Below, one piece after another: positions 1 to 64,000 of a stretch of DNA of 64,000 nucleotides. The first letter of the stretch is position 1; the number at the start of each line of letters is the position of its first letter. The DNA is from Manihot esculenta (taxonomy: Eukaryota; Streptophyta; Magnoliopsida; Malpighiales; Euphorbiaceae), in the NCBI RefSeq assembly GCF_001659605.2, contig NC_035164.2, positions 6,747,622-6,811,621 on the forward strand, written 5' to 3'. The position numbers were made by a program, and so were the translations under genes. Under the pieces are notes generated by a model that worked only from the letters and a program-made list of their open reading frames with translations, had not been told where the DNA came from and ran no database searches.

Positions 1-2272
1 CTCAAGGACCTCCACCCGGGCTAGGGCACTTTCCCTCTGAGCCTTCACCTCATTCAGGTGAGCCTGAAGCCCCTCAAAATCAGCCTTTAAGGCCTCATGT
101 TGGCGCTGGACCTCGGCTTTTTGGCCAACAGCCTCATCCCTCTCCTGAAGGGCCGTTGTCATAGAGGACAGCTGTTTTACAACCTCTACACAACGAGCTT
201 CCACTTCAGCTGCCCTCTCATCAGACTCCTGGAGAACCCTGCGAGTACGAGACAGCTCTGATTCCAGGGATTTGCTATGCTCTGCCGCCTCAACCGCTCT
301 GTCCTCAGCTCTTTTCGAGGCCTCCAGCGCAGAATGTAATTCCACCTGGAGAGACTGGATCTGCTCCCGGGCGGCTGCCAAGTGGCCCCTCGCGTCGCTG
401 GTGGCAGTCAGGTTTTCATCGCGACGCGCTTCTTCGATCCGACGGTCCACGGACTCCCGGAGAGAGAGGTCACGGGCATTCACCTCCATAACCAGGCCTA
501 ACATCTAGTACGGAAGAACAATTGTCAAGAAAAGAAACAAAGCAAACTCAAAGAGAGGTGAAAAGAAAGAATAATTTACCATCAGAAGCATTTCTCCAAT
601 CGTAGATCCGAGCTCCTCACGAGAGCGAGATTGGACGGACACCTGCTCCTTGGTAGAACTGGCCAGGTGACCAGTCAGGGCCAGAAGACGAGGATCCGAA
701 GCCTCTGTTATCCCGCCGAACATCCGCTCCCGGAGAAGTGCGGCAACAGCAGAGGCCGGAGACTCAGAGGAAATGCTTGACAGGTCCAGAATGTTGTCAG
801 TAGGGGACGACGAAGGAACAGAAGAAACACCCTTCCCCTTCCCAATGGTAGAAAGAGGTGGGGAAGGACCTGCAGCAGTCTTGGATTTCTTCCGAGCAGG
901 AGATGGGACAGGCGTTCCAGAAGGGGTCGGACGCTTGCCCCCGGTCTTTGAGGGGACACCCTCAGACCTCTCAGGCTCAGTCCTCACAAGGGCAGGAGCA
1001 CCTTCACCAGAAACCTCTGGGCTTTGATCCTCTAGGAGGATGATCTCCATCCCTGTCCCAGAGGTCTCCTTGTCTTCAACAGGGGACTTAAACTTCCCCC
1101 CTAACACCCCCTCAGTAGAATGGACGGCACCCTGCCCCACTTGTTCAGTAGCTTGGGTCTGCTCCACAATAGCTAGGGAAGTTCCCCCCACGACCTCTGA
1201 GGAGGCTGGAACGGATCTAGATCCTTCAGCAGGCGTCGAGGTTGAGCTCGACCCACCATGGCTAGATGGCCGAGCTGATTTGATGCTGCGAGAGCTCGGC
1301 TTGGAAGTCCGAGAAGAAGCTTTGACGGGAGGTCGGCTGACCTTCTTGGAGGAAGCGGCCTGAGCCAGCTCTGCAGCAATCTCAGTTACAGAGCGCCCAT
1401 CCCCAAAGGCGTCAAAAATTGCATGCATGTTCTCCCGAGACAGGTCAAAATTCTTGGGGAATTTGATGCCATCCATTCTAACCTCAAAAGCTGCAAGAAA
1501 CACGAAGTTATAAAGAGTCAGCATACTTCCTGATGTTATGAGCAAAGAAGAAACAGAATAGCCGGACAAAGCACTATACCCGTGTCCCGGATATCCCTAA
1601 GGTTGGACGCAAACATACACTTCTCGACATCATACTTCCTCTCAACGGAAGTCAGTCGAAGCAGCCCGACCTGCTCAATAAGACTCAATTCGGGCAGATC
1701 GTTGCAGCCCGGATAGATCTCCCCCCACCTTAGGTCCACATCCCACGATCGGCAGGACCCTAGTTTTAACTCGGCCACAAGGAAATTCTCTACCCATCCC
1801 TTTATAGAATCCTTGTAGCCCGTAAGAAGAGACAGCCCATTGCGGGGGGAAAGTAATAGAAGTTTTGCTTCGCCCTAACCAGGCGGAAAAAAGTGACAAA
1901 CAGACAGGCCGTAGGTGCGAAACCCCAACCTAGACAGATAGACTCGAAACAGGACATGAATAAAATGGAATTTGGGGATAACATTCGAGGAGTTACCCCA
2001 AAGTATTCAAAGACCTCAACAAAGAAAGGGGTAAAAGGCAACGGTAGACCAAATTCTCTCTGCTTCAGGAAAAACACTATGCTACGAACCTCTTGGGGAT
2101 CCACCAAACCAGGAGGGCGAGGGTAAGGAAGCACTATCCTCTCATTTGGAAGAGGTGCTCGAATAAGATACAACGGAGTATCTAAAAGCCTCCGGGAAAT
2201 GTGATTAGTTATGTTGGAAGGTGTAATATGCGACTCAAGGTCAAAAACATCAGGAAGCTTTAAACTTGCCAT
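1..2272 (-). pseudogene. Antisense intron-bearing extra ORF of a Tat-type Ty3/gypsy element
   Basis: On the minus strand a coding region starts at 2272 (MASLKLPDVF) and runs off the left edge. Its first exon resembles the plant family called putative gypsy type transposon (PF04195-like): an RRLLDTPLYLIRAPLP segment and then PFTPFFVEVFEYFGVTP. Downstream come a Ser/Pro/Lys-rich linker (about 1380-720) and a long Glu/Ala/Arg coiled coil (504-1). I see three exon blocks: an intron from GT near 1580 to the AG before CTTTTGAGG near 1493, and another from GT near 580 to the AG just before 504. A run of C near 1845-1851 shifts the frame by one, so this copy is broken. A polypurine tract and LTR start on the opposite strand follow at about 2500-2519. 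That matches Tat-lineage elements, which can carry antisense frames between pol and the 3' LTR. Family assignment is from memory of motifs, not a search. Confidence 0.6.
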
Positions 2273-2496
2273 GGAAGAACAAGGAAGCGTACCTGAAAAT
2301 GAAATAAGGTGAGAAAAGCAGAAGGAATTGCAGGGAGGCAGAGAGCAGAAGAGAGCTAATTTCTTCGGAAGACAGAAAGAATTCGAAATGAAAGGCAATG
2401 ATGAGACGGAACGTTGATTTGAACAGTTTTGTCTTGGAGCGGCGCGATCATTAATTACTCTCGACGTTTACCTTCTCAACGGTTAAGTAATAACCG

Positions 2497-2530
2497 GAGA
2501 GACGGTAAAGGGGCAAAAGGATGATCGCTG
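2497..2530 (+). other. Polypurine tract and LTR start, Tat-type
   Basis: A purine-rich run (GGTAAAGGGGCAAAAG) is followed by GATGATCGCTGG. The same junction occurs at 4582-4610 and 42201-42230, where it marks the start of an LTR. Here the first T of the LTR is changed to G. The LTR that should follow cannot be traced to its end. Confidence 0.5.
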
Positions 2531-4581
2531 GGCTTGTCTACATCTATCAAGGGCCAGGTCCACAATGATAGCCCATCACTTAAAAGCCCAGGCAAGCCCA
2601 ACTTGTTCGGACCTGATTTCCAGCCAAGACAACTTAACCCACAAGATTCATCACTTCACCACATCCGTGGTAAGTATCAAGGAAATAGAAGGAAAAACTC
2701 AAAGATGCAAGCAGATGAAAGCATGATAAAAGTTAGACCTACTCATCACGTAGAATACATATAAGATTTGACTTGTTGTTAAAACAAGGGTTACGAGATC
2801 GGAAAGAGACGACAAGGATACCTCGGATCCATACTAAGCTGAGAGCTTAGAGTTTAACTCATCAGAAGCCGAGCTCAGAGGTCGGATTAGTCCAGCTCGG
2901 ACAGCATGACTTGGGAGCTCGGCCAGCTAAAGAAAACTCAGAGCTCATTTCACTAAGCAAAGACAGAACACTTGACCTGAGAGCCCGGTCGGATGAAGGA
3001 GACTCAAAGCTCAATTCATCGAAGTAAAAACCGAGCTCACAGGTCGGTCAGACAGTCCAGCTCGGAAACTTGAAAGCACAGTTGGCTAAGTGGATCCGGA
3101 GTTCAACTCATCAGAGCTCGCAGATAAGTTAGATCAGCTCGGGAAAAAGCAGGACAGAGCTCAGTTGGTTAAAATTGTAAGGCGAGCAATCTAAAGTATT
3201 TCACACATGATAAAAGAAGAACAGCTTAAGCATGAGAGCAGAACAAGAACTTCATTAAAAGAAAAGTACATTACAGCACGTTACAAAGGCCTACACTACG
3301 GGATGAAAGACTATCCTTAAAGGATTTACATGACCACATACATCATCATCTACGATTACATCGTTATCACCTATCCTACTACTCTGGTCTTCAGCCCGGA
3401 GGAATTCTCACAGCTCGGAATGTGAGTTTGGCAGAAAAGGCCAAGATCTGTCCCGCTATTATAGGGGAACTGAACAAGTTGATTCCCATAAGCATTTCTC
3501 ACTGTCCCCCTGGGCAAACGTTCGGTTACCCGAGTGTGATGCACGGTACATTCGAACAAGCTCAGATATTGTATGCCGGCCGTGCACCACACATGAAAAA
3601 CATAAGTCTTCGAGGCTATGGCCCCGAAGAGATCGCGAAGTACACATTCGAAGAAATCGCTGGAGACCTGACTGAGTGCAGCAGATCCCAGCCTCACGTA
3701 ATACTGGTACTTCACACCAAAGGGAATAATAATACTGGTACTTCACATCAAAAAGAACAACAAACTGAGCGCCGGCGCCACTCCCATTTATATCAAAAGA
3801 GGACAACAAGAGCATCGAGGAAATTCCCTGTTTCTCTGCGGAAAAAGGCGAAATTAGAGCGAACCCCTCAACAGCCCAGAACTTCTCTGGAGCCCGGACA
3901 ACAAGCAGAGGAGGAGGCCGGCCAGACGACCTGGGTAAAGCAGTTTCAGCAGCTTGCCGAATGGTCCCACCCTTCGACTGCCATACCCGAAGGATCTTCA
4001 ATGCACCATCCAGACGCCTTAGAGGTAACATCGAATTTTCAAGAATTTTGAACTGACCCATTTTTATCTCAGGAACTGCAAAAAGTTTCAAAACAGGGAC
4101 AAGTCAGAAACAGTTCTCCCTTAAGATGATAAGAGCACAATCAAGGCAAACCTCTGGGGCACAAGGCAATCTGTTTGAAGAAGGCGTCGGATAGACCTGC
4201 CACAGATAAAACAAGAATTTCTCGCTTCAACAGAAGGCTCAAGAATGAAGAAAAGCTGGCGCTGATATATACTCGGAGCCTGAGGACTTAGCACGGGGCA
4301 GAGCTACACTAGACCCTAAGCTAATGGTGTCAGATTTCTAAAAGATATTCACAGAAAAGGAAAGAAAGGAGATGTCCAGATAATGATGACAAGAAAGTAA
4401 AGGCGGCAGAGGACAAGAAGAATAGAGAAAAGACAGAAAGAGGAAAGAGCAGATAGAATTCAGAAACTGCGCAACGACTGAAAGATGAAAGGATGTTATT
4501 AAGGCACCTGAACCCGAACAGACGCGATCATAATAAGTTCTTGGTATTCACCCCCTCGGCAGTTGGAGCAATAACTGCCGA
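2531..4581 (+). mobile_element. LTR-element interior without recognisable coding
   Basis: This 2-kb stretch lies between two Tat-type LTR starts. From about 2830 to 3180 it holds degenerate repeats built on GAGCTC and CTCGG words, much like the interior arrays of the element at 36593. Overlapping open frames on both strands at 3422-4091 show no domain I recognise, and both strands are open over the same bases, so I do not call a gene. It is probably the noncoding 3' part of one or two nested elements. Confidence 0.4.
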
Positions 4582-5115
4582 GAAGGTGAAGGGGCAATTG
4601 ATGACCGCTGGATTCCTTCACCCCGGACCAGGGGCTTGACCACAGCCCAAGGCCCATGACGTAGAGGCCCACACACCTGATATACATAACAAGCCTGGCT
4701 CATCCAACCTTCAAGGCCGGGCTCGACCTCTCTTCCTCACTCAAGCCGGCCCGGCCCGCACGAAGCAGGCCCTCTTCACTCAGGCTTAGCATCCGGCCCA
4801 ACTCTCAGCCCAGCCCAGGATCCGGAATAATATTCACCAGACAGCCTGGCAGATCCGCTCGAACGTACGCACGAGGAGAATCAGAGGCCGTTACGCATGG
4901 AGCAGGCGGCTGATACCCTAGTACCTCCGAATCCGCATGGCAGAGACGCGTGGCCCAATCCTGGAGAGACCTTTACACGTCATCAGCAAGCAAGACAATG
5001 TATAAAAGAGGAGTCCCCTCCTCAGGAAACTTAGGCCTTATTCAGTAATACAAAACCCTTGTAAAACCCTATTCTATTGGATCTCAGATCATCACCATCC
5101 AATGTGCAAGTTGTA
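4582..5115 (+). mobile_element. Tat-type LTR with polypurine tract and TATA box
   Basis: A polypurine tract (4582-4598) precedes TGATGACCGCTGG at 4599, the LTR start shared with the elements at 36593 and 42217. A TATA box (TATAAAAG) stands at 5001, 30-60 bp upstream of a CTTATTCAG-rich segment that would be the R region. The 3' end is uncertain and lies near 5100-5115. It sits just downstream, in gene direction, of the last exon found for the minus-strand host gene, so the insertion separates or removes that gene's 3' end. Confidence 0.55.
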
Positions 5116-5169
5116 ATAATTGACAAGTACGCAAATTGACAACTGTCAGTTATGGGAAGAAAATCATAC

Positions 5170-8100
5170 CAATTTAGCTCTCTTACTTAAAATAACTCTT
5201 AAAGCAGCTTGTGACAGTTCCTGATCCCTTGAAGCTATGATGGTGTGCATTTTGTCAATATCACCAGCATTTGTTGGCATCCCATCTTGAACTAAAGAGA
5301 TATCTTTGCATTGCTTGTTTCCATCCACAACAGTTCCACCTCTGCGTTCAGTAATTCTCTGCCTCTTCAAAGAGTCAACCGTAGCCTACATACCCAGTGG
5401 TAGGTTGCATGATAATTAAGCAAGGAAGTAACAAATGAATAGAAAGCTTGCTGAGATGAACAATTTCAGAAAACACATACACACAAAATGTTGAGGTAAC
5501 CATTGGCCCAGGAGGAAACTTATGAGAATTGACACATGCATTAAACAGCTTCATCATAGTAGAAAAAAGAGTATGTATAAATGCTACCAAATTGCAGTCT
5601 AAAGAAAATTTAAGGAGCAGGTGTACAACAAGACAAATGGACTTTCCCTTTCATCTGTTAGAACAGGAATATATATGCCATGATTCATGCAAGCATATCA
5701 AAATAAGGATGTAATTAGCCTAGAAACTGAACTATTACTTTCTATATCTTGTAATTGTATTCATACATGCCCATTGAGATGAGGGAAATCAAGCTATTAT
5801 TCCACAATCTCCTATTTTTCCATCTTCATTTTACTTCTTGCTGATGATAGAACACACAACAGGGCATAGATATTACAATATATTGATAATGATCACCACA
5901 AGAGCCAAGTGCCAACATAATATATAGAAGTCCGGTACGGGCAATTTATGTTATCCAAGTATCTGACATCTATTTTGTTAAGCGCTTGGTAATTCTACAA
6001 CAAATCAACAGGAATTATGCATCTACATGTCCTTAATTAGAAGAAAAATAAAATGGCCTTGCATATGTAAAAACAAGGAAAACTAACCCTATCAGTCAAA
6101 CCATGTGAACACCCATCTGCGGAGGTGGTCATTTTCTGGTAATTAACAGGTGGAACTTTACTAGCAACATCTGAGCCTTTCTCTTTGGGTTGGGTGTGAA
6201 TCTCAAAAGAGTTATCCACTTCCACACTGTGGAGTCCATCAAAATTGTCAAACAACTCAATCACATCAGATCCATCATCCTCATTCTGCTTTGTTGATCC
6301 AGCAACCGTCTTGCTGCCTAGATGCTCAATTTCAGGAAATTCTGGCTCACAAGGTTTTTCACCCATTTGGGAACTGTTTGTATTTATGGTTTTGGATCTT
6401 ACTCCTCGAAGTTGTGAATTGTCAGGTAGCCCTTCCCTGTTGAAAAAGACATATATCACAAATGAAAAAGTACAGGGATATATGTGTGTGTCAAAAGAGA
6501 AAAAAAAAAAGGCATCAATGGCATTCGATATCCCAACTGATGGAAAGAATTCAAAGGCAAACCCCCACGAGAAGGGCGACAACTGCTGCCCTTGGTGTAT
6601 GTAAATGCACGCAGAGAGGCATTACTAGATGCGGTATTATGGGATTCTGAGAAAGATTTTTGCTCTGACCTAAGAATCAAACAATGGTCAGCAAAATGGA
6701 AAACCACCCACCTCAACCAACTAATATGCTTATTTTATTTCAAGATTTTAATTTCCATTTGAGTTTGCGGTTGCATCAGTTAAATTGGAACATAAATATT
6801 ATATGACTAATTAGGGCTGTAATAAGGAGACTAAATCCTGTAACTAACGGATTCCTTGTGTTAATTTGGTAGAGTAGAAACTTTATCTCATTTCATGAAG
6901 AGCATACATACATACACACACACATTCTTACAATCATGACAACTAATTAGGGATATAAATCCCTTTAATCATGCTATATCTAATTAGGAATACAATCTCT
7001 ATGTGAACTGAGTAGGAACACTCCAAGTTAGCTTCCCATAACACTTGTTCTCGAATTGGAGTACAAATGTTAATCATGCTAATTTGTTATAAATTTAATC
7101 AACACAAGCTCCATTTAGAACTTTGTAAAGATATTTTCATCATATATTTTATGATTCAAGTGTTTATGATTCAACTGCAAACAAATATTTTATTTCAACA
7201 GTTGTAACCGTAACTTTTATCTGTTAACCCAACTGACTTTTTTTCTTTTTTCTCATGATATAGGTCCACAAAAAACTCCCAGTGACTTATTGCCTATTTC
7301 AACATCCTCTCCTATATCAGCGAAGCCCTTAACACACAATGTTACCCTCCAATTGCTTCTGAAAAGGTACTTGATCACTCAACCATTATCGTATTTATAA
7401 TTTCTTGAGCTATTACTATTTGTTAGTTTCACCATGCTTCCTTTTCCAATTTATCCATTGTCATAATATCTAATACTCAAGCAAAAGCAATGTCTCATCT
7501 TAGTTGGCACCAAGTAGGGAAGGCCATTTGATCAGTTCAATTACGAACCAAATTGGTTCAGTTCATCGATTTTGTATGTGCTCAAACATTTGCCTCTACC
7601 CATTAAATGATTTGTTCTTTTTTGCTAAATGATACCAAGACAATTTCTCATCTTCCCCATTACCTTGTTTTCCTCCCTAAATGGCCAAAACAGTCAGCCA
7701 TTCAACCCAAAATCTATACTCTAGACCCAAACTAATAAAATAAGCTTATTTTCGTCCATTCAGAGAATATATCAAGATTTTCCTTATGCTCCAGAAAAAA
7801 ATATATATATATAATTAGAGATAAAAGATAAAGAGGGAAGTGGTTTCATTTGGCAAGCAATGTGAGGTACAAACCGTTTTGGCAATTTCAACGAGTTCCA
7901 CATCTAAATGTCATAGTCAGTGCATGCACACAAGGACAATAAATCTTTGAAGCAACAACGTCAAACAAGGAGCAGTGTTAGTGGGTCAAGGAAGGAGCAA
8001 TAGACAGGAGGCTAATGAACAATCTCATTGGCTTGAGGAAGGAGCAACACATGCAAGGCAAAGGAGCATGGTCGATGGTTTTACCAATCTGAGTAAAAGG

Positions 8101-11100
8101 AGCCCAATTCGCAAGGCAGTCACGACTCATAAGGCAAAAGACATCAAACCTCAGTATGGAAGATAATAAAAGAGAGGAGCAACGGCACAGGCAGAACTAG
8201 GCCATTGGCAGAGAAAAAGAACACGGTGCACATGGGGGTTTAGATTTAGAGAAATCATAGAATACTATAGAAGATGTTAAGGCTTTAGTTACTACTTTCA
8301 GGATAGATATCGGACTCAAGGCTCGTTTTCTAATGGGATTGGCATGAGGAGAAGGATTGGGATCTAACTCAAGCCTTAGGCCCTTAACTGAAGAAGATGT
8401 TAAGGCTTGTAAGTTTCGATTTTCTCAATTTTAATGGATAGAAGGGAACCAAATCAAGAAACAAATTCCTTAAGATCAAGGACTGAACAACATCGATCAA
8501 ACTAAATTGGTTCAATTCATTTTGATTTTTCAGTTTAACTAAAAACTGCTCACCACTAGCACCAAGCTATGATTGAGGAGCACTTCATATTTACCTAGGA
8601 AATAGTTCGTAAAACTACAATTGGATGCCACTGAGTGTTTACATTTAAAGTAGGAAAACACGGGAAGTGAGATCATCTCAATGCATTCAATTTGTAGTGA
8701 AGATTACTTTTCTCTATGGCAACCAATGTTATCAAGGCGAGAGACAAGGCAGCGTCTTTTGAAGTGAAGCACCATATGTGTGTGTGTAATGTATAGATAT
8801 ATGTATACAAAAATGTATTGAAGAATTTTTTTAGAGGGATTTTTCATTTTATTTCAGTTGAATTGATTTTTACAAGGTTTGAGTACTTATATATAAAAAA
8901 TCAATCTAAATTAGAAATATTTATAGTAAAAATAAAATCTCTATAATAAAGCCTAAATAGGATTCCAAAGATTTGAATCCTACTAATTAGGAACATTCTA
9001 TGTTGGTCAACATTCCTCTCAAGTTGGTGCATAGATATCACACATACTCAACTTGTACACATGTCCAACTTGCAAACCAAGGTGTGATAGATCTTGTTGC
9101 TAAGCCCTTTGGTAAACACATCAGCTAACTGTTTATCAAAAGTCATATGATACACCATTTATTAACTTCTCTTTAATGAAGTCAACCAGATTATGAGCTA
9201 TACTGATGGCAGCTTTATTGTCACAGTACAAAAGGAGTTTATCCTTCTCCAATAGTTTCAATTCCTCTAATAATCTCTGCAACCATAGGAGTTCACAAAC
9301 ACCTTGTGCCATCGTTTTATATTCCGCCTCAGCACTTGATCGAGCAACAACACTTTGCTTTTTGCTCCTCCAAGTGACAAAATTTCCTCTCCCACAAGTG
9401 TACAGTAACCACTGGTCGACCTTCTATCATCAAGGGATCCAGCCCAATCTGCATCTGTGAATGCATGTAAGCGAAGATGACCGTGTTTAGAGAATATGAG
9501 ACCTTTTTCAGGAGCAGGCGGCTTCAAGTATCGCAAAATACAAAAAACAGCTTCCATGTGAAACTCACGAGGATCATGCATAAACTGATTGACTAAGCTT
9601 ACTGCATATACTATGTCTGGTTGAGTATGCGAAAGATAAATCAGTGATATCTGCCCATATTCACTGATTCACCAATCCCTATTTGTAGTTTGTGATTGCT
9701 CGCAATGAGTTTCTGGTAGTTTGCAACCTAACATACCAGTTTCTTCCAAAAGATCTATAATATATTTTCTCTAAGAAATAAAAAATTTCCTTTTTTGACC
9801 TGCCAATCTCGATTCCCAGGAAATATTGCAGTTTTCCTAAATTTTTAATTTCGAACTCTTGAACTAAAAGTTTTTTCAGCCGAGTCATCTTTTTGGTGTC
9901 ATCCCCTGTCAATACTATGTCATCAACATAGACTATGAGAAGAGTAATTTTACCTTTGTGATGTCTGATAAATAAGATATGGTAAATATTGCTCTGTTGA
10001 TAGCCAAAGAAAATCATAACTCCGATCAAACAAGCTCTGAGTGACTGCTTCAACCCATACAAAAGCTTCTTTACCCAGCACACCTTTCCTTTTGTTTTTT
10101 CATCAGTAAATCCAGGAGAGATTTCCATATACACTTCTTTCTCCAAGCCTCCATGGAGGAATACATTTTTCACATCAAATTGTTGCAGATCCCAGTCAAG
10201 GTTGACAGCGCAAAATAGCAATACTCTGATTGAGTTCATTTTAGCAACAGGGGCAAATGTCTACTGGTAATTTACTCCATAGGTTTGAGTGTATCCCTTG
10301 CCAACTAGTCTAGCCCTGAATCTTTCAATTGATCCATCTGCTTTGTGTTTCACAGTGAACACCCATTTGCAGCTAACTGGGCTTTTTCCAGGTGGAAGAG
10401 ACATCAACTCTCATATCTCATTTTTAGCCAACTCATTTCTTCAATCATTGCTCCCTTCCAATTAGAATCTTTGAAAGCTTCCTTCCAATCCTGTGAGATA
10501 AACACAGAGGAAATAGACAAGGCAAAAACTATATAGGATGGAGACAAAGAATTATAAGAAAGAAAGTTAGAAATAGAGTGCTTTGTGCAAGACCTATATC
10601 CTTCAGATTACCCCGTCATATGTCTATTTGCACCAGAATCAATAATCCATGGAGTAGAACCAAGAGAAAACGAAATAGAAGCATTATCAAAAGTCCTTAC
10701 ATTACCTATACAAATCATTACCATTTCAAGAAAAACCACCATTTTTCTATCAAAAATAATGAAAAAAAAACTGTTACTGGAAAAAGAATTACTGTTCACC
10801 GGCGAAAAAGGCACCGGTCCAAGCAGATCAAAGGCGCGACTTGAAGATGAGTCTGCCAGAAAGAATCACGGCCGGACAAAACCATTGAAAAACGTCTCCC
10901 ACGTCGAAAAGACCAAGTAGCAGCACGGGATGGCTGGAAAAGGGATAAAAAAAATAGCGTTGGACTGGACTGGACAGTGTAGCAGCATCAGACAGTGTCT
11001 CACACGCCGAGAAGGAAGGGCGCGTGAGCCTCACGCACGTGGCTTTCTAGCGTCGGAGCTGGACGGCTGGCCGATGGTCCGGCGATCCTCCTGGTGGAGG

Positions 11101-14100
11101 CAGTGAGATGTGAAAAAATCCCTAGATAGGGTAATACCAAAAAGGTAGATCTAGATTTTAGAAACTCTAAATCTAGATTTTAAAAACTTTAAAGAGGAAA
11201 AATTGAATTTAAATCCTAAAATCGAGAAAAAGCTCTGATATTATGAAGAATTTTTTAGAGAAATTTTTTATTTTATTCCAATTGAATTGATCTTTATAAG
11301 TTTGAGTATTTATATACAAAGAGTCAACATAAATTATGAATATTTACAATAAAAATAAAATTCCTATAATCAAACCTAATTAGGATCCCAAAGATTTGAA
11401 TTCTCCTAATTAGGAACCTTCTATATTGATCAACATGTATAAATATTGTATTACTTCCTTCTTAATTAGTTAATTAACTAGCATAATTATAAGGATACAT
11501 ATTTCTAATAGTTTTTTTTTTCTTTTGCCAAAGATAGGATATTTCACTAGATGGTAGGAAAGCCCATTACATAGAGAGGCTAGAGGCCCAAGTTGCAAGT
11601 CCTAGCCAAACCCAATATACATAAGAAGCTAAGCCCAGAATAGAGATAATATAAAGAAACCCAAGCCACTAACAGCAAATCCTAGGGCTAGCAATCAGAT
11701 CCAGCTGACCTAAAGAAGAAACTATATAACATAGGCAATCCCTAGGTTGCAGTGCCGCATGCATCGGATGACCACCCGCTCAAAGCAATAGGAGTATCAA
11801 AAAGCACCACAGACAACCATGGAGCAACTAGGAGATAAGTGAAACACAAACCCAAATACCTCTGGGAACCCTCACTCAAAGACGCAGCGGGTTAGATTCA
11901 AGTCGATTAGGAGCTAGGAAATGAGGGGGAATAGGTTTAATTAGTTTAGTTAAAGGAGCACAATCGATGGTTTTACCAATCTGAGTAAAAGAACCCCAGT
12001 TCACAAGACAGTCGTGACTTATTAAGGCAGAAGAATCATCAAATCTTAGTATGGAGGATAGTAAAACACTAGAAGAGAGGAGCAACGGCACAAATAGCAC
12101 TAGGCCATTGACAGGGAAAAAGAACACAGATCACATGGGGGGTTTAATCATTTAGAGATTTAGAGAAAATCATAAAATACTATAAAAGGTGTTAAGGCTT
12201 TAGTTTACTCCTTTCAGGACAGGCATGGAACTCCAAGCTTGTTTTCTTCTGGGATTGGCATGGGGAGAAGGATTGAGTTCTACCTCAAGCCTCAGGCCAT
12301 AAACTAAAGATGATGTTAAGGCTTGTAAGTTTCAATGTTTTCTTCCAATTTCTCAATTTTAATGGAAAAAAGTGAACCAAATCAATAATCAAACATCTTA
12401 AGATGAAGAACTGAACAACATCGATCGAACTAAATTGGTTCAATTCATTTTGATTTTTCAGTTTAGCTAAAAATTGCTCAGTGACTCCATGGTTTGGTTA
12501 GTTTAGTACTATTTTCTAACAATTTGGGAAGCTTCAAAATGATGTAGATCATTCAATATTCAACGTTCGACTCATAGCAAATGCATTTATTTGATAGTTT
12601 ACACTAATAACATTATGATAATGAGTGATAAATGTGAAGGCATTTCGACACAAACATCTCACCAACCATTTTTAGACTAAAGTCTTGGGAAAACTAAAAA
12701 CATTTCCTAAGCATTCAAGTGACACAATCTAGTAATGGTATTGCCATTTCCCACTATGCAGAGCACTCTGGAACTTATTTAAGAGTAAAAAGTTTGAGGA
12801 AGGAATGAGGCATAAATCAACAGAAAAACAACCCTCCACATACCTCAGGACATGTCCAAGAAGCCCAGAACATAATCCGGTGTGTGTCTAAGGCTAGGAG
12901 CTTTGAGCAGCCTCAAACCTGTGTCCAGCTCCAGCACCACCTAAGGTGTGCTCCAAGAAGTCCTACATGCTTTGGGGAGTGTTTCTCTCGCATAAGCCAT
13001 GTAAGTTAGGTGTTACCTATATCTTTTGAATGAGCAGCTACTTTGGGAAGAGGCAGCAAACCCTTATTCTCGCCCTCTTTGCCTTCTGGTGCCCTACTCT
13101 CAAAAACAGAATGCTCTGTTCCATTCCAAAAATTGACATTCTTGCCTCCATCCATCAATACTGCCTTCATAAAGGCTTGCAAATCTTCCCTCAAGGCCTT
13201 GTTATCTTTAGAGGACCTTTCTTACTGCTTCTAGGTTATTCAACTTGTCTTTGACCTCCGATGCGTTCTTCTAGATATCTTCAAAGGACCCTCAACTGTT
13301 CTTCCAGTTCTGCAACCTTCAACATTTCTTGGCTTATGATCACTGATCGAGTCATTGTTCCGAGCTCAAAGAAACAATTTTGCTTCTAGCCCCAAGCGAA
13401 TCCTTGCTTTGATACCAAATGTTAGGGTTATTGATCCTTAACAGTAGAATAAGCACAGTAGAAGGAAAATAGGAGAAGAATAGAAGAGAAATTAGGGGGA
13501 ACAGAGATAGAATTATGAGGAAGGAGAAGAAAGGAATGAGAAATTGAGAGGGAGGAAGGAAGAGATATTATTCTAGATTCTTGAATGCCTCTACTGTGAG
13601 TCTATGTACAACTTATAGTAATTCTCAGCTACTGTAATTGACTCTAACTAAGCTGAGGCTTTTCCCTCCAAAACTAACTGATAACAGTTAAGATTCCCTA
13701 CAAAAGTAACTGATAACAGTATTATCTTTATTTTTATCTCTTCCTACAATATGTGACAGTTTAACATCCCAACATAGTTCAACCTATTTTTGAAGAGCTT
13801 TTAGCTGTTTTAGGAGATCTTTTAGCCCTGAAATTAGATTGTTTTACATGTCCTTATTCAATAAGGATTAGTTATTTATGTTTTTTCTTTAATTAGGATT
13901 TAATTTTCGTATTTAGTTTAAAACTTCTCGTCTGTATTCTAGTTTATGTTAAGTTCATAAATAGTAGTTGTGCAGTCCCATTAGGATTAGGATATTAAAA
14001 CTCTATAAATAGGCCTAATCCTACGTAACTTCTGTTCAAAATTTCAGCTTGTTGGTTAATATAAAATTTCCGGCTGAGTTTATTCGCTCAATTTGCACTA

Positions 14101-17100
14101 ATGTGTGAGTGTTTGTTATCTTAGTGAGCTTCAAACTGCATCATGATCTTCTATTATTAGATATGCCGGAAGAAATTGGTAATGCCAAACTACAAAGATG
14201 TTAATCATCTCATATACCTGAAAGAGGGAGCCACTGATAGATCCTAGTTAGTATTGAAAAATTGCAAGCCAACTAAATTACCTCACAATCACATGACCTA
14301 ACAATTTCTCTTTTGAAAAATTGCAGGCCAACTATGGTTCATGAGATAGTGAAACACATAGTGATAGATATCGATTGCAACTTTATAAAATTAGATGTAC
14401 AAATTTCTAAAGAAGGTTGGAAACGTAATCCAACTTTGGTGAAGGCATGTCACCTGGCCTAAGCAAGGCGACGGAGTGGCGCTTTGCCTCGGCTAGCGCC
14501 TTTAACAACACTATCTATATATGGAAGGAAGAACTCTCCTTTGTTTGTGCTTTCAATTTATATTGCTTGGTACTGTTAGTCCATTTTTTAACTGATTAGA
14601 TTCGTGACTAGTATTAAGTTTATGAATGTGCATGAGAAACTTATTTGGGCTAGATTAACAATAACCCCATTTTATAGGTACTTCAACCTTAATAATATTT
14701 TTATTCATATTCAAAAATCACATCTGCATTCATGAATTTAATCAATCCAAGAATAACTATGTATCCTCAACTCAAATCTTACATTTTAATTTCATTCATC
14801 CAAATGCAACATAAAGTCCAATAGGAATAAGATTTGAACATAAATTGTAGAAACTTCAAATCAAAAGAAGCAAAAGAAGCAAGACGAAATGGATTTTACA
14901 AGCTGGGTTAGCAAAATAAGTATGTTGGACGGGAAACAAGCAAAATGGGAGACTTTTATGAGGTAACAGCCATCTCAGCGGTCAGTGCAATAGCATCGTG
15001 GCTTGATCAGCCAAAATCTGTTATCATAATCATGATATTACTTTGCATCTGTAATTTGATTAAACAAAACTAAATTTTTATGTGAGAAGCCCCTTGTGCA
15101 GAAATCACAGGCTATCAATAGCAATCAAACAATAAACTACGTGGAAATTTTACCTGGAAATCCAGTCAGACAGAATCTCAGCATACGGAAGTAAATGGAA
15201 ATACTCGACAACAGAGGTGTGGATCCATTGGCCAGAACTCCTTACAAACAAAGGGCCCTGCAAGCTACTCAAGAAAAGTTGCTTTATCAGAAGATTCACA
15301 TGTTCTTTTCTTAATTATTCTGCATCTTAAAGTGCAGTCCAACTCCTACTGCAGAAAACAGAATTCAACAAATGTCATATAATATCATGTCTAATGTTGG
15401 AAGCGTCACAAATTGTGAAAGAACTATGGTTTTAAATAATGGTCACAGCTGCATTCGCGGTTGCAGTAATGGTTAATAGAAATAAGTCTATAATGATTGT
15501 AACATAATGGTACTAGCCTGTCGCTATTTCTTTTTTTCTTTTTTTGAAAACTTTGCAAAGTTCATGAAATTAAGTGGATATTCAAAGGTTACTCAAAATC
15601 CAAATAAAGACATTTCATTCTTAGACATCATTAGTATTAATCAATATAAACCAAAATAACCAATTGCATAGTAAAGAACTAATATGATTACTACCAAAAC
15701 GAGTATCTAGAAGGTTCTTGACTATCTTAACTTTGATATTGGAATTTGGAGCTTAGCTTGATGATATTGACAATACTGGATTGATGCATTACAATAAGTG
15801 AGGTAACTGTTGAGATACTTTCTGTAAATAGCTTAGATTTATAGTGATCCCTCTTTCTCTCTTCTTTTTCATCACTGGTTTAGTAACCGTTAAGCAACTA
15901 AACATTAATATTAAAATTAGGTTTTAAACTTGATATTTGATTTATGAAAATTATTTCAAGAGATAATTTCATGACTATTTATTTTTCTTCAATTGTATAA
16001 CTTAATTAATAAATTATGAAACAGATTTATCATAGTTTTTTAAATTAAAGAATTTTCTATTAATTTAAGTTGACTTATTTATGCATTCGATATATTAACA
16101 AAACAAATTCACTTTTATCTTTTAAAAAAGTACAGCTCAATTTCTTAAATTTTATCTTGCTGAAGCCTAAATTTATGCTTGGCAATTACTACTAAAGCCT
16201 AAAACTTTCTTTGACATTATTTTCTAATATTTATGTATTTACCAAAAAAAATTAAAAATAGCTAAAATTAGAGAGAAAAGAGAAACTCTTTGCTCTTCTT
16301 CACTTCGAACCGACTTGTCTATTTCACGATCTACGATCTCGAGCTCAAAATTTGTAGAAAAAACAAAGGATTTTCTTTATCACGGAGAAAACCGAGAGAA
16401 AGCTAAGAGAAAAAGGCAAATTACCAAAAGAGAAAATGAAGAGGAGATGAATGAATAAGCCAAAATATCCCTTTGCACATAAAAAGGGTTCCTTCCACTG
16501 CCTTTCATGTGAATGTTGTAAAGAAATGCCAAATACTCGGCCAAAAGTAATAACGGTTGTTATAACCTTTACTTACCAGACGGAAAATGTGTTACCTTTA
16601 AATGGGGTCATAACAGCCTTTACAGTTGCAGTCTCAAATTTTACTACTTCTGTCCCACAATATCTATCACTTAAGGCTTATACACCCAAACCAATAAGAC
16701 AAGTTAATAGCCTTAATTTTAGAAAAAAATATAATAATTTGCCTAAAATACCCTTTAGATGGTCATACTTTTTTCACATATTAGTATTAAATAATTTAAA
16801 GACTAGTAAGGATATATATGGAAAATAACACTTAATACTATCTGAAACTTCTCAAAGTGACAGATAATTTGCGACAAAAAAATTTTCTAAATTGACAATT
16901 ATTGTGGGAGGTAGTAACATACAAAGGCAGTAACGGTAATGCTAAGCTTATTTTTCCTTTAAATAACAGCCGATAATTATTTTTAACCATGAGAATGGCT
17001 GCCAAATAAATACTTTAAGGGCTCCTGCATTGTTATATACATGACAAGCAAAAAAATTGCAGGTGTTACAGCTGTTGCATATGATAATGGCTGTTATTGA

Positions 17101-20100
17101 CAGTTAGAAACAAGTAACTACTATTACCATGTGGATGCTTTTTAGTCTGGAGCAGAAGTGTAGACAACTTATTTCTATCTGGTTTCTACTTTCCACGGTC
17201 CCTCTTTGTTTCTCTCAACTTTTCAACTCAAGTTTTCCATTTTCTATAAAGCTCACTTCGTGATCTAAGATCATCAATTTTTATGGCATGAAACATTAGT
17301 TAGCCCCAATCTATAGGTCGTCTTTTTTTCTAATTTTGACCTATTTTTGAAATTACTTTTAGTAAAATACATAAGCAATTAGAAAATAACATAAAAAAAA
17401 TGCAAAGTTATTTTCAGTGTCAATATCATCAAGCTGTTGATTAAAGCTCCTAAATCATAGTCAAGATAATTAAAAGCGTCCTAAACACTCATTTGACAGT
17501 ATTAAGGTTAGTTCTTTACTATCTACATAATTATTTTACCTTTAAATTGATTAATGCTAATGATGTCCAAGATAATGAATTAAATTTAGTGTTTTTATTT
17601 GATATATTAATGCTTATTATTTAGTTGTGTAAATATGTGTTTGTTAGGGTCCCGTTTATAGGATCTAGTTATGGGTCTGCGTAATGAGTCTTTTGGCAAG
17701 GTAGGAGAAAGCAAGGATAGATTTTTCTTCTTGCGACCTATTTTGAAAAGTTGTCAGGCTCATCAGAGAGAACTTGTAATCTCCTAAATTTAAAGTACTC
17801 AAAGACTTTTTGGAAATTTTTCTAGCCTCCTACAAATTAGAATTTGAAAATAACTAAACAAAACATGGAAATAACTAAATAACTAAACAGAACATGGTGA
17901 CAGCATGCATAAGACCCATGATCTACTATGCATAGACCCATGATCTAAACCGCTACCCACTACTGCTTCAGTTGTGGATAACTAGCCAGTACCCACTACT
18001 GTGGTGGTTTGCTAACAGTGTTGCAATATGCAGTTACTCATTATGTTACAAGCATGTTTTCATTACTTGCAACTGTGCTTTAATCCCATGGATTGAACAC
18101 CATTTGCTGAAAACTCATCCCTAAATTAGATGAAGTCCATAACACATGCTCTCCATCTGTTTCTCCATTATGCTCTATTTAGGACCATAAAACATGACAA
18201 GTGGTGATTCCTTGGAAAAGTATCACAATATTACCTAATCAGGCATTGTTTAAAACCAACACAATAATCAATTAACCAGTACCACCAGCATCTAAAAAGT
18301 GATAATACAAGTGAAAATGAGGTAACCCAAATACCCAATATAAGCTTTTTCAAGGTCACCATCCAACGACCAGCATCATTTTCTCCACACCTTTTCATTC
18401 AGTATTTAGATCTAGGAGATAATGATTAAAAAATTGAACTAAAAGAACCACATAAATCATGATGCTTGTGTAATAAATTTTACCTAAAGAAAAACAGGTT
18501 CTGCTTGCACAGAGCAACATGTCATTTCATACTCCTCTCTTATCCATTTTCTCAAGATGCACCAAAATCCACCACAAGAAAGTTTAAAATAAAGATTTGC
18601 AAGGAATTTTTCGCAAATAAAAGATACGCAAAGGATTTCCAAGAATTTTGGATTTAGAAAGGAAAAAAAATGAAGTCAGAAAACCTGCAGAACCTTTATG
18701 TCCAAACTAATAACCAATAGAAAAGCAAGTTCTTGATAGTATAACACCAATCAGTATTAAAAATTAATGCTAGGCTTGCATATCAGTTAGGTATCTGGCT
18801 ATCTGCACAAGAACAAACATATAAAGGTTTGTGCAGAATTATCTTTTATATACTTCAAAAAATTACATAGAGTTTCATGTGCATAAACTTGCATATAATT
18901 TTACAATAAACACCTCCAGCAAATGTCCAGTATCTCAGTTGATGGTGTTTAGGAGATGCCTCTCAGAAAATTAAATTTAATATATGTGTGCACACACACA
19001 GACACATATATTGTTAAAATGCTTGCTCTAACAGGGTGCAGTTTATTCATTATCATATGCAATACTGTGCCCAAGCAAAGAAAAAGTTGACAAATTCAAA
19101 CTACAAGTCAAAATGCATCTCATCTCTGATAAAAAAAGGCATTATTAAGGAAAAAACAAAGGCATTAAGAAAGTGAAAGATAAGGCTGTGCTATAACTAA
19201 ACCTGCTAATAGCATCTTTAATGGGAATTTGGGTAATATGATTGTTTGGTTGAGTGCACTGCATTATATAAAAGCAGGCAGCTGCCTTTTCTTTACTTGT
19301 AGAATATACAACATGTTTCTCCAAAACCACAAGATCTCTCTCATTAATACCTGTTAGCCAGACAAGAATCATTTCAATTACAAACTTACCCTAAAGATTC
19401 AATAAAATACACGACCATAATAATAAGTAAACACACTAACTTACAGGCCATGGCAGGACACAGTCACTAATCCAATCATATAGAGAGATTAATAAATTTA
19501 ATTTGAAATGAGAGCCTAACTAACAAGCTAGAGCAGGGTACAGCAACTAAACACATCAGCTTGATTGATAGCTTGAATTCAATCAATAAAAAGCAAATGA
19601 ACTAATCTACATAAACAAATACCAGCGGAAGCTAAATTGTTGATCAATCACCTGTTGCTACCTTGATAGCTGAAAATGCACGTTGCTTATGACCTGCATC
19701 ATTAGCACCCAACTCATTTCTCAATGGTTTTCTAATAAATCTTCTCTTTTTGTCCACTTCATTTGAAACTATGCTACCCTTTGAATTGTCATTAGAAAGT
19801 TCCAAGTCTTGCTCAATAATTGACCAAACCCCTTCAGTGATGGAACCAAATTGCAGCAAGCAATTCTCCTTTCTCAAATCTATTAGAAAAACTGCAACTT
19901 TGGAAATTGGCCATCCCTCTATACTTGGAGAAATTTTGGAAGCATCTAAACTTGTAGCTATATCACATGCATCCATAATCTTTTTCTCTGTTAGTGAAAG
20001 CTGTTTTTCCATGTCATCCAGCTCAGCGTCATCAGATAGTTGCATCAACTTCATATGAACCAATAAGGTGGGTCTTAAAATTACAGCCAACTTGCAGAAG

Positions 20101-21236
20101 TTCTCAAAGCCTAAAAATTCTAGATGCATATGCTGCTTCCTGTAGTAATAGTTGTACAGCAACACAACTGCATGGATCTGAAGGAAATCAATTGCAACAG
20201 CAAAAAAGAGCAGTTAAAGAGTGAACAATAACTAAACCTAGACCATTGGATATTGTCCCACAAAGAACAATACCTAAAGATGATATTTAAATATGAATGC
20301 AATAGACCTCCAGCAAAATGGAAATATGGAAAGTGGAAAACAGGATGAGGAAATACACTAAAAAAATAAGTATCTGTCCATTTTTACTTCCTGGAAAGTG
20401 GAAAACAGCATGAGCAAGTACACTAAAAAATGAGTATCTAATCCATTTTCGCTCTCACTCAGACCTATAATGCAAATAGCCATAACATATTATCAGTCAA
20501 AACACTAATCAGGACTTTTTTTTCCACTTAATATTGCTAAGTACGCTGATTTATGAGAGAAGTAGAGCATGTTCAAAGGAGGAACTTAGTATAAGGATGT
20601 TAAGCTTCTTTGGAGTATTGTGGCATGAGGAAAAGGAATGGCAAAAGTCGGTGTCCAGCAGAGCAATATCTAAAAATACCTATTAAAAGGAGGAACCATA
20701 AACAAGAATGGACACTTTGATATTTAACACCCTTTTACATGAAAATCAAGTACATCCTAGATTTATGGAAAACTTCTTCAACCAGAAAAAAGGAAGAGCA
20801 AGAAAACAATCTTCAGAGTTCAGAGCCTCCAAAAAAGTTTAACAACTGAAAGCGCACTCCATCTGAGCAGATCAAGAAAGACAAAAGCAACTCCCTAGGT
20901 GATTCATCAGTGAAAAACATGTAAGTAGCAAAAAATACGGTATTGTAACAGTTCACTAAGATTGTTGACATTATAAAACTTAAGCTAAAAACTTTAACAC
21001 AACAAACATGTTTGGCAGAGGTCATATGCTTTTGGAATAAGACTGATTTACAGAAGAAAGAATCAAAGGTGGCAAGCAAATGAGACCTGTTTTGCAACTA
21101 ATTCCTGATCCAATTGTGATGGAGTGTCCCTTGCTGAAGACTTCGAAGGTAGTTTTGGATCAATAAAGTATTCCAACAATGTACTAAGAGCATCCTCAGT
21201 TGGACAGGGATCTGCTGAGACCATGACCTCTGACAT
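5170..21236 (-). CDS. Unrecognised plant gene, seven exons, 3' end missing
   Basis: Exons on the minus strand are 21236-21087 (start codon, MSEVMVSADP), 20177-19652, 19350-19203, 15264-15154, 6669-6538, 6436-6088 and 5385-5170. All have AG/GT borders and the reading phase is kept across every junction, giving 544 codons. The second exon is the most gene-like part, with NYYYRKQHMHLEFLGFENF and a later GWPISKVAVFLIDLRKENC segment. Exons 5 and 6 are hydrophilic and acidic and look disordered; exon 7 is a helical Lys/Arg/Gln segment. I do not recognise the family and assign no function. At 5169 there is a good donor (GTATGA); read through, it gives a stop two codons on, so the protein either ends at 5164 or continues into exons beyond the inserted LTR. 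Introns hold most of the transposons in this part; intron 4 alone is about 8.5 kb. Confidence 0.6.
5386..6087 (-). other. Intron 6 of the minus-strand gene
   Basis: About 700 bp of AT-rich DNA between exons 7 and 6. I see no repeat or second gene in it. Confidence 0.5.
7966..8560 (+). repeat. Dispersed direct repeat, left copy
   Basis: About 500-600 bp recur at 11890-12490 with many small differences. Shared landmarks are GATGGTTTTACCAATCTGAG, GAGGAGCAACGGCAC, and CTAAATTGGTTCAATTCATT near the end. The two copies flank the copia element in the same orientation. I find no coding sense in either. Confidence 0.7.
8819..9012 (-). repeat. 3' LTR of the copia element
   Basis: A 194-bp segment starting TGAAGAATTTTTTTAG and ending GGTCAACA. 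It matches 11244-11435 over its full length with scattered differences. In element direction (minus) this is the 3' LTR, preceded by a short purine run (GAGAGGAAT). Confidence 0.85.
9267..9581 (-). pseudogene. Copia RNase H remnant
   Basis: The minus-strand frame contains the copia hallmark FTDADWAGSLDDRRSTSGYC, with the catalytic Asp of RNase H, preceded by AVFCILRYLK. It is separated from the RT piece (9679-10239) by stops and a small deletion, so it is not expressed as an enzyme. Confidence 0.85.
9679..10239 (-). pseudogene. Copia reverse transcriptase remnant
   Basis: The frame shows QFDVKNVFLHG (copia QxDVKxAFLxG), then KKLLYGLKQS, then the polymerase active site YVDDIVLTG and FEIKNLGKLQYFLGIEI. 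These are the copia RT blocks in the right order. The first block has Asn where copia RTs usually have Ala, and stops border both ends. Confidence 0.88.
10608..11034 (-). pseudogene. Copia gag/protease remnant
   Basis: The minus strand carries WIIDSGANRHMTG, the aspartic protease motif DSGA of copia elements, near 10610-10650. The sequence upstream in element direction (10660-11034) is open in two frames but has no clear gag motif. Integrase between this and the RT is absent, which accounts for the small size of the element. Confidence 0.6.
11244..11435 (-). repeat. 5' LTR of the copia element
   Basis: A 192-bp counterpart of 8819-9012. It is followed directly on the plus side by the TSD TGTAT. 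In element direction the primer binding site begins right after it. Confidence 0.85.
11890..12490 (+). repeat. Dispersed direct repeat, right copy
   Basis: The partner of 7966-8560, in the same orientation, with a few extra short insertions. Because the two copies differ at many positions, they duplicated well before the present, or they are two members of an unnamed repeat family. Confidence 0.7.
13006..13773 (-). mobile_element. LTR-retroelement fragment: LTR, primer site and broken gag
   Basis: On the minus strand an LTR-like segment (13773-13421) starts near TGTTGGGATG and ends with CCCTAACA. It is followed by TTTGGTATCAAAGC, which resembles an initiator-tRNA-Met primer site. Past it is an interrupted frame with a coiled-coil gag-like start and the piece MREDLQAFMKAVLMDGGK (13194-13006). 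Stops and frameshifts break it and no second LTR was found to the left. Confidence 0.5.
15426..16990. repeat. Candidate terminal-inverted-repeat element
   Basis: The left end ATGGTTTTAAATAATGG and the reverse complement of the right end ATGGTTAAAAATAATTAT match at most positions, and both continue into a GCTG word. The 1.56 kb between them is noncoding; the open frame at 16451-16828 shows no domain. No clean target duplication was found, so the element class is open. Confidence 0.35.
16991..19202 (-). other. Rest of intron 3 of the minus-strand gene
   Basis: AT-rich noncoding DNA. A short TG/CA alternating segment occurs near 18981-19010. I see no gene or LTR structure. Confidence 0.4.
20328..20460 (+). 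repeat. 65-bp tandem duplication in intron 1
   Basis: GGAAAGTGGAAAACAG starts at 20328 and again at 20393, followed in both copies by GATGAG/CATGAG and then a run of ACACTAAAAAA. Two copies differ at a few bases. The remainder of intron 1 (20178-21086) has nothing recognisable. Confidence 0.8.
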
Positions 21237-23337
21237 AATTACAAGCAGAAATCACTCTCCAATTGTTATATCTACAATGGTAAAGAAAACATAGAATTTG
21301 GGCTCAGCTCCTAGAGTTTACCCCTCCAGAAAAAGCCTATAAAGAAAGGGAAAGAAGAAGAAGAAGAAAACTCATATGATAGCTCAACAGAAACTTTCAT
21401 TAACACCGAATACTTCCCCACACCCTGTTTATTTAAATAGACTAACTATATGCAGCCTGATCATTTCACAGCAAAAATTCGTCGTAACTTTCAGCTTATG
21501 AGCAATTTCCTACCTTAAACATAAAATAATGCACCTAAAACCAATTTTCTCTAAAAAATTTGTAGTAAGTAGTAAAACAAAAACCAAAGTTAGTTTAACA
21601 ATTATTCCCACTTAAATGCAACGGCTATCTCTTTGTCCCTTCTTCCTTTAATTCTTCATTTTAAGATCATGTTGAGAAACAAATATAGAATCAAAACCCA
21701 ATTTCTGCTCCATTTTAAGAAAAAAAAAATTCCCAAAACTTATTGGCAATGGTATTCAATCGACTAGATGACCAAAACATCTAAGCCTTTGTGAATCTTT
21801 TCCATTTTAACACAATCATTTAGTTTTAACAATTTTAGTTTAGACTAACCTTATGATCCATATTGTTAAAAATTTTGGCTAATTAATGAGGAAGAAAGGA
21901 AACATACATGAAAAGCTTTAGGCAGTTCAATTAATATATATTTTACACCTAAAACCCCAAACTAGGGTCAGAGCAAAAGAAAGTAACAATTTTTGAAAGA
22001 AAATCAGGGTCTTTACATATTTAACAAAACCCACTTACGCAAATAAAGCAATCAAGAAACTAATGATCCATAGAGACAAGAGAGTGATAATGCCTTACTC
22101 AAGTGGAAAAGCACAAGCTTCAAATACAAAAATCTCTCAATTTGCAGAGAGAAGGCAACGAGCTTGGATGAGGGCTTCCACAATAGAGAGGAAAAAAGAG
22201 AAACAGTGTCTCTGTGGGTGCTTTGTGTGTGTTAATTATTAGTGTTATTATGAGAAAAGCGCCAAAGAATGAAGCGTTACGCTTCTCTGTGGACTATGGA
22301 GACCGGAGAATGACCGGCTGAGCCCATCTAAAAATTTATTAATCAGTTTTTTAATTTTAAAAGATAAGGTCGTATTAAAAAAATTAATTAATTATTTATT
22401 TAATTTTTATAATATAAAAAAATTTAATTAATTTTTTAATTTTTATAAAAATATATACTACATAATTTTTCTATAATTAAAATATTTTTATTTTTTAAAC
22501 ATTTTTTAAAATAAAAATTAAAAATTAAAAGAAAAAATTAAAATCTCTTAAATTTATTGAAATGTATTTCCGTAAATACTATTTTTTCAACACTTAATTA
22601 TTAATATTATAATTAATTAAAATATAATATTACGATTAAGTAGAATTTATCAAAACTATAAAATCAATGATGAAAAATTAGTTATAAAATATAATGAGAT
22701 GGGTTTTTAAGTTAAATTTTAAAAAATTTTAAAAATTATTTAATATATTTTTTAAAACATATCATCCTAATTAATTTTTATTAAAATTAAATAGTAATTT
22801 TCTCTTTATTTAATTTATACTGTTATTTTTATTCTTTTAATTTTTAACATTTTTTATGCAATTCCAAATATATATACATTGTGCGAGTCCTTCTTCTTTT
22901 TCTTTATTTTTTTTCTTTTGTGAATTAAATTTTCTTTCCTTTCTCTCTTTAATTCTATATTAAAATTATTAATTTTTCTTTTGAAATATTTTTTTAAAGC
23001 AAACATAGGAGAATCTCATTCATCAAATAAAATGAGTATCCATATAAATGAAAAATGAAACAGATAACCCTTTTCTGAATACTATAAATAAATGGAAATT
23101 ATATTTTAATTTCTAAATATTAACATATAATTAAAATAATTTAATTGAATTTTAAAATAAAATAAGATATAAAAAATAAAAATTCTCGCCGAATAAACTA
23201 TATTGAATTAAATTAAATCAAATCTGTTCAATTTAATTTAATTTTTATCTAAAATTAATTCAATTTAATTTTTAATGTATTTAATTTGATTTAATTTAAA
23301 ATTAAATCTACTCAACAATGACTCTAATAACCGTCAG
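21237..23337. other. 5' flank of the minus-strand gene, then very AT-rich DNA
   Basis: From 21237 to about 22260 lies the presumed 5' UTR and promoter side of the minus-strand gene; a 5' UTR intron is likely but I cannot place it. From 22330 to 23337 the DNA is extremely AT-rich, made of TTAATT and TTTAAA words, with no coding. It ends exactly at the virus integration edge. Confidence 0.45.
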
Positions 23338-23588
23338 AAATTAATTTTATTAGAGAACCAAACTGCATTATCAAACTCCAATAAAAGAAAATAAATTAAT
23401 CATTACAGAAATTGCACTGTTTTATTAATAATGTTTTATTAATAATGTTTATCCTATTAAGTCGTCCATATTCGAAATAACTTGTGTTCCAATAATACGG
23501 TGTCGTTAGTACTGTTTTATTAATAATGTTTTATTAATAATGTTTTATTAATAAACATTAACAAAAAAAAAATCAGCATCGTCTACGT
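23338..23588 (+). repeat. Left terminal repeat of the integrated virus
   Basis: It contains the last codons of the movement-protein frame and the AT-rich spacer before the coat frame. Against the right copy it has one A/G difference near 23386 and one extra 14-bp unit TTTTATTAATAATG. The match stops sharply at both ends. Confidence 0.92.
23432..23565 (+). repeat. 14-bp tandem repeats in the viral spacer
   Basis: TTTTATTAATAATG recurs in two clusters, before and after a unique 60-bp stretch (TCCTATTAAGTCG onward). The left viral terminus has one unit more than the right. It is probably noncoding spacer between movement and coat frames. Confidence 0.85.
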
Positions 23589-23601
23589 TCAAACTGACTA
23601 T

Positions 23602-24775
23602 ATGTCAGATTCAAACCGGGGGAAAAGGGACATATTTTTACACACCTATTCCAGAAAAGAACAAAGTTTAATCAAGAAACAATTCTTTGCATTTTGCGAA
23701 CAAGTAAAACAAACTATACCATTTTTTACATATCTCAAATATTTCCATGAAAAGAAATTAAATATATTAGAAAAGAAAATACATAAATGGCACAAAGTGA
23801 ATAATGCAGGAGAACCGAGTGACCTATGTCATGAGTGTGAAAGACCACCAATGGATAGGATATTCTTTAAAAAGAACCAAATAGCTCATGGAATGCAATC
23901 AATAGTAGATACAACAAATATAGCAAAAAATCACATAAGGGATATCACTTTACAAAATAATTGGACCAATGTATCATTACATATTATAGGACAACAATTA
24001 GATAGAATGGAAGAAAAAATAGATAGAAATCATGAAGAAATTACAAATATAGAACATATAGAAATACCACAAGCACCATCACCTATAACACCCAAACCAA
24101 ATACTATATATTTATCTCAAAGATATAATAATGCAAAACCATATGATATAGACTCTTCTAAAAAACAAGTAAACAAACCTTTTACAAAAATGATACCACC
24201 TTCAAAAAACCCCATAGATATAACAACTTTAAAACCAAAAACAGAGTTAAATGATATGTCAAAATTATTACAAAAGATTATAAGCGAACAAAATACTTCA
24301 CTAAAATTTAAAACGACAAGCGGTATTAAAATAAATGAACCCATACAAACTCCAAGCAATACACCAAGCAATAGTACCAGTAAAGATAAAAATAAAATAA
24401 CTATTTTAACCGAATATAATGAAACTTCTTCATCTGAAGATGAGACTATAGACAATCCCTTAGAAGCATCAGACTCTGATCAAGAAGACAATATTCCTGT
24501 AAATACAATAGGAAGAAATTATGATAAAAGACCAGATGATTTAAAAATATTAGACATAAAACAAAAACAATATAATGCAAAAAATATTTATGAATGGAAT
24601 ATAGATGATATGTCTGAAATTGAAATTATACAAATAACTAAGGAGATGGTAATTGTTGGAAATATATATAAACAAAGAGTTGGAGTTACTGAACGTGAAG
24701 CAGCTGAAAATATAATATTAGGTTTTACAGGAGAACTAAGAACTTGGTGGGACAAATTATTAAGTGATGAAATAA
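23602..24775 (+). pseudogene. Viral coat-polymerase polyprotein, N-terminal part
   Basis: The frame opens at 23602 and is open until the nested LTR begins. Early residues include a CHEC cysteine pair (about residue 74); around 140-155 there is a predicted coiled coil (QLDRMEEKIDRNHEEI), then a Ser/Pro/Thr-rich linker and an acidic stretch (about 270-300). At the end it enters the coat core, with GFTGELRTWWDKLLS just before the break; this Trp-rich motif recurs in caulimovirid coat proteins. A G-rich purine tract at 23618-23630 could serve as plus-strand primer. The frame resumes in phase at 27083 once the inserted LTR and its target duplication are discounted. Confidence 0.85.
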
Positions 24776-27082
24776 TGTAACAGCCCGGAAACCGGTACCC
24801 TCTTTGTAACGGTCCGAACCGCTCGGCACTAGGATCCAGATCGGCTTAAGGCCGCCTAGACCCGTAGTAAGCCTATCCTGAACTCTGTGTACCTGTTCAA
24901 ATCCCATACATGATCCGACTGGACTATTACCTGTTAAAACTTGCTTGTAAAACAACCAGACTTAACCTTTCAAAACACTCTCTGTAGGTCCAATCATATG
25001 AACCAAAATGCTCAGATATACTAATCTGAACTAGCCCTCGGGCTATCTATCATACACCAGTGATACTTTACCAAGTAACCTCCATACCCTATGCGCTCTG
25101 CAGCATAGAACCCACTCTGTAAGGGTCAGCATATCATAAGTTAACTTGGCTACCATAGAGTCACAGGAATCAAACCTGGTTTTCTCTAGTGGTCTACTCT
25201 GTGGATTACAGGAATCAAACCTGGTCTTTCCTTTGCACTGGTCTTGGGTCAAGGGAATGAAACCCTATCTTCCCTCACAGTTATCTTTCACTGGGTTTTC
25301 GAAACACAACATTGATTAAGTCTGTTTTGACACATTTCTCCTCAAGAAACTGAAAACAGGATACATGCATATACAAGGGATAAACAAACACTAGGCAATA
25401 GGCAAAAGCACATTCTAAACCATATCATACTGACTTATTAGCTATTACATGCTTTACATATATTTCTTTGATTTACATCATGTCCATACTAGGCTATTAC
25501 ACATGCAGTCTTCTAGTCACCACTCTGCTATTGCTGACTTTCCCTGCTATACTGAACCTGCAAAACTGGGATTAAGGGAAAGGGATGAGCTTCTAAAGCC
25601 CAGTGAGTAGAAACACTGAAAATAGTTCATTCATACACATCTTTTATGAAAATGCAACACATCTCATATATTCCACATCATTGATTGGACATGACTTCAA
25701 AACTCCCTCGACGGGCTATTGATGTCGCCTGGGTCCAATCATCTGGAATTAGACATGACCTCAAAACTCCCTCTAAGGGCTATTGATGTCGCCTTGGTCC
25801 AATTCCCACTATCAATGAATAATGCAATGCACCATCTTCGTGATTCTAATGCAATCACCCTAATACATATCATAGCATTCATGATGCATGTCCTATGCTG
25901 AAAAACATTCTGTTTCTTTAATAAAAAGATTAAGTTTAGTTCTACTCACCTATGCTCCTCTAGCAGATACTGAACTGACTCTGCAACCTCTAACTCTGAT
26001 GACCTCCTCGATCTCTCGGGTCCAATCCTACACAAATGGACTCGAATGAGGTGTCAAACATACTCTTATCAACTCTTAAACAATCCCCTAGAATCCCCTC
26101 TGAATCCTCTAAAAACAATCACATAAACATGCAAAAGAAGGCTGGACAGAGCACCTTCGGCGGCACCTTCGGCGGCCGAATGTGCATGACAGAGCCGAAA
26201 GTCCATTCTTTCGGAAGCAACCGTAGGCAGCCGAAACCTGCCTCCACAAGGGGTTCGGCGGCCGAATCCTCCCTTCGGCGGCCGAACCTGAGTTCATCCA
26301 GAACTCAGCTTCGTGCATGAACAATCCTGCCAAGCACCAACCCCACTCCATACATGCAGACCTCCTCCTTCACTCACATATACGCAGGTATATGAACCAA
26401 GGGGTCCAAAACTACCTACTAACCCCAACAAAACAGCAACTATAACACATATACATACTTACACCATTAAAACATCAAAACTAACCCTATATACATAACT
26501 CTCCCCTTAACCTCCTTAAAAGCTGTTAGAAATCATTAAAACAAGTTGAAAGACTTCCCTTACCTCTTGAAAACAGAAGAGGAACAGCCAACTCAGCAAC
26601 TCCTCCTCCAAAGCTTCAAACCCTCACAACTCTTCTTTTCTCTCAAAAACGTTCAACCCCTTTTGCAAAAGACCAACCCTCTGCATAAGCTGATTAAAGC
26701 TTGCAGATGAGTCAAGGGAGACGTGGCTTAACCCCCTAGCCATGATCTAGAGGCAACAGCTGGCCAAACCACGGACTGAGGAGCATGCACAACGTAGCCG
26801 ACCACCCCAGTTTCGGCTGCCGAAACTGCATGCAAAACCATGCAACTTTCGGGGGCCGAAACTCTATCACTTTCGGCGGCCGAACTTAACATTCGGGGGC
26901 CGAACATGACAGAAACTCCTTAGGCCACTTCTCCTCAAAACTTAACTCTTTTCTGAATCAAACCTTTTAAACACTTAAAAACCTTTTAGAAAACCTTCAC
27001 TCTTACCCTTCTAGAACCTCTGACATTCTGGAATTCCACCGGATGGTAAGAATTCTGATGCCTGAACTAGCCGGGTATTACA
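24776..27082 (-). mobile_element. Solo Ty3/gypsy LTR inserted in the viral frame
   Basis: The segment starts TGTAACAGCCCGG and ends CCGGGTATTACA. Read on the minus strand its start TGTAATACCCGGCTAG matches the LTR at 58715, including the later CCGGTGGAAT word, so both are one family in opposite orientation. Flanking pentamers are AATAA (24771-24775) and ATTAA (27083-27087), a target duplication with one mismatch. No internal domain or second LTR is present, so this is a solo LTR left by recombination. It holds several copies of the palindrome-like TTCGGCGGCCGAA word. The insertion is later than the virus integration. Confidence 0.9.
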
Positions 27083-29213
27083 ATTAAAAAATAACATATT
27101 AACAGCAAGAAGAATTGATACTACCACAGGAGAATATGTTATGGATACATCCACAGGACAAGCACAATCCTTCACATTAGCTTATTTAGTCTATAATCTT
27201 ATCTCACATTTTATAGGAGACTTAGATTTATATACAGAACGCAATAGTGAAATATTACAAAATCTTAAGTGTAGAAAGTTAGAAAATTTTAGATGGTATA
27301 AAGACAATTTTCTAAAACGAGTTTATGCATTAGCAGATCCAAATGCCTATCATTGGAAAGAGAAATTTTTAACAGGATTACCAAGATTATTTTCTACAAA
27401 AGTAAAAGAAACAATTGAACAAAAATTTGGACATATATCATATGATGACTTAACTTATGGAGACTTAATCACATGTGTAAATTTAACCGGAATACGATTA
27501 TGCAGAGATATGAAACTACAACAAAAATTAAAAATGGAAAATAGACAATCTAGAAAGGAATTAGGAAACTGGTGCGAACAATTTGGTTTTGGAACAATAA
27601 AGAAACAGAAATATAAAAGAAATAAACCTTTTAAAGACAAAATTTATAGACAATATAATAGAAAGAAGTTTTATAAGAAATAATATGATAAACAACTTAC
27701 TAGAAAACCATTTATCAAGCGACCATTTAAAAGAAATAATTATAAGAAAAATAATTTTAGAAAATCCAATAATAAAAATAACATAACATGTTATTTATGT
27801 AACCAAAAGGGGCATTATGCTAAAGAATGTCCTGCAAGAAAGAAAATACATGAATTAGGTTTAGAGTTAAACATTGATAATATAGATCAATTATTAGATA
27901 AGATTGACCAAATTAAATTATCTTCTTCAGAACTAGAGGATGAATACAGTAGTGACAACTTATCAGATACAATAGATAGTACAGATAGTAACCATAATTG
28001 TCAAGGAGAAATTTGTCATTGTAACAATAAAATAAATGTCTTAACAGAATATCAACAAGTTTTGGAACAAATAGAGCAAGTACAAGATTCCAATATCAAA
28101 CGAAAAATGTTTAAAAAATTAACAAAATTAATTAATGAAGAAATAAAACAAGAAACTGCACCACCAACTAAATTTGAAGATATTGAACAAATGTTTAAAA
28201 ATAAAAAATCAGTGACAACAATTTCTTCCATGGACTTACAATCTGAAATAAGACAATTAAAACTAGAAGTAAGACAATTAAAACTAAGGTGTGATTATTT
28301 AGAACAAAATCAACACATGCAACAAAACCAAAGTATAGGACAGAGTTCAGGAAAAGATAAGACAAAAGAAATAATAGAAACAGATACAGAAGAAGAACAA
28401 CCATTGAAGTTTAATGATATTACCAGAATTAAGTATCAAAAATGGTATGTAAAAATTAATCTAACAATTAAAGATTTTAAATTAGAAACCATAGCTATGT
28501 TAGATTCAGGAGCAGACATGAATTGTATAGACCAAGGTATAATACCAAGTAAATATTTTCAGAAAACAAAACAGACCCTGTCCGCCGCAAACTCAACAAA
28601 GGTAAAAATAGATTATAAAATACCAAATGCACATATATGTAACAATGATATCTGTTTTAAAACTAGTTTTATGCTAATAAAAAATCTTAATACACAGATT
28701 ATATTAGGAAACCCATTTTTACAAATGTTGTATCCATTCAAAGTAACACAATTAGGTTTAGAAACAAATGTATTAGGACAATACATTATTTTTAAATTTA
28801 TAACTCCAATTAATTATCATGATATTAATATAGTCCAAAAAGAAAACATAAGCAAAATAGAAAACCAAATAAATTTTCTTAAAAAAGATTTACATCTAGT
28901 AAAAATTGAAGAACAATTAGAAAAATCAACTATACAACAACAAATAAAAGGAATACAAGAACAATTTGAAAAAGATTTATGTTCAGATTTACCAACTGCA
29001 TTTTGGAATAGAAAACAACATATAGTAACTCTACCATATGAGCCAGAATTTAATGAACAAAATATCCCAACTAAAGCTAGACCTATACAAATGAACCAAG
29101 AAATGTTAGAATTATGCAAAAAGGAAATCCAAGATTTATTAGCTAAAAAATTAATCAGACCAAGTAAATCACCATGGTCATGTGCAGCTTTTTATGTAAT
29201 GAAAAATGCATAA
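27083..29213 (+). pseudogene. Viral coat C-terminus, CCHC finger, protease and RT start
   Basis: The frame continues the coat core (LKCRKLENFRWYKDNFLKRV; AYHWKEKFLTGLP). A TAA at 27681 interrupts it, but the same frame goes on to a CCHC zinc finger (CYLCNQKGHYAKEC, 27789-27830) typical of caulimovirid coat proteins. An acidic linker follows, then a coiled coil (28240-28310), then the aspartic protease motif LDSGAD at about 28500. The start of RT (KARPIQMNQEM; IRPSKSPWS) lies at 29070-29180. A second TAA at 29211 stops it, four residues before the RT motif RLVINYKP. Both stops are single-base changes in an otherwise conserved frame. Confidence 0.88.
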
Positions 29214-30341
29214 ATTGAAAGGGGAGCACCTCGACTAGTCATAAATTATAAACCTGTAAATACAGCTTTACAATGGATAAGATATCCTATACCAAATAAA
29301 CAAGATTTATTAAATAGATTATACAAAGCACAAATATTTTCAAAATTTGACATGAAATCAGGATTTTGGCAAATTCAAATAGCTGAACAAGATAAATACA
29401 AAACTGCTTTCACAGTACCATTCGGACAATATGAATGGAATATTATGCCTTTTGGATTAAAAAATGCACCAAGTGAATTTCAAAAAATAATGAACGATAT
29501 TTTTAATCCATATAATTTTATAATCACGTATATTGATGATGTTTTGATTTTTAGTGAAAATATAGACCAACACATTAAACATTTGAATATTTTTTATAAA
29601 GCTGTAAAAAGAAACGGCTTAGTTTTATCAAAACCAAAAATGAAATTATTTCAAACAAAGATTAGATTTTTAGGTCATGAGATTTATCAAAATACTATTG
29701 TACCCATTCAAAGAAGTATAGAATTTGCTACTAAGTTTCCAGATGAAATCAAAGATAAAAATCAATTACAAAGATTTTTAGGTTCTTTAAATTATGTTGC
29801 TGATTTTCTACCAAATTTACGAATACTATTGTACAATAGATTAAAAAAGAATCCTAAACCATGGACAGATGAACATACTAGAATAATACAAGAAATAAAG
29901 AGACATGTGAAAATTTTACCTTATCTAAATATTTGTAATCCAAATATTCCTAAAATTGTCGAAACAGACGCTTCAGACCAAGGTTTTGGTGGCATATTGA
30001 AACAACATATTAATAATAAAAACCAGATTATTAGATATTACTCTGGTATATGGAACCCTACACAAGAAAAATATTCTACCATTAAAAAAGAAATTTTAGC
30101 AATAGTCTTATGTGTAACAAAATTTCAAAGTGATTTATTAAATCAAAAATTTACCATCCATGTTGACTGTAAAGCTGCAAAAGATGTTTTAACAAAAGAT
30201 GTAAAAAATTTGGCAGCAAAACATATTTTTGCAAGATGGCAGGCATTTTTATCAATATTTGATTTCGAAATAATACATATTAAAGGTAAGGATAATTCTA
30301 TTGCTGATTTTCTAACCAGAGAATTTTTGCAGGAAAAATGA
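29214..30341 (+). pseudogene. Viral reverse transcriptase and RNase H
   Basis: In the same frame as the preceding piece. RT blocks are in order: RLVINYKPVN (29231), FDMKSGFWQIQI (29348), MPFGLKNAPSEFQ, the active site YIDDVLIF (about 29530), then FLGHEI. RNase H follows with VETDASDQGFGG (about 29957), a KKEILAIV helix and HVDCKAAKDVL, ending DFLTREF. The TGA at 30339 overlaps the next ATG by four bases (ATGA), a usual arrangement for reinitiation in this family. The part from 29214 is uninterrupted, so decay is limited to upstream stops and the LTR. Confidence 0.9.
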
Positions 30342-31684
30342 CGGACAAAGGAAAGGAGCCTGACAAGATCTCTTTGAGATCTCAAACAAACATTCCTAAA
30401 ACAAATCTGACAAATGCAAAATTATTTACTTCTGGACAAACTTCTATTGCTAGACCAATATACACCAGTACTTCAAGTATTATGCATAGGCCAATGAGTC
30501 CAATCTCTAGTGCTTTAATTGTTCAACCAACTTACCCAAGGCCCAGGTCGCCAAGGCCCAATTTTGTTTCACTAAATAAATTCAGTCCACTAAGAACTCC
30601 TCCTGATCTCATAACTCCCTCTACTTTCAAACAAGCAGTTACAGGATCTTCTTCAAGCCCAACAATGTCCCAAGACCAATCCCAGACAGATTACAAGTAC
30701 AAAACCATTGAAGACTATATTCTCACCATTGAACCTGAGTATTGGGCCCAGAATCCTAATATGAATGAATACCAACTTTGTGATACTATCTTTCCTAAAA
30801 CTCACTTTTATATACCAGATAATTTCCATAAATCCCAACAATTTTATGAAGCCATTCTAGTCAATACCAATTCTCTTATTATCTATAACAATTTCGATCC
30901 TCAAATCCCAAATAAATTAAGATATTGTAAGATAAGAATATTAAAAATATGGACTCTCACAGATTGGGGACAAGAGCCCCATAAAACCAGAGAAATGGTA
31001 ATGACAAATGGACAAATGAGACAAAATATCAAATACAATTATTATGATTACCAAATTGCTTGGGAAAGAACTTTCCTAAAGCAAAATGACCAATTATCAG
31101 TTTCTTTCTTTTTCTTTTTTGCAGATACTTTCACATATCCATTGCCATATTGGTTCCATCAATGGTGGAACAAATTTGGAATCAATGAAAAAATAATTCC
31201 TGACCAAATTAAGATAGCAAAAACCCAATTTTTTGAGCAAAACCAATTACCTGATACAATTATCTATTCACCCCAATGGGCTATTTATTGTCACTATTTC
31301 CATATCCCATGGATCCTCATGATAGAATATCAAATAAAAGACCAAACTCTTGACAATTTTCAGATCCCAATTTTGGTCCGTAGATATAAAATTAAATGGT
31401 GGAATAAAACCAATTTGCAGGCTTGTGGCCCACAAGCCATAGAACAATTCTTCCTTGACCATCCACAATACAGCAAGACTCCAAGCCCATCTACCATAAC
31501 CAAACATGAGATTTTCCTAGCCCAAAAACAACAGTTAATGGCACAAATGACAGCTTGTACCTCAGAAAAAGAATATGACAAATTACTAGAAGAACTCAAA
31601 GAAACCAGAAGCTCAACAGCATCACCATCACCAATTGATCTTGCAGACGATAACGATGATTTCTTTACACAAGCAGAAATGTAG
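30338..31684 (+). CDS. Viral frame downstream of RNase H, unknown function
   Basis: An intact 448-codon frame that begins in the ATGA overlap with the polymerase frame. The N-terminus is Ser/Thr/Pro-rich and disordered. The centre (residues about 195-360) is rich in Trp, Tyr and Phe (DTFTYPLPYWFHQWW; IYCHYFHIPWILMIEYQ), which suggests a folded domain. The C-terminus has a helix (KEYDKLLEELKE) and an acidic tail (DLADDNDDFF). The position matches the inclusion-body/transactivator gene of caulimoviruses, but I see no transactivator motif, so the role is open. It is open throughout while its neighbour is broken, which is surprising for a fossil. Confidence 0.75.
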   Translation: MTDKGKEPDKISLRSQTNIPKTNLTNAKLFTSGQTSIARPIYTSTSSIMHRPMSPISSALIVQPTYPRPRSPRPNFVSLNKFSPLRTPPDLITPSTFKQAVTGSSSSPTMSQDQSQTDYKYKTIEDYILTIEPEYWAQNPNMNEYQLCDTIFPKTHFYIPDNFHKSQQFYEAILVNTNSLIIYNNFDPQIPNKLRYCKIRILKIWTLTDWGQEPHKTREMVMTNGQMRQNIKYNYYDYQIAWERTFLKQNDQLSVSFFFFFADTFTYPLPYWFHQWWNKFGINEKIIPDQIKIAKTQFFEQNQLPDTIIYSPQWAIYCHYFHIPWILMIEYQIKDQTLDNFQIPILVRRYKIKWWNKTNLQACGPQAIEQFFLDHPQYSKTPSPSTITKHEIFLAQKQQLMAQMTACTSEKEYDKLLEELKETRSSTASPSPIDLADDNDDFFTQAEM

Positions 31685-31734
31685 GACCCATCATAAACCT
31701 ACACACTGACAAGCAGCCGATAAGACAAAAACAA

Positions 31735-31920
31735 TGACGTCACAGACATAAGGACCCACCATTCACTCAAAAGTCACGGGTTGCAAAAAGACAAATGACT
31801 CATCTCGCATAAGGAGTTAGTGGCCGACACCGACACAGACACAGAGACCCACCATCCACTCAAAGGTCACGGACCGCTCAACCAAATTGAATATTGTTCG
31901 GCGTCCGCAGCTATAAATAT
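31735..31920 (+). promoter_or_regulatory. Viral pregenomic promoter: TGACGTCA, duplicated block, TATA box
   Basis: TGACGTCA at 31735-31742 is a bZIP-type site, like the TGACG sites of the CaMV 35S promoter. A block GACCCACCATNCACTCAAA plus GTCACGG occurs twice, near 31752 and near 31848. The TATA box TATAAATA is at 31912. Transcription should begin about 30 bp on, near 31945, giving a leader of about 900 nt to the tRNA primer site. Activity is inferred only. Confidence 0.75.
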
Positions 31921-32458
31921 GGAAGTTCAGACCATTTACAGGACACACCAAAATTTCATCACAGAAATTTTCTCTCAAATTCTCTCATGTATTCTAGAAT
32001 AGTTTTATCAATCTGTAAGGAGTCTATGGTTTACTACAACCAAGACGTAGCAGTATTTGTATTTTAATTATTTGTACAAAGTAAGTTGTATTTTATTAGT
32101 ACTTTAATACAAAGTATTCTATACATCTGTTACTGTATAAGTCCGTGTTGACGGCACCTATTTCTTTCTCTCTCCGCTCTTCAATCTGAGTTAATTCTGG
32201 GATTCCAGGTTAACAGTGCAGGAACCCTAACCAATTTAAAATCAATTGCATTCATCCTAAGTATGCTCTGTGGTTGCGGTTTATACCGATCTTCCACATC
32301 AGAAAGTATATTGCTCATCTGAATTAATAATGTTTATTGTTTTATTTGATATTATTGAATTCAACAATGACTATATTTTAAAATATTATATTTCAACAGA
32401 AATAGAATATATAATTGCATATTACTTTTATGAGTATATTAATTAAATCATTATCACC

Positions 32459-32692
32459 ATGAGATTTATTATTTCTGCACTAGAAAGTTTAAGTTTAATA
32501 GATTTAACCAATAAAACTGAAGTAGAATGTTTTAAAAGATATTTAATTCAACAAGGAACTTATGTTATGGACTGGCATGTATCAAACCATACTAATGAAC
32601 TCTGCGATTGTAGAGAAACACAAAGAACATTAGAATTATTTAATTGTATGATCATGTATTTAGACACATTATTAAGAAATAATAATTTTTAA
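32459..32692 (+). CDS. Small viral frame between promoter and primer site
   Basis: A 77-codon frame with the same A-rich codon style as the viral genes. It is mostly helical by composition, with a CDCRE cysteine motif near residue 50. I do not recognise it. It lies in the part that would be the leader of the pregenomic RNA, upstream of the tRNA primer site, so it could be a small accessory protein or a leader frame. Confidence 0.45.
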   Translation: MRFIISALESLSLIDLTNKTEVECFKRYLIQQGTYVMDWHVSNHTNELCDCRETQRTLELFNCMIMYLDTLLRNNNF

Positions 32693-32865
32693 GCATATGT
32701 ATATATTTTTATACTTATCTGGTATGATGTATGTATGGACCATTGTATGTATACTTTATGAATTATGTTTCAATTATTGGTATTTTGCTGACAATGACAT
32801 CTAGATATACTGTTCAAATATTAAATCATATATAAAATTATAAACGTATACGTGGGTTCGAAAAA

Positions 32866-32880
32866 TGGTATCAGAGCCAA
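32866..32880 (+). promoter_or_regulatory. Viral tRNA-Met primer binding site
   Basis: TGGTATCAGAGCCAA, the complement of the 3' end of plant initiator tRNA-Met, used by all caulimovirids to start minus-strand DNA. By convention this marks position 1 of the viral map. It lies 143 bp before the movement-protein start. Confidence 0.9.
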
Positions 32881-33022
32881 GGAAGTTTCTAGCGATTTTA
32901 AACTATTCAAATTAGAAATTTAGGGTTCGAGCTGTGTCACGAAAACCGTAAGTCAGGCAGAGAGGTAAGACCTGCAGTGTGAGTAGAGAAGGAAGTGTAT
33001 GTGAAAACCCTAGATTTTTAAA

Positions 33023-34096
33023 ATGAATATGTTTAGAAGAACTAGATCTTCTAGGTCCAGACAACCAGATAATGAACTTATAAATGATTTAAATATTAAT
33101 ACAGATACTAGTAAAACAATCTTATCTAGAGAAAGTATTTGGAATAGTCAACAATTAACAAATTGGAAACCTCCCAAGACACCAATAGATACAATATATA
33201 AAACAGGAATATTAGATTTTAAAGCAGCAAGAGCAATTAAAACCAAAGAAAAAGTAGTACCTCTATATTCAGAAAATCAATCTATGAGTTTATTAAGTAA
33301 GAAAACCATATTAAAATATCTCAATCAAGGATATAAATTCATGCATGTAGGATTAGTACAAATTGCTATAAAACCATTAACAGTAGAAGGATTAAATACT
33401 AGTATGCATGTAGCATTAAGAGACTGTAGACATCTTAATTACAAAGATTCTTTGTTAGGATTATTTGAAACCAGTTTAACAAATGGACCAATATATTCAA
33501 ACTGTTTTCCAAATTTTACAATTTCATTAACTGATCCTCATATAATGAAAATATTGACATTAGACATATTAATACATAACTATAATATGTTAAAAGGATC
33601 TCATATTTATGAAGTATTTTATAGACTAAATTATAAAATCATGAACACAGGATTATGTCCTAATGCTATTGATCATAATAGACAAACAGGAGAAACAATT
33701 TTTTGGGAAATTGACCAAACCAAAGCTAATATAAATATACCCAAGGCAATACAATGGAAAGATGTAAATCTACCAGACACATGGAAATATCCAGTCAAAA
33801 CCATGCCAAGTTTACCTGCTAAGGAAAACACAGAAATAGATTATATAATACAAAATAATGATGGAACAGTAGAATTAAAATTCAAAAGATCCAATTCTTT
33901 TAGACAAACTACTTCTAGTATATACCAACCATCTCGACATTCCTTAGAAACCTCTAGGCGACGACATAATATTGATATACAAACAGATACAAGTATTTCT
34001 GAAGAATCCACTATTCCTGTAATTCCTCAATATCAAGGAAAATTAATTTTATTAGAGAACCAAACTGCATTATCAAACTCCAATGAAAGAAAATAA
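33023..34096 (+). CDS. Viral movement protein
   Basis: An intact 357-codon frame, the first after the primer site. Residues about 95-215 look like the 30K-type caulimovirid movement core: KFMHVGLVQIAIKPL, then MHVALRDCRHLNYKDSLLG with the conserved Asp, then FTISLTDPH. The last 60 residues are Ser/Arg/Thr-rich. It would form tubules through plasmodesmata. Its end lies in the right terminal repeat; the left repeat carries a partial second copy of that end. The frame has no stop, although the main polyprotein frame is broken. Confidence 0.82.
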   Translation: MNMFRRTRSSRSRQPDNELINDLNINTDTSKTILSRESIWNSQQLTNWKPPKTPIDTIYKTGILDFKAARAIKTKEKVVPLYSENQSMSLLSKKTILKYLNQGYKFMHVGLVQIAIKPLTVEGLNTSMHVALRDCRHLNYKDSLLGLFETSLTNGPIYSNCFPNFTISLTDPHIMKILTLDILIHNYNMLKGSHIYEVFYRLNYKIMNTGLCPNAIDHNRQTGETIFWEIDQTKANINIPKAIQWKDVNLPDTWKYPVKTMPSLPAKENTEIDYIIQNNDGTVELKFKRSNSFRQTTSSIYQPSRHSLETSRRRHNIDIQTDTSISEESTIPVIPQYQGKLILLENQTALSNSNERK

Positions 34097-34276
34097 ATTA
34101 ATCATTACAGAAATTGCACTGTTTTATTAATAATGTTTTATTAATAATGTTTATCCTATTAAGTCGTCCATATTCGAAATAACTTGTGTTCCAATAATAC
34201 GGTGTCGTTAGTACTGTTTTATTAATAATGTTTTATTAATAAACATTAACAAAAAAAAAATCAGCATCGTCTACGT
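34040..34276 (+). repeat. Right terminal repeat of the integrated virus
   Basis: Matches 23338-23588 at an offset of 10702 bp, except one substitution and one missing 14-bp unit. After 34276 the sequence diverges at once, so this is the right integration edge. Confidence 0.92.
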
Positions 34277-36592
34277 ATTTATAGATTGTTTTATATAATT
34301 GGAAAGAGACAAAAAATTATTAAAAAATAACTAGTTTTCAATCAATTCCTTCCGAGACTTCATTTGATTCATCTTCATATTCAGCTCTTCCTTTAATCCA
34401 TATTTTGACGACGTCTATTTCAACTCTTAAGATATTTACAGAGACTTCATTATTTCTTTGGAAATTCATTTTCAACATTTCTTTTCAAACCTTATACTAT
34501 TCGATAGTAGTCTATAATTTTTTTATTTACTGGAGTATCTGTTTATTGTTTAAATTATTGAGATCTCTTCGTTGACTATTAAGGACATATTTTCTATGTT
34601 GTCAAGAGTAGAGAAAATAATGACTCTCCCATTGGTAAGAATATTAGCAGCAGCTCACGAACTACCAACAATGTTAGAGGTGAAAAGAAAGAAATTTATT
34701 TATAAAAAAATGAATAAGAGACCGGTTGTGATCCAAATGAATAATATTCAAAAGAGTTCTTGGCAACAGGACCAAATGATGTTGTTGAGATTAAATTGAT
34801 AATATGACCAGAATAAGACTGTATTGTAATTGGCTATAACCTGTAATAAAGAAACGTGAAGTGATTGTAGATGTCCACGACAGCCATTCTGACGTTCAAG
34901 TTAGTATTGATGAGCATAGAGAATGCAATGAATTGTTTAGAGTTTTCGTATTAGAGAATAGCATATCTTTGTCTCTGCAATTCTTCTCATTTTATACCGT
35001 AAGAGATAGAGATGAATATAATATTTTTCTGATAATTCGACAATAATATGGTCATCTTTTTTATATGAAATATCGCCGGCTAATAAGTAAAAATTATGCA
35101 ATCATAAACGTAATGTGTTTAATAATAATAATTTCATGTCGGGACTCGCCTCGTTGAGAGAAGGGTGAGTACTCTTATAGTGACTCGAATGTTAAGATGT
35201 CTGGATATTTTTTTTCTCGTATCGATCCGCATTTTTCATTTACAGCACCACTTGAACTTATTTGATTTTAAAAATTTAATTAAAAAAATTTCTATATGAA
35301 GTTTTTTTTTGTTACCGTTAATTTTGAGCAATTAATTTTATTATTATTTTATTATATGCTTATTTTTATTCAATATGTATTAAATATTTTTTATAGTTAT
35401 TGTAATATTTGAGATTTATTTTGTAAACAATATAATTTTAATTACTGTATAAATTGCTTTTTTATGTAATGTTATATAGTTTTATAATAAAAATAGAATT
35501 TAAATATAGCTAGGATTAATAATTTTAAATTTTTGTGAATAAAAGCATTTAATATTAATTATTTGTTAAAATGAGTTTTTATTGTATTAATTTTAAATTA
35601 TCGTGAGTATTTTTGGCAATGTTCAATAAAAAAAAATTACAAACGAATTTATCTATTTGGAAATTATAAAATTTTGTTTGTAATTTGATTTATAAATAAT
35701 CACAAATCGATTTTTTTTCTGTAAATATTATTTTTAAGTTTTTTTTAAATAAAAAATAATCAGTTTATATTATAAATTAAATTGATATAAACGGATTTAA
35801 AAATAAAAATATAATTTATTTATAAAATTAAATAAATATAAAGATATTAATTAACAAATATATAATCCGTTTTAAAAAGTAAATAGATATAAATGACTTA
35901 AATAGATATATAATCTGTCTATAAAATTAAAGTGACATAAATAAATTTATAAATAAATGTGTAATATGTATAATCTGTTTATAAAATTAAATAAAAATAA
36001 ATAAATTTGTAAATAAATATATAATTAATTTATAAAATTAAATAAATATAATTGTATTTATAAACAAACGTATAATTTATTTATAAAATTAAATAGATAC
36101 AAATAGATTTTAAATTAAAAATTTAAATGAATATAAATAAATGCATAATATATTTATAAAATTAAATAGATATAAACGAATTTATATATACAGATATAAT
36201 TCATTTATAAAATTAAATGGATATAAGTATATTTATAAACTGATATTAATTCATTTGTAAAATTAAATAAATAAAAATAAATTTATAAATAGCGTAAAAT
36301 CAAATTATAAAAAAATATTTTTTTAACATTTGTTTATAAAATTATTATAATATAAATAAATTTATATATAAATATATAATCCGTTTATAAAATTAAAGGA
36401 ATATAAATATATTTATAAATTGATGCCGTAAAATTAAATAAATATAAATAAATTTATAAAATATAAAATCAATTTGTAAAATAGATTTTTTTTCAACATT
36501 TTGTTTATAAAATTATTACTATTATAAATTTATATCCGTAAATTTTGTTTCCATTTTATTAAATTTTTATAGTTATTTTCATTTTTTATATA
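34277..36592. other. AT-rich intergenic DNA with degenerate minisatellite
   Basis: No gene is supported; open frames at 34572-35046 are short and resemble nothing I know. From about 35760 to 36540 a unit built from TTTATAAAATTAAATAAATA and TATAATCCG-like words repeats irregularly every 40-60 bp, an old, drifted tandem array. It ends against the TSD of the next element. Confidence 0.6.
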
Positions 36593-37310
36593 TGATGATC
36601 GCTGGATTTCTTCACCCCGGTATAAAGGCCAGGCCCATGAAAACAGTCCCTGATCCGAAGGCTTCAATATTCCCCTCGAGAGCCAGGTCCAGCCCGCTCA
36701 GTCACAGGGCCGGACTCCGCCTAGACTCCTCAATCAAACCGGCCCAAACCTCTCGGCCCAGTAATCAGGCCCTCACCAGGCTCAACTTCAGCCCTACCAT
36801 TCAACCCAGCCCGGAAAGGGGAAAATGACCAAGATGCCCCGCTGGTAGGTCCTTCCGCATGCGTATCAGAGGAGAATCATACGTATCAGAGGAGAATCAT
36901 ACGTATCAGAGGAGAATTAATGGCCGTTACGCATGGAGCAGGCGCCTGACACATCCGTACATACGGAGCTAGGCGGCAGAAGACAGCTAGCATTGTGGCA
37001 GAGAGACAGATATATATATCACGGTAAAGGCCACGCGGAGGGGCTCTCTTCTTCTTCCTTTTCCTTCCTGGACTCCATTTTTATTCTTTCTGTAACCCTT
37101 GCCTAAATATACTACTCTGAGCCATAAAATCTGACTTGAGCGTCGGAGGGCCTTTGCCGGGGCACACCCGGTAGGCCCCTGACCATTCTTTCTTATTTAC
37201 AGGTCCTTTCACCAGGTAGAACATGGAGAGACCCATCAGGGAGCCCAACAAGAAAGGACCCAGAGGAAAACCAAATCTATCATGGACCAGGAAGAGGAAA
37301 ATATTTATCA
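36593..37310 (+). repeat. 5' LTR of the non-autonomous element
   Basis: A 718-bp LTR starting TGATGATCGCTGG and ending ATATTTATCA. It contains three tandem 22-bp units (CGTATCAGAGGAGAATCATA, 36857-36918). It differs from the 3' LTR by about seven substitutions, a 12-bp duplication and a 1-bp indel, so the pair is about 99% alike. Confidence 0.92.
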
Positions 37311-37312
37311 AA

Positions 37313-37330
37313 TGGCGCCGTCTGTGGGGA
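37313..37330 (+). promoter_or_regulatory. Primer binding site of the non-autonomous element
   Basis: TGGCGCCGTCTGTGGGGA begins two bases after the 5' LTR. This motif directly follows many plant Ty3/gypsy LTRs, notably in the Athila/Tat group; the tRNA is not identified here. Confidence 0.75.
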
Positions 37331-39059
37331 AACGAAGGAGATCTTTTCATCACTCGAGTTTTCACTTTCAAAACCCACTGAGATCCACAATGGCAAACCA
37401 CTAAGAAAATAACCTTAACGTCATTCCAAATAATCTGAGCTCTGTCCAAGAGGGGCAGCGGTTCTTATTTTCCAATCCTACAACTCCAAACAACCAACCA
37501 CCCATTCCTTTTAACCCCTCGCCGAGCTTGGCCGGGAATGTGCCCTCCACGAAAGAGATTTTACTGTCTCAAAAGTTTTCAGATCCACCCATTGAGATCC
37601 ACATAAGTCTGGTGAATATTTTCTGTAAAAGAAAAAAAAAAGGGTGAGGAATATATGTATTGTTGAAATTCTGAGGTCCGCTGTATATATAAAAACAAAA
37701 AAAAAATAAAAAAAAATAAAAAAAAAAAGAGAAGAAGAAGGTGAGAGAAAGAGAAGAGGAGTCCATGAGAAAAAAGGAGGTCGGAGCCGTGTTTAGCAAG
37801 ACAGAAAGGAACTCAGCAAATCCGACGACCACAGCGATAGATTGCTCGTTGAGGTTGGATCCATGTTCGAAACTAGATTCGTGGTCGAGGTTGGAGTCGC
37901 ATTTCAGGACAGATGGAAAGCATCGGGGCGACAGGGAGACAATACAAAAAAGAAAGCTTACACGAAAAAGAAAGCTGGAGATTTACAGTAACCCAGCTGA
38001 AAAGAAAGACCCAGCTGGTGTAAGAATATCTTGACAGTCCCTTAATCTTCATTTTCCTACCCTCGTTATTTATTTTAACATTTATTGAATTTTATTACTA
38101 CTAACTTTTTCTTTGAGATCTGATGAGGTGAGGAGGTGAAACTTCAGATTGAAATGCTTGTCCCTGAGTGAGTGTAGATTTTAATCTTTTTTGTAAAAGG
38201 AAAAAAGAATGAGAAGTATATATATATATTTGTTGAAGTTGTGAGGTCGGCTGTAAAATTCCAGGTTAGCAAGTTAGAGAGAGAATTAATAAATAAAAAA
38301 TAGGCGAGGTCTGGCTAACATTTCAGGTCGGATAAGGCATTACGTCGGATGAGACACGATTCAGAGCCATCCAACTCGGTTGCAGAGCAGCGCCCCTCAA
38401 GCATCGGAGCAACATGGAGACAATGAGAAATGAGACAATGAGAAATGATCAAACATCCGGGCTGCTCGAGATGGATGAAATCAAAGGTCGGTTAGGTTAC
38501 GAGGTCGGCAATCCTTCAACCTCTCATTGAACAGACCTGCGTTAGCACCAGGACGCTTGATCGAAGCATCGGGGAATCTGTATGGTCAAGCCCTTAGGTT
38601 GGACACCCAAGAGCTAGACAAGTTTCGGGAAAGTTTGAGCGGATAATCCAGCTGAAAAGAAAGGTTCATTATGCTAAAGAATGTTTTGATGGTCTTTCAG
38701 ATAATTTATTTTAATATTTTTTAGATTTTACTATGGCTGGTTTTTCCTTTTAAGTCTGGTGAATATTTTCTGATAAAAATGTATTTGTCGAAATCCTGAG
38801 GTCTGCTGTCAAAAAAAAAAAAAAAAAAGAAGGAGGCGAGAGAAAGAGAAGAGGAGTCCGTGAGAAAAAAGCAGGTCGGATGGTGGGAATGGCAATAGTA
38901 GAAGGAGCTCGAGCTGCCAAAGACGCGCCGACCTGAGGAGGAAGTTGCTAGTCTGGTCGAGCTCCAAGAAGTGAGGTCGGCATGGCACGGAAATGGGCTA
39001 ATGGACAGAAGATGTATCGATCTGATGAGGAAGTCGCCGGTCTGGTTGAGCTCCAAGAA

Positions 39060-39150
39060 GTGAGGTCGGCATGACCAGGTAGCAATCCGACCTTGTAGGT
39101 CGGCGCAGCATGACCAGGTGACAATCCGACCTTGTAGGTCGGCACGGAAA
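39060..39150 (+). repeat. Short tandem repeat in the element interior
   Basis: GAGGTCGGCATGACCAGGT-like units with CAATCCGACCTTGTAGGTCGG follow each other twice. It is part of the GAGGTCGG-rich interior. Confidence 0.75.
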
Positions 39151-39189
39151 AGAACAATGTCGGGACTGCCGATTTCGCCGCCATCGATC

Positions 39190-39490
39190 TTGGGATGACC
39201 GGCGTCACCAGCGCTCCAGGGCACGAGTCCTTCGAATTTGATGTCCGGAGTACCATTCTCTCATCACCACCCATCTCTTCTCTGAGCAGCCCCCCAAGCA
39301 ACACCCTCGTCTTGCTTGACATCACTGAGATCTCTCTCCTTCTGTCCTCCGCTGATAAGAACTCTCTTCCGCCTCTCGACCCACCCTCGAGTCCTACGGC
39401 CAGGATTCTTAAGAGGGATTGGCTTCACAAGCACCACACTGGGGTTACCGCTGTCGTCGCCTCTCTATTTATTTCCGACCATGTTTATAA
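39190..39490 (+). pseudogene. Captured gene piece resembling TRAPPC11 N-terminus
   Basis: The plus-strand frame starting at 39195 reads NTLVLLDITEISLLLSS, then RILKRDWLHKHHTGVTAVV, then SLFISDHV. From memory, the N-terminal region of plant TRAPPC11 (TRAPP complex, vesicle tethering) has the order INTLALPD-F-ISLLL, KRDWLLKHR, and VVAALF-SDHV. Only about 100 residues are present and the frame ends at 39512 against an unrelated piece on the other strand. The region has higher GC and normal codon use, unlike the interior around it. No function is expected. The family call needs a search. Confidence 0.45.
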
Positions 39491-39883
39491 ATTTGCATCC
39501 CTGAGAAATCAGTGACTCCCGTGGCTGCAAGAGTTGGCGAAATCGCCAAGAGAGAATCGATTGCCGTGAACTGGGTAAGGATGGTCGACTTCCTGCGCAA
39601 GGCCCAATCGGAAGAAGTTATTTTGCTGCCATGAGCTAGGGGCAGGGTCTCAAACGACGTCGTGGCCATGGAAGAAGGGAAATTGTAGAAGATTCCCGGC
39701 TCTCGAGAGAGAGAGAAGGATAGAGAACAACTCCGGATCTCTGTCGATGAACAGAGAACCAAGACTCATGTGAGTTGACTGCGAAAATTGGGAGAAGAGC
39801 AATTTGGGCCCCGCAAAGGCTAAGGTTTGTTTTGTGGTCTGAAAGATTTGACCACCAAATTCAATGATGGTAATATCTGTCAA
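39490..39883 (-). pseudogene. Captured gene piece resembling a BTB/POZ-WD40-like gene
   Basis: Minus strand. From 39883 the frame reads IIEFGGQIFQTTKQTLAFAG and later SLFIDRDPELFSILLSLSR: the plant BTB (T1-type) fold, where GG-F-TT-TL and FIDRDP are usual. In a second frame (39660-39500) it continues with SSDWALRRKSTILTQFTAID, then SLLAISPTLAATGVTDFSGM, which resembles the linker and first repeat of the same protein group. A frame change and a deletion separate the two parts. It abuts the TRAPPC11-like piece in head-to-head orientation, so these are two separate captures or one rearranged one. Confidence 0.55.
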
Positions 39884-40589
39884 ACAATCATGGGACCGCC
39901 CCAGCTAGGAAATCCCAACCGAGAACAATCCTCTACAGCCATGACCACTTCCGAAGAACGGATCAGACGTCAATCACGCTTTGACCCCACGATCATGGTT
40001 CCTCGAGGACACAGAGGTACGATCCCATAGAACGAAGAATTACTATTTTAGTTTTTAAAATTAATAATATTTAGATAAAAATAAAACAAGATAAATGTAA
40101 AATAATTAATATATTACTCAGCAAATAAATAGATCAATAAAACAATAACAGCATAACTTTAATTATTATTTTAAATGCCCATGATATATATGCTCCAGGA
40201 CCCAAATGGCATGCTTCGCATGTAAATAGTAAGACTAAGTTTAATATACCTCTATGACTCTATGAGTTCGGATATCCTGATAGTGGCTTATATTTTATAG
40301 ATTGAAAAATCCTGGAGATATACACATGCAAAAGTATTGTTCGCTGCATCTCTAAAATTGCATGAGTTAATACCTGCATGCATCTGAAAAATGAAACCAA
40401 GTGACATGTGCGACATATTATTAATTGATGAATATCATTGAATTAACAACGAGCATCCTTGTTATATGTGCTCTGTGCAAGCTCTTATTTTGCAGAAAAA
40501 TTCAGAAAAATAAACAAGACCTCAGTTAGGCACAAAACCAGCTGAGATGACGAAGCGACAGTAAGGCCATAGAGCCCGAATTACAAAGA

Positions 40590-40975
40590 AGACTCCGGGA
40601 TCCCCTAAGAACTCCCGGGTAACCAAACAAGACCGGGATCCCCTAAGAACTCCCGGGTAACCAAAGAAGACTCCGGGATCCCCTAAGAACTCCCGGGTAA
40701 CCAAAGAAGACTCCGGGATCCCCTAAGAACTCCCGGGTAACCAAAGAAGACTCCGGGATCCCCTAAGAACTCCCGGGTAAACAAACAAGACCGGGATCCC
40801 CTAAGAACTCCCGGGTAACCAAAGAAGACTCCGGGATCCCCTAAGAACTCCCGGGTAAACAAACAAGACCGGGATCCCCTAAGAACTCCCGGGTAACCAA
40901 ACAAGACCGGGATCCCCTAGAACTCCCAGGAAAATAAAGAAGACCGAGATCCCTTAGAACTCTCAGGAAAACAAA
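40590..40975 (+). repeat. Tandem array of 36-40-bp units
   Basis: About ten units; the core GGGATCCCCTAAGAACTCCC plus GGGTAA is nearly perfect in eight and drifts in the last two. Two linker types alternate (CCAAAGAAGACTCC and CAAACAAGACC). The core holds GGGATCCC, a palindrome, and CCCGGG. There are no unique spacers. Confidence 0.92.
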
Positions 40976-41045
40976 ACAAAAATAGCCGGCGAAGATCTCC
41001 AAGATCTCCCGGAGCAACAAAGACCAGGATTCCCAAAGATCTCAT

Positions 41046-41570
41046 GACAAAAGAAGACCTCACTGAGGTCCTAGCAAAGGAAGACCTCAATAAGGTCTTG
41101 ACATAAGAAGACCTCACTGAGGTCCTAGCAAAGAAAGACCTCAATAAGGTCTTGACAAGAGAAGACCTCAATGAGGTCTTGACAATGGAAGACCTCAATA
41201 AGGTCTTGACAAAAGAAGATCTCACTGAGGTCCTAGCAAAGGAAGACCTCAATAAGGTCTTGACAAAAGAAGACCTCACTGAGGTCCTAGCAAAGGAAGG
41301 CCTCAATAAGGTCTTGACAAGAGAAGACCTCAATAAGGTCTTGACAAAGGAAGACCTCAATAAGGTCTTGACAAAAGAAGACCTCACTGAGGTCCTAGCA
41401 AAAGAAGACCTCAATGAGGCAGAAGACCTCACTGAGGTAGAAGACCTCAAAGAGGCAGAAGACCTCACTGAGGCAGAAGACCTCAATGAGGCAGAAGACC
41501 TCAATGAGGCAGAAGACCTCAATGAGGCAGAAGACCTCATTGAGAGGTAGAAGACCTCACTGAGGTAGAA
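41046..41570 (+). repeat. Tandem array of dyad-symmetric 27- and 18-bp units
   Basis: Units of 27 bp (GAAGACCTCANTRAGGTC plus a CTAGCAAAG or TTGACAAAG linker) give way near 41410 to 18-bp units (GAAGACCTCAATGAGGCA). GACCTCA and TGAGGTC form an inverted repeat in most units, so each can fold into a small hairpin. Unit lengths are multiples of three, hence open frames on both strands (41152-41550 plus; 40917-41678 minus) with peptide repeats like EDLNEVLTK. The frames look like a by-product of repeat length rather than genes. Confidence 0.9.
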
Positions 41571-42216
41571 TACCGGCGAAGATCTCAAAGATCTCCCGGA
41601 GCGAAAATGGTCGGAATCCCCAAGATCATCCGGTGCTACAAGCAAAAACAACTCATAAGAACGTAGTTCCGATCTCACATAAAAGATTGGGGCACGGGAC
41701 CATAAATGAAAAAGCTAAACTCCGACCTCCCAAAGGAGCTCAAGTCATCAGGTAGAGAGACTTTAATCTCACACAACAGCCAAAAGTACCAAAGCATCAT
41801 GCCGATCTCAAGAAAACGAGCGCAGTATTGGTAAACCCGATAAGACAGACCGAATTAAGGCAAGGCGATTCCTAAGCAAACTGCATACCAAAATACAAAG
41901 CCAAACAGAGAATCAGGGGCAATCATGAGAGGCAACGACCTCGAGAATTGACCGCTCACACTAAACCAACTCAGTTGACCTAGAGAAAGGTCCAAGCAAC
42001 AAAGAGCCCGCAAAACGCTCGAGAGAAGACAGCCCATAAATACTCAGGGGCAAAAAAACATACACAAGAGTCCAACGCTCAGGCAAAAATAATAAAAAGG
42101 CAAGAAAGGGATACTTCCGACAGGAGCAGTTCTCAGACCATACGGTCATGAATAGAGTTTAAAGATTTATCCCCTCACCAGTCATGGAATAACTGCTGAG
42201 GAGATAAAGGGGCAAT

Positions 42217-42946
42217 TGATGATCGCTGGATTTCTTCACCCCGGTATAAAGGCCAGGCCCATGAAAACAGTCCCTGATCCGAAGGCTTCAATATTCCCCT
42301 CGAGAGCCAGGTCCAGCCCGCTCAGTCACAGGGCCAGACTCTGCCTAGACTCTGCCTAGACTCCTCAATCAAACCGGCCCAAACCTCTCGGCCCAGTAAT
42401 CAGGCCCTCACCAGGCTCAACTTCAGCCCTACCATTCAACCCAGCCCGGAAAGGGGAAAATGACCAAGATGCCCCGCTGGTAGGTCCTTCCGCATGCGTA
42501 TCAGAGGAGAATCATACGTATCAGAGGAGAATCATACGTATCAGAGGAGAATTAATGGCCGTTACGCATGGAGCAGGCGCCTGACACATCCGTACATACG
42601 GAGCTAGGCGGCAGAAGGCAGCTAGCATTGTGGCAGAGAGACAGATATATATATCACGGTAAAGGCCACGCGGAGGGGCTCTCTTCTTCTTCCTTTTCCT
42701 TCCTGGACTCCATTTTTATTCTTTCTGTAACCCTTGCCTAAATATACTACTCTGAGTCATAAAATCTGACTTGAGCGTCGGAGGGCCTCTGCCGGGGCAC
42801 ACTCGATAGGCCCCTGACCATTCTTTCTTATTTACAGGTCCTTTCACCAGGTAGAACATGGAGAGACCCATCAGGGAGCCCAACAAGAAAGGACCCAGAG
42901 GAAAACCAAAATCTATCATGGACCAGGAAGAGGAAAATATTTATCA
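42217..42946 (+). repeat. 3' LTR of the non-autonomous element
   Basis: A 730-bp LTR, preceded by the PPT and followed by the TSD ATATA. The 12-bp duplication ACTCTGCCTAG-type near 42348 is absent from the 5' LTR. Confidence 0.92.
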
Positions 42947-42951
42947 ATATA

Positions 42952-43037
42952 TAATTTTGTTAATTTTATTATAATAAATAAAATAATTTGAATGATTTAT
43001 TATTAGTTATTGAATTTAGATATCACCTATAGTTATT

Positions 43038-43103
<66 letters not shown>

Positions 43104-43969
43104 TTCCACCTATCCACTCAAAGTGCAATTGAGGAAAAAAAATAAAGGGAAAATATCACCTCAATTTAAATTACATTTATCCTCTGTAATTATTATTACC
43201 TTATTTAAAAACAAAAATTAAATTAATAATTTCAAGAAAACAATATTACAATTTTTAGAAATAAATTTAATTTAATTGCATTTACAGATTTAATCTGATA
43301 GTAAAGTGTATCTAAATAAGAAATTTCAGATTCTCCAAAAAATCCTCAATTTTTCGTTTCAAAAAAAAAAATTTAATTAAATTTTTATAAATGAGTTGAA
43401 TTAAATTTTTATATTTTTGTTAATGATGAAATAAGAAATAATATAATACAATATAATATTTTAATAATAAAATATTATTCTTTTATAATTTAAAATATAA
43501 AATTAATATTTTAATTAATATAAAAAATTTAAAAATATATAGATATAATAAATACTTTTAAAATTATAAAAATTAAATTTTATTATATAAAAATTATTTT
43601 TACTATTAAAAAATAATATTCTTATTATTAAAAAATAATATTATATTAGATGAAGTATATATACTTAATTAATAAAAAAATTAAATTAAACTTATTTAAT
43701 TATTAAATAAAAATATAAGAATTTAATTGAAATTATACTATTATTATTTTTCCACTTCTTTAAATAAGAAAAAAAAAGATTATTTTCATTTCTGTTCCCT
43801 TTATTTTCCATCAATTCAAAATAAAAAATAAAAAATAGAAAATAAAAATTATTTTCCTCTTATTTATTTTCCTCTTCAACTGTAAAGTGTAAACTATCCA
43901 AACAGAATATAAAAAAATAAAAAAATAAAATATTAATTACTGAGGCAGTCTGTCCCTCCAAAAACCCAA
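42952..43969. other. AT-rich upstream region of NTH1 with a long TA repeat
   Basis: A (TA)n run of about 60 bp lies at 43040-43100. The remainder is AT-rich without genes. The NTH1 promoter must lie in the last few hundred bases; I see no clear TATA box. Confidence 0.6.
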
Positions 43970-46455
43970 ATGAGTCTCGCGTTCCTAAGAACTCCTTTCC
44001 TTCCAACAGCCTTTGGACGATTCAAATGTCACAAAATGTCCATTACAAGGTTCTCTTCCAATACTGAGATTTCCGCTTCAGACCCAATCGCAGGTTACAC
44101 TCGAGCCACGATCTTTTCTGCTCTCTCCTTCTAGAAAAGAAAAAAGTCATTGAAAAATCTCGTCTTTTTTGCTCAAATTACAGATTGTGGTGAAGTGTCT
44201 CAGCCAGAAATTCGTGTTTATGTGAGGAAGAAGAGAATGAAAAAGACTCTGAAAGTTGTAGTAAAGGACCCTCTAATAGAACCTAAGAAGGAGAAAGTAT
44301 GATTTCTTTTTTCCTCAAGTGTTTTATATATGGCTGTGTACTGTACATCTTTTTTATTTTTTTATTTTTATATATCTGAGCTTCAGTTATCTTCCAAGTT
44401 CACTTTTTTTAAAAGAGGAAATCTAGTTTACTAATTCAATGCTATTTTGGTAATGGGTTTCATCTAAGTTTCCTCATACATTCGATATAGCACTTTGTGT
44501 GGATTGTTGGTATTGTCCTTTAATGCTTGTCTGTTTGAATGCTTATCAAGTGTTGATGAATGTTGAAGAAGTTTTCACTGTGTGGCACCAGTGAATTGAA
44601 TTATTGGCTTTTGTTCTTTAACTGTTCTATTTGAATGATATGGAAAGGAAAAAAAAATTGTCATGAATGAATCTTTCACACTATAGTATAATTTACTTTT
44701 TTCTGAGTGGGAAACAATGTCTTCAATTTTTTTTCCTCTTGAGAAACAATACCTTCAATTTACCTTTTACAGATTGTAATCTATGGCTGTTTGCTTGAAT
44801 TGTTGCTGCATTGATAAAAAGATGCATTGCTTGAGCATTTAAATTTTGAAGCAGCTAATTACTTTATATGGTAGGCAAAAAAAAGGCAACTTAACTAAAG
44901 CTGCTAATGAGTTGCCATTTTCGTTTCGTGAAGGGGTTTTCTTTTGCCTATATAAAAACCTATATCCAGAGTTTCTCCAGTTGTTTGTGTTCTGAATAGA
45001 CATTCAAATTGTTTAGACTTAATGTAGTTCGATCTTCAGTAATACATGAATCTAAAGTCTAAACTTCGGGCTCTTTGTTTTTTTGGTTATCCATTTTTGA
45101 ATGGTTGCTGTATATAACACTGTAGAAGCTGACATGATGACTAGTATCAGTAGTTGTTGTGGTAGTTGATTAAAGAGATCAAAATATTTACCTTTTCTCT
45201 ATTCAGCTGCCTGACATTGAAGATTTTGCATATAAGAAGGCAGGCGGATCTGCACATTTAAGTAAGTAGCTTCTTTAGCAATGCTGTCTTAGTATGCATG
45301 ACCCCTTGAGACAATTACATTCTTATGATACTTGTTATGACAGGAATCTAATCTTTATTAGGTGAAATCTCTTAATTGAGTAATGGATCTGAAGCCCCAA
45401 TATTTTCCCTATATATTTATGATAAGAAATTAATGCTGATTTAGCATAGTTACCATCCATCCTCTTCATAAAAGGAGAAGGAAATGGTTTTTGTAATTGT
45501 GATGATATGCTATTCACGAAATGCATAATCAATGTCATTGAGTTAGCAGTTTGTTGATATGCTTTGCCAATTAAGTATAGTTCTACAGCCAAGGTTCACT
45601 ATTCAACATTGAAATTTTATGTGAATGATTTGCAGTCCTGGCAAATAATTGCTTTGTTTTTGATAGGTAAATGCAGCTTCTCTGCATGTCATGTGATTGA
45701 TATTTATTATTTTTATTTATGAACTAAATGGTAGAGCAAACCCTAACTAGTTTGGTATTAATGCTTGTAATTGTTGTATAAACTAAATGGTATTTTGACT
45801 CATTAGATGATGATGAGATATTGGAAAGTGTCCATATAAGATGAAATAGTAGGACAGAATATTGGGAGGATAGGAAGCAAAAGCTTGGCTTTTTCTTCAA
45901 TCCTTGCTTTATAACCTTCCTTAGCAGCCAATTTTTCAGTTGATCAGAATAATTTAATCAGAAAGAAATAATAGGAATTAAAGTTGAAGAGCATCAGCCA
46001 ATTTTACAGTTGCTGATGTATTTTATTTACTTTTATTGCAAATGGTTATGCAGAGAAGTCAAAACTTATCACCGATGTGCTTCCTGTGGATATTGGAACT
46101 GCTTCGATGATTAGACAAACTGGTAAGTGGAATTTTATATACTCAAATTGGTTTTGGACATAGCAGATACAGGAGAAGGAAGTTGAGAAGAAACTATGGT
46201 TGTGCCAAATTCTTATAGCTGTAGTTGGTGACAAATGGCAAGCAAATCTTGCCTTGACTAGGGATGAGGTGGTACATAGGAATTTGGTGTAGAATTTATG
46301 CAAGTTATTTTTTCAGATTACTAATCCGTTTTATAAAACTATATTATCTACATCTCTGTGTACTTAATTTATTGAACAGTTTTATTCTCTATCAAATATA
46401 ATTTTGGCTGAATAGATAGAGTAACATTTCAGGGGCTGCAATCCGTCGAATGAGG

Positions 46456-46493
<38 letters not shown>

Positions 46494-49400
46494 TAAAAGA
46501 AAAACCAGTCTGTTGTCTTTGCTTTCAAATGTGATGTTGGTTGACATTGCAAGTTGCCAAGTGAAGGATTTTGAAGCGTTGTACATATATCTGACCCGAA
46601 GATGAGGCAAGATGTCGATTGTCGAAGCCAAAATTCCGCTTGATGGATAAATAATGACAGTTTTTCTGCTTATTTGTGGTGATTGTATTCTAATGCTTTG
46701 ATTCATTTGGTTTAGATAAACCCCCTGCCAACTGGGAAATAGTCCTTGAAGGGATTCGCAAAATGAGGTCCTCAGAAGATGCACCAGTAGACACAATGGG
46801 ATGTGAAAAAGCTGGAACTTTTCTTCCTCCTAAGGTATGCCCCTTTACGATTCAGTAATGGCTTAGTGAATAGAGCAGAGATGTGATAGATTAATATTGG
46901 AATATCTTTGTTAGACGTTGATGCAATTTTTAGCAACAAGGTATTTTTCTTTTCTTCCTTCACTTTGCTAAATAATTCTGTAATTCTTTCTGTTTTAAAT
47001 TTTCTTAGCTTACAGCTACTTCTATGTTTATCTTGTTTTTCATGATAGTCATTTAGATTGTTAAGAGTCCCATTCGTGGCATATCGGGTTATTGTTTTGA
47101 AAATCTGCACATTTAGGTCTTAAAGATTGAACATTACCAAGTTTAGAAGCTAGTTAATTCATCCTAGTAGGGTAAATGTACATCTCTATATGCACGAACT
47201 GTCCTGGTGGGCGCCTAGATCTCCAGAATTTGTAACTTTTGCTTGAGGAGATTACATGGACTTGGTGTATCCCATATTTTTTGATGACCTTAAACTTACA
47301 GCAGTTCATCCATTTATTCTAAGACTTTCTTTCATCAGAGAAGCTCTTTCTTCTTATTATACTATTGCTTGGAATAAAGATTTTCTGTAATCATCTTAAT
47401 TTCATGAAAAGAGGTCAATGGAGGAAATGAAAACATCCTATATAGTTTGACATAAGATCTGTAGTAGGAAAATTTCATGTGTTTTGTATTGGACCTCTAG
47501 TTCTTGTATTTTGAAAGATTAGTGGGTTGCATTTTTTCTTTGCTAATCCTTGTCAACAAACTTGCCCGTTGAGAATTTAGTTCAAACATTGTAATGTCAT
47601 ATTCATGTCTTGTCTTCCAAAGTGCTTTGTTGGTTTTGCTTTCTGGCAGATTTTTCATATTATAAGTTCTTAATATAATATTCTGATCCCATACTTTGAA
47701 CCCCTTTAACTTTTTCCCTTCTATGTAGGAAAGAAGATTTGCTGTCTTGGTATCTTCACTTCTATCAAGCCAAACCAAGGATCATGTAACACATGGCAAG
47801 TTTTTAATGATACTATTGTTTCGCCATTTCCCAAAATGCTTTAGTATACTAGGTTTTATGTTCCTATACCTCGAATTTGTATCATAAAACTATACCAGGT
47901 TGTGGTTTAAGCTGTGATATGACATCAAGATACATGTACATGACATATGATTACTATCATGTGTGAATTTTAAATATGAGAGATGCTGTAGGGAGCATAG
48001 AAATGAAATAAGGACCGTGTCTGAGACTGATAAATTCAAAGCTAGGACAAATCATTTGTGAAGAATGTTGTTCCCACTTTACATACATGACTTAGCTAGC
48101 TGGCAACCACATGAGTGACCGAGTGTTCACTTTGAGGTTTGAGCTTTACTTGATGAACTCTGTTTGATGCTCAGATTGCTTGAATATGACAATAGAGTGA
48201 TGGACTAAAGTAAACCTCGGAATGATCAGAAAGAAAATCTAGAAGGACCTTTAGAATAAATCAGGTCTTTGTGGAGAACTCATCAATTCCCAAGATAATT
48301 GGTCCTAATACAAAAGCTTGCTTCACCTATAGAATGTGTTTATATGTTTTAGTCCTTTCTTTTAGGGTTTACAGGACCCTTTCTTCACTGAAGTTTTTTT
48401 TTTTTTTTGGAGTGCAGGAGCTATTCAGCGTCTTCATCAAAATAATATGCTTACTGCTGATGCCATTGACAGAGCCGATGAAACCACAATTAAGAATTTG
48501 ATTTACCCTGTATGTTTTCTCAAGAAATACATCAACTAATGGTGATAAGCTATCTTATTTTACACAAGACATTAATATCCAAATAATTATGACCATTGTA
48601 ATAAGCTTTTCTTTCTAGTCATATATTCTTGCTGCAGTGGATAATTAAAGTTGTATTTTTAGGTTGGCTTTTATACCAGAAAAGCTAGTAATTTGAAGAA
48701 AATTGCAAAAATCTGTCTCGTGAAATATGATGGAGATATACCTAGCTCTTTGGAGGACCTTTTAGCACTTCCAGGGATAGGTCCTAAAATGGCTCATTTG
48801 GTAGGCTTGACTGCATTCTTGATTATAATAAGGTTGTTGGCTTAGTTTCTAAAAGCACTGGCTTGTACTTCTTTAGGTTATGAATATTGCCTGGAACAAT
48901 GTTCAAGGGATATGTGTAGATACCCATGTGCACCGCATTTGCAATCGACTTGGATGGGTGTCTCGGCCAAGCACAAACCAAGTATGTTCCCTTGTATTGT
49001 CTGATGATGGAGTTCCAAAGACATTACCACTGTTTTTTGATATTTGCTTCTTTTCTCACATAGCTATTAATTATTTCACTCATTTACAAAAGTTTTGACG
49101 ATGCCCAAAATCATATTTGTTGCAATAAAATCATTACTCAATGGCTCCTTTTAAATGGTTCAAGAATCCAATAAAAATGCCTTCAGTTGGAGGGCTCAAT
49201 AGCAAAAACTCAGAAAGCTCTAGGGCTTTGTAGTGCATTATTGGAGTTTGCCTACACTGTTTACTAGATCTGCGTCATGTCATTTGCAAACATTGATATG
49301 GATGTTCTGGTTCTTACATTGTGGGGATTTAATTAGTTATATTATGATATTTTATTATTAGGAATGCATTTTACCTAATCCTTTGATTGATGAATCCAGC

Positions 49401-50433
49401 AATTGGTTTTATGATATGCAAGATGGCCAAAAGTCTGAGGCATGGATTGTGGAAGGATTAGATAGATAATTACTCTTTGACCCAAAAGGGAATTTAATAG
49501 ATCCTTGAATTTCTGTTTTTCTATTTTTAATGCATTTCCATAGGTGGGGAGCTGAAAGGGGGAATTTGAATTTACTATATTAGTTTGAATGTATATAATG
49601 TTTGTTTTTATTTTTGGTCGGGTAAACTTTTCATTTAAAGTTTAACTTCATTAATTGGATGAAAAATTGATATGCATGTAAAATACCTGCAGAAAAGGTT
49701 CACTTCTTTTCCAATTTTAACTATTGACATTATACATTTTGAGCTAAAATTTCTGATGATCTTTGGATTTGAAACTATCTTATCCCAAAGCAACCGTCCT
49801 TAATTTCAAAGGGTAAATTTATTATGATCCTGAGTTCTTACATTCTGGAGTTGAATAACATGGAAGTTAACTTTTCAAAATCGATCTTCTGCATGATTCA
49901 TTTGTTTTATGAGTTCCCTTTCTCTGTGTTTATGTTCATAAGAGGCATTACATCAGTTTGCTTGTTTCTTTGCTAGAAAACTTCAACTCCTGAGGAAACA
50001 AGAGTTTCTTTGCAACAATGGCTTCCAAAGGAAGAGTGGGTTCCAATAAACCCTCTTTTGGTATGTATGGAACTTCCACTTGCGTGAATATGCACAACAG
50101 AAGTGCCTGTATAGATACGAAGACTGTTATGCATAAGCACTCGAGGAAACTAATTTACACACAGCTAATCCTGCAAAAGCCCAAACCTCCTCGCGTTTTT
50201 CGCTTGTGTACTTTACATCTTCAATCATCTGCAGCTCTGCATGTGTAATATAAATTTGGTATTACATGTTAATCACAACTGAAGGGCCTTTGTTGCTTTC
50301 AATTTAACAGGTTGGATTTGGACAGACAATTTGTACTCCACTCAGACCTCGCTGCAGTATGTGCAGCGTAAACGAGTTCTGCCCATCTGCGTTCAAGGAG
50401 ATGTCAAGTCCAACATCCAAGAAGAAGCTGTAG
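43970..50433 (+). CDS. NTH1: Endonuclease III homologue (DNA glycosylase/AP lyase)
   Basis: Exons: 43970-44093, 44184-44296, 45207-45261, 46054-46122, 46716-46834, 47729-47795, 48418-48509, 48663-48800, 48877-48981, 49977-50060 and 50311-50433. All junctions keep phase and give 362 residues, the usual plant size; exon 6 ends with a GC donor (GCAAGT). The enzyme removes oxidised pyrimidines and cuts the AP site in base excision repair. Domain evidence: SSQTKD at the start of the glycosylase fold, helix-hairpin-helix [10 protein letters not shown] with the catalytic Lys, VDTHVHR with the catalytic Asp, and a C-terminal 4Fe-4S loop [17 protein letters not shown] (C-x6-C-x2-C-x5-C). The first 40 residues are rich in Ser, Arg and Phe and lack acids at the start, so they look like a plastid or mitochondrial targeting peptide. 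All catalytic residues are present, so it should be functional. Confidence 0.95.
46458..46495 (+). repeat. CT/TA microsatellite in an NTH1 intron
   Basis: A CT run of about 18 bp passes straight into a TA run in intron 4. Confidence 0.9.
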
Positions 50434-52352
50434 ATCATAATTAGTCCCCGACTCCCTGGGAGGAAACTTGGTCAGTCATTTATCTCTCCAGTTACATTTT
50501 CTGCATGCTTTGGAAATTGGAATGGCTAATGGAGCAATGTTTTAAGGTTTATTTTGTGGTGTTGCATAAATTGTTCTTGCAGAATTTGAGAAAGATGGGT
50601 TTCTGGTTAGAGTAATGTGATTCCAAAAGGGATTATGCATTTTTGTAAAAATCATGTCATTATCCTGTAAATGTCAAATAGGATAAGAAACTATGTATTT
50701 TTGGGATGTAACTAAACAAAATGCCTATTAATCATTTCGATGATATATACGTAAAATTTTTTCGCCCCTCGTTACACCCCACCCCTTCCCTCCCCTATGT
50801 GTATATATATTTGAAGAGAAGAGGATGATGACCATATTTGCATATTGTTCTCTTATAGGTGCACGTTTAGTATGAAGAAAAATGTGTTTCAAGTGAACAG
50901 TTTGTAAAGAAACAGAAGAAATGCAAATTATTATATTTTAATATTTTTTTTTTTTATCTTATAACGTACTGTGTTTTTTACTTGGAGAACTAATTGGATT
51001 GTTGCGAGCATAAGAATATGAAATGCTTTAGAAGGTGACAGATGTTATGAGGCGACAGGGAGTAAATGGAGATGGGTGGCATATAGCTTAAGGTTTAAAG
51101 CTCATGGCAACTAACCCATGATGCTGGGGTGGGGAGTGAGTTCGAATCTCTCATCGCCCACAATCGACCAAAAAGGGAAAGACATTTCCTTCTAAAATGG
51201 GTTGGAGGCATTGAATTCTCACTAATGTTTGTGTTGCTCAAGTCGACATCTTGCCTTTAGGCTTCATCCTCATGCAAGTCCATTTCTATAAGGCAAAAAT
51301 TCCCCCTTACCAATGCATTTTACATTCTAAAGCGTGTGCGAACATGCAGTTTTCAGCAAAAAAAAAAAAAACTTGTGGTTAAAAAGATATGTTCATATAT
51401 TTACGTGTATACTAATACCTTGTGAGGGGGAAAAATGGAAATGGCATCTAGTGGGAACTCTAGCATTCATTTCATTCCGTTTGTCATGTAATTCAAGTTA
51501 AGGCAGGATAAATAAAACAATGATTAAACCTTACAGTGTTTTCATTTTATTATACACATCTGCTCGATTCACTGGCACAATATACTTCAACTTTTCTTCT
51601 ATTGCAATTGAACTGGTTCTGTTGTCAATCCAGCCGATATATCCATACTAAAGTCACTTGCATTGATAAAATTCTGTTCTACAACAATGAAATAAAGAAA
51701 AAAATTTTTATTTTGGACTTGTTTACTAACAAGGACCTTGAGCAAGGCATAAATCTCCCACTAGCCAGAAAAATGTTCATAAAGGGAAAAATACAAAAAA
51801 ACATTTCATAATTTTATTTTCTTGTACACTTCATGGATCGGGATTAAGAATTCTCCCTTTAAGTACTTGAAAAATCTGTTTTAAGTTATGTAGTGCTTTC
51901 CCCAATCTTTTTATCATAGAAAATGTCAGCAGTTGTATCAACACTTTAAGAATCCCTGTGTTCTTCTGTTATTCATGACCATATTTCCAGCCAAAATCTG
52001 CCCTGCAGGGTAGGAGTATTGTTGAAGTTGCAGACTTGCAGGCACTTTCACAACACATGGCAAATGCTTTTCATCACCTAATATTGGTACAGATTCAAAG
52101 ATGAACTTAAATGTCTACCCAACATGTATTAGTGACCATCAATAGAAGAATAACAAAAATAGTACAAGGTTCAGTCAAATTTGAAGTGTCACCTTATCTA
52201 CTGGCGAAAATACATCTTTATACGCTAAAAGTTGGGCATATAATCATACAAATTACAAGAAATTAGTTTTCAGAACTGTGTCCTCGCATCTGCAAATCTA
52301 TCCTTGAAAAACTCATCAATCCAAGAAGCAGCAGATGATGCTTAACCATTCG
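50434..52352. other. Intergenic region between convergent NTH1 and FTA
   Basis: The 3' ends of NTH1 (plus) and FTA (minus) face each other here. Apart from the SINE-like segment at about 51040-51372 I see no gene. The 91-codon open frame at 51536 has no recognisable domain and lies in AT-rich DNA. Confidence 0.5.
51040..51372 (+). mobile_element. tRNA-derived SINE-like element
   Basis: A B-box-like GAGTTCGAATCTC stands at 51138-51150, about 45 bp after an A-box-like TAGCTTAAGG. A run of 13 A closes the unit at 51359-51371. The box order, spacing and poly-A tail fit a plant SINE. Flanking duplications were not resolved and the family is not named. Confidence 0.5.
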
Positions 52353-54503
52353 TTAGGCCGACACTGGCAGATTACTCTTGCGATAGGTCCAATAGTTAAC
52401 TCGTATTGGATCGACATGCTCCAAGACAGAACATACTGCTTTGGCCAAGTCAGTATCTAGTGGATCAGCATTTGATGTCCTCAGAGCAGTGACAGCATCT
52501 ATAAACTCTTGGTTTGCTTGAAAACCATCGCAAAGAAGATCCAAGAGCACACTCAGCGCAAATATGTAGTTCGTTTTGCTATTCAGCACCTTCAAACATA
52601 CAGAAGAGACTTGAAGATCATTAATCCAAGACTGGCTATCACCTTTGTAGAGGCCTCGAAGATATCGCCATGGGCTCTCATTCTCAGGGTTAGCTAAGAT
52701 GGCCTCAACTGTATACTTTACTTCAGACTCTCTCATGGATTTTAGGCCTCCAAGTAAGGGAGATCGAGTTATAACAAAATATCTCTGTTAGGAGGTAAAT
52801 GCACAAATTTCTTAGCTAAAGGGGAAATGAGATGAAAATTTTTAAGTAATCGGTCTAAAACACAAATTTCTTAGCAAAAAATATTTTTAGGTAAATCAAA
52901 AGTGCATGATAACGGGAGTCAGCTCTGATGCATTTGTTGTATTCAAAGTAAGCAAATCATGAGTGACTGCACATGATTAATATGTTCTACTTGTGAGATT
53001 AAGCGAACATCTAATCATTGTCATAATGTGATTAACTTATAAATAGCATGTGTCAGAATGTTCAATGCATTATCCTTGCCTGATTCCAAGCAGAGTTGTT
53101 AAACACGTCATCTTGAAGGAGCTGCCCACAATAGTCGAGTTCATCTTCCCATCCTCCTAAAGCCTGTAGTACCCACTGCACAAGGGTAGGGTTTCCAACA
53201 ACTCATATAAATAACAACAGGGGATAAAATTAGAAAATGTTCATGTAAAAGAGAACAATGCATTAAGCATAGAGGGAATATGAGTAGCACAACAAACCTG
53301 CCGGTGTGACCAGGCATGATAATTTTTAGCATCCAGGGAAAGGATCTTCCTGGTAAACTGAAGTTCCTTAGCCATAGCATTGGTCCCTAATTTCTCAGCA
53401 ACCCACCGCCTATGATGCCTGGAAAACATTTATCACTACGACTAAAGTTATTTTATTGGTACGTTAAAAATAAATTGAACATGTACATTCAGATATGGCA
53501 AGAAAAATGGATAAATAAAATCAACTACACCTTACTTTCAAATGGTGCGACCATAATAAATATCACAACTAAATGTATAGTAACTAGAACGAGTTCCATT
53601 AATAATTACCTCGTAAAATAGGTATTACCAATCAATGTTCCCATCATCTTCCCCTTATATGAGTAGACTCTGGAATTTAAGCATTATTCTTATATTTTCA
53701 ACAGAATAATTATAGGAAACCTTATTTTTATACCATTAATCTACACTTAATTTTCAAAAAACCTTCTAAATCACTGAAAGCGGACACCTTTACCAAGCAG
53801 ACATCTTGTTAAGCATCAACAAGTAACATTATGATTTGTTTCAAGACTCTGCAAAAAGCAATGCATAGAAGTTTCTGAATGCAAAAATGTCCTTGGAAAT
53901 GACAGAAATTTGTTAATGCACATTGAATTCTGGTGAAAAAATAAGCAAGTGGTTGGAAAAAAAGTGGAACCAAGTTCAACCTTTTCTCTTCTTATTAATC
54001 ATTATCAACGACTTGAAATCATATATACAAAAGCTCCCTACCATATCTGATAGTTTTTGGTGTTTTTCTTGGCAATCCGTGCAACATAATCCAGCTCTTC
54101 ATCCAGGTCTGCGTTGAGTGCCTCAAGTACTAGACGCCTGAAATGCCAAACCTTCCCCCAAAAAGTGGTGGAATCAATTCAAATTCAATTGAGTGATTCA
54201 ACAGATAGGATGAATGATAACAAAATTGGTAGAAAATAATAAAAAGACAAAGTGGGTTACAGTGTAATTGCCGGGATTTAGGAGTATGACTAGGTGGGTG
54301 AGTTGGAGCGCTCGAGGCGATCGCTCGTCAGAGAGATAGATGGCGCGGAAGTAGTTCATGGTCTCCTCGAACTCTGGCTTGTAGGCGATGGGCACCACCG
54401 GGTTGGGACCATCGTCTTGGGGGATGGGAACGACATCCGACCACTCTGGTCTCTGGCTCAGTGGCAACATCTCCTCTGGGCGCAGGTCGTCGTCTGAGTC
54501 CAT
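52353..54503 (-). CDS. FTA: Protein farnesyltransferase/geranylgeranyltransferase I alpha subunit
   Basis: Exons on the minus strand: 54503-54261, 54151-54042, 53418-53298, 53175-53080 and 52784-52353 (stop TAA). Phase is kept throughout, giving 333 residues, close to the plant family (about 326). The donor after exon 4 is GC (GCAAGG). The alpha subunit pairs with either beta subunit and attaches farnesyl or geranylgeranyl to CaaX proteins in the cytosol. Prenyltransferase alpha repeats are plain: NYTVWHFRR across exons 1-2, [16 protein letters not shown] across 2-3, [18 protein letters not shown] across 3-4, NNSAWNQRYFVI across 4-5, and [12 protein letters not shown] in exon 5. I start at MDSDDD (54503); an in-frame ATG at 54566 would add 21 residues unlike the family. 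No damage is seen. Confidence 0.93.
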
Positions 54504-54566
54504 CGCTACTTCTTCCACTCCTGCTTTGATCGGGATCAGGACACTTTTTTCCGAATACGAGGACAC

Positions 54567-55627
54567 TTCAAGCCCTGTGTGCTATGAAACGCTACCAAAA
54601 GGCGATGAAAAGAAAAAGAAAAAGAAAAGAAAAAATCTATTTTTCCCATTAAACTTTAAGATAAATTACAGTTTAATATCTGAATTATAGTAAAATTTTC
54701 ACTTTAATTTCTGTATTTTAAAAATATATTTTAATTTTTTTTAAAAAATTTATAAAAAATACACTTTAATATTTGAAATATTATATTAAGAATAAGTTAC
54801 ATCATAATTTTTAAAATTTAATAAAATCTATAATTTAGTCTTTATTTATTTAATAATAAATATTTCAATTTTTTAATTTTTATTTTATTAATAAAATAAT
54901 TTTTATATCATTTTAACGTTAATTAACTTTTAATTAAAAAAATTAATTCAAATTAAAAAATTAAATTGTTATTAATATTAAATTATAAAAATTAAATTAT
55001 TAAAATTATAAAAATTAAACTGTTGTGAAAAATAAATCTGAATGATTTAATAATATATTTTAAGCAAAATTATTTTTTTAACAGAAAAAATCTTAAAACT
55101 AAATTATTTAATATTAAAATAATAAAAATTAAATTATAAATTTTAAGAAATTTTGCTATAAATTACCCTTATATTAAATAGTCATACTGTTAGATTTGGT
55201 GTTAAATAGACGTTAACATGTGAGAAAAGACAGAATTAACCTGATACCCATCAAACCATAATTAATTAAGAGAAATTAACTTCTCAAAATCCTTTTGCCT
55301 CCAAACTCATCTCTCTCATTGTGAGTCGCTATGATAGCCTTTGTAATCCTACGTCTTTTTACCTCTTAATCTCCATTGTAGCTTATACTATAGAATCCAA
55401 GTCAAAACACACATAACGCTAAATAATCACTTAAAAACCTGCTAGATAAATAAAAAAAAAATCATATTTAGCTCAACTATATTCTCTCACAAAGTGAGGT
55501 TTGAAAGGCACAAATTTTCAAATTAATGAAATGCAACACAACAGTATTTACAGGAAAAAAACCTTTCCAGCCTTTTATTCACTAAAAGGAAATAATATAA
55601 GAAACTCCTTTTACGGAACTTCCCATA
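54567..55627. other. AT-rich FTA upstream region
   Basis: Highly AT-rich DNA of TTTAATTTT and TAAATTAT words, no gene and no clear repeat unit. It ends at the edge of the gypsy LTR fragment. Confidence 0.5.
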
Positions 55628-56820
55628 TGTAACGACTCGGAAACCGGACCGCTACCGGCGCTAGAGTTCAGATCGATTTAAGGTCGTCGTAACCCGTAGC
55701 AAGTCTACTATGTATCCTGTATACCTTATAAAATCCCAAACATGAACATACATTTTCATAAAAATTTAAACTTTTCATAAACTAAACTTGACCTGAATAT
55801 ACATCATAACCTGTAAACATAAAACTCACGCTAGAGCCCTCATCAAATGCTCTAGCATGGTCAACATCATATACCTCAAGCTTGGATTAACATAATTCGT
55901 TATGAAACCTTGTACATAGAAACATGTTCAATGGGATTTACAACATAAACTAGGGCAAAGCACAAAATTAAACCATTACATGATACATTCCACTACTATT
56001 CTATTACATAACATATACCATCAACCTTGGTGACTTCCCCGCTCTAACTCTGATCCTGCAAACCTAGGGGTTAGGGGAAAGGGGTAAGCTACAAGAGCCT
56101 AGTGAGCGGAACAGTAAAAACAGTTTAATAAACTATGCTCATATTGAATGCATCACAACACAAACAATACACATAAAGGATGGACTTGTCACCAGTAACC
56201 TTCTACATATCCAATGTGCCCGGCCCTCAACGGAACTCCTCAGGACTTTCGCTTAAACATAACATAACATGTCCAACTGTGCCAAGGGCGTAGAATGGGC
56301 CTCGATCTGGACTTCCATATCATATCATAATATATCATATCGAGGGCTAGTGGGTCATCCAATATCCATCCACATCAACAGCAAATTATGCAATGCATCA
56401 TATTCGTGAATTCTAATGCACACAACCTATTACATACATGGCATTCATGATGCATGAACATGCTTAAAAGTTTGATTTGTTTGAAAAAAATAGAATAGTT
56501 TAGTTCTACTCACCTTAGGCTGACGCTTGACTGACACTGAAGCAGTTGACTCACTGCTGGTCTCTTCGGTCTCTCAGGTTCGATCCTACATTGATGGACT
56601 CAAGTGAGGGACCAAACATAACTCTAGCAAGACTCTAAACATCTCCCCAAAAACCCCCCTAAAACATCATAAAACATGTACACAAAACAAGCAAAGGAAG
56701 GCTGGGCAGGGGACTTTCGGCGGCAGGTTCGGCGGCCGAAACTCACCTTCAAATCCGAAAGTCCATGCTTTCGGGGGCAGTTTAGGCGGCCAAAGGCTGC
56801 CTCCACAGGCAGGTTCGGTG
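55628..56820 (-). mobile_element. Ty3/gypsy LTR fragment
   Basis: TGTAACGACTCGGAAACCGG at 55628 is the reverse complement of the LTR end at 60910-60932 (CCGATTTTCGGGTCGTTACA), followed by the shared GCTACCGGCGCTAG word. The fragment keeps the distal half of a minus-strand LTR and ends in TTCGGCGGCC-rich DNA where the TRIM array begins. Confidence 0.8.
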
Positions 56821-56823
56821 GAT

Positions 56824-57603
56824 TGAAAGTATCCCACATCGGAAAGAGGTAAGGAGGGGGGAAGCCTTATAAGGGCAAGCCCCAAGAGACCACAGTAGAC
56901 GCGTTTTCAGGGGAAGGACGCTTGCGTGAACCCTGAGAAACAAAACCGTGAGGGGAAGGCTGGGCAAAGGCCCTCGAACCCAAAGTGGACAATATCTACT
57001 GTTGTGGGCCCAGAGGATGTTACAATTGGTATCAGAGCCTGGGCCTCATGAGTACGGTGTGCTGAGCGAGGACGCTCAGACCTTATGGGGGGTAGAAGCC
57101 CCATGAGGTGGATTGAAAGTATCCCACATTGGAAAGAGGTAAGGAGGGAGGAAGCCTTATAAGGGCAAGCCCCAAGAGACCACAGTAGACGCGTTTTCAG
57201 GGGAAGGACGCTTGCGTGAACCCTGAGAAACAAAACCGTGAGGGGAAGGCTGGGCAAAGGCCCTCAAACCCAAAGCGGACAATATCTACTGTTGTGGGCC
57301 CAGAGGATGTTACAATTGGTATCAGAGCCTAGGCCTCATAAGTACGGTGTGCTGAGCGAGGACGCTCAGGCCTTATGGGGGTAGAAGCCCCATGAGGTGG
57401 ATTGAAAGTATCCCACATCGGAAAGAGGTAAGGAGGGGGGAAGCCTTATAAGGGCAAGCCCCAAGAGACCACAGTAGACTCATTTTCAGGGGAAGGACGC
57501 TTCCGTGAACCCTGAGAAACAAAACCGTGAGGGGAAGGCTGGGTAAAGGCCCTCGAACCCAAAGCGAACAATATCTACTGTTGTGGACCCAGAGGATGTT
57601 ACA
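56824..57603 (+). mobile_element. TRIM array: three LTRs and two internal domains
   Basis: Three 201-bp LTRs (56824-57024, 57114-57314, 57403-57603) start TGAAAGTATCCCACAT and end GAGGATGTTACA. Between them are two 88-89-bp interiors, each opening with ATTGGTATCAGAGCC, an initiator-tRNA-Met primer site, and closing with a short purine tract (GTAGAAGCCCCATGAGG). This is the minimal layout of a terminal-repeat retrotransposon in miniature, here repeated as LTR-int-LTR-int-LTR. There is no coding capacity. Flanks do not form a clean target duplication (the left one even matches the interior end GGTGGAT). Confidence 0.9.
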
Positions 57604-58714
57604 ATATCAGACTGGACATGAGTAGTGTTGTACAACGCAATAACTACCTCCTTTCTACTTAGGGCATCAGCAACCTGATTGTGCCTGCCTAGCTTGTGCT
57701 CCCACACAAAATCATATTCAGCTAGGAACTCCTGCTAATGAGCCTGCTTGGGAGATAGCTTCTTCTGAGTCCTAAAGAAAGTGTTAGCAACATTATCAGT
57801 TTTAACAACAAACTTCATACCCAACAAGTACACTCTCCAAACATAGAGACAATCAACAACAACCATCTCCTTCTCATAGGCAAAATATTTCTGTTCAGTT
57901 TCATTTAGCTTCCTGCTCTCAAAGGCAATGGGATGTCCCTCCTGGATCAGCGCCCCTCCAATAGCCTTGTTAGAAGCGTCAGTATGCACTTCAAAAGGTG
58001 CATAAAAATCAGGCAACTTCAGCACAGGTTCTGAAGAAATAGCAGCTTTCAACTTCTCAAATGCACTTTGGCAATGAGTCCCCCAATGCCATTTCTCGTT
58101 CTTCCTCAAAAGATCCATCAACGGTGCAACTTTCTTGGAGTACCTAGCAACAAACTTCCTGTAATAATTTGCAAGCCCAAGAAATGACTACAACTCTGAG
58201 ACTTTGGTTGGTACAGGCCACTCCATAATGGCATCTACCTTCCTTGGGTCCATCTTCACACTCCCCTGGCTTACAAGATGACCCAGGAACATGACTTTCT
58301 GTCTTACGAACTCACATTTCTCCATTTTGGTGTACAATTTGTACATCCGTAGCTTTTTCAATGCCAACCAAAGGTGCATCAAATGCTCATCAAGGTTCTT
58401 TCTATAGATGACTATATCATCTAAGTACACCACAATAAAATTATCAAGAAAGTCATATAAGACATTAGTCATGAGATTACAAAATGTAGCAGGAGCATTT
58501 GTTAAACCAAAAAGCATGACTAAGAATTCATAGGCTCCATAGTAAGTGACACAAGTAGTCTTCGCTTCATCCCCTTCAGCAATTCGAACCTGCTAATACC
58601 CAGCCCGTAGGTCCAGCTTCGTAAACCAGCAAGCTCCACTCAATCTGTCCATCAGATCTTGGATAAGAGACACATGATACTTATTCTTTATCGTCACTTT
58701 ATTCAAAGCACGAT
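57604..58714 (-). pseudogene. Decayed Ty3/gypsy RT and RNase H
   Basis: The minus strand reads the chromovirus-like RT blocks [20 protein letters not shown], the active site YLDDIVIY, KCEFVRQKVMFLGH and [11 protein letters not shown]. RNase H follows with [14 protein letters not shown] and ADALSRKEV. Three in-frame TAG stops break it (58593-58595, 58188-58190, 57735-57737). The 5' part is cut off by the LTR at 58715 and the 3' part by the TRIM array at 57603, so no integrase is left. Lineage is likely a chromovirus, by motif only. Confidence 0.88.
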
Positions 58715-60932
58715 TGTAATACCCGGCTAGACTCCGGTATCGGGATTCCTACCGTCCGGTGGAATCTCGGGTGTTGGAGACCTCTAGAAGGGTAAAACTA
58801 TGTTTTCATAAAATGTTTTAATGTGTTTTATGTTTTAAGCATGAAAGAAAATGAGTTTTTGCATGAAAACAACCTTGGAGGAAAACTCAGGTTCGGCCGC
58901 CGAACCTCAAGTTCGGCCGCCGAACATGCATGCATTGCGGGTGTGCCTTAGGCCCCCGAAAGCATAAGTGAGGGAAACCAGGTTCGGCCGCCGAACCTTA
59001 TGTTCGGCCGCCGAACATGGCATGCATGCGGAGGCACTTTCGGCTCCCAAACGTGGCCTGGCCAGCCACCTATAAAGGGGTCCCTTAGCCGAAAACGGGC
59101 GAGCTTTTCTCCCCATTTTCGGCCAAGGTGAGCTCTCCGCCATCCCTCACCGGTTTGGAGTTCCTTCCTTCAAATCTTTCTCGATTTTCATTAGTTTTAC
59201 CCTTGTTTTGAAGATTTTGAGCTTTTGAGCAAGTTTTGGAGCTTAGAGGTTCAAGGAACTCTCTCTCTCCCATTTTCTGAGCTAGGGTCGTTCTCCTCTC
59301 GATCTTCAAGAGGTAAGGGCCGATCTTGAGCTTATAGCATGTTTTAAGTAAGTTTTAAGTAGATCTATGGGGTAGAATGCATGTTTAGCTTATGGTTAGG
59401 TTTATGAGTTTATGTTATGTTCTTGGATAATGTATGTTGGATGTATGGGTTTGATGTGTTGTAGATGGGGTTTAGGATAGTTTGAAGCCCCTAGGAGCTA
59501 ATGTATGTATCTTTGCATGTTTTGAATGAGTTGTATGCTTGATCTAAAAGGTTGGGAGGCAACTATGCATGAGGAACCAAGTTTCTGCCCTTTGGCAGAA
59601 ACCAGGTTCAGCAGCCGAAGGACTTTCGGCCGCCGAACCTGCCTGGGAGGCAAGCCTTTCGGCTGCCGAAGCCTGCCTCCGAAAGGAGACTTTCGTCTCT
59701 GTCTGGGAGTTTCGGCCGCCGAAAGTGCCGCCGAACATGCATGAGTTTCGTCTCTGTCTGGGAGTTTTGGCCGCCGAAGGTGCCGCCGAACCTGCCGCCG
59801 AAAGTGCCCTGTCCAGCCTTCCTTTGCATGTTTTTCTATGATTGTTTCATGATGTTTTAGGGGGTTTTTGGAGTAGTTTAGAGTTATATTCATGTATGTT
59901 TGGTCCCTCATTTGAGTCCACCTGTGTAGGTTCGGACCCGAGGAACCGAGGACCCCAGCAGTGAGTCAGCTGCTCCAGTGTCTGGTCAGAGCTATCCAGA
60001 GGTGAGTGGAATAACTCATTACATTTTTGAAAGCAAATAAATGGACATTTTAGCATGATTCACGCATCATTAATGCCATGAGATATACTAGGTTGTTGCA
60101 TTAGAATTCACGAATATGTTGCATTGCATACTCTACTGTTGTTGTTGTGGATGAATGTTGGATGATCCATAGCCCTCGACCTATGACGTGACGATGTGAT
60201 ATGTACGGTACGGAATGTAAGACCAGTGGGACCCATTCTACGTTCGCTGGCACTATGTAAGATAAAGACCAGGACCCATTCTACGTTCTGGCATAGTTGG
60301 ACTATGTAGAGGGCTATTGGTGACAAGTTCATCCTTGATGTGATTAGCTGTGATGTGATGCATTTCATGTTATCATACGTTTTAAATGTTTTATTATTCT
60401 GCTCACTGGGCTCTAGAAGCTCACCCCTCTCCCTTAAACCCCAGGTTTGCAGGTACAGGGTAGACCAGGAGGTCCGCAAGAGTATTGAAGTCCTGTTTTT
60501 GTAATAGATAGTGTAGACATGATAAATGTATTTGATGTTATGTAAAAGTACAGTTTAGACATGTAATGTAATGAGGCTTATGGATGATAGAGGTGTGCTT
60601 GACCATAGAATGTTTTTATCCCTTTAATACGTGATCCTAGATCTTTTATGATGTTTATATAGACCAACTCAACATATGTTGTATCGCCCATTGGGGCATT
60701 GATGAGATCCCACAGAGGGGTCATGGTTATGATTATGATTATGTATAGTGCATGCACAGGTTGAGTTTGGTGTATGAATGAAAGGAAAAGTTCTAATTTT
60801 TATGTATGTTGTTGATCATGTATGGGACTAAACAGGTTCTCAGGATGTATGTTTGGCTTGCTACGGGTCCCGGCGGCCTTAAGCCGATCTGGATCCTAGC
60901 GCCGGTAGCGGTCCGATTTTCGGGTCGTTACA
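58715..60932 (+). repeat. 5' LTR of a plus-strand Ty3/gypsy element
   Basis: A 2218-bp LTR from TGTAATACCCGGCTAG to GGGTCGTTACA. TATA box TATAAAGG at 59071. Multiple TTCGGCCGCCGAA words stand at 58890-59000 and 59600-59810. The next bases GAATGGTATCAGAGCC form the tRNA-Met primer site. The pentamer before it is ACGAT; the matching one lies outside the window. Confidence 0.9.
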
Positions 60933-60934
60933 GA

Positions 60935-60950
60935 ATGGTATCAGAGCCCT
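60935..60950 (+). promoter_or_regulatory. Primer binding site of the gypsy element
   Basis: TGGTATCAGAGCCCT lies three bases after the LTR end and matches the initiator-tRNA-Met complement. Confidence 0.88.
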
Positions 60951-61203
60951 AGGTTCATATGGTCGGACCTAGAGTGTCGGGCTCATAGATGTTATAGAAG
61001 GTCAAGCACAATAGGAAAAGTCATGTCCACTAGGATAGGATGTAGAGTCCTGTCTTGTATGATGATGTGGAATGCCATGATTATATACATGTGCATTGAT
61101 GCTATGATATGAATGATGTATATGTGATGCGGGTTCATGTGTTTCCACATGAACCATATGATGCTAATGTTTGTGTGATGTGTATTGTTTTTCAGAAAAC
61201 AGG

Positions 61204-62571
61204 ATGAGAGGAACCCGTCGATCTGCAAGATTGACTGGAGTACCACCAGAGGATGAGGGCACGAGCGCCCGTCCTCCTACATTGCCTAGGGCAATGTCAT
61301 GTAGATCAAACAGAGAAAGAGTGTCAAGGGACCCTAGAAGGTCTTTTGATGCTAGCAGAAGGGGGACTGATAGAGGAGGAAGTTCTTCAGATGTGAGGGA
61401 GGTTATGGAAGAGGATCAGAGGACGGATGAGAATCTGGATGTCAGCATGGCGGAAGAAGGGACAGGGGAGTCACAAGGAGGCGCTCAGGCCTCGGGGTAT
61501 GGTTTTCCACCCCATTATCCACCCTTCCCACAGGGTTCAGGGTATCCGATGGGAGGTACATCGGATTATTCCAGCTTTAACCCCTACCCTACCTACATGC
61601 CTTATCCACCTTTCTATCCACCTTATACACAGTACCCAGCTTATCCACCCTCACCCTTCTATCCTAACCCGGCAAACCCCACCTCGGGGAATGCTGCACC
61701 CCCACCTCCACCACCTACAGAACCAGCAGTCCCAGTTACTCAACCTTCTAGGCCTAGCTCAGCCGGTGGGAGCAAGGTAAAGATGACAGATTACCTTAAG
61801 CTGGATACTCCCAAATACAAGTCAGGGGATGATCCCTTTGAGTACCTGAGAGTAGTGAAGACAATAACTGATGAGCTAGGGGCAAATGACAGCAGAGCCA
61901 TTCAGATGGCAGGGTTCACTTTAAAGTGCAAAAAGGCACGGGAATGGTTCAAGTGTTATGTGGACCCGAGACTAGACGGCATGACATGGGAGGAATTTGC
62001 GAATGAGTTTGCTGGATGGGCTTTTCCAGACAGTTCCAGAGAACTGAAGATGATTGAGTTTGAGTAGCTGAGGCAGACAGAACACATGAGTGTAGAGGAG
62101 TTCACGGATAAATTCTTGGAGCTATTGCCTTTTTCAGGGCAAGCTCTAGATACAGATGTGAAGAAAGCCAAAAGATATGTTATGAAACTGCATTCTAGGT
62201 ACTCCTCTTTGATTCAGTCAGTTGAGAGGGAAAGTTTCCACACTGTGGTGGATATGGCGCGAAGGATGGAGGCTAGTGCTATAGTTGAGAGGTCAGTGAA
62301 GCAGTCAGTGACCCAGTCTTCAGGGGTTAAGACCCCAGGCAGAGGAGGGCCAGGTCCCTCTTCTCAGAGCTCAGGTAGCAAGAGGTGGGATAACACCACC
62401 AAGAAGCCGAAGAAGAATAAGTTTTGGAGTAAGTTGAAATCCGGTCTGGGTTTAGGCGGTGGCTCGAGCTCAGGCTCAGATGGTACAGAATGCCTAAGGT
62501 GTGGGAGGCCACACAAGGGAGTGTGTCGGGCTGGGACTAATGCATGCTTCAGATGTGGATAGGAGGGACAC
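61204..62571 (+). pseudogene. Gypsy gag with CCHC finger
   Basis: The frame starts MRGTRRSARL (61204), then a Pro/Tyr-rich segment (61500-61740) typical of long plant gag proteins. The retrotransposon gag domain runs from YLKLDTPKYKSGDDPFEYLR (61790) to the capsid end. A basic linker with Gly/Ser runs leads to the finger CFRCG-x-EGHMARECPR (62548-62592). TAG at 62065-62067 and at 62560-62562 stop the frame; the second falls at the fifth position of the finger. Both are one C-to-T change away from CAG. Confidence 0.88.
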
Positions 62572-64000
62572 ATGGCTCGGGAGTGTCCTAGAGCACTTTT
62601 TATGGGCCAGCCCCAGCAGACAGCTTCTGGTAGTGTGGCACAGCCAGCAGCTCCAGCCACAACTCAGGGCAGTGGCAGAGGTAGAGGGAGAGGGGCAGCC
62701 TCTTCTTCTGGTTCCCGAGGTGAAGGTCCATCAGCTCCAGCCAGGATCTTCACCATGACTCAGCAAGAGGCTAACACATCCAACACCGTGGTGTCAGGTA
62801 ATCTTGTCATTGGGTGTTCTGATGTGTATGCATTAATGGACCCGGGTGCATCTCATTCTTTTATTGCTCCGAGAGCCGTTGAGAGGTTGGGTCTGATAGT
62901 CTCTGGGTTAGAGTGTCCCCTATGGGTCAGTGGACCCAAGTGTGACCCGTCAGTGGCAGAGTCAGTCTGCCAGTACAGTCCAGTTTTTGTTGAAGGAAGA
63001 TGCCTCTCCGCTGACCTTATGGTTCTAGATTTGACAGACTTTGACGTCATTCTAGGGATGGATTGGCTATCTACCCATGGTGCTACCTTGGACTGCAGAG
63101 ACAAGGTAGTCAGGTTCAGGGATCAGAACGGATCAGAGGTCGTCTTCAGAGGAGACAAGAGGGGTACACCTAGAGGTCTGATATCAGCTCTTCAGGCTCG
63201 TAGGTTGCTTAGGAAGGGATGTTAGGGGTATTTGGCTCATGTGAGAGAGCTTAGCAGTCAGGTTAGGGAGCCAGCCTCAGTGCCAATTGTCAGAGAATTT
63301 CAGGATGTTTTTCTAGATGAGCTTCCAGGTTTACCACCTGCTAGGGAGATAGAGTTCGAGATAGAGTTGATGCCTAGAACTAGACCGATCTCTATTCCTC
63401 CCTACAGGATGGCCCCAGCCGAGTTGAAGGAGTTGAAAGAGCAGTTGCAAGAGCTGGTAGAAAAGGGCTTCATCCGACCGAGTACCTCACCTTGGGGTGC
63501 TCCAGTCTTGTTTGTGAAAAAGAAGGATGGATCCCTTAGACTTTGTATCGACTACAGGCAGTTGAACAAAGTCACTACCAAGAATAGGTACCCTCTGCCA
63601 AGGATCGACGATCTATTCGACCAGCTAGCAGGAGCGGGTTGTTTCTCCAAAATAGATCTGAGATCGGGGTACCATCAGCTAAGGATAAGAGAAGAAGATG
63701 TGCCAAAGACAGCTTTCAGGACCAGATATGGGCATTTTGAGTTCCTTGTGATGCCGTTCGGGTTAACCAACGCCCCTGCAGCATTCATGGATCTCATGAA
63801 CAGAGTGTTTAGCCAATACCTAGATCACTTTGTTATTGTCTTCATAGATGATATCTTAGTGTATTTCAGGAATGCAGAGGAGCATGCCCATCATCTGAGG
63901 TTAGTTCTGCAGACCTTGAGGGAACATGGCTTGTATGCCAAGTTCTCTAAGTGTGAGTTCTGGCTGAGGAGCATTTCATTCTTGGGGCATGTTGTGTCAG
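62572..64000 (+). pseudogene. Gypsy protease and reverse transcriptase
   Basis: Same frame as gag. Protease: ALMDPGASHSFIA (about 62830), with Pro in the usual D-S/T-G place, then VILGMDWLSTHGA. A TAG at 63223-63225 stops it before RT. RT blocks: [46 protein letters not shown], active site FIDDILVYF (about 63843; the usual YS is YF here) and KCEFWL at the right edge. Integrase lies outside the window. Confidence 0.9.

Follow-up and report, generated by a model that had tools for sequence, protein, structure and literature searches.

Organization of the integrant

The window, a 64,000-nucleotide stretch of the Manihot esculenta genome, contains an endogenous caulimovirid flanked by two near-identical direct repeats (Table 1). 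Between the repeats, the Pfam families DUF7588, DUF7746, Caulimovir_coat_dom, zf-CCHC, RVP, RVT_1, RNase H, and MP were found above their curated cut-offs. The caulimovirid domain set is thereby present, namely movement protein (MP), coat, zinc knuckle, aspartic protease, reverse transcriptase (RT), and RNase H. The polyprotein frame is broken by an LTR insert and by the in-frame stops 27681 and 29211. The insert has TG...CA ends and flanking pentamers that agree at four of five bases as a 5-bp target duplication, and sister copies of the virus are contiguous at its site, as is the case for a solo LTR. The initial annotation had described an almost colinear endogenous pararetrovirus with a nested LTR, and this part of it is supported; the integrant is an almost complete, colinear caulimovirid.

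Table 1. Features of the integrant and its flanking repeats (window coordinates)
Feature	Position	Strand	Basis and remarks
Left repeat copy, very probably duplicated host target DNA	23338..23588	.	251 bp; sequence comparison and composition
Three adjoining 14-bp units in left repeat copy	23513-23554
One almost colinear copy of an endogenous caulimovirid, with its opening point between the MP and coat regions	23589..34039	+	Pfam and sister copies
Coat part, start of polyprotein	23589..24775	+	DUF7588 and DUF7746; DUF7746 match ends at LTR insert
Polypurine tract GGGGGAAAAGGGA, candidate plus-strand start	23618..23630	+
LTR-like insert, TGTAAC...TTACA	24776..27082	.	2307 bp; AATAA/ATTAA alongside
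Remaining coat protein domain	27083..27680	+	In-frame stop at 27681
Zinc knuckle and aspartic protease	27684..29210	+	In-frame stop at 29211
Reverse transcriptase and RNase H	29214..30341	+	Pfam
Second open frame	30308..31684	+	458 codons stop to stop; no Pfam match
Intergenic region	31685..33013	+	TATA-like site at 31912; presumed primer-binding site at 32866-32877
Movement protein (MP) region	33014..34039	+	Pfam
Right repeat copy, very probably duplicated host target DNA	34040..34276	.	237 bp; sequence comparison and composition
Two adjoining 14-bp units in right repeat copy	34215-34242

Alignment with nine homologues shows two short in-frame gaps in the RT, whose best match in a search of solved structures was an 'Enzymatic polyprotein'. 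The same search returned no match for MP and nothing convincing for the second frame. Five pattern matches to RT relatives were obtained among viral contigs, and none was confirmed. Rfam and tRNA scans of the window gave no matches, and the Pfam scan of the frames to the right of the viral insert gave none above cut-off. In the intergenic region, upstream of the first gene, the coding strand carries an exact tRNA-Met-type 12-mer at 32866, which we take to be the caulimovirid primer-binding site; the match is weak taken alone because the window holds four exact matches. Upstream of this site lie two small open frames that begin with ATG, one of 38 codons (32330-32446) and one of 77 codons (32459-32692).

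Sister copies have MP and coat in one frame, and the second frame is without a Pfam match; the virus may or may not be a florendovirus. Extracts from PMC10377300 describe the proposed genus Florendovirus as having one polyprotein of MP, coat, protease, RT, and RNase H, followed by a frame without known homologues. The second frame (30342-31684) is only about 70% identical in many sister copies (L023, L025, L029, L031), and their coat and RT regions are about 80-94% identical; L025, for example, has 94% in the RT and 70% in the second frame. Judged from sequence, this divergence suggests that viral lineages may have recombined.

Terminal direct repeats

The two repeat copies share 236 of 237 aligned bases. 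They differ by one substitution and by a 14-bp unit, TGTTTTATTAATAA, that is present once more in the left copy. The initial annotation had reported just such a near-identical pair, and direct alignment of the two segments confirmed both its coordinates and its differences. When the left copy was searched against the 640-Mb genome, only these two places were found (two of two candidates), and the same repeat did not appear at unrelated loci, at the sensitivity of a DNA search that skips simple repeats and very common words and that distant or low-complexity relatives of the repeat could escape.

The repeat contains stops in all three forward frames. Under a third-order Markov model of composition, 1 of 61 held-out viral pieces scored as high as the window repeat, and 24 of 72 host pieces scored as low or lower. 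The composition is nearer to the host flanks of 12 loci than to viral sequence, coding or intergenic, and the distributions overlap. The arrangement is that of a target site duplication: the segment lies on both sides, the inner edges coincide with the viral ends, and the outer edges adjoin flanks that are unlike each other. No viral pieces above shuffled controls were found in the flanks of the integrant. We also considered the repeats as ends of an LTR retroelement and rejected this, as they start with AAATT and finish with TACGT instead of TG...CA, and the bases outside them (GTCAG and ATTTA) form no short target duplication.

The MP-coat linker in sister copies

A genome search with the MP region gave at least 44 matches including the window (40 of 389 candidates scored). 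Among the matches listed, the long sister matches are 87-94% identical (94% in L005); most matches end near position 1004 of 1026, and four of the long sister matches extend to the last position. Most stop near 1004 because the sister copies run on from MP into a linker. This linker is coding, comprises about 65 codons (~0.2 kb), and joins MP to the coat domain. In five of the seven sister copies followed past the MP end (L004-L010), MP is open through the linker into the coat region; L008 has a stop in the linker, and L004 has a break inside it.

Among 20 sister stretches, every copy that extends past MP enters the linker, and then the coat start where the copy is longer. MP, linker, and coat start are contiguous in ten copies (L011, L012, L013, L018, L020, L022, L023, L026, and two in L028). 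L017 has the linker without MP and leads into the coat start, the copy in L029 breaks soon after the linker, and the virus in L015 ends within MP. The same MP-linker-coat order is seen in L031 and L036. The window repeat gave only short AT-rich matches in those 20 stretches, and L031-L036 were covered for it by the genome search only.

The viral match in the window breaks off at 34039 and is taken up again at 23589, and the repeat lies outside both points. The integrant is without the ~0.2-kb linker, the place of which is occupied by the repeat. The MP open frame extends into the flanking repeat up to a stop at 34094, forming a chimeric end. Because the sister copies carry a coding linker at this place, the repeat was found only at this locus, and its composition fits the host, we regard the repeat as not viral. 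The integrant would therefore be about 0.2 kb short of one genome and not over-length.

These results change the initial interpretation of the locus. The integrant had been said to start and end in the same viral segment and to fit the capture of a linear intermediate above unit length, and neither reading agrees with a non-viral repeat around less than one genome. The proposed unit of 8390 bp holds as arithmetic (10702 minus 2312), with the correction that about 250 bp of it are not viral; the same arithmetic gives 8139 bp for the viral stretch (34039-23589+1 minus 2312). A terminally redundant reverse transcript had also been proposed. The terminal redundancy of caulimovirid transcripts lies upstream of the primer site, and we rejected this candidate since the repeat is not viral and, at more than 1 kb from the primer site (32866), lies on its downstream side.

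Flank repeats at other integrants

We compared the flank to the left of the virus with the flank to the right at 12 testable integrants, with 132 mismatched flank pairs as the control. The window accounts for one of the 12 and fetched loci for the other 11; two of the 13 loci fetched, L023/24 and L027/28, extend beyond the retrieved sequence. The first ten loci had been selected as isolated MP matches before the test was devised, and the same criterion was applied to L031-L036, which were added once a first positive was known. Direct repeats abut both viral ends, with unlike outer flanks, at three of the 12 integrants, namely the window (394 bits), L029/30 (136 bp, 100% identity, 0 substitutions, 246 bits), and L033/34 (603 bp, 98.3%, 7 substitutions in 600, 2 gaps, 1037 bits). 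L017/18 showed a shorter direct repeat near both viral ends (150 bits). The best of the 132 mismatched pairs in direct orientation reached 45.5 bits. With 100 bp of virus left per side, L035/36 gave 136 bits, which is viral overlap, and mismatched pairs in reverse orientation gave up to 142 bits, probably from shared viral ends.

A stricter test used 4 kb of flank with 20 bp of virus per side and a threshold of at least 90% identity over at least 60 bp. The window, L015/16, L017/18, L029/30, and L033/34 were positive in direct orientation and L035/36 in inverted orientation, and none of the 132 mismatched pairs passed in either orientation. The repeat of L015/16 is 774 bp long (97.4%), with its left copy 1.3 kb from the detected viral end, and that of L017/18 is 172 bp long (97.7%). 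The DNA around both is AT-rich and repetitive, and they may be tandem repeats of older origin, which leaves three clean cases. At this threshold, no flank repeat was found at L011/12, L013/14, L019/20, L021/22, L025/26, and L031/32. Long duplication is not universal, because six of the 12 loci have no repeat and one (L035/36) has an inverted one. A further partial copy of its repeat (72 bp, 90%) lies 0.3 kb away in L030, and this flank is therefore not free of repetition.

Locus L035/L036 (G000 C11:13414531-13434530) is truly over unit length: the viral sequence begins at coat position 313 and, after a full circuit, ends at position 432 of the coat. A 142-bp inverted repeat (97%) without a match to any viral probe is present in the outer flanks of this locus. 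Inverted dimers or palindromic arrangements of the virus were seen at L023, L025/L026, L029/L030, and L033/L034.

Viral ends and junctions

Five of the 24 outer viral ends, from four of the 12 loci, fall within 23589-23650, around the purine tract GGGGGAAAAGGGA. Five ends shared some 62-bp interval in 0.05% of trials with random placement, a figure to be read with the interval having been picked after the fact. The clustered ends are not all independent, because two of the five come from one inverted dimer (L025/26). The viral ends are alignment ends; the left end of L021 is approximate, and L013, L014, L016, and L032 have no window coordinate. The purine tract is identical in three of the nine sister copies examined and one or two bases off in most others. 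Plus-strand synthesis of caulimovirids starts at polypurine tracts.

Junction microhomology was read directly from the printed junction sequences. It amounts to TTAGTCAA (8 bp) and GAATT (5 bp) at L033/34, to AAATAT (6 bp) and AT (2 bp) at L029/30, and to 1 and 0 bp in the window.

Insertion mechanism and alternative explanations

We conclude, with a probability of roughly 85%, that a near-complete caulimovirid (23589-34039) was inserted in AT-rich host DNA and that the 251- and 237-bp repeats are the host target, duplicated during insertion. The mechanism that fits best is break repair in which linear viral DNA was captured and the target became duplicated. The viral DNA would have been opened near the plus-strand polypurine tract and would then have entered, as a linear molecule, a chromosomal break with sides overlapping by 100-600 bp. 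A duplicated target means that the two host sides must have overlapped, through fill-in or template switching. Nicks far apart on opposite strands may have been filled in with the viral DNA lying between them, or a repair polymerase may have switched to the viral DNA and returned to the chromosome upstream of its departure point. The junctions have 0-8 bp of microhomology, and an integrase would not be required. The LTR element would have entered the coat gene later, with stops piling up.

For microhomology-mediated replication template switching in place of fill-in, we put the chance just below even. The inverted dimers at L025/26, L029/30, and L033/34 and the inverted flank repeat at L035/36 point somewhat towards switching, and the junction microhomology of up to 8 bp also speaks for it. 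However, the copy in the window is colinear, shows 0-1 bp of microhomology, and fits either route. Filled-in nicks likewise produce direct duplications in plants, as Vaughn and Bennetzen in 2014 and Schiml in 2016 are said to have described.

Integration of this family may often duplicate a long target (136 to ~770 bp), with linear DNA opened at the plus-strand discontinuity being copied or ligated into widely offset breaks; the duplicates would then be a built-in clock like LTR pairs. This generalization is tentative, and we would lean somewhat against it.

It is improbable that the virus landed in host DNA that was already tandemly repeated and that the insertion duplicated nothing. AT-rich, repetitive flanks, the presence of L015/16 and L017/18 in such DNA, and the partial third copy in L030 would all suit this explanation. 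However, the genome search revealed no third copy of the window repeat, so the virus would have had to hit the exact boundary of two units. L029/30 and L033/34, where the fetched stretches hold no full third copy, would each require a like coincidence.

The capture of viral DNA slightly longer than one genome, with the same viral segment at both ends, would readily account for direct near-identical terminal repeats around a viral stretch of about one genome. Such integrants are known, including the 1.2-mer in extracts from Geering et al. 2014, and L035/36 overlaps itself in viral sequence. We nevertheless consider it very improbable in the window, given the coding linker of the sister copies, the restriction of the repeat to this locus, and its host-like composition. 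An infecting virus that was itself a recombinant, carrying 240 bp of foreign sequence in place of the linker and integrating in a terminally redundant form, would give the same dot plot, and the 94% identity of the L005 MP region makes a close recombinant conceivable. This is scarcely credible, as the stops of the segment in three forward frames would cut the polyprotein, the segment is absent from the other copies examined, and the 136-bp and 603-bp repeats at other integrants would be left unexplained. An assembly artefact that duplicated the ends would suit the identical 136-bp pair at L029/30 and is hardly believable when the copies differ in the window (one substitution and 14 bp) and at L033/34 (7 substitutions and 2 gaps), the outer flanks are unlike, and the pattern recurs at three loci.

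Age of the insertion

Under target duplication, the two copies of the target date each insertion independently. We used rates of 1.3e-8 and 6.5e-9 substitutions per site per year. The window repeat, with one difference in 237 sites, dates to 0.16-0.33 million years (Poisson limits 0.004-1.8 over both rates), and the two stops gained in 6837 coding sites correspond to 0.42-0.84 million years (0.05-3.0). The duplications of the sister loci give an age of 0 for L029/30 (0/136) and of 0.45-0.9 million years for L033/34 (7/600). Gene conversion between copies would make these dates too young.

Relation to known integrants

Patch-mediated break repair in plants gives tandem duplications with or without filler between the copies. 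The window resembles these in the direct duplication of the target and differs in that the filler is a viral genome of ~8 kb.

For endogenous caulimovirids, above-unit length, tandem arrays, rearrangements, and AT-rich or TA-repeat flanks are documented in extracts from PMC4241990, PMC10377300, and PMC526188. Geering et al. 2014 (PMC4241990) report an endogenous florendovirus 1.2-mer and further loci above unit length, and they state that insertion can add or remove short stretches. Those over-length florendoviruses are similar to the window in being near-complete integrants with apparent terminal direct repetition; their repeat is viral, whereas the window has host DNA as the repeat and less than one unit of virus. 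Petunia vein clearing virus is likewise a pararetrovirus with endogenous copies, and its quasi (long) terminal repeats are described in parts of PMC8256270 and PMC12904150 as features of the virus, unlike the non-viral repeats of the window. In passages of Kunii et al. 2004 (PMC526188), the ends of endogenous RTBV-like segments in rice cluster at the intergenic region and at discontinuities, in line with ends near a likely strand discontinuity here (the tract at 23618-23630). They differ from the window in the rearrangements and AT-repeat flanks reported in those passages, which describe no long target duplication.

Target site duplication is unmentioned in the main texts of PMC10377300, PMC5452135, PMC12904150, PMC9719215, and PMC8346255; the term 'target site' is absent from the main text of PMC10641527, and its one occurrence in PMC526188 is in the title of a reference. 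The statement that long target duplications are unmentioned applies to these texts. A passage of the 2023 review (PMC10377300) calls the entry of caulimovirid DNA into plant chromosomes speculative. Long target duplications together with microhomology and polypurine-side ends would narrow the mechanism, and they can be surveyed in any assembly. The window also cautions that the terminal repeats of a viral fossil may belong to the host and that 'complete viral genomes' delimited by such repeats can carry host sequence.

Other features of the window

The segments 36593-37012 and 42217-42647 form a direct repeat pair (99%) about 5.6 kb apart, possibly the ends of a young element. Another direct pair, 8060-8552 and 11952-12480, is 83-89% identical and ~3.9 kb apart. 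Dense tandem repeats with units of ~40, 27, and 18 bp occupy 40584-41580, partly within open frames. Remains resembling Ty3/gypsy elements, judged by eye from translations, extend over 55628-63225, and the segment 60831-60904 is similar (82%) in reverse orientation to the LTR nested in the virus.
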